Virus record (IMG/VR): IMGVR_UViG_3300021389_000093
Coordinates: 1-31,369 of that record
Length of the DNA: 31,369 nucleotides
Strand: one strand, 5' to 3'
Source of the DNA: a virus
The notes under the pieces were generated by a model. The model had not been told where the DNA came from. It made no database searches and saw only the letters and a program-made list of their open reading frames with translations. A program made the translations under genes and the position numbers. This document shows, in pieces, positions 1-31,369 of this stretch; the first letter of the stretch is position 1; each line of letters opens with the position of its first letter.

Positions 1-310
1 CTACCCAAGATGAGTTAGAGTCTTGCCACTTGTATAAATAATCATGTCCAGATGTAGGTTTTCTACATGCAAATATACCATCGTCTAAGTTACCATTTAC
101 TGATACACCTAGTACAGCACCTGTACCTGGAACTGTACCATAGTCATTAGCATATCCACTAATACGACGATACCCGCCAGCTAGGGCAGGTTCATAATTA
201 ATCATACGTATAGCACTACCTGATAAGTTTGAAGCTTGGGTCAAGGGATCAACATTAGTGATCAACCCTCCAGAACAAACTGACAGGTATGTACTTAATC
301 TATCTGCCAT
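1..310 (-). CDS. Tail protein, N-terminal part (cut by window edge)
   Basis: The first 103 codons of a leftward gene run off the left end of the window. It starts at the ATG at 310-308, directly after the TAA of the upstream adaptor gene with no spacer, so translation is probably coupled. The protein starts MADRLSTYLSVCSGGLITN and continues through the segment INYEPALAGGYRRISGYAND, a pattern I remember from tail proteins of marine and T7-like podoviruses that are encoded after the head-tail adaptor. The position, last after capsid and adaptor, fits a tail tube or nozzle component. The rest of the gene, and so its size and domain content, is not visible. Confidence 0.72.
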   Translation of the reverse strand, partial: MADRLSTYLSVCSGGLITNVDPLTQASNLSGSAIRMINYEPALAGGYRRISGYANDYGTVPGTGAVLGVSVNGNLDDGIFACRKPTSGHDYLYKWQDSNSSWV

Positions 311-1021
311 TTAGCCAAAACTCTTAGTTATTACATTAGAACCTTTTGGTATTACAGTAGATAAAAGAGAGTCTTTACTATCTACAACAAGTCTTCTCAT
401 AGACTTAATACCTACCTTAAACTTGTCCTTGTGTAGTTGTGCTGATTGTTCATTAGATCTAAAATACATAAGGTACATCATAGCACCGTCAATAATAACA
501 TGTTTAAACCTATCAGGTATAATACATACATCAGTACTTAAAGATAAATCTGCTGGGAACTTCCAGTATTTATACTCAATAACATAAGCTAGATCAGGTA
601 CTGGGGTAACACCAAACTTTTCTTCTTGTGTCTTATAAACATTCAAGGGTTTTGTATATCCACCTGTACCAGAAGTATCATCATCAGCTCTACGAGTTGA
701 TAGATACTGTTCATATGATAATGGTTTTAAAACACCTGGGTCTGTTGTATTTGTATTCTTTAAGTAGAAAGATTCCCAATCAGCTTTTGAATAGTCTGAT
801 GGAAAATCATAAGTCTTTATACCTACTGATAATGTTTGTTCATAGGTTACTAACGTGAAGGGCCACTCTTGAGCCTCTTGTAGTATTTCACGTATAGAAG
901 AATTAATAGAATCTTTTGCTAGTGACTGTACGTTCTTAGTTGTTGCAAAGTCTACTTCACTAATCTCGACCTCGTTAAGACGACGAAGTAATTCATTCAC
1001 TAGGTTTATATAAGTCGCCAT
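311..1021 (-). CDS. Head-tail adaptor / connector protein
   Basis: A 236-aa soluble protein. The N-terminus (MATYINLVNELLRRLNEV) is a predicted helix, followed by a segment with EILQEAQEWPFTLVTYEQTL and a beta-rich middle. This resembles the small adaptor proteins (T7 gp11 or P22 gp4 type) that dock under the portal ring and receive the tail. Its place between the major capsid gene and a tail gene supports this. A Shine-Dalgarno-like TAGGA lies about 5 nt before the ATG. A hairpin lies in the 67-nt gap separating it from the capsid gene. The family assignment is from resemblance and gene order; I see no catalytic motif. Confidence 0.68.
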   Translation of the reverse strand: MATYINLVNELLRRLNEVEISEVDFATTKNVQSLAKDSINSSIREILQEAQEWPFTLVTYEQTLSVGIKTYDFPSDYSKADWESFYLKNTNTTDPGVLKPLSYEQYLSTRRADDDTSGTGGYTKPLNVYKTQEEKFGVTPVPDLAYVIEYKYWKFPADLSLSTDVCIIPDRFKHVIIDGAMMYLMYFRSNEQSAQLHKDKFKVGIKSMRRLVVDSKDSLLSTVIPKGSNVITKSFG

Positions 1022-1049
1022 GTCATTTCCTACGAGATTTTAAATGTAT

Positions 1050-1082
1050 ATAAAGGGGCTAACACTAGGCCAGCCCCCTTAA
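1050..1082 (-). terminator. Hairpin after the major capsid gene (possible weak terminator)
   Basis: In the gap after the capsid stop, AAGGGGCT (1053-1060) pairs with AGCCCCCTT (1072-1080; one C bulged) around an 11-nt loop. In the leftward RNA the stem is followed by TTTATAT, a short and interrupted U tract. It could be a partial terminator that sets a high capsid to low adaptor ratio, or a processing site. Confidence 0.5.
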
Positions 1083-1088
1083 GTTATT

Positions 1089-2162
1089 TTATGCTAAGTT
1101 ATATTTAGCTGTTACCAACGCTTCTGGACGTAAGATTTTGCGTCCGTAAAGATGCATACCACGGCAGATGTCAGCGAATGAATCTGGATCACGGTATGTT
1201 TCTGTTTTGTTGATTTGCTCTGCAGTTGCTACAGCTGAGTCATGACCAGCTACGATAACACCGTAGTTAGCATTTTGGTTAGCTGTGTTTGTAGTTCCTG
1301 CACCAGTACCTACTGATGGTAAGTTACTTGAAGTATATACACGGAAGCCGTGGAAGTTGTTCAAGACTAGACCGTTACGTAATCCACCTGACTCACCGAA
1401 GTCTGCGTTAAACAGACGTGAATCTTCATCACGAAGGACTTCCATCATGATAGGATCAAGTACAAGCCACCTACCTGCAGTGTCTACTTGGTTCTGGTCT
1501 AACAAACGACCCATACGTGAAATCAACATTGCTGGTGATACGTATGCTGTCGGTAGAGCAGTTGCTCCTGGTAAACGTGCTGCAACTGGGATCGAGTGAT
1601 CACCTGCTGAAGTTGTAGTAATGTTTCCGAAGTCACTTTTCTTCAGCTTGTTAGCTGCAAGTAATTCGTCTGTACCAGCAGCTGTATTAGCTTTAGTACC
1701 ATTTACTACGTTGTTTACTGCACCTGCGTTAGCATGTAATGCAGCTTGCTTGTAACCACTTAAGTAACCCAATACTTCTTGGTCATGCTGATCAGCCAAG
1801 CGGAAAGCCGCACGGTTTGTAGCCATGTCCATGAAATTCACATGGGAGTGTGCTTCTTCGATATCGTCGATTTTAAATGCAAAGTAGTTTGCTTTATCAA
1901 CAACTAGAGAGAAGTCTGCGTCTGCTAAATCTTGAGCAGCAATGGTTGTACCACGAGCATAAGCTGATACGCTTACCTCAGGTTCTTTGATAATTTTAAC
2001 TGTATCACCTTGTGATGAAATTTCACCGAAGTAATCAGAGTTAGTTATGTCGCCACAAACTGTGGACTTGCGGAATGCAAGTTGTACTTTTTTTGAATAA
2101 ATTACGGAACTAAAGTTACCATTCGGTAAGTTTGTATATCCGCTTGCGGATGCAAATGCCAT
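1089..2162 (-). CDS. Major capsid protein
   Basis: A 357-aa protein in the canonical position directly after the scaffold gene. The start is well supported: AAGGAG lies 7 nt before the ATG. The N-terminal part (SVIYSKKVQLAFRKSTVC) and the segment QGDTVKIIKEPEVSVSAYA match the N-arm and E-loop style of HK97-fold capsid proteins of the P22/T7-like marine group. Further on, DMATNRAAFRLADQHDQEVL and a C-terminal YGVIVAGHDSAVATAEQI look like the spine helix and P-domain strands. It is the only gene here with its own strong promoter, a 245-nt leader and a downstream hairpin, which fits the need for hundreds of copies per virion. The fold is inferred from pattern, not from a search. Confidence 0.85.
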   Translation of the reverse strand: MAFASASGYTNLPNGNFSSVIYSKKVQLAFRKSTVCGDITNSDYFGEISSQGDTVKIIKEPEVSVSAYARGTTIAAQDLADADFSLVVDKANYFAFKIDDIEEAHSHVNFMDMATNRAAFRLADQHDQEVLGYLSGYKQAALHANAGAVNNVVNGTKANTAAGTDELLAANKLKKSDFGNITTTSAGDHSIPVAARLPGATALPTAYVSPAMLISRMGRLLDQNQVDTAGRWLVLDPIMMEVLRDEDSRLFNADFGESGGLRNGLVLNNFHGFRVYTSSNLPSVGTGAGTTNTANQNANYGVIVAGHDSAVATAEQINKTETYRDPDSFADICRGMHLYGRKILRPEALVTAKYNLA

Positions 2163-2196
2163 TATAATTCTCCTTGAATGTTTGGCTTATGATAAA

Positions 2197-2227
2197 GAGG
2201 TAAGTACGAGTTAAAGGTACATACCTC
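2197..2227 (-). promoter_or_regulatory. Stable hairpin in the capsid mRNA leader
   Basis: GAGGTA-a-GTAC (2197-2207) is the exact inverted repeat of GTAC-a-TACCTC (2217-2227). It forms a 10-bp stem with one internal mismatch and a 9-nt loop. It sits about 20 nt upstream of the Shine-Dalgarno of the capsid gene. It may keep the ribosome site open or protect the message. Confidence 0.6.
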
Positions 2228-2413
2228 AACTCAGAGAAACTAAACGTGAAGCAAAGAGGCTGATGGTTTTCTAGGGTGCGTTATGATAACAGTCGGCCAA
2301 CCATTATCTAAACGGGCCTATACTTAATCAGGTAGTTCTTATTTGTAGTTTAAGTTTTATTGGTTGTAGGCAAGAGAGGTAGTCCACAAGGGAGGCTCTT
2401 GTTCCTGCCGATA

Positions 2414-2441
2414 GTTATACTTCAGATAAACGTAATGTCAA
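2414..2441 (-). promoter_or_regulatory. Sigma70-like promoter for the major capsid gene
   Basis: On the minus strand TTGACA (2441-2436) and TATAAC (2419-2414) are 16 bp apart. The -10 continues as TATAACTA, shared with three other promoters in the window. The predicted start is near 2407, giving a leader of about 245 nt before the capsid ATG. The -35 lies directly after the scaffold stop codon. Confidence 0.72.
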
Positions 2442-2444
2442 CAC

Positions 2445-3386
2445 TTAACGTGCATTTCCTGAAATATCGTAGACAAATTTACCATTGCGCATAGCTTTGT
2501 TAATATTGTCTTGGTTTTCTTCAAATTCTTTACTAGACATTCTTGCTACATCAGACTCACGGATTTGTCCACCAGCCTCATCAGCGTCTACTTTAGTCTT
2601 TGAAGTTCTACTAACCATTGAAGCTGCTGCCTTTTTACCAGCTTTCTTAGCTTCTTTAGTTAATCCTTTGTCAACCTTATACAGGTCGATAACTCTAATT
2701 ACAGAACGGGGATCATCTGCATTCTCATAAACAGCATCTTGTACCCACTTAGGTTGTTCTTCTGCCCAGTCATGAAAACTATCTGACTCACGTATTGTAA
2801 TAAAATCTGAGTGAGACTCTAGTATAGTAGCCTCTGCTGACTTACGCATAGTTTCATCATTCATTTTATCTAGCTGTTGTAATCTTACCTCAGCTTTACT
2901 AAATAACTGTTGAGCTTTTTTAGCAGCTATAGTTTCTACTATACCAGCAATGTCAGGATGTTCAGATGCCCATGCTTCTATATCTTCATCAGACTTGGGT
3001 GGTATAATATTCTCACCCTTCATACGAGCTTCTAAGTCTTCAAACTTTTCTTGCCAGTCTTTTTCTTTCTCAGACATATGACGACGAAGATCACCATACC
3101 TTTTCTTAAAAGACTTTTCTTCTCGACTTAGCCCCTCATCAGACTCCGATGCTTCGGCTTCCTCTTTGGCTTCTTCTTGTTTGGAACTACTTGCATCCGA
3201 TACTTCGGTTGTCTCAGATCCTTCGCCATCGGGTTCTTCTTCAATGGTTTCACCACGAGCCTCTGCTTCTAAACGTTCTATTTCTTTTTCTTCAGCTTCC
3301 ATAGCTGCACGTTTTTTACTGTTGTTATAACCTCGGTCTATAAATCCTGCAGACTTTGGAGTTTCTACTATATCTAATTCTGGCAT
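2445..3386 (-). CDS. Capsid scaffolding protein
   Basis: A 313-aa, highly charged protein. Residues about 25-120 are mostly Glu, Lys, Ser and Arg with long predicted helices (for example LSREEKSFKKRYGDLRRHM), typical of scaffold coiled coils. The C-terminus is Lys/Arg-rich between residues 230 and 270 and ends MRNGKFVYDISGNAR; basic C-terminal helices of scaffolds usually contact the coat protein. It lies directly before the major capsid gene, the usual order for P22- and T7-like phages. Assignment is by composition and position; sequence identity among scaffolds is normally low. AAGGAT lies upstream of the ATG. Confidence 0.78.
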   Translation of the reverse strand: MPELDIVETPKSAGFIDRGYNNSKKRAAMEAEEKEIERLEAEARGETIEEEPDGEGSETTEVSDASSSKQEEAKEEAEASESDEGLSREEKSFKKRYGDLRRHMSEKEKDWQEKFEDLEARMKGENIIPPKSDEDIEAWASEHPDIAGIVETIAAKKAQQLFSKAEVRLQQLDKMNDETMRKSAEATILESHSDFITIRESDSFHDWAEEQPKWVQDAVYENADDPRSVIRVIDLYKVDKGLTKEAKKAGKKAAASMVSRTSKTKVDADEAGGQIRESDVARMSSKEFEENQDNINKAMRNGKFVYDISGNAR

Positions 3387-3408
3387 ATCCGTTATCCTTA
3401 TGTTGGGG

Positions 3409-3424
3409 TCAGCATAATTGCTGA
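3409..3424. repeat. Perfect inverted repeat between structural genes
   Basis: TCAGCA-taat-TGCTGA forms a 6-bp stem with a 4-nt loop in the 73-nt gap between the 741-aa virion protein and the scaffold gene. A second palindrome, ATACCT-tat-AGGTAT (3445-3459), abuts the stop codon of the 741-aa gene. They could be RNase processing or attenuation sites; no U tract follows in the leftward RNA. Confidence 0.4.
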
Positions 3425-3459
3425 GTAGCCTTATCGTTGTTTGGATACCTTATAGGTAT

Positions 3460-5685
3460 TTATTTTTTATTTGGTTTCTTCATTAGGCCGCCTTTAGCAA
3501 ATCCACCACTAAATTTCTTTCCTGGTGTATAACTTTTAACTTTACTAGCTGTAAAATCATTAGCAGATTTTTTTGCTTCTTGTCGTTGTTTTAAAGCACT
3601 CTTATAACCTGTTTGACCTGCTGACTTTTCGTTACTATCTTTACGTCCTGTAGTAGCTACACCTTTTGTTGCAACTGCTGATTGAGCTGCTGTAACTTTA
3701 TTACTATCGCTTTCACGTTTTTGTTCAGCTGCTATTTTTTTCTTTTGCGTATCTGATAATTTTATACTACCACCGCCAGAAGTTGTAGAAGTAGGAGTTA
3801 TCTCTATTTCACTTCTAAGTTTTTTATTATTTGCATCTATAGCTGCTTTAAGTTCATCTTTTTTAGATTGAGGCATGTTCTGTAAGTCAGCCACACTATG
3901 AAAACCATTACCTCTAGTTCCTTCCACATCATCAAGAAAACCTTTACCCATGATCTGATTTACTAATGTTATAGTATAACCTTCGCCATTTTGAGTGTCA
4001 GCAAAAGCTTTTTGATCTTCAGTCATATTAGCTTTATAAGACTCTCCAGCTTTAACTGCAGATGCAGCTGACACTGTATCACCAATTAAGTTTGCTATAT
4101 TTTCCATAGCTTTAATTTTATTAACTGTTGCTTTTCTTTCCATCTTTTGACCAATAATCATAGCTGGACCCCACCCTGGAATAGCAACACCTAAACCTTT
4201 AGCTAAACCACTTATTTTTTCTTGGGGTTTAGATAACTCTTTCATGTAAGCATCAAAGTCTTTTGGGTTAGACCAATCTAATTGTTCAGTTGCTTGGACT
4301 CTCCAACCTTTTTCAACGTAAGGTGTAGACATTTCAGTACCACCTATACCATCCATATTATCTTTATCTCTAGTAGGTTCTAATTCAGGCACACAGCTAT
4401 TTGATTCTTCATCATATACTGTACCTGGAGCACATACTGGAGTTGTAGAAGCTACAGGAGCTACAGGAGCTTTTTCTACTTCTTCAGGCGATTTAGGTAC
4501 ACCTGGACCTTGATAGAAGTAAGATCCACCTGGAATACCATACATAGAAGATATAGATGTAGGTGAAGTAATATAAGATTGATTTTGAGTATTAGTTGTA
4601 TTTAAACTATTAGGTTGAATTGTTGTACCTAAACCTGTCATAGATAGTGGATCTAAGTAAGTACCCTCAGCAGCCTTAATTGGTGCTTGATTGGTTACTG
4701 GATTAGTTGTTTGAGCAGGAGCATTCTGTGCTTGCATTTGTGTTGGTTGATTAGTAGCTGGAGTACGATTAATAGTAATGCCACGTTTAGCTAACTCATC
4801 CATAATTCCAGGATTGTTCTTAGTCATCTGCATAAACTGACCAATAACTTGATCTACACGAGTTGGATCATTGTAAGGAGATTGAGCCATACCACCAGTA
4901 GCAAAACCTACAGTCATGCCACTTTCGTTTAACTTTTTATTTACTAAAGGATCATTCATGGCAGTGTAAGCCATCTTATCCATAAGACCGCCATTAGCTA
5001 CACCAGTCCTCATCATCTGTTCAAGACCAGCTAGATCAGCTTCAGTCATACCTTTATTAGGTTCAACTGGCTCACCACCTATCCTACCATCTTGTTCCAT
5101 TTCACGTAAGCCCATCTTGGCTTCCATTCGCATATCTTCAAATACTTTTACACCAAAGTATCTTACGACATCAGCAGGTACTACATACTCACCTTCAGAC
5201 AACTGAGCTGGTATATCGTCACGGACTTCACTTGCAAGAGAACCTGAAGGTATTTCGTTACCTGATACAGGATCACGATTCATTCCGTCATCTGCAATAC
5301 CGCCTTCTTCAAACATACTCATTTGTCTGTTCATCGTACTTCCACCTTTTGCCATTCCTAATTTTTCTTTTGTAGCACCACCATCTTTACTACGATTAAT
5401 AGCTGCATTTACAGCAGACTCTATATTCTTATACCTTGGAAACTTAATTCCAGTTTCTTTTTCATACCTATATGCGGCATTCCAGGCTCTATCACTGTTG
5501 TCTTTACCACCAAGAAATACAGGCTCTTTAGTTTCTTTATCATACCAAATAGTAGGTATGTTCCAAGCACTACCTTCAGGTGAAGGTTCAGAGGCTAAAT
5601 ATTCTGTAGCTTTCATACCACCTACAGTATCTATAGGTTCATGTTTTTCTGGATCAAACGGTTCAATGTTTAACTTTTTATCCAT
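3460..5685 (-). CDS. Large putative virion protein (marine phage family)
   Basis: A 741-aa protein between the portal/small gene and the scaffold. Residues about 40-110 hold a compact domain (IPTIWYDKETKEPVFLGGKD, then RYEKETGIKFPRYKNIESA). Residues about 160-205 carry DDIPAQLSEGEYVVPADVVR and later DGRIGGEPV, which I remember from uncharacterised structural proteins of many marine podoviruses and cyanophages. The middle is Asn/Gln/Thr/Pro-rich and probably disordered, a short hydrophobic stretch lies near GLAKGLGVAIPGWGPAMIIG, and the C-terminus is Lys-rich and ends GGFAKGGLMKKPNKK. This could be an ejected internal protein, but no enzymatic motif is visible. Function is not established. Confidence 0.66.
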   Translation of the reverse strand: MDKKLNIEPFDPEKHEPIDTVGGMKATEYLASEPSPEGSAWNIPTIWYDKETKEPVFLGGKDNSDRAWNAAYRYEKETGIKFPRYKNIESAVNAAINRSKDGGATKEKLGMAKGGSTMNRQMSMFEEGGIADDGMNRDPVSGNEIPSGSLASEVRDDIPAQLSEGEYVVPADVVRYFGVKVFEDMRMEAKMGLREMEQDGRIGGEPVEPNKGMTEADLAGLEQMMRTGVANGGLMDKMAYTAMNDPLVNKKLNESGMTVGFATGGMAQSPYNDPTRVDQVIGQFMQMTKNNPGIMDELAKRGITINRTPATNQPTQMQAQNAPAQTTNPVTNQAPIKAAEGTYLDPLSMTGLGTTIQPNSLNTTNTQNQSYITSPTSISSMYGIPGGSYFYQGPGVPKSPEEVEKAPVAPVASTTPVCAPGTVYDEESNSCVPELEPTRDKDNMDGIGGTEMSTPYVEKGWRVQATEQLDWSNPKDFDAYMKELSKPQEKISGLAKGLGVAIPGWGPAMIIGQKMERKATVNKIKAMENIANLIGDTVSAASAVKAGESYKANMTEDQKAFADTQNGEGYTITLVNQIMGKGFLDDVEGTRGNGFHSVADLQNMPQSKKDELKAAIDANNKKLRSEIEITPTSTTSGGGSIKLSDTQKKKIAAEQKRESDSNKVTAAQSAVATKGVATTGRKDSNEKSAGQTGYKSALKQRQEAKKSANDFTASKVKSYTPGKKFSGGFAKGGLMKKPNKK

Positions 5686-5869
5686 TTACCTGATCTCTCA
5701 ACTGTTTCATTTTACGTAGAGCAAATGCTTGACCTTGTAGTCTATACAGATCCTCTGCCCTAGTAGATTGTTCCATTACTCTGTGTACCTCTGAGATTCT
5801 TTTATCTACTTCTTCTAGAAAAGAATCCCATAGGACTTTATCGTTTACTAAAGGCTTTAGGTTATTCAT
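5678..5869 (-). CDS. Small conserved protein downstream of portal
   Basis: A 63-aa, largely helical protein containing WDSFLEEVDKRISEVHRVME and ALRKMKQLRDQ. It overlaps the portal gene by 4 nt (ATGA) at its start and the next gene by 8 nt at its end, so it is translated as part of the head operon. I remember similar short proteins beside portal genes of marine phages, without known function. A role in head assembly or as a minor virion protein is inference from position only. Confidence 0.6.
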   Translation of the reverse strand: MNNLKPLVNDKVLWDSFLEEVDKRISEVHRVMEQSTRAEDLYRLQGQAFALRKMKQLRDQVNG

Positions 5870-7971
5870 GCAGCACCTTGTCCAGTATTAGCTGAGAACC
5901 CAGGTTCACCTGGAGTAGGCACTGAGCCTGTCCCTATAGTACCGCCACCAGCTCCTGTAGGATCTCCTGCTTGTGCCCCTGCTGGACCACCTTGAGGCTG
6001 TCCTGGAGCTTGTGGTTGAGGCTCAGGAGGATTAGCTTCCTGCCACTTCTTAAGCATCTCTGCTTGTACTGTAGCATCAGACATTGAATTAACTAATTTA
6101 TCAGGATCAAGTTCCATAGACTTAGCTATCTCACGAATAATATAATCCATCTTAGCAAACGGGGCTAGTACTGGGTTTTGTACAACTTGTAAGAACTGCA
6201 TTAGTCGTTGACTACGTACTTCATTAGCCATTAAGCTTTCTGTACCACGAGCCTTAACATCAAGATCACCTTTGATATCTTCATCATAATCAAACTGCAT
6301 ATTGAAGTTAAAGAATGCTTTAGCTAGAGGGCCAAGTAGGTAGTCATCTACATTCTTAACTACATTACGAATACTTCCGTTAGCCGCAGACATAAGCATT
6401 GAGATACCAGAAGCTGTACGACCTACACCTGATACACCTGTTTGACCATGTGCAAAAGAAGGAAAACCTGTTGATTCATCTGACAGTACACGAGCTTTGT
6501 CAAACATCTGCATGTTTTCATTAGAAACATTCGGAAACTTAGTTCCAAAGATAGCCTGTCCAGGTGCACCTCCCTGTCTCCTAAACACTTTGCCAGGGTA
6601 AACAGATAGGTCTTGGCCAGGAGTAAGGTTAGTTTCATCAACCTCTATGATCATATTACCAGATAATGCAGCATTGTCAACAGCCATTCTCATGAAACCA
6701 TTCATAAGAGTTTGAGTATCATCCATATTTTCTGCAATACCTACACCAAATAAACTATAAGGACTTACTTCGTAAGGTACAGCATAGTATGGTATAAGTG
6801 TAGGTGTAAACGGATTCATTACTAGACGTAACACTTGACCGTTACAAATCCATATGTTTACTGAGACTTGATCTAAATCTTTAAGGTCACTTGGTATATC
6901 TACATCATGTCCTTCTAGGACTTCTGTATCTACATTACCCCAAAATTCTAAGACTTCATAACGTTCTGCTTTAGCTTCGTTAGAGTCATCTTCCATAGCC
7001 TGTTCCCACCACTCTTTAGTGTAGGACTCACCCATGTTTACTGCTGTATCTATAGCATTTTTACGGAAGAAAGGTCTACGTTTAAGTGCACGTATTTGAG
7101 TACGTGACATCTTATGACGTTCTATTATATATTCTGCTTCATCCATATTAGCTGCATCTGGGTCAGGATAAAAATTCCATATAGATACAGATGAGGTTTG
7201 AGGTACTGTTTTAATTAGAGGTGTATATTCACCTTCTTCGTATTTAGGGTATTCTTTATCTACAGCAAATGGGCCTTTCATAACTCCTGTACCAAATAAA
7301 GCACATTCAAAGGCGGCAACTCTTAGTTGTTTGTTTGCATTAGATTCTTCTAACTGATCATGGATTTTCTTTTCCATTTTCTTTGCAGAAATCATAGCAG
7401 GGTGTATAGTAATCTCAGTAGCAGTTCTACCGTTACCTTCTTCAAGTATATCAGCTACAGGTGCTAATTTACTTTTAGAACCTGCTAAACGTTCTTGTAA
7501 ATCTATTACAGTTTCACCTGGACGTAACTGCATATCTTCTGCACCAAACTCTTCTTTGGCTTTACGCATATCATCATTAGATTCAAAGAATACTGAATCA
7601 GCCACACCTTCAGGTAGAGTGGTAGGATCAACTGTTACTGGAAACTTACTGTTACCAAATAGTACATCTACTATCTGACCATAAGCAGCTAATACTTTAG
7701 TCTTAGTAACTTTGACAAATACCCTAGACTTTTCTGTAGAAGTAAACTGTACATCTGGTCCATATAAACCACGATAATTACGATAGGCTTGTACCCAACG
7801 TTTTTCTTCAGTCTCACGAGCCGTGGAAGCTTTAGTATAATGATCTTGCACTAAACCAACTACAGTTCCTGAAAGTGGATCAGAATAATTATCTTCATCC
7901 ATGTCTTCTATAGCATTAGCCTCTACGGAGTCCATTGCCATTTCATTTTCAAAGAATTCATCTTCTTCCAT
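5866..7971 (-). CDS. Portal protein
   Basis: A 701-aa protein directly after the large terminase gene, in the order TerL-portal-scaffold-capsid. The N-terminus is very acidic; then come RWVQAYRNYRGLYGPDVQF, the long segment through WNFYPDPDAANMDEAEYIIERH, and an alpha-helical middle typical of the stem and wing of P22-like portal rings. The length is close to P22 gp1 and larger than T7-type portals. Residues from about 645 onward are a Pro/Gln/Gly/Ala-rich tail that is probably disordered or forms a barrel extension. AAGGA precedes the ATG by a few nt. Confidence 0.85.
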   Translation of the reverse strand: MEEDEFFENEMAMDSVEANAIEDMDEDNYSDPLSGTVVGLVQDHYTKASTARETEEKRWVQAYRNYRGLYGPDVQFTSTEKSRVFVKVTKTKVLAAYGQIVDVLFGNSKFPVTVDPTTLPEGVADSVFFESNDDMRKAKEEFGAEDMQLRPGETVIDLQERLAGSKSKLAPVADILEEGNGRTATEITIHPAMISAKKMEKKIHDQLEESNANKQLRVAAFECALFGTGVMKGPFAVDKEYPKYEEGEYTPLIKTVPQTSSVSIWNFYPDPDAANMDEAEYIIERHKMSRTQIRALKRRPFFRKNAIDTAVNMGESYTKEWWEQAMEDDSNEAKAERYEVLEFWGNVDTEVLEGHDVDIPSDLKDLDQVSVNIWICNGQVLRLVMNPFTPTLIPYYAVPYEVSPYSLFGVGIAENMDDTQTLMNGFMRMAVDNAALSGNMIIEVDETNLTPGQDLSVYPGKVFRRQGGAPGQAIFGTKFPNVSNENMQMFDKARVLSDESTGFPSFAHGQTGVSGVGRTASGISMLMSAANGSIRNVVKNVDDYLLGPLAKAFFNFNMQFDYDEDIKGDLDVKARGTESLMANEVRSQRLMQFLQVVQNPVLAPFAKMDYIIREIAKSMELDPDKLVNSMSDATVQAEMLKKWQEANPPEPQPQAPGQPQGGPAGAQAGDPTGAGGGTIGTGSVPTPGEPGFSANTGQGAA

Positions 7972-7980
7972 TGCTTTTCC

Positions 7981-9543
7981 TTAATAACCGAAAGTTGGGT
8001 CGCTTGCTTGAAAACCTGAGTTAGATGTAGGATCGTAATCAAATAAACTACTTCTAGGTCTTGTCATTATTCCGTATCTTAATGCATCGTATAGGTGATC
8101 TTCAGCGTGAGTATCTACATCTTCTGGATTTTTTTTATCTAAAGGTATAGAAGGTAACTGGGATATAGTGTTGGAACATGTGTTAAAGAATACTAGTCTT
8201 GGTTCTTCTGTAAACTCATCAACCTGTAGTCTTCTGTGTAATTCGTTTTTACCTGAGACACGAGATCCTTTTGATCTATCAGCTGGTCTCCATCTACATC
8301 CACGCATTATCATTTGTTCTGCTAGAGATGGGCCAGTATCTCCACGTTTATGCCACAAGGAACTATCAAGTACACCATAACGTATTTTTTCAAACTGTTC
8401 AACATCTAATATCATATCTGCTAAATCAGTAGCAATAACTTTAGATACATACATTTCTCGATAAACAATTAGTTGTTCATCAGGTGCTACTGCTATCCAA
8501 ACAACTCCAGTATACGAACCATAACCATAGTCACATGCACGGAACTTAGGCCAATTATCTGGAATCTCAAAAGGTTCAACTACATGTATATGCCTATTGA
8601 ACTCTGGGAACGCAGCACCTTCATTAATGTCCCAATCACCTTCAAGAAGTTGTCTACGCTGATGCTCAGGTAACGACAATAGATTGGCTTCATACATACC
8701 ATCATCAGCTAAGTAGGGATTATCAAACAAAGTTGCAGGTATAAACCTACGTTTGAATAATGGTTCACCTTCTTTACTGTGACCTTTAGGCCATTCAATA
8801 ACATTACCTGTTTCTGGGTCTGTAGCCCAAAATGCCTTATTAGGTACTTCAGGATCAATAAAAGTCTTCTTTACCCACTGATGACCTGGGCCACCTGGGT
8901 TGGATGTAGCTCTCATATGAAGAGGTAAACCCGATTGTCTTGTTGTACGTAGCCTTGAACGCATATAGTTCCACGGATAAGGTGTAGGCCACTGTGTCAT
9001 CTCGTCAAAGCCAATCCAATTAAAGGCCTGACCTTGGTATCTCATTACATCGTCATCTCTATCTAGGTATGACATCCATAATGTCGCACCTGATGGTGCA
9101 ATCCAAGTTTTATCTCTTTCCATAAACTTAATCCCAGGTATTGCCTTAGGATATAGCTGTTTAGATACAGATATAAGCTCCCTTAACTCCTCTGTACTTC
9201 TACGTACTAGCAACATTGTTGCATGAGGGTTATTTAAGAAGCGTACAGGGTCAGCAATCATAGCATATGACTTGCCACCCCCAGCAGAACCACCATAAAG
9301 TACCTCTTGTTCTGTAGATGCTAGGAAATCTGTCTGCGGACCTTCGTTAGGTTCAAAGATTATGTTCCTTGTAGCTTTCTCTACGTCAATCGGTGGTGAC
9401 TTCACCTGTGCTGGTGCTAGTTCCTTTGGGGACTCTTGCACCGATACGTTGTCTTTCGAGTTTTTCCGCTTTTTCTGCGGCTTTTTTGTACTTTTCTGCA
9501 TAGAAGCGTTGGATTGAAGCTTCTTTCTTACGTTTTTGTTCAA
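7981..9543 (-). CDS. terL: Terminase large subunit (packaging ATPase-nuclease)
   Basis: A 520-aa motor protein that pumps DNA into the prohead. The Walker A loop is GGSAGGGKS (residues 84-92), and Walker B is WIGFDEM with D180/E181. The RNase H-like nuclease is seen in FRACDYGYGSYTGVVWIAV (first Asp), RYGVLDSSLWH (second Asp) and DTHAEDHLYDALRYG (third Asp). I place the start at the TTG at 9543 because AGAGGG lies 7 nt before it, whereas the next start (ATG at 9501) has no such site. This makes its first 52 codons, a Lys/Ser-rich tail, overlap the preceding HTH gene in another frame by 158 nt. Confidence 0.93.
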   Translation of the reverse strand: MNKNVRKKLQSNASMQKSTKKPQKKRKNSKDNVSVQESPKELAPAQVKSPPIDVEKATRNIIFEPNEGPQTDFLASTEQEVLYGGSAGGGKSYAMIADPVRFLNNPHATMLLVRRSTEELRELISVSKQLYPKAIPGIKFMERDKTWIAPSGATLWMSYLDRDDDVMRYQGQAFNWIGFDEMTQWPTPYPWNYMRSRLRTTRQSGLPLHMRATSNPGGPGHQWVKKTFIDPEVPNKAFWATDPETGNVIEWPKGHSKEGEPLFKRRFIPATLFDNPYLADDGMYEANLLSLPEHQRRQLLEGDWDINEGAAFPEFNRHIHVVEPFEIPDNWPKFRACDYGYGSYTGVVWIAVAPDEQLIVYREMYVSKVIATDLADMILDVEQFEKIRYGVLDSSLWHKRGDTGPSLAEQMIMRGCRWRPADRSKGSRVSGKNELHRRLQVDEFTEEPRLVFFNTCSNTISQLPSIPLDKKNPEDVDTHAEDHLYDALRYGIMTRPRSSLFDYDPTSNSGFQASDPTFGY

Positions 9544-9820
9544 GTTTAACCCTCTGCATTAGACCCACATGAGAGATATAACGTTCTGAAGTAGTACTTA
9601 GCCAATTAGAAACCTCACGTAGGCTGTATTGCTTAAGATACTTCTTAGCTTGCTCGAATAATTCTAACTCTTCTGGGATTGGTAACAGTATATCAGAGTC
9701 AGTGGGGTCTTGTCTATAGCCAAATGGTATAACCCTACCTACTCTTACTACTGGTAGCCATTCAAACTCACCTTCAGCTTCTTCTGGCTTAGGTAACTGC
9801 CAAGTTTTACTAGTCTTCAT
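9386..9820 (-). CDS. HTH DNA-binding protein in the packaging block
   Basis: A 144-aa protein whose start I place at the ATG at 9820, inside the last codons of the TerS-like gene (11-nt overlap). A possible in-frame TTG lies upstream at 9868. Residues about 25-100 read VVRVGRVIPFGYRQDPTDSD, then AKKYLKQYSLREVSNWLSTT and ERYISHVGLMQRV. The latter is a helix-turn-helix resembling the linker/HTH part of serine-recombinase-like or resolvase proteins, and is common beside terminase genes in marine phages. The C-terminus is a long basic helix (RKKEASIQRFYAEKYKKAAE) encoded within the TerL overlap. It may recognise the packaging site together with TerS; that role is inference. Confidence 0.72.
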   Translation of the reverse strand: MKTSKTWQLPKPEEAEGEFEWLPVVRVGRVIPFGYRQDPTDSDILLPIPEELELFEQAKKYLKQYSLREVSNWLSTTSERYISHVGLMQRVKLEQKRKKEASIQRFYAEKYKKAAEKAEKLERQRIGARVPKGTSTSTGEVTTD

Positions 9821-10175
9821 CTGATTTAGGAGGTAATATAAACAAAGGACTCTCTGCCTTAACCTCAACCTTATCTGTTTTTACAAAGCCAGCTCGATCT
9901 AATAGATCTTTAGCAGCTGCCATCTTCTCTTTATTGCCTAAGTCTGTTGGGTTTTCCATTACGTCTAGCATGGAGTATGCAGCTTGAGGACCACGAGTAG
10001 CTATAAGACTCTTAGTCCTTCCTGCAATCTCTGCTTCTAGAGTTTTCATTATACTAGCTGAAGATGTACCTTCGGCATACCCTGCAAGTTTAATTGCTTG
10101 CATGGTATTACCTCTGGCATCCCCAAATAATGCTTCAAGAAACATTTCTTGTTTTTCTGTAAGGTTACGAGCCAT
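9810..10175 (-). CDS. terS: Terminase small subunit-like protein
   Basis: A 121-aa protein. Residues 5-40 (LTEKQEMFLEALFGDARGNT, then QAIKLAGYAEGTSS) match the N-terminal HTH of Terminase_2-type small subunits, which bind the packaging site. The rest is helical, with NKEKMAAAKDLLDRAGFVKTD, ending in an acidic tail. Its place before the HTH gene and TerL supports the call. The start overlaps the end of the DUF1127 gene by 11 nt. The start ATG is preceded by GGAGAATGA. I am confident of the packaging role, less of the exact family. Confidence 0.8.
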   Translation of the reverse strand: MARNLTEKQEMFLEALFGDARGNTMQAIKLAGYAEGTSSASIMKTLEAEIAGRTKSLIATRGPQAAYSMLDVMENPTDLGNKEKMAAAKDLLDRAGFVKTDKVEVKAESPLFILPPKSDED

Positions 10176-10329
10176 TCATTCTCCGTTTGATATCATATCT
10201 TGCGATACCTATATCTTTTAATTCTCTATCTGTTAGATGTGTAAGTAACCACAAATCAGCCCTAGCTTGTTGTGATCTTTGTATTGAGTCGTGTAAGGCT
10301 TTAAGCCATATTGAAAATGTTTTAAACAT
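10165..10329 (-). CDS. DUF1127-type small Arg-rich protein
   Basis: A 54-aa protein whose C-terminal half, LWLLTHLTDRELKDIGIARY followed by DIKRRM, matches the DUF1127 (YjiS-like) signature of host proteobacteria. I chose the ATG at 10329 because TGGAG lies 7 nt upstream; an ATG ten codons earlier (10359) lacks such a site. The N-terminal 20 residues form an amphipathic helix (FKTFSIWLKALHDSI). It is the first gene after a strong promoter and leads the packaging-head operon. In alphaproteobacteria DUF1127 proteins are linked to RNA metabolism and stress or phosphate regulation; its job in a phage is unknown. Confidence 0.78.
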   Translation of the reverse strand: MFKTFSIWLKALHDSIQRSQQARADLWLLTHLTDRELKDIGIARYDIKRRMNGS

Positions 10330-10368
10330 ATTAGTTCTCCAGTTAATACTACAAGACATTTGTAGTTT

Positions 10369-10381
10369 ACTAGAGACTAGT
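10369..10381. promoter_or_regulatory. Palindrome just downstream of the packaging promoter
   Basis: ACTAG-aga-CTAGT lies at about +6 to +18 relative to the start predicted from the promoter at 10394-10422. This is a position where a bound protein or an RNA 5'-end hairpin could control the transcript. No binding protein is known. Confidence 0.4.
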
Positions 10382-10393
10382 TTTACATAAGTA

Positions 10394-10422
10394 GTTATAA
10401 CATACTACAGATAATAATGCAA
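10394..10422 (-). promoter_or_regulatory. Sigma70-like promoter for the packaging-head operon
   Basis: On the minus strand TTGCAT (10422-10417) and TATAAC (10399-10394) are 17 bp apart, with TGT directly before the -10 (extended -10). The -10 continues as TATAACTA, as in three other promoters here. The predicted start is near 10387, about 58 nt before the DUF1127 ATG. Confidence 0.72.
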
Positions 10423-10434
10423 CCCCGTTATGCT

Positions 10435-10797
10435 TTAACGTGTAGGATTGTAATATTCTCTGCAGGATACTAAGACTTCCATAGTATTAGCTGTTTCACC
10501 ATAGGCAACAATTTTATCTCCTGCATGAAGATGTAATACACCAGCACCAAATACATTTTCTGCTGAGTTACCTGCTATAGTATGATTTTTTAATATATAA
10601 TGATAAGTGGTATCGTCTTGATGATAAAACTGTAAGTATATTTTTTTAGATGAATTATTGTTATTAGCTATATGAAGTAAGTCCACTGTTGCATCATGTA
10701 GTGCTGGACAAGTATACACAAGAGTAGCGTTAGCACCTGTAGTAGTAGATGCTATCGTTACTGCTTCTGTAGCTGTAGAGTAGTGTGTTTCAACCAT
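10435..10797 (-). CDS. Small putative virion protein
   Basis: A 120-aa protein, rich in Thr, His and beta-prone residues (for example TLVYTCPALHDATVDLLHIA, SKKIYLQFYHQDDTTYHYIL and VFGAGVLHLHAGDKIVAYGE), ending SCREYYNPTR. The alternating pattern suggests a beta-sandwich. I remember similar proteins in marine phages encoded among structural genes, possibly decoration or tail-associated. Its ATG directly follows the TAA of the repeat-protein gene, so the two are probably coupled. There is no enzyme motif; a structural role is inferred from fold style and context. Confidence 0.6.
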   Translation of the reverse strand: MVETHYSTATEAVTIASTTTGANATLVYTCPALHDATVDLLHIANNNNSSKKIYLQFYHQDDTTYHYILKNHTIAGNSAENVFGAGVLHLHAGDKIVAYGETANTMEVLVSCREYYNPTR

Positions 10798-12027
10798 TTA
10801 CTTGTATTTGCCTTTTACACCAAACTTTTTCTTATGTTCAGCAATAGACTCTTCTTTTAGTCGAGTGGTATATAGTTTGTCTTTAAATGTAAACGTTGCT
10901 TTCTTTGCTTTACGATTACGTTTAAATGCTGCACCAAAAGACTCATCACTAACTGGACCAGCAGCGGGTTTCTTTAAGTTAATACCTTTACCTTTTTCAA
11001 TTTCAGTTTTAGAAACTCTAGCTCTAGGGCTTGGTTTAACTTCAACATCACCTTTTTTGACTTTCTTTTTACCGCCAAGAGCCATTATTGTTCCAGCAAC
11101 ACCAGAACCTAACCCTATTATCAACGGGAGATTAGACTGCCTACCTTTTGAAGTAGAAGTTTTGGAAGTCTTAGAACCTGGTTTAGTAGGTTTAGCACCT
11201 TTACCCTTAGAGTTAGAAGTCTTCGAAGTAGAGGAAGGCTTAGGAGCTGGATTAGCTTTAGAAGTTTTATTATTAGAAGTTTTAGAGTTCTTAGCAAGAG
11301 GTTTAACAAGTTTAGCATTAGCTCCTTTATTCGTAGAAGTCTTTGAACTAGTAGATGGCCTAGGTGCTGCATTTGCCTTAGATCCTTTACTGGTAGAAGT
11401 CTTTGAAGTTTTTGAAGGTGGCTTAGTAGGTTTAGCACCTGCACCTTTACTATCAGAAGTCTTAGAGTTTTTACTTAAAGGCTTAGTAGGTTTAGCACCT
11501 GCACCTTTACTATCAGAAGTCTTAGAGTTTTTACTTAAAGGCTTAGTAGGTTTAGCTTGAGAACCTTTACTATCAGAAGTCTTAGAGTTTTTACTTAAAG
11601 GCTTAGTAGGTTTAGCACCTGCACCTTTACTATCAGAAGTCTTAGAGTTTTTACTTAAAGGCTTAGTAGGTTTAGCTTGAGAACCTTTACTATCAGAAGT
11701 CTTAGAGTTTTTACTTAAAGGCTTAGTAGGTTTAGCACCTGCACCTTTACTATCAGAAGTCTTAGAATTAGTAGAAGGTCTTGCAGCTGGATTAGCTCTT
11801 TTACCTTTAATATTAGATGTATTAGAACTTGAAGAAGGCATTCTACCTTTTCCACCCCTAGTTCTAACTGTTCTTAAATTAGATAATTGTTTAGGAGTAC
11901 CTGCAACTACTTTACCTTTAAATCCTTTAGGTGCTTTTTTAGCTCCCATTGCTATTGCTCGTTGTAATAATCTTTTACTTACAAACCTAAGTCCTATGCC
12001 CCCAAGGACGTATATTACTGGTAACAT
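10798..12027 (-). CDS. Lys/Ser/Pro-rich tandem-repeat protein with one membrane-like segment
   Basis: A 409-aa very basic protein. Residues 1-28 (MLPVIYVLGGIGLRFVSKRL onward) are hydrophobic/amphipathic. Residues 70-289 are eleven 20-aa repeats with consensus KTSDSKGAGAKPTKPLSKNS, the composition of histone H1 tails and surely disordered. Residues 300-319 (PLIIGLGSGVAGTIMALGG region) form a glycine-zipper-like hydrophobic segment, followed by a basic C-terminal domain (ATFTFKDKLYTTRLKEES). AAGGA lies before the ATG. It stands between the lysis and packaging blocks. DNA condensation, an ejected virion protein or a membrane role are all possible; none is shown. I do not recognise a named family. 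Confidence 0.7.
   Translation of the reverse strand: MLPVIYVLGGIGLRFVSKRLLQRAIAMGAKKAPKGFKGKVVAGTPKQLSNLRTVRTRGGKGRMPSSSSNTSNIKGKRANPAARPSTNSKTSDSKGAGAKPTKPLSKNSKTSDSKGSQAKPTKPLSKNSKTSDSKGAGAKPTKPLSKNSKTSDSKGSQAKPTKPLSKNSKTSDSKGAGAKPTKPLSKNSKTSDSKGAGAKPTKPPSKTSKTSTSKGSKANAAPRPSTSSKTSTNKGANAKLVKPLAKNSKTSNNKTSKANPAPKPSSTSKTSNSKGKGAKPTKPGSKTSKTSTSKGRQSNLPLIIGLGSGVAGTIMALGGKKKVKKGDVEVKPSPRARVSKTEIEKGKGINLKKPAAGPVSDESFGAAFKRNRKAKKATFTFKDKLYTTRLKEESIAEHKKKFGVKGKYK
11161..11820 (-). repeat. Eleven tandem 60-bp coding repeats
   Basis: The period is exactly 60 bp over 660 bp, each unit ending (plus strand) in AGAAGT. Five central units (11461-11760) are nearly identical and alternate as A-B-A-B-A. 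The three A units are identical to one another, as are the two B units. A and B differ only in an 8-bp stretch that changes Ala-Gly-Ala to Ser-Gln-Ala. Flanking units are more diverged, as in a minisatellite that grows from its centre. Confidence 0.95.
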
Positions 12028-12300
12028 TTATTTATTTCCTTGTTTAATTGTTTTTGTTGTCCAAGCTTCATTCTCAGGAGTTGTTGGATCATCCTTTACG
12101 AAATGCCCAGACTTAGTTCGAGCACGTACTTTTTTAGTTACGACAGAAGATAGTATCTCTTGTACCCTGGAATCAGTACACCAATAAGAACCATAAGGAT
12201 CTAGAGCAGCTAGTACATCACCCATTTTAGTAGTAACGTTTTCAGAAGTTACCAAGTAACCACACTCTTCTAACGGCTCTTTATAATCTTCAAAGTTCAT
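12028..12300 (-). CDS. Hypothetical protein
   Basis: A 90-aa acidic-to-neutral protein starting MNFEDYKEPLEECGYLVTSE, with a middle VLAALDPYGSYWCTDSRVQE and a basic, Thr-rich end. It has two Cys and no recognisable motif. It is preceded by AAGGAT and followed immediately by the repeat-protein gene, so it belongs to the same leftward operon. I do not recognise it. Confidence 0.62.
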   Translation of the reverse strand: MNFEDYKEPLEECGYLVTSENVTTKMGDVLAALDPYGSYWCTDSRVQEILSSVVTKKVRARTKSGHFVKDDPTTPENEAWTTKTIKQGNK

Positions 12301-12307
12301 TGTTTAT

Positions 12308-12760
12308 TTATCCTTTATAAGATGCACCGCATTTAGCCATGCCACCTTTGTTATAACCCATTTTCTTAGCTACCTTAGGTGCAGCTTTCTTTAAAGCTTT
12401 CATACCTTTATTAGGTTTAGCCATACCGCCATGCATATACCCAGACTTTTTCATATCTGAATCTTTCATCATAGTGCCGTCAGGCATTTTGTGATAACCT
12501 TTTTTCATAGTAAGTCCGCCTTTCGAAGCTCTAAACTTTTTAGTTTTTTCTGCAATTTTCTTTGGTTGTTTAACGAATTGTTTACCTGCTGCTGTACCTT
12601 TGCGTTTAGCTGCACTAGTAGCTGCATATTCTGCTGGGGTTAAAGCTTCTCTTGCTTTTTTAGGGAGATAACGTTCTCCTGTTTTAGCACTAGGCTTACC
12701 ACTTTTAGTTCCCCACTTTTCTTTAGTCCACTTCTTAAGTGACTTCTGAGAAGCTTTCAT
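12308..12760 (-). CDS. Small basic protein, DUF5872-like
   Basis: A 150-aa strongly basic protein. The N-terminal half contains SLKKWTKEKWGTKSGKPSAK, then GERYLPKKAREAL and AAGKQFVKQPKKIAEKTKKF, a pattern I remember from cyanophage and other marine phage proteins (DUF5872 or a close relative). The C-terminal half is Met/Gly/Lys-rich, with PDGTMMKDSDMKKSGYMHGG and GYNKGGMAKCG. Its ATG overlaps the stop of the upstream gene (ATGA), with AGGA 5 nt before. Function unknown; the charge suggests binding to DNA or membranes. Confidence 0.68.
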   Translation of the reverse strand: MKASQKSLKKWTKEKWGTKSGKPSAKTGERYLPKKAREALTPAEYAATSAAKRKGTAAGKQFVKQPKKIAEKTKKFRASKGGLTMKKGYHKMPDGTMMKDSDMKKSGYMHGGMAKPNKGMKALKKAAPKVAKKMGYNKGGMAKCGASYKG

Positions 12761-12948
12761 GACTTCCTATAACCTCCACCAGCTTTTTTATACTGTAGGG
12801 CTAGCATCTGTGCTTTACGTGCAGACCACTGACCTGCTTTACCACCTTTAGTACCTGCTTTAATTTTACTAAATAATCTCTTACGTAATGCAGGTTTAGT
12901 GTAATTACCTGCTTCGTTTACTTTAGATTTTGATTTAGGTTTAGCCAT
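12757..12948 (-). CDS. Small basic conserved marine-phage protein
   Basis: A 63-aa Lys/Arg-rich protein: VNEAGNYTKPALRKRLFSKI, then GGKAGQWSARKAQMLALQYK, ending GGGYRKS. I start it at the ATG at 12948, which overlaps the upstream stop as TAATG; a GTG two codons earlier would also be in frame. The pattern is one I remember as recurrent in cyanophages and other marine phages, often beside its present upstream neighbour. Function unknown. Confidence 0.68.
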   Translation of the reverse strand: MAKPKSKSKVNEAGNYTKPALRKRLFSKIKAGTKGGKAGQWSARKAQMLALQYKKAGGGYRKS

Positions 12949-13244
12949 TACCACTTAACCTTATCTGCCCAATAGGCTGCTGACATCTTACCCTTCTTAA
13001 TATTCTTGGCGTGTCTAGACTTAAATGATTTTCTTTTCTTCTTCATCTTATCAGATTCACCAGACTTAGGTTTACCTGCTGTAGATGCGCCTTGCTCACC
13101 AAAACGAATAAGTTTATACTTGCCACCCTCTGATGCCATAACGACATGAGACTTAGTGGCATGATCAGGAGTACGCTTAGGTTTGTTTACGCCCTTTAGT
13201 CCAAGACGTTTCATAGTTGCTTTGACTCGATCAGGTACTGCCAT
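12948..13244 (-). CDS. Small basic conserved marine-phage protein (DUF6321-like)
   Basis: A 98-aa protein with LKGVNKPKRTPDHATKSHVV, then GGKYKLIRFGEQGASTAGKP and RHAKNIKKGKMSAAYWADKV near the end. These segments match a family I remember from cyanophages and marine phages (DUF6321). The ATG overlaps the endolysin stop by one base (TAATG), with no clear Shine-Dalgarno, so translation is probably coupled. It is one of three successive small basic proteins following the lysis genes; the role is unknown. Confidence 0.7.
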   Translation of the reverse strand: MAVPDRVKATMKRLGLKGVNKPKRTPDHATKSHVVMASEGGKYKLIRFGEQGASTAGKPKSGESDKMKKKRKSFKSRHAKNIKKGKMSAAYWADKVKW

Positions 13245-13753
13245 TAGATCATACTCAATGCTTGTTCTAGTGTTTCTTTGTTTCGTCTAGTCCAACCACG
13301 ACCAAACGTCTTAAAGGTATCTAAGCCTTCATAGAAACCTTGACGAACAGTATATACATAGTCGATAATAAACTTTGGATCTTTTTCCATGATAAGACCT
13401 AGTGTCTGTGGACCGATTGCTCCATCAGCTGTAGCTCCTACTGCACGTTGGATAGCTTTAGCTGGACGACCAGAACCTGAATTCACAGCCCAGTCAAATG
13501 CACACCAGTCTACACCAGATGGTAGATGATCACCTTTAACTCTGTCCCAGTAATTCTTTTTGTATATTGGCCCGACATCTTCTGGGGTTAGATCTCTCAT
13601 CTCCTGCTCAGTAGATTTCCTGCCGATCCATTCATCATAGACTCTTTTAGTAACACCGAGGTTAGTCATACCACCAGGGTCACTAGGATGATTTACATAT
13701 CCACCTTCATGGTGTAGTAACATCTCTAAACATTTATCAAAGTTGTTTTTCAT
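13244..13753 (-). CDS. Endolysin, GH108 N-acetylmuramidase
   Basis: A 169-aa peptidoglycan hydrolase that breaks the wall at the end of infection. Residues about 1-90 form the GH108 domain with LLHHEGGYVNHPSDPGGMTN; E16 of HEGGY is the expected catalytic acid. Then come VGPIYKKNYWDRVKGDHLPS and WCAFDWAVNSGSGRPAKAIQ. Residues about 100-165 (VGATADGAIGPQTLGLI) fit the PG_binding_3 domain that completes this family. No signal peptide is seen, so it needs the holin encoded just upstream. The ATG overlaps the holin stop as TAATG, with GGAAG upstream. Confidence 0.92.
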   Translation of the reverse strand: MKNNFDKCLEMLLHHEGGYVNHPSDPGGMTNLGVTKRVYDEWIGRKSTEQEMRDLTPEDVGPIYKKNYWDRVKGDHLPSGVDWCAFDWAVNSGSGRPAKAIQRAVGATADGAIGPQTLGLIMEKDPKFIIDYVYTVRQGFYEGLDTFKTFGRGWTRRNKETLEQALSMI

Positions 13754-14109
13754 TATTTCTTCCCGAAGTATTTACTTACACCACGCATACCAATGCTGGC
13801 ACTTACAATTCCACCTAGTGAGTACTGATACCAATCAGGCATAACCTCTAAAGCAGTAAACCCTGCTTGTACTATTTGATTACCCCAATCACCACAGAAT
13901 GCTAAGATCAGTGGTATTGAGAATAGTAAAGTAATCCATTCATCTTTCCACGAGTTCTCTGTAGCCTTCATAGCTGCTAGATCCCAATCAAGTTCTCCAG
14001 TAGCTATCTTCATCTTTGTTTCAGCTTCAGCCTTTTTCACGGCTGTCTTGCCTTCGATCATTGTACCAGCTAGATTAGCTACTTGACCGATTAAGTTTAA
14101 TCCAAGCAT
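13753..14109 (-). CDS. Holin, GTA 3-TM type
   Basis: A 118-aa membrane protein. A charged helical N-terminus (GKTAVKKAEAETKMKIATGE, then LDWDLAAMKATENSWKDEW) precedes hydrophobic segments at about 59-73 (ITLLFSIPLILAFCG) and about 92-110 (YSLGGIVSASIGMRGVSKYF). This matches the GTA_holin_3TM family, which lets endolysin through the inner membrane. Lying directly before the endolysin gene supports the role. It overlaps both neighbours by one base. Confidence 0.82.
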   Translation of the reverse strand: MLGLNLIGQVANLAGTMIEGKTAVKKAEAETKMKIATGELDWDLAAMKATENSWKDEWITLLFSIPLILAFCGDWGNQIVQAGFTALEVMPDWYQYSLGGIVSASIGMRGVSKYFGKK

Positions 14110-14438
14110 TATCCGTTGTTACCTTTCACTTCTTTCTTGCTCATGTTGGTTACTCCGAAGAATACTCCAACTATACCAGCAACTGATAAAAAATAAATAG
14201 ATGCCATTGATCCTATGATATCAGCAGCTTTATCTGCACCGATCATAGAACACAATAGGACAAGGAATGGGTATGCTAACATTCCTGCTAGACAAAACCA
14301 TGCCATTCTTCTTTGAGCATCACGTTGGGCATCTTCATCATCTAATCGTCTACGTCGATCTTCTAGTGCTAATGAATCCCACTCAGACTTATCTATAAGT
14401 CCATTACCATCTGTATCTGCATCTTGAAAGTTAGTCAT
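14109..14438 (-). CDS. EF-hand membrane protein of the lysis cassette
   Basis: A 109-aa protein. Residues 8-19 (DTDGNGLIDKSE) are a complete canonical EF-hand loop with ligands at positions 1, 3, 5, 9 and 12 and Gly at 6, predicted to bind calcium. A short Arg/Asp-rich linker (LEDRRRRLDDEDAQRDAQRR) follows, then two hydrophobic helices at about 45-65 and 77-97. It overlaps its neighbours (ATGA upstream, TAATG downstream) and stands directly before the holin. It may be an accessory holin or regulator. Ca2+ control of lysis is inference. Confidence 0.75.
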   Translation of the reverse strand: MTNFQDADTDGNGLIDKSEWDSLALEDRRRRLDDEDAQRDAQRRMAWFCLAGMLAYPFLVLLCSMIGADKAADIIGSMASIYFLSVAGIVGVFFGVTNMSKKEVKGNNG

Positions 14439-14689
14439 TGTTCCCAGTCTCTTTTACGCTTAGGGTCTAGTACGTCTCTAGCTAATAGCTTACCTTCGAG
14501 ATACATACACCTTTCTATTTTATCTAGGGTTTCCCAATTACCTGTATGTTGATAATATGCTTCTCTAATATAGAAAACATCTGATCTTGGTATATGAACC
14601 CTACGGAGTTTACCTTCGTTCTGATCAGCAAGTGCCTTATAGAACTCTTCAAGTACCCTCTCACTGGAATACATTTTAGGTTTAGACAT
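14435..14689 (-). CDS. Hypothetical protein, first gene of the leftward block
   Basis: An 84-aa protein: MYSSERVLEEFYKALADQNE, then LRRVHIPRSDVFYIREAYYQ and a charged end. I remember similar short proteins in marine phages, none with a known role. The ATG (14689) has no Shine-Dalgarno; instead it lies 5 nt after the -10 of a strong promoter, so the message may begin at or next to the start codon. An ATG at 14674 is a possible alternative start but also lacks a ribosome site. Confidence 0.62.
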   Translation of the reverse strand: MSKPKMYSSERVLEEFYKALADQNEGKLRRVHIPRSDVFYIREAYYQHTGNWETLDKIERCMYLEGKLLARDVLDPKRKRDWEQ

Positions 14690-14694
14690 GACTA

Positions 14695-14722
14695 GTTATA
14701 CCTTTTAGAAACCCCGTGTCAA
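14695..14722 (-). promoter_or_regulatory. Sigma70-like promoter giving a probable leaderless mRNA
   Basis: On the minus strand TTGACA (14722-14717) and TATAAC (14700-14695) are 16 bp apart. After TATAAC come TAGTC and then the ATG of the 84-aa gene, so the predicted start falls on or next to the start codon. The -10 continues as TATAACTA. Confidence 0.72.
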
Positions 14723-14767
14723 CAACTAAAGTTGGGACGACAGAAATATCTCCATCTACTAAGAATC

Positions 14768-14813
14768 CTTATCGTTACTAGTATAGAGTAAGTATTGCTT
14801 ATCGTTACTAGTA
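14768..14813. repeat. Pair of 16-bp direct repeats, 30 bp apart
   Basis: CTTATCGTTACTAGTA occurs at 14768-14783 and again at 14798-14813. The 30-bp offset is close to three helical turns, so both copies face the same side of the DNA. They lie between the two leftward promoters. Confidence 0.85.
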
Positions 14814-14820
14814 AGAGGGG

Positions 14821-14917
14821 TACTTTAAGTATACTTTAAGTATTTACTTATATTATTATTATTAGTAGATGATAATACTTATAGTTACTTTAAGTAACCT
14901 AAAGTATACTTTAAGTA
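14821..14917. repeat. Cluster of four TACTTTAAGTA palindromes
   Basis: Exact copies lie at 14821-14831, 14832-14842 (head to tail), 14886-14896 (extended to a 13-bp TTACTTTAAGTAA) and 14907-14917. A near copy, TACTTAAAGTT, is at 14986-14996. The copy at 14907-14917 covers the predicted start of the consensus promoter at 14919-14946. This looks like an operator array. Confidence 0.85.
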
Positions 14918-14918
14918 T

Positions 14919-14946
14919 ATTATATCACATTATTAAACTATGTCAA
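14919..14946 (-). promoter_or_regulatory. Full-consensus sigma70 promoter, leftward
   Basis: On the minus strand TTGACA (14946-14941) and TATAAT (14924-14919) are 16 bp apart, and TGA stands before the -10 (extended -10). Both hexamers are perfect. The predicted start, near 14912, lies inside a TACTTTAAGTA palindrome. It would transcribe the leftward block with a leader of about 220 nt. Confidence 0.8.
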
Positions 14947-15233
14947 TGGACAAATTGTAGCAGCTTAGTTATTTCTTGTCGAGGGTACTTAAAGTTACTC
15001 AAAGAATTCTTAACGGCGGCGGACTAACTACTATTAGGCTCTGAGAAGCTTAATAAGCCTTACTGACAGCTTGTCTTATGTCGTCAGGTTAAGATATACC
15101 CGGCGACTACCTAAAGGCTCTCTATGGAGCTGTATAATGTATTAACATAATATTCAACATAATGGTCTATCATTATCTCCAATATCAATATAATGATAAA
15201 AAGGATAAGGTATACCCCCAGTTCCAGGATAAT

Positions 15234-15246
15234 GTTATAATATAAC
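15234..15246. repeat. 13-bp palindrome GTTATA-N-TATAAC, copy 1
   Basis: GTTATA-a-TATAAC is at 15234-15246; a second copy, GTTATA-c-TATAAC, is at 15472-15484. TATAAC is the -10 of the shared promoter family, but neither copy has a -35 at the right distance on either strand. Confidence 0.5.
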
Positions 15247-15281
15247 GTATTTACATAATGTAGTTAACAGCTTTAAAAATA

Positions 15282-15354
15282 CCCCCCGCTGTCATTGGCT
15301 GTATACGCTACCTAGTACCCCCCGTCTGCCCCATGTCCCCCCTCTTTGTTCCCC
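15282..15354 (-). other. C-run tract: G-quadruplex / i-motif candidate
   Basis: On the plus strand C-runs lie at 15282-15287 (6), 15318-15323 (6), 15329-15332 (4), 15337-15342 (6) and 15351-15354 (4). On the minus strand the last four give four G-runs of at least 4 with loops of 8, 4 and 5 nt, a good G-quadruplex pattern. A further C5 is at 15215-15219. The surroundings are very AT-rich. Confidence 0.65.
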
Positions 15355-15402
15355 TTACGTTCTTATCAAGTAAATTGTTATGCTTATCTTTATGCTAACT
15401 TA

Positions 15403-15429
15403 TTGAAATCATTAGATTATTTATATAAT
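15403..15429 (+). promoter_or_regulatory. Possible rightward early promoter
   Basis: TTGAAA (15403-15408) and TATAAT (15424-15429) are 15 bp apart, slightly short. It points toward the early genes and would start near 15436, upstream of a possible 24-codon reading frame. The AT-rich context makes chance matches likely. Confidence 0.35.
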
Positions 15430-15457
15430 TATGAATTATCTATAAGGTAAATACACT

Positions 15458-15532
15458 ATGAAATACGTTATGTTATACTATAACACCTCTCAACAGCAAT
15501 TTAGAAGTACAACTTCTATACCATCTATTTAA
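15458..15532 (+). CDS. Possible 24-aa leader peptide
   Basis: An ATG at 15458 opens a 24-codon frame encoding MKYVMLYYNTSQQQFRSTTS then IPSI, ending in TAA. AAGG lies about 10 nt upstream and a promoter-like sequence lies before that. It contains a 17-bp inverted repeat. There is no similarity I recognise; it may be only noncoding sequence. Confidence 0.22.
   Translation: MKYVMLYYNTSQQQFRSTTSIPSI
15502..15518. repeat. 17-bp inverted repeat
   Basis: TAGAAGT-aca-ACTTCTA is a perfect 7-bp inverted repeat with a 3-bp centre. Its size and symmetry are those of a dimeric repressor site. No copy was noticed elsewhere in the window. Confidence 0.5.
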
Positions 15533-15535
15533 TTT

Positions 15536-15612
15536 AATATTAAACCATACCCCTAGTAAATCATAATAATAGTTCAATGCTAAACCATAAAGTAGTTCAA
15601 CATTAAACTAAA
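15536..15612. repeat. Three degenerate 14-bp direct repeats
   Basis: AATATTAAACCATA (15536-15549), AATGCTAAACCATA (15576-15589, exactly 40 bp on) and AACATTAAACTAAA (15599-15612) share AAYRYTAAAC. They lie in very AT-rich DNA and may be origin iterons or chance similarity. Confidence 0.42.
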
Positions 15613-15907
15613 TTTTATTTCCAGTTCATAATGATATTATAATAAAATAATATTAAATTTGTTTTCCTTTGTTTTCAATGACTTACAAGAGATTTTATAA
15701 AAATATTACAAAATATGTAAATTTCTTGTTGATTTATTAAATTATATCATTAGTTTGATATTCAGAAATTGATTATAAATATTTTCGGAGTGAGATTATA
15801 TTTTAGATTTTAGTAGTTTTTTAAACTATGTGCTATTTGAAATTTACCTAATCCAATAGGTTTTTATATTAAGGTTTTAGGGTCTTAATAATTGGAAAGG
15901 TTGCAGA

Positions 15908-15918
15908 TACTTAAAGTA
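15908..15918. repeat. Solitary TACTTAAAGTA palindrome
   Basis: An exact copy of the 11-bp palindrome, 450 bp before the first rightward gene. TTGCAG (15901-15906, just before it) could be a weak -35, which would put the palindrome between -35 and -10. That promoter is speculative. Confidence 0.6.
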
Positions 15919-16277
15919 AAAATATTCAGTAATGAATATAGAAACTTAACTAGGAAAGTATCCTATAAAATATTAATTGCCTAGGCTACTCAGTTTTTTA
16001 ATCTGACGAATTAAAATGCTTGGTATGATCCGAATAGAGAGAAAGCATTAAACGTACCTATATATAATAGGGGTCTTTAATGTTAGTAAAAGTAAAAGGG
16101 ATATTCCTAAGGGAAAAGAATTAAACATCTATAATTGGTGAAGGTATTAGACGACAGTCTTTCTTGAGTGAACAAAATTGAAGATATTGACAGCAATTAT
16201 TAATAAAATTTCAATCGGTTATGCTAATTGGTTTTATTAGATGGTGTTTATTATTATTTTAAAATTATTAAAAATTT

Positions 16278-16306
16278 ATTAAGCGGTTTTAATCACGCCG
16301 CTTAAT
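16278..16306. terminator. 9-bp-stem hairpin before the first rightward gene
   Basis: ATTAAGCGG (16278-16286) pairs with CCGCTTAAT (16298-16306) around an 11-nt loop. In the leftward direction it is followed by AAATTTTTAATAATTTT, so it could stop leftward RNA. In the rightward direction it would be a leader structure about 58 nt before the ATG. Confidence 0.45.
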
Positions 16307-16363
16307 TGGTGTTTAATAATAATATTAAGCAAAATGAAATAATATAAAAAGGAAAGAAATATT

Positions 16364-16903
16364 ATGACAAATACAGTAACAAAAATTGAAGCAAATTTTG
16401 GTCGTTCACTTGGTAATGGTGCTAATATGGGTAAGTATACTCTTGAAGCATTTAAAACAGTATTAGACCAAAGAGATACAACCATATTAATAGGTCTAAT
16501 TAACCAAGCTAAAAAGCGGGGTGATACACTTGCAGAACGTGCAATAAAATCCATGATCAATATAGTTTATGAAGGTGCAAAGTTTAAAACCGAAAAGAAT
16601 AAAAAGAATGGAAAATCTCACACTAAAATTATTATCAAGGGATTGAAAGCTAATGAAAAATCTATTGCTATCATGGAAGATTTGGTTGAAGCAAAAATTT
16701 CAATGCGTGGTAGTAAATGGAAAGATGCTTTTACAACTAAAACAGTAAAAAAATCTGCACCTCTAAACGTAAAATCTTTTATTGAAACTTGTTCTAAGCG
16801 TTCAACAGATGAATTGAAAGAGATGCAAAAAATAATCAAGGCCGCAATTAAGCATCAACAAAATAATGTAGTTGTTGAATTACCTAATAAAAAGGCCGCA
16901 TAA
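16364..16903 (+). CDS. First rightward gene: Lys-rich hypothetical protein
   Basis: A 179-aa, strongly basic and mostly helical protein: EANFGRSLGNGANMGKYTLE, then DTTILIGLINQAKKRGDTLA and IIKGLKANEKSIAIMEDLVE, ending PNKKAA. AAGGAAAG lies 8 nt before the ATG. It is AT-richer than the structural genes. As first gene after the control region and alone before a hairpin, it is a likely early, highly expressed protein, perhaps for host takeover or DNA binding. I do not recognise its family. Confidence 0.72.
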   Translation: MTNTVTKIEANFGRSLGNGANMGKYTLEAFKTVLDQRDTTILIGLINQAKKRGDTLAERAIKSMINIVYEGAKFKTEKNKKNGKSHTKIIIKGLKANEKSIAIMEDLVEAKISMRGSKWKDAFTTKTVKKSAPLNVKSFIETCSKRSTDELKEMQKIIKAAIKHQQNNVVVELPNKKAA

Positions 16904-16924
16904 TCATAAATGAATATTACATGA

Positions 16925-16949
16925 TACCCCATGCTAATTGCGTGGGGTA
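16925..16949 (+). terminator. Strong hairpin after the first rightward gene
   Basis: TACCCCATGC (16925-16934) pairs with GCGTGGGGTA (16940-16949) over 10 pairs (one G-U) around a 5-nt loop. Only AATTGTT follows, so termination would be partial. It probably separates the first gene from the next ones. Confidence 0.55.
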
Positions 16950-16982
16950 AATTGTTATGTCCATTTATTGAAAGGAATTATT

Positions 16983-17330
16983 ATGGATAAATTTAGGGTC
17001 TACAGTGATATCGCAAGCATATGCCTAGAGATAGGGGGGAATTTTTTTCCAGTCCCTAACGAGATCGGCAGTGATGGTAAGTTCGATGTGGTGGTAGTCG
17101 ATGCCAAAACAGATGGGGTTAAAGGTAAGTTAGGTATAGAATGGCAATTCTATAATACCCTGCAAATCAATCAGGATAATTGTTACCTACACTCTAGCGA
17201 TTGTGCTAGGCTAGATGAGAGTGGGGGTTTACCTTCACATCATGCTAGGTTACATCAATTTAAGCAGGGTAATTACGAAGTATATCGTGATGGGGGTAAT
17301 TTTTTATTCGTTAGATTTGAAAGGAGTTAA
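16983..17330 (+). CDS. Hypothetical early protein
   Basis: A 115-aa protein starting MDKFRVYSDIASICLEIGGN. I use the ATG at 16983 because GAAAGGAATT precedes it; an in-frame ATG at 16938 falls inside the hairpin. The middle (IEWQFYNTLQINQDNCYLHS) and the end (NYEVYRDGGNFLFVRFERS) look like a small beta-rich fold. No family recognised. AAGGAG of the next gene lies inside its last codons. Confidence 0.62.
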   Translation: MDKFRVYSDIASICLEIGGNFFPVPNEIGSDGKFDVVVVDAKTDGVKGKLGIEWQFYNTLQINQDNCYLHSSDCARLDESGGLPSHHARLHQFKQGNYEVYRDGGNFLFVRFERS

Positions 17331-17331
17331 T

Positions 17332-17595
17332 ATGAGTAAACAAAAATATGATTTTGAATTTGATTTTTTATCTGATGGTGGTTTCTTTGGGCGTATGCTT
17401 TATAAAAATAGGATGTGTGACGTTCATTTTTTTAAAGGTTGGATAGATGGTAGAATAGAATATGATTACGTCTGTCGTTATGGTAAGGGCAATAACTATG
17501 AGTGGGGACTTCTCTCTGATCATAAAGGCTATCAAGAAAAAGATAGTGTTAATTTATATAGTGCATTTTTAAAATGGAAAGGGAATATAATATGA
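17332..17595 (+). CDS. Hypothetical early protein
   Basis: An 87-aa protein starting MSKQKYDFEFDFLSDGGFFG, rich in aromatic residues (WIDGRIEYDYVCRYGKGNNY). The ATG at 17332 has a perfect AAGGAG 6 nt upstream and begins one base after the previous stop; upstream in-frame starts are not supported. It overlaps the next small gene as ATGA. No family recognised. Confidence 0.62.
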   Translation: MSKQKYDFEFDFLSDGGFFGRMLYKNRMCDVHFFKGWIDGRIEYDYVCRYGKGNNYEWGLLSDHKGYQEKDSVNLYSAFLKWKGNII

Positions 17596-17717
17596 GTAGT
17601 AGACAAAGGCGTATTAACGCAGAAAATAGAGCAAATAGAAACGCAATATTTGCGATTGTTTTTCTTTTAGTAATCACGTTTATTATAGGCGTGATGGTTG
17701 GAGGTGAATTGTTATGA
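17592..17717 (+). CDS. 41-aa single-pass membrane protein
   Basis: The peptide MSSRQRRINAENRANRNAIF is followed by AIVFLLVITFIIGVMVGGEL and a last L. The basic N-terminal tail and a hydrophobic helix of about 20 residues predict an inner-membrane protein with its N-terminus inside. It is fixed in the operon by ATGA overlaps at both ends (17592-17595 and 17714-17717). Function unknown; small early membrane proteins of phages often act on host processes. Confidence 0.6.
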   Translation: MSSRQRRINAENRANRNAIFAIVFLLVITFIIGVMVGGELL

Positions 17718-18004
17718 GTACAGACGTTTTGCTAGGTGAATGGCAAGGTAATGTTACCTATAACCTTTCGCCTATGATGCGTGAGGTTTTTGTAATACCA
17801 TTGCGTGATATGTATGGTATGACAGGTTATCAAATTTCACATTGTCTTAAAGTAAGTATTCAAAGCATGGTGTTTAAGCATGAGAAACTAGAGAAACTCA
17901 ATCCCTCAAATGGTTGGGGTAGCTATGATGTTTTGTTTAATTTTATATTGGATTTAAAACGTGCTTGTGATGAGTACCCAAATGAAAGGTTAAAGGTATA
18001 TTGA
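17714..18004 (+). CDS. Hypothetical early protein
   Basis: A 96-aa protein: MSTDVLLGEWQGNVTYNLSP, then VIPLRDMYGMTGYQISHCLK and a C-terminal helix (FNFILDLKRACDEYPNERLK). The central segment could be a small HTH-like helical unit, but this is weak. GGAGG lies 9 nt before the ATG, which overlaps the upstream stop. No family recognised. Confidence 0.6.
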   Translation: MSTDVLLGEWQGNVTYNLSPMMREVFVIPLRDMYGMTGYQISHCLKVSIQSMVFKHEKLEKLNPSNGWGSYDVLFNFILDLKRACDEYPNERLKVY

Positions 18005-18005
18005 T

Positions 18006-18371
18006 ATGATGAATTATATTTTAAGTGGTTGGATTGAAACTGAATTTGAACTGGAAAAGTTTCATATAGAAGGTCTTGATCTAGAAGCATGTGTGGCACA
18101 ACTAGCTCATGATTATGATGAGTTAGGTGATGTAGATATGCGAGTAGATGGTGGCTATGGTACGCCTGATTATGATGTTACATCTAAGGTTATTGAAATG
18201 GTGTGTGAACCTACCAAAAAACCAACCTATACTAAAGAGGAGTTGATACTAATAGGTAGGTGGAATGTTATTTGTAATTCACCTAGACCTGAGCTTCCTA
18301 TCGGTGAAACAGAAACCATACCTATAAATATAAATGAATTTGTATGGCTTAAAAAAGAAGGGTTCGTATGA
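18006..18371 (+). CDS. Hypothetical acidic early protein
   Basis: A 121-aa acidic protein: WIETEFELEKFHIEGLDLEA, then LGDVDMRVDGGYGTPDYDVT and PRPELPIGETETIPININEF. AAAGG lies 9 nt before the ATG at 18006; an ATG one codon later is also possible. It overlaps the next gene as ATGA. No family recognised. Confidence 0.6.
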   Translation: MMNYILSGWIETEFELEKFHIEGLDLEACVAQLAHDYDELGDVDMRVDGGYGTPDYDVTSKVIEMVCEPTKKPTYTKEELILIGRWNVICNSPRPELPIGETETIPININEFVWLKKEGFV

Positions 18372-18610
18372 TGAATAGGGATAGCTTCAATCAATGGTTA
18401 GATACATGCCCCACTGATGGTTGGCGTGTGGTGTCGGATACCTACGGCTTCATTCATGTGGCCTATGGTATAGAAGAAGATCATGAATGGGTGGAGGAAT
18501 CCTCATGGTCTCAATTTAAGTTAGCAACACTATGGTTTTTGTTTGGTGGTGTTGTGTCTTTGGGCGTGTTCAGTATGTTTATATCGTTCATGTCTTGGTG
18601 GTTAATGTAA
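18368..18610 (+). CDS. Hypothetical protein with a C-terminal membrane helix
   Basis: An 80-aa protein. Residues 1-47 are soluble and acidic (NQWLDTCPTDGWRVVSDTYG), and residues 51-79 are strongly hydrophobic (LATLWFLFGGVVSLGVFSMF, then ISFMSWWLM), predicting one or two membrane helices at the very end, as in tail-anchored proteins. It overlaps its upstream neighbour by ATGA. No family recognised. Confidence 0.6.
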   Translation: MMNRDSFNQWLDTCPTDGWRVVSDTYGFIHVAYGIEEDHEWVEESSWSQFKLATLWFLFGGVVSLGVFSMFISFMSWWLM

Positions 18611-18627
18611 CAATGAAAGGAATAAAT

Positions 18628-20310
18628 ATGAGTTACGAAATTAGAATTGTGAATAGGGAGTTAGCTAATAACTCTCAATACATTCCTGAGAATGTAGAAC
18701 ACTTGGCGTTGATACCTGACTACAAGCCATTCAGTGTTGATGATGATGACATGATCATCGAGTTCAATACACCTACAGGTGCTTTCCTTGAGGTGAATGA
18801 TGTGAAGTTCAGGGTTAGCTTTGGACATGACCCACAGTCTAATGGCTTTGTGGTCAAGCGTATCTTAGATACAGTACACAGTGACCCTGTATTACAAGCA
18901 TGGGGGGACTGGACATTACCTACACGTAGACCTGATGACAGTTTACGTCAATGGTTTCTGGATGAGATAGGTTATCTAAGTAACCCTGAGCTGAGAACTA
19001 ATGCTTTACCTCATAGGTTGTCTTTGTTTGCACCTATGCGTTCTAAGAGAATACATGGGTACATCAGTATATATCAGAACAGTGACAAGTATATAGCTGA
19101 TCTGCATACACCTATGAAGCCTGGAAAAGCTATCTCTACTATAGCCCCAGAGTTAGACAACAAGACTGTTGATAGGTTAGTCACTGACTTTCTTGATGCC
19201 TTTGCACACAGAGAGTACACAGTCAAAACGTCTAGTAAACCTGATGACTTTCGTAAGGTGTATACAGGTAAGACAGTCGGTACACAGAATGTAAATACTA
19301 CAGGTACTTACAAGTCACTAGCTTCTAGTTGTATGCGGTATACCTTTGATGATGGTGATGGCCCGATGAACCTAGCTATACATCCTACTGAGGTTTATGG
19401 CTCTGGTGATTTCGATATCATATGGGTTGAAGATGCTAAGGGTTTCATCGGTGGTCGTGTGGTTGTCTACATGAAACATGACTCAGGTATACCACAACCA
19501 TCTTATATCTATGGGGCTTGTCAACAAGCATTAGATATGCTAAAAGATTATCTGGACAGTATAGATGCCTGTGATATCTATGACTCTGATTGGTCAGGTG
19601 CTAGGCTATTAGCTATCAAAGACTATGATACTCAGGCTTACATCGGCCCATATCTAGACTTAGAGCCTAGAACTTTAGACCCCCATATATTACCTGATGG
19701 TACTAAAGACAGTGAAGGTAATGCCAACACCAAAGAATACTTAGTCATAGGTTGTGGTGAACTTGATGGCAATGGTTACCAAGGTATCTACAGTGATGAT
19801 GTCAATCGTTGTTACAACTGTGAAGAGTATGTGCATGAAGATGATACACGTCACTCTGAGTACACAGGTAATGTATACTGTGACTGTTGCTTCAATGATG
19901 AACACTTCTATTGTGATTGGTCTGATGAATACTACCATAATGATCAACGCATAAGTGTCTGGTACATCAATAGTGAGGGTAATAAAAGATGCTATGATGT
20001 TGCAGAAGGTTGTGATGGTTATGTATGGTGTGAACGTGACTGTGAGTATTGGGATGCTGACGAAGCATACTACATAGAGTATGAAGATAACTGGGTATCA
20101 CCTACTACATTCGAAGAAGACTACTTTGTATCTGATTGGGATGGACGTATCTACCCTAACGATCAGATGGTCAGTACTATTGAAGATGAGATTGTATCTA
20201 AATATGAGATAGATGATCACAATAGTTCTTCAGATGAATATAAATATAAAAGAAATGACTTCGGTATATACATGAAGTCTTATGAAAAGGAAAACAACAA
20301 TGAAAAATAA
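18628..20310 (+). CDS. 560-aa acidic Cys-rich protein of unknown function
   Basis: The ATG at 18628 has GAAAGG 7 nt upstream. The middle (SCMRYTFDDGDGPMNLAIHP, then VYGSGDFDIIWVEDAKGFIG and YIGPYLDLEPRTL) resembles uncharacterised proteins I remember from other podoviruses. Residues about 375-475 hold eleven Cys (GCGE, CYNC, YCDCC, YCDW, RCYD, GCDG, WCERDC) in patterns suggesting repeated zinc-binding knuckles, mixed with Asp/Glu/Tyr-rich stretches. The C-terminus is acidic and disordered. It overlaps the peptidase-like gene by 11 nt. The strong acidity allows a DNA-mimic or protein-binding role, but that is only a possibility. Confidence 0.7.
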   Translation: MSYEIRIVNRELANNSQYIPENVEHLALIPDYKPFSVDDDDMIIEFNTPTGAFLEVNDVKFRVSFGHDPQSNGFVVKRILDTVHSDPVLQAWGDWTLPTRRPDDSLRQWFLDEIGYLSNPELRTNALPHRLSLFAPMRSKRIHGYISIYQNSDKYIADLHTPMKPGKAISTIAPELDNKTVDRLVTDFLDAFAHREYTVKTSSKPDDFRKVYTGKTVGTQNVNTTGTYKSLASSCMRYTFDDGDGPMNLAIHPTEVYGSGDFDIIWVEDAKGFIGGRVVVYMKHDSGIPQPSYIYGACQQALDMLKDYLDSIDACDIYDSDWSGARLLAIKDYDTQAYIGPYLDLEPRTLDPHILPDGTKDSEGNANTKEYLVIGCGELDGNGYQGIYSDDVNRCYNCEEYVHEDDTRHSEYTGNVYCDCCFNDEHFYCDWSDEYYHNDQRISVWYINSEGNKRCYDVAEGCDGYVWCERDCEYWDADEAYYIEYEDNWVSPTTFEEDYFVSDWDGRIYPNDQMVSTIEDEIVSKYEIDDHNSSSDEYKYKRNDFGIYMKSYEKENNNEK

Positions 20311-21250
20311 TTTAGTGGACATGTTACAATACATGCGTCCTGAGGGTGCTAAGGCACAGAAAGAATTCTGTCTTGAGTATCTCGAACCTGTGTTCGGTAA
20401 GCCTGATGAGTATGGTAATTACATACATCAAGTAGGTGTTAAGCCACGTCTTTGCTTTACTGCACATCACGACACAGTACACAAAGCTGATGGTATGCAG
20501 AAAGTTGTTGTGTCTAACAACATCATATCTGTAGCTGACCCCAAGGTATCAAGCTGTCTAGGTGCTGACTGTACCACAGGCATATGGCTCATACTAAAGA
20601 TGATTGATGCAGGTGTAGAGGGTACATACGTAGTACATGCAGCTGAGGAGATTGGTTGTCAGGGTAGTAAAGCATTGGTCTATAGTAATCCAGTATGGTT
20701 AGATTACACTGATGCTGTTATATCTTTCGACAGGTATGGCACTAAGTCTGTGATCACACACCAGATGGGTATGCGTACTGCATCTGACAAGTTTGCAAAG
20801 TCTTTTGCTACAGCCTTGGCCTTGCCACAGTTAGTATCTGATGATGGTGGTTCTTATACAGATAGTAATGAGTATGCTGACATAGTACCTGAGTGTACTA
20901 ACATTAGTGTGGGTTACTACAATCAACACACAGTCAAAGAGACACAAGACATGTCCTATGCAGAGCTATTGCTTAGTAGTTTATTACAAGCTGACTGGAC
21001 AAAGATTGTTATTGATCGTGACCCTGCTGTACAAGAGTGTATCTATACCAAGTATTCTCTTAATGATGACTACTACTACTCTCACAACCCTGATGCTACA
21101 GAGGAGCTTGTCAATCTAGTATTAGATTATCCTGATAGGATTGCTGATATGCTTGCTACCTATGGTTATACACCAGAAGAAGTTATGAAAGAGTGTAATA
21201 TATCCCCTGACTACTTCGTCAATGACTATGTAGCTAATCGTTATATGTGA
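20300..21250 (+). CDS. Zinc peptidase-like protein (M20/M28/M42 fold)
   Basis: A 316-aa protein with the full metal-site order of co-catalytic zinc peptidases: HxD in TAHHDTVH (H56, D58), bridging Asp in LGADCTTG (D90), EE in HAAEEIGCQG (E116 general base, E117 ligand), Asp in ISFDRYG (D144) and a late His in YYNQHTVKE (H210). Such enzymes remove N-terminal residues or cleave amides of small substrates. The C-terminal 90 residues are outside the family. I start at the ATG at 20300 (AAGG 9 nt upstream) rather than 20282. Substrate unknown. Confidence 0.78.
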   Translation: MKNNLVDMLQYMRPEGAKAQKEFCLEYLEPVFGKPDEYGNYIHQVGVKPRLCFTAHHDTVHKADGMQKVVVSNNIISVADPKVSSCLGADCTTGIWLILKMIDAGVEGTYVVHAAEEIGCQGSKALVYSNPVWLDYTDAVISFDRYGTKSVITHQMGMRTASDKFAKSFATALALPQLVSDDGGSYTDSNEYADIVPECTNISVGYYNQHTVKETQDMSYAELLLSSLLQADWTKIVIDRDPAVQECIYTKYSLNDDYYYSHNPDATEELVNLVLDYPDRIADMLATYGYTPEEVMKECNISPDYFVNDYVANRYM

Positions 21251-21299
21251 CACGTTGTCACAGTGGGTTGATTAATCTCAGATAATATGTATTTTATAG

Positions 21300-21374
21300 T
21301 ACTTAAAGTATACTTAAGGTTACTTTAAGTTTACTATTAATATCTATTATTAATTAATAATAATACTTAAAGTA
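21300..21374. repeat. TACTTAAAGTA sites and 18-bp palindrome upstream of the integrase
   Basis: Exact copies lie at 21300-21310 and 21364-21374, near copies at 21311-21321 (TACTTAAGGTT) and 21321-21331 (TACTTTAAGTT). Between them TATTATTAATTAATAATA (21345-21362) is a perfect palindrome. The last copy abuts the integrase Shine-Dalgarno, so binding there could block expression. TATAGT (21295-21300) may be a weak -10. Confidence 0.82.
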
Positions 21375-21383
21375 AGGAATAAC

Positions 21384-22472
21384 ATGAAGTATACAACTAA
21401 GACTAGTCGTAAGAACGGCAGTACGTCTTGGGTATTTAGACCACCTCAAGATGTAGTGTCAGCAGGTATAGTTAAGAGCCAGACATTTAGAGATGGTCGT
21501 ACTGCAAGGGTAGAGATACCAAAACTATTAGATAAGATAGATGCCTTTCGTAAAGGTGATTTAGTAGCAGGTGATATAGGTAGGTTGTCCAACCTTAATC
21601 AGATTGTTGGACATTACTTCAAGACTAAACACTTTAATTCTCTGTCGTTAAACACTCAAAATAATTATACCCATAACCTTAAATGTATTTGTCGTACAGA
21701 AATATATGGCAAAGAGTTTGGTAGTTTTAGAATTGATAGGATAACTACACCAGTATGTACTGAAGCCTACGATACATGGGAAGAAGATGTTAGTACTAAT
21801 ACAGCTAATGAATACAGTAGGTCTCTATCTATGATCATGAATTACTGTCGTTCATTAAACGTTGTTAATAACAACCCTGTAACTCATGTTAACAAGAGAA
21901 CTCATGAGACACGTTCAACTACATGGACTAACGAAAATGTTGAGAAGTTCTGTGATGTAGCCTTCTCTGACTTTAAGTTTAGAAACATAGGTCTATGTGT
22001 ACTCATGGCTTACGAGTGGGCGCAACGTCCTATTGATATTTACACTCTCAAGTGGGACAACATACATTTTGATATCGACATGGTAAAGATACGTCAGAGT
22101 AAACGTGGTGCTACTGTTGAGCTACCATTAGAAGAACCTCTGACATCCATGTTACTTGATCAGAAGAATGACTGGGACTTCCAAGAATATGTAGTACCCT
22201 TTCAGAGGCCTTCAGATGGGGCATACAGGCCGTTCAACCATTCCTCTGCAGGTATACTAGTCAGACAGATAAAGGAGCTGTCAGGGCTACCCCCTGAGCT
22301 ACGTGTGGGTGATCTTAGGAAGACAGCCATCAACCAAATGATTGACAGTGAGATAGACCACCTTGCAATCATGTCTGTTACAGGGCATAAGAATGTGGCA
22401 AGTCTTAACCCATATGTTAAACACAATTTAAAAGCGGCTAAGTCCGCATTAAGTAGGAGAAGTAAGGAATGA
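21384..22472 (+). CDS. int: Tyrosine recombinase / integrase
   Basis: A 362-aa recombinase. Residues about 70-165 are the SAM-like core-binding domain. The catalytic domain shows R215 (EWAQRPIDIYTLKW), K240 (QSKRG), R312 (VGDLRKT), H335 (VTGHKN) and nucleophile Y344 (NPYVKH). In box II (HxxR) the usual His is replaced by Gly309, which may lower or change activity. AAGGAAT precedes the ATG. Regulatory palindromes lie just upstream and the PAPS-reductase-like gene overlaps its stop by ATGA. It could integrate the phage or resolve genome forms; no attachment site was recognised. Confidence 0.9.
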   Translation: MKYTTKTSRKNGSTSWVFRPPQDVVSAGIVKSQTFRDGRTARVEIPKLLDKIDAFRKGDLVAGDIGRLSNLNQIVGHYFKTKHFNSLSLNTQNNYTHNLKCICRTEIYGKEFGSFRIDRITTPVCTEAYDTWEEDVSTNTANEYSRSLSMIMNYCRSLNVVNNNPVTHVNKRTHETRSTTWTNENVEKFCDVAFSDFKFRNIGLCVLMAYEWAQRPIDIYTLKWDNIHFDIDMVKIRQSKRGATVELPLEEPLTSMLLDQKNDWDFQEYVVPFQRPSDGAYRPFNHSSAGILVRQIKELSGLPPELRVGDLRKTAINQMIDSEIDHLAIMSVTGHKNVASLNPYVKHNLKAAKSALSRRSKE

Positions 22473-23251
22473 TAATAGCATGGTGGAGTGCTGGTGTGAC
22501 TAGTGCAGTGGCAACTAAGTTAGCCATTAATGAATTTGGTATTGATAATGTTTTACCTATATACTTTAAAATAGATAGTGCGCATGAAGATAACGTCAGG
22601 TTCAAGTCTGAATGTGAGGAGTGGTATGGTAAAGAAATAGAAACCTATCAATCTGAGAAACATAAGGATCAGTTTGAAGTCATAGTCAAAGATAAATATG
22701 TCAATGGACCAGGTGGTGCAAGGTGTACGCTTATATTAAAGAAAAGAGTTAGACAAAAGATTGAACGTGAACTCGACTACGATGGTCAAGTCTTTGGCTT
22801 TGAGTACAGTAAGAAAGAAGTTAATAGAGCTATAAGGTTCAGTGAACAATACCCTTCAGCTAAACCCCTATTCCCTTTAATAGAACACAAGATGAATAAG
22901 CCTGAGTGTTTATATTATCTTGAGGATGCAGGTATTGAAAGACCTGAGATGTATAAGTTAGGTTACAAGAATAATAACTGTATTGGTTGTGTCAAAGGTG
23001 GTGCAGGGTACTGGAATAAAATACGTGTTGATTTCCCTGAGTCTTTTAAGAAGATGTCCGAAGCAGAAAGAATTGTAGGACACTCATGCTTACGTGGTAC
23101 ATTCCTTGATGAGCTTGACCCTAACAAAGGACACAAACAAAAAATTATTATGCCTGACTGTGGTAACTTTTGTGACCTTGAGTTTGAAGATATACTTCAC
23201 CCAAAGGTAGATGAAATACTTGAAGAACCAACTAAACTAAGGAAAATATAA
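22469..23251 (+). CDS. PAPS reductase-like ATP pyrophosphatase
   Basis: A 260-aa protein of the adenine nucleotide alpha-hydrolase group. The N-terminus, IIAWWSAGVTSAVATKLAIN, is the PP-loop (SGGxxS variant). It is followed by VLPIYFKIDSAHEDNVRFKS, by GPGGARCTLILKKRVRQKIE with a conserved Cys, and by NNNCIGCVKGGAGYWNKIR with a CxxC. Phage proteins of this kind are widespread and may act in sulfur or base modification (compare DndC) rather than sulfate reduction; the substrate is unknown. It overlaps int by 4 nt and lies upstream of thyX. Confidence 0.8.
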   Translation: MIIAWWSAGVTSAVATKLAINEFGIDNVLPIYFKIDSAHEDNVRFKSECEEWYGKEIETYQSEKHKDQFEVIVKDKYVNGPGGARCTLILKKRVRQKIERELDYDGQVFGFEYSKKEVNRAIRFSEQYPSAKPLFPLIEHKMNKPECLYYLEDAGIERPEMYKLGYKNNNCIGCVKGGAGYWNKIRVDFPESFKKMSEAERIVGHSCLRGTFLDELDPNKGHKQKIIMPDCGNFCDLEFEDILHPKVDEILEEPTKLRKI

Positions 23252-23263
23252 AGGAGAATGATG

Positions 23264-23476
23264 ATGGATATACAAGATAGGTTAAAGCTAGCCCACATGT
23301 CAGTGTGTAAGGCTGAGAATGAAAGGATGCGTGAGGTGTTCGGTATTAGAAACTATAAAGAAGGTGATCAATGGACTGCTCAAAGAAACAGGCAAGCAAC
23401 AGGAGCAGAGGGTGGTAGACAGAAAAACCTTAAGCGACTTTGGGTTAAGGAAAGGACATCAATATGCAATCGATAA
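23264..23476 (+). CDS. Small hypothetical protein
   Basis: A 70-aa basic protein: MDIQDRLKLAHMSVCKAENE, then VFGIRNYKEGDQWTAQRNRQ, ending Lys/Arg-rich. Three consecutive ATGs (23258, 23261, 23264) follow AAGGAG; the third has the best spacing, 7 nt. It overlaps thyX by 13 nt. No family recognised. Confidence 0.58.
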   Translation: MDIQDRLKLAHMSVCKAENERMREVFGIRNYKEGDQWTAQRNRQATGAEGGRQKNLKRLWVKERTSICNR

Positions 23477-24261
23477 AATCAACCTACGTTGACCACATGG
23501 GTTCAGACCTGACTGTTGTTAATGCAGCCCGTGTATCTTTTGGTAAGAATAGAAAGGCTTTAGGTTATACTAGTATTGATGGAGGTCCTGAAATTCCTCT
23601 ACTTGCTGATATGGATAAGAAGCTTATTAAATACTTAGCAAAGCATAGGCATATGTCACCCTTCGGTCATGCATTTGCTACCTTCCATGTAGTAGCACCA
23701 GTGTTTGTAGCAAGACAGTTAGTTAAACATAAGTTCCTACGTTGGAATGAGATCAGCAGAAGGTATGTAGACAGTGAGCCTAGTTTTTATTTACCTGATG
23801 TATGGCGTGGTCGTAGTAAAGATAAAAAACAAGGGAGCGAAGGTGTCATTGATGAGATTACTTTTGTAGAAGATGAGCTTGTGGCTGTTTGGGACAAAGA
23901 TAAAGAAGAGATGATGGTTGACCCAAACCAAGAAGGTGTTCTTTGGCAACTAAAAGATAGTAGTATAACAAGCTGTTCACCCGAAGAGTTTGTAGTAGAT
24001 CTTAATACAATAGCTTTTAGGGAATATAAAAGGTTAATAGATAATGGAATTGCCCCAGAGCAAGCACGTATGATATTACCTCAAAACACAATGACTGAGT
24101 GGTATTGGAGTGGTAGTCTCGATGCCTTTGCTGATATGTGTAACCTCAGGTGTAGTAAAGACACACAGTTTGAGACACGTATTGTTGCAAAACAAATAGA
24201 CACTAAGATGTCTGAACTATTCCCAGTATCATGGGAGGCATTGAGAGATGTTCACAGTTGA
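23464..24261 (+). CDS. thyX: Flavin-dependent thymidylate synthase
   Basis: A 265-aa enzyme that makes dTMP from dUMP with FAD and methylene-tetrahydrofolate. HRHMSPFGHAFATFHV (residues 61-76) and KFLRWNEISRRYVDSEPSFY (90-109) are hallmark segments, and ARMILPQNTMTEWYWSGSLD is the C-terminal signature. The RHRx7S motif is present as KHK (88-90) plus S98, with Lys replacing both Arg. AAAGGA precedes the ATG. It supplies thymidine nucleotides for replication together with MazG and RNR encoded downstream. Confidence 0.93.
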   Translation: MQSIKSTYVDHMGSDLTVVNAARVSFGKNRKALGYTSIDGGPEIPLLADMDKKLIKYLAKHRHMSPFGHAFATFHVVAPVFVARQLVKHKFLRWNEISRRYVDSEPSFYLPDVWRGRSKDKKQGSEGVIDEITFVEDELVAVWDKDKEEMMVDPNQEGVLWQLKDSSITSCSPEEFVVDLNTIAFREYKRLIDNGIAPEQARMILPQNTMTEWYWSGSLDAFADMCNLRCSKDTQFETRIVAKQIDTKMSELFPVSWEALRDVHS

Positions 24262-24493
24262 ATTTGAGAAGGATTATTCTGTCGTCACTAGTATGGATGA
24301 ACAGAATAACTTTGATGATATCGAAATGTATCTTGAGAACAACGGCGTTGTTTTCTTGAGACAGTACGTAGAAGAAATAGACACACATCAGGTGATTGAA
24401 ATATCCTATAAACAATTACTTGACTTGTGGTCTTCTATGAGGCAGACTGAAGGCCTATTTAAATTAGAACTAATCGAAAAGGAAAAGCGATGA
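24248..24493 (+). CDS. Hypothetical acidic protein
   Basis: An 81-aa acidic protein: MFTVEFEKDYSVVTSMDEQN, then GVVFLRQYVEEIDTHQVIEI. GGGAGG lies 9 nt before the ATG, which is inside the last codons of thyX (14-nt overlap). The end overlaps the wHTH gene as ATGA. No family recognised. Confidence 0.6.
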   Translation: MFTVEFEKDYSVVTSMDEQNNFDDIEMYLENNGVVFLRQYVEEIDTHQVIEISYKQLLDLWSSMRQTEGLFKLELIEKEKR

Positions 24494-24705
24494 AGAAATC
24501 ACAACATCAATTAATAATCAATCACTTGAAAAATACAAAGGGTATCACAGTACGTGAGGCTATGATTGAGTACCATGTCAGTAGTCTTAGTAAACGTATA
24601 CAAGAACTACGTGAGAGAGGTTTTGATATACTCAGTATAAAAAAGAAACATCCTGTTACAGGTCAACGATATGTACGTTATGTATTACAAGGTGATGAGA
24701 CATGA
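24490..24705 (+). CDS. Winged helix-turn-helix protein
   Basis: A 71-aa protein made only of a wHTH: HQLIINHLKNTKGITVREAM, then HVSSLSKRIQELRERGFDIL as recognition helix and wing lead-in, and TGQRYVRYVL as the wing. Such domains are common phage DNA-binding regulators. It is the only obvious small regulator-like protein seen in the window and so a candidate reader of the TACTTTAAGTA sites, which is unproven. AAGGAAAAGCG precedes the ATG. Confidence 0.75.
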   Translation: MKKSQHQLIINHLKNTKGITVREAMIEYHVSSLSKRIQELRERGFDILSIKKKHPVTGQRYVRYVLQGDET

Positions 24706-24887
24706 TGCTGTACCTTTGGCCACCTGTCATCATGTACCTACTAGGCATGATGCTAGTCATAGGCATGTTTGAGTCAATGAATGATGACAATAAAGGTACA
24801 CTCAAGCTAGCTATTGTCTGGCCTTTTGTTTCAATCATGTTTATATATGAGATGATAAGGGATATAATTTATGGCGACAGGAGATAA
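24702..24887 (+). CDS. Small membrane protein
   Basis: A 61-aa protein with two predicted membrane helices (LWPPVIMYLLGMMLVIGMFE and LKLAIVWPFVSIMFIYEMIR) joined by a short polar turn. It overlaps the wHTH gene (ATGA) upstream and the primase-helicase by 17 nt. AAGG precedes the ATG. Function unknown. Confidence 0.6.
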   Translation: MMLYLWPPVIMYLLGMMLVIGMFESMNDDNKGTLKLAIVWPFVSIMFIYEMIRDIIYGDRR

Positions 24888-26478
24888 CCCACACTTAGCT
24901 TGTCCGTATACTGATTGCGGTTCAAGCGATGCGTTTAATTGGAATGATGATGGCTATGGTCAATGTCATTCTTGTAACAGGTCATATCCATCTAAGGATA
25001 TGTCACAAACATATGATTGGGTCAAGCAGGAGTACCCTCTCAAGGAAAGGAGAAAGCCTATGGAGATACCCGTGACGGGTGGGACTTACAATGGTATCAG
25101 GTCTATTGACCCTGATGTCTGTGAGCTTTTTGGAATACAATTACAGACTGGTGATAATGGTGAAGCAGTTAGGTATGCATACAAGTACCCACAAACAGTC
25201 AAATACAGGTTAGTGTCAGACAAGTCTAAGACATGGACTAAAGATAGAGGTATGGGTATGAATCATTTGTTTGGCCCAGAGTTTAACTCAGGTTCAAGCA
25301 AACGTATCTATCTTACTGAAGGTGAGTTTGATGCGGCAAGTCTATATCAAATACTAGGTAAAACATTTCCAGTAAAGTCATTGCCTAGTGCATCTATCAG
25401 TGAGAAGTTTATCAAACACAATCACACTTATCTATCTTCATTCAAAGAGATCATCTATGCAGGTGAGCTTGATGATGCAGGACGTAGAGCCGCAGATAAA
25501 CTATATGCTGCATTCCCTGATAAGTTTTGGTATGTACCAATGTCTAAGCACAAAGATGCTAATGACTTCTTACAGTCAGGTGATGGTGATGATCTAATGT
25601 GGGCGGCACGTAAGCCTCAACGTTATTCACCAGAGAACTTCTTCTGTTCTGATCAGGATGTAGAAGATGCTATCCTTAATGAGAACCCATACGAGTATGT
25701 ACCTACAGGTCATACAGGTCTTGACGATAAGATCAGAGGTATGGTTAAAGGTGGTATCACATTCATCAAAGCACCAAGAGGTACTGGTAAGACAGAGGTG
25801 ATACGTTACTTCGAGACAGGTCTACTACGTGATGAAGAGAGCCGTGTTGCTCTACTACACATGGAAGAGATGAAGTCTACTACCTACAGGTCAATGGCTA
25901 CGTATCAACTAGGTGTCAACGTGAGAACTAAAGACGATGCTAAAGAAAACAATGTGTCTGAACAAGAAGTTATCACCGCCGCTAAAGAGATGACGAAAGG
26001 TGAACGTACTATTATCTTTGAGATGATGTCGCATGATGATCCACTCAAGCTATTAGATTACATACGTCTTGCCGCTACTGTCTATGGTGCAGGGTTTATA
26101 TTCATTGACCATGTACAGCGTCTTGCTTATCTATCTAGCTCAGGTGTTGATGGTGCTACAAGTGTACTTACTACGTTAGGTTCACGAGCCGCACAGTTAG
26201 CTAAAGAGTTAAACATTGGTGTGATCTTTATATCACAGGTGAATGATGATGGACGTACAAAGTATGCCGCTTCCTTAGAAGAAGAAGCAATCATTTGTAT
26301 TAAGATCGAACGTGATGTTGAGACTGAGGATGAGGTGCTACAAAATACCACAACCTTTATTGTTGACAAGAACAGACCATTCGCTAAGTTAGGTAATGCA
26401 GGTTCAGTGTACTATGATCCAGACACTACGATCTTATCTGAAGATGCACCATATAATAGGAGTGACATTGCGGCATGA
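24871..26478 (+). CDS. T7 gp4-like primase-helicase
   Basis: A 535-aa replication protein. An N-terminal zinc-binding domain uses C11, C16, C32 and C35 (CPYTDC, CHSC). The TOPRIM primase domain shows IYLTEGEFDAASL and IIYAGELDDAGRRA. The RecA-like helicase has Walker A APRGTGKT (301-308), Walker B FIFIDHVQRLAY, the H3 segment GVIFISQVND and the H4 segment KNRPFAKLGNAGSVYYD. It unwinds the fork and lays primers for the polymerase encoded next, whose ATG overlaps its stop. The order helicase-polymerase-SSB-nuclease is that of T7-like phages. Confidence 0.93.
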   Translation: MATGDNPHLACPYTDCGSSDAFNWNDDGYGQCHSCNRSYPSKDMSQTYDWVKQEYPLKERRKPMEIPVTGGTYNGIRSIDPDVCELFGIQLQTGDNGEAVRYAYKYPQTVKYRLVSDKSKTWTKDRGMGMNHLFGPEFNSGSSKRIYLTEGEFDAASLYQILGKTFPVKSLPSASISEKFIKHNHTYLSSFKEIIYAGELDDAGRRAADKLYAAFPDKFWYVPMSKHKDANDFLQSGDGDDLMWAARKPQRYSPENFFCSDQDVEDAILNENPYEYVPTGHTGLDDKIRGMVKGGITFIKAPRGTGKTEVIRYFETGLLRDEESRVALLHMEEMKSTTYRSMATYQLGVNVRTKDDAKENNVSEQEVITAAKEMTKGERTIIFEMMSHDDPLKLLDYIRLAATVYGAGFIFIDHVQRLAYLSSSGVDGATSVLTTLGSRAAQLAKELNIGVIFISQVNDDGRTKYAASLEEEAIICIKIERDVETEDEVLQNTTTFIVDKNRPFAKLGNAGSVYYDPDTTILSEDAPYNRSDIAA

Positions 26479-28316
26479 TAGTATTTGATGTAGAAGCTGA
26501 TAACCTTTTGGAAGATGCTACTAGAATACATTGTCTATCTTACACCGCTGATGGTTCAAGCCCTACAACTCTATTCAAGTATGATGATATGCGTAAGCTA
26601 TTATTATCTCAACAAGGATTGATTGGCCACAATATTATTGGCTATGATATACCCTTACTTGAGAAGTTACTTGGTATAAAGATAAAGGCTAGACTGTTTG
26701 ATACATTACCTATGTCTTGGGTACTAAACTACAACAGACCTAAGCATGGTCTTGATAGCTTTGGTGAAGACTTTGGTATACCTAAACCTGTGATAGATGA
26801 TTGGCACAATCTTACTCAAGAAGAGTATGCTCATCGTTGTTCAGAGGATGTACGTATTAACTGGGCACTGTGGACTAACTTAGTTAAACGATTTAAGTTT
26901 ATCTACAACGACAATCTGTTACTAGATAAGTTCTTTAGGTACTTAGAGTTCAAGATGCGTTGTGCATCAGTAGCTGAACGTACAGGTTGGAAGCTTGATA
27001 AGTCTTTAGCTGAGTCTAGTATTGCAACTCTACTAGAGCAACAAGAGTCTAGGGTAGCAGAGTTAAAGACTGTGATGCCTAAGCGTAAGCTAATGACAGT
27101 GAAACGTAAGCCAAAGGTATGCTTCAAGAAAGATGGTACACCTTCTTCTCATGGTCAAAGATGGTTTGACTTACTGTCAGAGCATGGGCTACCTAATCAT
27201 CATGACGAGCCTATCTCTGTCGTCAAAGGTTGGGAAGAACCCAATCCTAATTCGTCCGACCAAGTTAAAGATTGGTTGTACTCTTTAGGTTGGAATCCAT
27301 GTACTCATAAGTATGTCAAAGAAGATGATGGTAGTGAGAGAACTATTCCTCAAGTTCGTAGTGATGGTGAGCTTACTAACTCAGTCAAGTTACTAGCAGA
27401 GACTAACAACTCTGTGTCTGTGCTTGATGGTCTTACTGTTATACAGCACAGGCTATCTATCTTCCAAGCATTTATTGAGTGTGAACGTGATGGGTATGTT
27501 AAGGCAGGTGTTGCAGGTCTTACTAATACTTTACGCTTCAAGCACAGAAAGCCATTAGTAAATCTACCAGGTGTTGATAAGCCTTGGGGTAAGGAGATAC
27601 GTGGTTGTTTGATAGCTGATGATGGTTACGTTCTGTGTGGTGCAGATATGACATCCCTTGAGGATACGACTAAACGTCACTACATGAAACCTTATGACCC
27701 AGACTATGTAGAAGAGATGTCTAAGGAAGGATTTGATCCTCACCTTGACCTTGCTAAACATGCAGGAGCTGTGACTCAAAAACAAATTGATGATCACAAC
27801 TCAGGTAAGACTTCACTCAAGTCCTTACGCAAGAACTACAAGGTGGTGAACTACTCTGCTACCTATGGTGTTGGTGCGCCTAAGTTATCACGCACTACAG
27901 GTATGCCAGTGTATGAAGCAGCTGCTTTGTTATCTGCATATTGGGATCGTAACTGGTCAGTCAAGGCTTTCTCTGAGTCTCAACTGGTTCGTACAATCAA
28001 TGGTGAGATGTGGGTACAGAACCCAGTCAGTAAGTTCTGGCATAGTCTTAGGTATGAGAAGGATGTATTCTCTACTCTTAACCAATCAACAGGTGCTTAC
28101 TGCTTTGACAAGTGGGTGGCATACTACATGACGAAACGTCCCAATATACTTGGGCAGTTTCATGACGAGTCAATTAACCAAGTTAAGGTAGGTGATGAGA
28201 GTGATCATACTGCAACACTTAACTGGGCTATTGAAAAAGTTAACCAAGAACTCAAATTAAATGTTGACCTTGGTATTGACGTACAGTACGGTAACACGTA
28301 TAGTGAAATACATTAA
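26475..28316 (+). CDS. Family A DNA polymerase (T7-like)
   Basis: A 613-aa replicase. The proofreading domain shows FDVEADN (D5, E7), LIGHNIIGYDIPLL and CSEDVRINW. The thumb has NPNSSDQVKDWLYSLGW. In the palm, motif A is GADMTSLED (D391), motif B is R452-x3-K456 through Y464-G465, and motif C is FHDES (H563-D564-E565). The residue equal to E. coli Pol I 762 is Tyr460, as in T7. Motif A is unusual after the Glu (EDTTK instead of ELR). It is shorter than T7 gp5 and has no inserted domain. Confidence 0.93.
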   Translation: MIVFDVEADNLLEDATRIHCLSYTADGSSPTTLFKYDDMRKLLLSQQGLIGHNIIGYDIPLLEKLLGIKIKARLFDTLPMSWVLNYNRPKHGLDSFGEDFGIPKPVIDDWHNLTQEEYAHRCSEDVRINWALWTNLVKRFKFIYNDNLLLDKFFRYLEFKMRCASVAERTGWKLDKSLAESSIATLLEQQESRVAELKTVMPKRKLMTVKRKPKVCFKKDGTPSSHGQRWFDLLSEHGLPNHHDEPISVVKGWEEPNPNSSDQVKDWLYSLGWNPCTHKYVKEDDGSERTIPQVRSDGELTNSVKLLAETNNSVSVLDGLTVIQHRLSIFQAFIECERDGYVKAGVAGLTNTLRFKHRKPLVNLPGVDKPWGKEIRGCLIADDGYVLCGADMTSLEDTTKRHYMKPYDPDYVEEMSKEGFDPHLDLAKHAGAVTQKQIDDHNSGKTSLKSLRKNYKVVNYSATYGVGAPKLSRTTGMPVYEAAALLSAYWDRNWSVKAFSESQLVRTINGEMWVQNPVSKFWHSLRYEKDVFSTLNQSTGAYCFDKWVAYYMTKRPNILGQFHDESINQVKVGDESDHTATLNWAIEKVNQELKLNVDLGIDVQYGNTYSEIH

Positions 28317-28334
28317 CAGAAATGGAGTCCAATT

Positions 28335-28838
28335 ATGGCAACAAGAAGATTAAAATTAACAGGTATAGGTGAGTGGGCAAAAGTATTTGCTGCTAACAGA
28401 GATATGCTAGGGTATGATGGTGTTTATAGAGAGTGCGATGGTGCATGTACTATTGATGTTATCTTAGATGAAGAAAATTTAACTGCACTTAAAGCATCTC
28501 GTTCTATTAAGAAGGGTAAGCCTGACCCAGAAGGAAGAGGACATACAATTAGATTTGTCCGTAAGTTTAATACAGGACGTGATTGGGATAGTGGAGCACC
28601 TGAAGTTGTTAAGGCAGATGATACGCCTTGGGACTATGATATAGATGGCACTATAGGTAATGGTTCTACTGTAGAAGTATTACTGTCAGTCTATGATACC
28701 AAGATGTCAGGTGTAGTTGGAACACGTTTAGATAAGGTTAAAGTCTTAGAGCATGTTAAATATGTTCGTGACGAGGGTGATTCTCCTCCACCTTCAACCG
28801 ATTCTAAACCTGTGGCTGGGAACGAGGTACTGTTCTAA
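28335..28838 (+). CDS. Single-stranded DNA-binding protein (gp2.5-like)
   Basis: A 167-aa protein between polymerase and nuclease genes. It is beta-rich (RGHTIRFVRKFNTGRDWDSG, then VEVLLSVYDTKMSGVVGTRL), as expected of an OB fold, with a flexible Pro/Ser/Asp linker and the C-terminal tail AGNEVLF, ending in Phe like T7 gp2.5 tails that contact polymerase and helicase. GGAG precedes the ATG by 7 nt, and a strong terminator follows. The fold is inferred. Confidence 0.78.
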   Translation: MATRRLKLTGIGEWAKVFAANRDMLGYDGVYRECDGACTIDVILDEENLTALKASRSIKKGKPDPEGRGHTIRFVRKFNTGRDWDSGAPEVVKADDTPWDYDIDGTIGNGSTVEVLLSVYDTKMSGVVGTRLDKVKVLEHVKYVRDEGDSPPPSTDSKPVAGNEVLF

Positions 28839-28847
28839 GCACAACTT

Positions 28848-28890
28848 GTGGGGTAGGTGTTTCCTTTCCTTTCTTCCTACCCCACTTTTT
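28848..28890 (+). terminator. Rho-independent terminator after the SSB gene
   Basis: GTGGGGTAGG (28848-28857) pairs perfectly with CCTACCCCAC (28876-28885) over 10 bp around an 18-nt pyrimidine-rich loop, followed by TTTTT. It is the clearest terminator in the window and ends the replication transcript, perhaps partially, because the nuclease gene follows in the same direction. Confidence 0.9.
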
Positions 28891-28905
28891 AACTGAGGAG
28901 TTAAT

Positions 28906-29769
28906 ATGAAAACAATAGATACATTAATAAAAGATCTTGAGGGTGTTCTCTTAGGACTTGGTGGTTGGAATGAAGCCATTAGTACTGAGATGGGTAAGGC
29001 TGTGTCTGATACAGCACTTGCAAGATTTAGTAAACCACAAGCACCAAGAGGATATCTATCCTTATCTGGTGTAGGTACAGACTGCGACAGAAAGTTGTGG
29101 TATAAAGTAAACAAAGCACAAGAAGGTATCAAACTCAAGGCTGAGAAGTACTTGATGTTCTTCTATGGTGATATGATAGAAGAGCTAATACTAGCTATGG
29201 TGAAAGCCTCTGGTCATTCTTGTGTAGGTATGCAAGACAGACTGTCTGTGCATGGCATTAAGGGACATCGTGACGCTGTTATAGATGGAATGACTGTAGA
29301 TGTTAAGACAGCTAGCCCCTTCTCATTCAAGAAGTTTAAAGAAGGTAAGTTGAGAGAAGAAGATCCGTTTGGATATGTGTCTCAGTTGTCGTCCTATGTT
29401 TATGCAGGTAAGGATGATCCTCTTGTAACAAATAAAAAAGAAGGTGCATTCCTTGTCATCAATAAAGTAACAGGTGAGATGTGCCTTGATAAGTATGACT
29501 TCAGTAAAGAGCTGAAGACTAAGAAGAAAGATATGCTACATGCTAAATCTTTGGTTGCAGGTAAAATACCTGATGAACGTATATCACCAGTACCTGCCAG
29601 CAAAACTAGTCCTAATACTAAGTTAGCTAGGTCATGTACATTCTGTGATTTTAAGAATCTTTGTTGGCCTAATGCACGTAAGTTTCAATACTCTTATGGT
29701 GTTGAGTACCTAGTACATGTTGAGAAAGAACCTAATGTAGAGGAGATCTTTGATGTCGAGGGCGGGTAA
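28906..29769 (+). CDS. Cas4/RecB-like PD-(D/E)XK exonuclease with Fe-S cysteines
   Basis: A 287-aa nuclease. The core shows GHRDAVIDGMTVDVKTASPF (Asp, Asp and Lys of the PD-(D/E)XK site) and FGYVSQLSSYVYAG (the Gln helix). One Cys near residue 60 (DCDRKLWY) plus three at the end (CTFCDFKNLC, C-x2-C-x5-C) are the Cas4/AddB arrangement that binds a 4Fe-4S cluster. It sits where T7 keeps its gp6 exonuclease, so recombination or removal of host DNA or primers is likely. GAGGAG precedes the ATG. It is not part of a CRISPR locus. Confidence 0.85.
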   Translation: MKTIDTLIKDLEGVLLGLGGWNEAISTEMGKAVSDTALARFSKPQAPRGYLSLSGVGTDCDRKLWYKVNKAQEGIKLKAEKYLMFFYGDMIEELILAMVKASGHSCVGMQDRLSVHGIKGHRDAVIDGMTVDVKTASPFSFKKFKEGKLREEDPFGYVSQLSSYVYAGKDDPLVTNKKEGAFLVINKVTGEMCLDKYDFSKELKTKKKDMLHAKSLVAGKIPDERISPVPASKTSPNTKLARSCTFCDFKNLCWPNARKFQYSYGVEYLVHVEKEPNVEEIFDVEGG

Positions 29770-30097
29770 AGCCAAAGGTAGAACAGGTCAACAAGAAGTC
29801 AGGGATAAGTTACTTGAAACATTCCCTGAGTTTGAACCTGATGACATCAAGTCAACAACTATGGGTGACTCAGGTGAGGATATACAGTTATCACCTGCCG
29901 CACGTAAAGCTATGCCAATTACAATAGAAGTTAAGAGGCGTAAGTCAGGGTTCAAGACTGCGTATAGTTACATAGATCAAGCAAGTAATCATGCTAAAGG
30001 TGAGCCAGTAGTTTTTTACAGATCTGATAGACAACCGTGGATAGTTATGATAAGTATAGATCATTACATGGAGCTATTAAGGAACTGGAAGAAATGA
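29753..30097 (+). CDS. Putative PD-(D/E)XK endonuclease (resolvase-like)
   Basis: A 114-aa protein: GKAKGRTGQQEVRDKLLETF, then GDSGEDIQLSPAARKAMPIT and IEVKRRKSGFKTAYSYIDQA. The acidic residues of GEDI, the E-x-K of IEVKRR and the following Gln helix form the nuclease site of small junction-resolving or VRR-NUC-like enzymes. The ATG at 29753 has AGGAG 7 nt upstream and overlaps the exonuclease gene by 17 nt. It may take the place of T7 gp3. Confidence 0.75.
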   Translation: MSRAGKAKGRTGQQEVRDKLLETFPEFEPDDIKSTTMGDSGEDIQLSPAARKAMPITIEVKRRKSGFKTAYSYIDQASNHAKGEPVVFYRSDRQPWIVMISIDHYMELLRNWKK

Positions 30098-30330
30098 GTT
30101 TAAAAATTTGGGGTATAATATCTGGACCAACATCTAGAGATGATACACCTGATAGTGAAGATTGGCCTGATGATGCCAACTTTGCTTTAGTATGTAGAGC
30201 AGAAATAAATGGTGATGTTTTTGATGGTAACTTTTATTTTGAAGAACTTAATGATGCCTATGAATGGTCATCATATTTCTATGATAGCATTGAGCCATTA
30301 ATAATATCAGGGTATGAAAATGATTCTTGA
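30094..30330 (+). CDS. Hypothetical acidic protein
   Basis: A 78-aa acidic protein: MSLKIWGIISGPTSRDDTPD, then NFALVCRAEINGDVFDGNFY and EWSSYFYDSIEPLIISGYEN. The ATG at 30094 overlaps the nuclease stop (ATGA); an earlier in-frame ATG at 30037 lies deep in the nuclease gene and is unlikely. No family recognised. Confidence 0.6.
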   Translation: MSLKIWGIISGPTSRDDTPDSEDWPDDANFALVCRAEINGDVFDGNFYFEELNDAYEWSSYFYDSIEPLIISGYENDS

Positions 30331-30354
30331 CTTGTATACCAAGTTAAATATAAC
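30327..30354 (+). promoter_or_regulatory. Sigma70-like promoter inside the rightward block
   Basis: TTGACT (30327-30332) and TATAAC (30349-30354) are 16 bp apart, and the -10 continues as TATAACTA like three leftward promoters. The predicted start is near 30361, so it would drive the small genes, MazG and RNR. A short inverted repeat, ACTTG-tatac-CAAGT, lies in it. Confidence 0.6.
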
Positions 30355-30368
30355 TAGGAGCTTTCACT

Positions 30369-30533
30369 TTGCTCTATGAAATTAATTTAATAATTAAGGT
30401 TGACCCATCTGCAAACTTTCTAGAGGTTGACCCTAAGTATAATCTTGCCGTACTAGGTGAGGTAATCCAAGATCATCTGTATGATATAGATGATATAAAT
30501 GTAACTGACTGTGAGGTAAAACAGCATGACTAA
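30369..30533 (+). CDS. 54-aa protein with TTG start
   Basis: A TTG at 30369, with AGGAG 8 nt upstream, opens a 54-codon frame: MLYEINLIIKVDPSANFLEV, then DPKYNLAVLGEVIQDHLYDI and a tail DDINVTDCEVKQHD. The end overlaps the next ATG by 8 nt, filling an otherwise empty 195-bp gap. The strongly acidic DIDDINVTDCEV pattern is one I remember from conserved short phage proteins. Function unknown. If transcription begins at the promoter at 30327-30354, most of the ribosome site would be missing, so it is probably made from longer messages. Confidence 0.65.
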   Translation: MLYEINLIIKVDPSANFLEVDPKYNLAVLGEVIQDHLYDIDDINVTDCEVKQHD

Positions 30534-30735
30534 AATAACTATTGATGAACAAGAATTTGACACTAAAGATTTTACAGATACACAAAATCAAATTGTATCT
30601 ATTCTAAACTTAGGTCAAAACTCTATCACACTTATTGACCATATGGCACAGTGTGTGAGGGCTATTCAGAATATGAAAACTAATGAACTAAAAGATTCAT
30701 TAGGCATTGAAGATAAACCAGAAGATAAAGAATAA
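30526..30735 (+). CDS. Small conserved phage protein (DUF6447-like)
   Basis: A 69-aa protein: MTKITIDEQEFDTKDFTDTQ, then a helical stretch and an acidic end (LGIEDKPEDKE). The opening beta-turn followed by a long helix resembles DUF6447 proteins of cyanophages, from memory. GAGG precedes the ATG. Function unknown. Confidence 0.6.
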   Translation: MTKITIDEQEFDTKDFTDTQNQIVSILNLGQNSITLIDHMAQCVRAIQNMKTNELKDSLGIEDKPEDKE

Positions 30736-30760
30736 ATATTAACTTAGTAAAGGAAAGAAT

Positions 30761-31078
30761 ATGGCTATTGGTTTTAGAGAATACCAAACAAAAGCTGCAA
30801 GCTTTGCTATTTACCCTGCAACCCACAAAGTCCTGTACCCTACGTTAGGGCTTTGTGGAGAAGCTGGTGAGGTAGCTGAGAAGGTTAAGAAGCAAGTACG
30901 TGATGGTACTTTTAATAGGCATGAAGTAGCTAAGGAACTAGGAGATGTACTGTGGTACTTAGCTAATCTTGCTAATGATATTGGTTATAATCTAGACGAG
31001 ATAGCGGATATAAATATTGAAAAGTTATCCAGTCGTAAGGATAGAAACAAAATTAAAGGGTCAGGAGATAATAGATGA
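30761..31078 (+). CDS. mazG: MazG-like nucleotide pyrophosphohydrolase
   Basis: A 105-aa all-helical enzyme that hydrolyses NTPs or dNTPs, or possibly (p)ppGpp, to monophosphates. The metal site is seen in LCGEAGEVAEKVKKQ (ExxE) and KELGDVLWYLANLA (ExxD). It starts MAIGFREYQTKAASFAIYPA; AAAGGAAAG precedes the ATG. The stop overlaps the RNR start as ATGA, linking it to dNTP supply. MazG-like proteins are common in marine phages and are thought to keep the host in a growth-like state. Confidence 0.88.
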   Translation: MAIGFREYQTKAASFAIYPATHKVLYPTLGLCGEAGEVAEKVKKQVRDGTFNRHEVAKELGDVLWYLANLANDIGYNLDEIADINIEKLSSRKDRNKIKGSGDNR

Positions 31079-31369
31079 ACAACACACTACCAACGGATTA
31101 TCAATCCTTTATACATAAGTCACGTTATGCACGTTGGCTAGATGATGAAGGCCGTAGGGAAACATGGAGTGAAACAGTAGATCGCTACATGAAGAACTTA
31201 GTACGTCCAGCTTTAGGCGATAAGCCTAAGCAGATAGCTGAGATTGAACAAGCTATACTAGGACTAGAAGTAATGCCTTCTATGAGGGCATTGATGACAG
31301 CTGGTCCAGCTTTAGCTCGTGACAATACAGCAGGTTATAACTGTTCTTATCTAGCAGTAGATGATATCA
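31075..31369 (+). CDS. Ribonucleotide reductase, class II type, N-terminal part
   Basis: The first 98 codons; the gene runs off the right end. It starts MNNTLPTDYQSFIHKSRYAR with AGGAG 9 nt upstream. LGLEVMPSMRALMTAGPALA and RDNTAGYNCSYLAVDD match the N-terminal region and first active-site Cys segment (YNCSY) of monomeric adenosylcobalamin-dependent reductases encoded by roseophages and cyanophages. It would turn ribonucleotides into deoxyribonucleotides without oxygen dependence, needing B12 from the host. The class is inferred from this segment; the radical and C-terminal Cys regions are not visible. Confidence 0.82.
   Translation, partial: MNNTLPTDYQSFIHKSRYARWLDDEGRRETWSETVDRYMKNLVRPALGDKPKQIAEIEQAILGLEVMPSMRALMTAGPALARDNTAGYNCSYLAVDDI

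Follow-up and report, generated by a model that had tools for sequence, protein, structure and literature searches.

In lambdoid phages, the OL and OR operators of CI and Cro consist of several related 17-bp dyads; they lie at the two promoters of two lytic gene blocks and overlap the promoters or starts that they control. Ribbon-helix-helix (RHH) proteins, such as Arc, MetJ and CopG, have operators made of short dyads about every helical turn, with one small dimer bound per turn. The arrays of Apl in phage 186 and of Cox in phage P2 occupy two loci, one of them near int, in roughly helical phase and with probably cooperative binding (PMC7498355).

The window analysed here, a 31,369-nt stretch of viral DNA from IMG/VR, covers part of the genome of a marine podovirus whose virion genes are of the HMO-2011 type, and its palindrome arrays resemble each of these systems in part. 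As in lambdoid phages, several related dyads lie at two promoters of two gene blocks and overlap the predicted promoters or starts; in contrast, the dyads are 11 bp long and lie mostly at or after +1, the promoters are 6.4 kb apart with a presumed early block between them, and no repressor gene stands beside the putative operators. The two loci, the proximity of one to int, the roughly helical phase and the probable cooperativity are shared with the Apl and Cox arrays; unlike their direct repeats, the units are true palindromes, they are kept where no int follows, and no RDF-like protein heads the early operon. Short tandem dyads at about one-turn spacing also characterize RHH operators, but the scan of window proteins, in which small, fast-evolving ones may escape, matched no RHH protein, and none is common to the relatives.

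The repeated unit, TACTTWAAGTA, is a perfect 5+1+5 dyad that occurs in seven exact copies, compared with 0.15 expected by chance (sd 0.46; both strands of the window), and none of 100 shuffles of the window reached seven. The exact copies are T-centred at 14821, 14832, 14886 and 14907 and A-centred, and thus exact on the minus strand, at 15908, 21300 and 21364; near copies begin at 14986, 21311 and 21321, and weaker ones at 14896 and 14996. All coordinates of exact and near copies given by the initial annotation are thereby confirmed. Its remark that none lies in coding DNA holds for the A- and T-centred forms, which have no exact copy inside the recognised genes, but not for a G-centred cousin, TACTTGAAGTA, located at 1325 within the capsid gene. 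The spacing between successive copies clusters at 11-14, 20-21, 44-46, 52-56 and 64 bp, and in close relatives the copies shift and re-form as their spacers drift. The copy at 15908 is the weakest case, with no clear promoter and with several close relatives in which it is missing or degenerate.

Both arrays are positioned with respect to predicted sigma-70 promoters (Table 1). The leftward late promoter was annotated as full-consensus with a copy over its predicted start, and this description stands. Across the late arrays scanned, about half have a full TTGACA-N16-18-TATAAT promoter and a dyad usually starts 1-15 bp past the -10 box; in one relative (L013), another dyad fills the spacer between the -35 and -10 boxes. 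The rightward promoter, which heads an int/ThyX/primase-helicase/polymerase block, is weak by consensus in the window, and its TTGAYW-16-TATTTT-4-operator arrangement is also found in L003, L052 and L096. The copy said to abut the integrase ribosome site does so, overlapping the start of the AAGGA site.

Table 1. Features of the two palindrome arrays and their surroundings in the window; operator roles are putative, and a dot marks strandless features.
Feature	Position	Strand	Remark
g84, opens leftward lysis/morphogenesis block	14435..14689	-	
Operator copy, exact TACTTTAAGTA, late array	14821..14831	.	
Operator copy, exact, adjoining the previous one (11-bp spacing)	14832..14842	.	kept in relatives
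Operator copy, exact, late array	14886..14896	.	conserved in relatives
Degenerate copy flanked by two exact ones, 10-11 bp phase	14896..14906	.	
Operator copy, exact, over predicted +1 of leftward late promoter	14907..14917	.	position recurs in many lineages
-10 box TATAAT of leftward late promoter	14919..14924	-	12/12 consensus together with -35
-35 box TTGACA of leftward late promoter	14941..14946	-	16-bp spacer
Two near copies upstream of late promoter	14986..15006	.	first is exact TACTTAAAGTA in L030/L048
Lone exact copy in long non-coding leader	15908..15918	.	not generally conserved
First rightward early gene, 179 aa, no assigned family	16364..16903	+	candidate regulator (unproven)
M20/PepT-like peptidase gene	20300..21250	+	stable neighbour on the upstream side of array 2 in most relatives
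Second dyad GTGACANNNTGTCAC just upstream of int promoter	21247..21261	.	possible activator site
-35-like TTGATT of rightward int/replication promoter	21268..21273	+	
-10-like TATTTT of rightward promoter	21290..21295	+	
Operator copy, exact, over predicted +1 of rightward promoter	21300..21310	.	
Two near copies, 10-11 bp phase	21311..21331	.	
A/T-rich, partly self-complementary spacer between operators	21332..21363	.	
Operator copy, exact, adjoining int ribosome site	21364..21374	.	
Tyrosine integrase	21384..22472	+	heads rightward block in int-positive members

The two-locus layout is kept across a large phage family, and counting the 11-mer in relatives upheld its confinement to intergenic DNA. 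In particular, all 50 exact copies in 12 contigs (533,583 bp) fall within intergenic clusters, of which each contig has one to three; the cluster intervals (5,880 bp in total over the 12 contigs) were drawn around the arrays. One recurrent cluster separates the first leftward virion/lysis gene from a promoter that is very often full-consensus sigma-70; the other follows closely downstream of the promoter that serves the rightward int/replication block. A scan of IMG/VR with the motif only found 82 tandem stretches, compared with none for a control pattern with its letters reversed, and homologues of window proteins are encoded at 69 of the 80 tandem-bearing loci listed.

The capsid, portal and terminase of the window are HMO-2011-type (63-70% identity). 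The replication module is not, since blastp of the primase-helicase and polymerase gave no match to HMO-2011 or CRP-345; the primase-helicase is 66% identical to that of CRP-9. Compared with HMO-2011-type, CRP-9-type and Cobavirinae phages, the window combines these virion genes with an array like the variant one, TACTNNNAGTA, present at both loci of the cultured phages CRP-9 and CRP-13, which have no annotated integrase. CRP-5 has related palindromes at a late promoter, and no such array was found in ICBM2 or in the stretches of CRP-3 examined. CRP-3 is a proven lysogen of the HMO-2011 group (PMC6918029), and the array is therefore not required for lysogeny in that wider group. The genome papers searched for HMO-2011-type, CRP-9-type and Cobavirinae marine podoviruses (PMC9038755, PMC8528129) do not contain the terms promoter, palindrome or repressor, and a literature search with the words TACTTTAAGTA and TACTTAAAGTA matched no paper.

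Because the same palindrome occurs at two promoters in a layout conserved across a large phage family, coordinate control of these promoters is very likely. The palindromes are probably repressor operators for a dimeric protein that coordinates the leftward virion/lysis block with the rightward int/replication block. According to this model, the protein would repress two sigma-70 promoters at once, one for leftward lysis/morphogenesis genes and one for rightward int/nucleotide-metabolism/replication genes. Dimers would occupy the 11-bp dyads at +1, binding would extend cooperatively to other dyads roughly one, two, four, five or six turns of the helix downstream, and the bound dimers would block or loop the promoter. 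The intervening block, from 16364 to the M20 gene and transcribed from a long leader, would lie outside this control and presumably be expressed first; the repressor would then hold back, or time, the replication and virion genes together. Repression is the presumed effect of the sites, and their purpose may be a lysis/lysogeny or an early-to-late switch. The initial annotation had proposed a switch over late transcription and integration together. Two promoters with the same conserved palindrome, one of them late, bear out the first half, but the second promoter is not integrase-specific, as its array stays where no int follows and a variant of it is present in CRP-9 and CRP-13; a link to the replication block is a better reading than one to integration.

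HMO-2011-type phages have been described as both dominant and widespread in the ocean (PMC9038755), and those examined here have no recognisable repressor. A conserved two-promoter operator would offer a handle on how such phages choose or time their life cycle; the array sequence could serve as bait for purifying the regulator, with CRP-9 and CRP-13 as cultured phages for testing. More tentatively, marine phages with HMO-2011-type virion genes and Cobavirinae-like phages might possess a CI-less switch with its own operator code (TACTNNNAGTA), in which a novel type of repressor would control replication and virion promoters together and dyad variants would act like immunity types passed between lineages. 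The sequence word could also sort uncultured phages by possible immunity type.

The main alternative offered initially was that the repeats are integrase arm-type sites, bound around attP by the arm-binding domain of the tyrosine integrase, with the second cluster as a remote enhancer. One array does lie directly upstream of int and its repeats are roughly helically spaced; this reading is nevertheless rejected as highly improbable because array 2 persists where no int follows. In L051, L074, L098, L110, L025 and L041, it remains after the M20 gene, with PAPS reductase or other genes replacing int; the next gene in such relatives is one for PAPS reductase, a small secreted protein or tRNA-Arg. 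CRP-9 and CRP-13 have arrays but no annotated integrase. Moreover, a monomeric arm-binding domain is expected to use non-palindromic sites rather than perfect dyads, the other array sits 6.4 kb away on a late promoter, and in L232 the dyad ahead of the same Int type (51% identity) is the variant TACTNNNAGTA with another centre, three copies of TACTAATAGTA and one of TACTTTAAGTA lying within a single array. Persistence without int also counts against an RDF-type regulator, a small phage protein that, as Apl or Cox, would bind att and switch regions and act in both excision and transcription. Sites at two places, including the int region, in roughly 10-11 bp phase would suit it, and the 11-14 bp spacing fits one-turn direct repeats loosely; however, Apl monomers bind 6-bp direct repeats (PMC7498355) rather than 11-bp dyads, and the window's early operon has no HTH RDF at its head, its 179-aa first protein having no fold match, so that such a regulator is improbable.

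Operators of a host factor, by which an alphaproteobacterial regulator would tie replication and late genes to the host state, are unlikely, though the search found no conserved phage regulator and tandem copies at 11-bp spacing create the CtrA pattern TTAA-N7-TTAA. The CtrA box fails as the unit, as spacing is not fixed at 11 bp; values of 12, 13 and 14 bp jointly outnumber it and break the pattern. Further, 257 Gb of prokaryote genomes contain only 8 tandem stretches, none with an alphaproteobacterial label, and therefore no host regulon is visible on the tandem form. CRP-1 and CRP-2 have the host FZCC0023 in common with CRP-9 and CRP-13 (TACTANTAGTA), but the stretches of them examined contain no copy of TACTNNNAGTA. 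If the loci were replication origins, the dyads would be initiator sites (iterons) beside A/T-rich unwinding elements, with a sigma-70 promoter giving the priming transcript; such loci are few per genome, and array 2 has an A/T-rich segment of 30-45 bp with dyads on either side. That origins explain the arrays is nonetheless improbable, since a dyad within the core-promoter spacer (L013), or directly after the -10 box in many lineages, has a position tuned to the promoter, and no initiator protein was found among replication genes that consist of a primase-helicase and polA. An RNA element, with copies pairing in the 5′ leader and governing transcript fate, is scarcely credible. Leader folding z-scores are -2.7 (the late leader, which folds better than its shuffles and so allows for some role at the RNA level) and -2.0, but repeated palindromes must yield such scores; neither Rfam nor tRNA scans of the window gave a hit, and the promoter does not transcribe copies that precede its start (14986) or lie within it (L013).

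Returning to repressor operators, the palindrome is very probably the docking site of a putative switch protein, which we infer to be phage-encoded. A small RHH-like or similar dimer is preferred over a lambda-type HTH dimer because short 11-bp dyads recur every 11-14 bp. In agreement with the initial annotation, no CI/Cro-type repressor gene adjoins the operators in the window or its relatives. HTH proteins occur in some motif-bearing genomes only, and when all gene families were intersected by sequence, none encoding a DNA-binding protein was present in every motif-bearing genome yet absent from controls. The wHTH protein at 24490-24705 (HTH_39), suggested earlier, is a poor candidate; it is limited to the closest clade, and the array-less ICBM2 encodes a close homologue. 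An HTH protein (120-240 aa) common to G009, G010, G028 and G029 is absent from the window. The first early protein is also disfavoured as the binder: it matches no HTH family, its confident AlphaFold model (pLDDT 82.6) matches nothing in PDB or BFVD at E<=0.001, and the first early genes of motif-bearing genomes are of at least two unrelated types. Finally, at phage locus L014, unrelated by gene content, TACTTAAAGTA dyads lie at the promoter of an HTH_3-like, Cro-sized gene in the manner of a Cro/CI-type operator with the same core, which shows no more than that the word may serve an HTH repressor.

All seven exact copies of the palindrome TACTTWAAGTA, together with the near copies, are present in the window at the positions that the initial annotation had assigned to them; no exact copy falls inside a recognised gene, and that annotation had likewise noticed none in coding DNA. 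The expected count is 0.15, and dinucleotide shuffles never reached seven. The phage, a 31.4-kb IMG/VR record, has leftward late genes and rightward early and replication genes separated by a 1.7-kb non-coding leader. Its capsid, portal and terminase are 63-70% identical to those of HMO-2011 and CRP-345 (the integrase only 34-35%) and its primase-helicase is 66% identical to that of CRP-9, indicating that an HMO-2011-type virion module is paired with a replication module of another type, a combination reported in marine contigs (PMC8528129).

The intergenic placement extends to relatives. Across 12 contigs (534 kb), 50 of 50 exact copies are confined to intergenic clusters, of which each contig has one to three; the cluster intervals were drawn around the arrays themselves, and the point independent of how they were drawn is that two clusters recur in homologous positions across lineages, one before g84 (14435..14689, -) and one after the M20 peptidase gene (20300..21250, +). 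A scan of IMG/VR with TACTTWAAGTAN{0,30}TACTTWAAGTA, using no protein information, matched at least 119 stretches, many homologous to the window. Tandem dyads with a 0-3 bp gap matched 82 stretches, with homologues of window proteins in 69 of the 80 loci listed, while the letter-reversed control matched none in IMG/VR. In prokaryote genomes (257 Gb), the tandem pattern gave 8 matches, none labelled alphaproteobacterial. TACTTWAAGTA arrays also adjoin leftward genes of five Cobavirinae-like phages (L054, L016, L019, L040 and L123; primase-helicase 33-37% identical to the window's), and L204, L225 and L240 carry a TACTANTAGTA form.

The anatomy of these loci best supports a reading of the dyads as operators that would coordinate two promoters. 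When the late arrays are aligned on the dyad closest to the -10, TTGACA-N16-18-TATAAT is followed by a dyad, usually within 1-15 bp, and in L013 an additional dyad occupies the spacer; the window's leftward promoter adjoining 14907 is indeed full consensus (16-bp spacer). The window's second array reads TTGATT-16-TATTTT-4-dyad, a geometry matched by L003 and L096 (TTGACT) and L052 (TTGACA). Successive copies are spaced at 11-14, 20-21, 44-46, 52-56 and 64 bp, the pattern that helically phased, cooperative binding would be expected to give. The near copy at 14986 is exact in relatives, and copies differ by gain or movement between L003/L004 and the window. We infer that the operators mediate repression, that their binder is phage-encoded and that they serve lysogeny. 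CRP-3, of the HMO-2011 group, is a proven lysogen (PMC6918029), and no array was seen in the stretches of it that were read, making the array one clade's solution rather than a universal one.

A specific tie to the integrase promoter did not hold, as the second array stays put where other genes come next: a small orf and PAPS reductase (L051, L074, L098, L110), orf75 (L025, L081), orf112 (L041) or tRNA-Arg (L058, L124). The tRNA-Arg (TCT) lies directly 3′ of the array in three loci, and could be an attP marker in integrase-positive members. A second dyad, GTGACANNNTGTCAC, spans the M20 stop codon; it starts exactly 53 bp ahead of the first operator of the second array, with a variable centre, in integrase-positive L003-L005 and integrase-less L051, L074, L098 and L110. 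Several genomes in which this promoter has a consensus -35 lack the dyad, which suggests an activator site.

Positions of variant arrays and other features
Sequence	Feature	Position
CRP-9	TACTNNNAGTA array	5188-5269
CRP-9	TACTNNNAGTA array	54973-55091
CRP-13	TACTNNNAGTA array	3426-3533
CRP-13	TACTNNNAGTA array	54198-54348
L058	tRNA-Arg (TCT)	823-899
L052	tRNA-Arg (TCT)	7979-8055
L124	tRNA-Arg (TCT)	1472-1548
CRP-9	tRNA-Arg (TCT)	6146-6222
Window	GTGACANNNTGTCAC dyad	21247-21261
Window	First early protein	16364-16903
Window	C-rich element (ACCCCCCGTCTGCCCCATGTCCCCCC and neighbours)	~15260-15345
Window	CTTATCGTTACTAGTA direct repeat, two copies	14769-14814
Window	Repeat-rich protein	10798-12027

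CRP-9 and CRP-13 (culture host FZCC0023; no annotated integrase) carry TACTNNNAGTA arrays at both loci, the early one in CRP-13 directly 3′ of a TTGACA promoter. Since L232 has three TACTAATAGTA and one TACTTTAAGTA ahead of an integrase 51% identical to the window's, a single binder probably reads TACTNNNAGTA. CACTTAAGTG in the HMO-2011 late leader and TACTTTCAGTA right at a TTGACA/TATACT promoter of CRP-5 look like drifted versions, on weaker evidence. Other palindromes occur largely in or near the early regions of CRP-345 (L009/L169; GTCCAANNTTGGAC, 6 copies) and HMO-2011 (L010/L170; AGTCCGNNNNCGGACT, 5 copies), and GTTTAANNTTAAAC occurs in the CRP-9/13 leaders.

Gene-family comparison did not find the binder: the families that every motif-bearing genome shares are enzymes or structural. 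Homologues of the first early protein recur in several lineages, including a distant one in a Cobavirinae genome. The protein has a confident predicted fold (pLDDT 82.6), whose model gave no matches in PDB or BFVD at E<=0.001; the first proteins of other motif-bearing phages are unrelated to it. The HTH_39 protein (24490-24705) was rejected, being clade-restricted with a close homologue in ICBM2, which has no array. Short 11-bp dyads spaced about one turn would suit ribbon-helix-helix dimers; a Cro-like binder is also possible, as an HTH_3-like gene of the unrelated phage L014 has this dyad at its promoter.

No mention of the dyad was found in the literature searched, and the words promoter and repressor are absent from the genome papers searched on these phage groups. 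The C-rich element of the divergent leader seems to have been retained, in the same position, by HMO-2011, CRP-1, -2, -207, -345, -603, -9 and -13. The late leader holds the CTTATCGTTACTAGTA repeat, whose second copy is absent from L030/L064/L048. In the repeat-rich protein, repeats of ~20 aa rich in lysine, serine and threonine (60-bp repeats in the DNA) are numerous and apparently vary among relatives.
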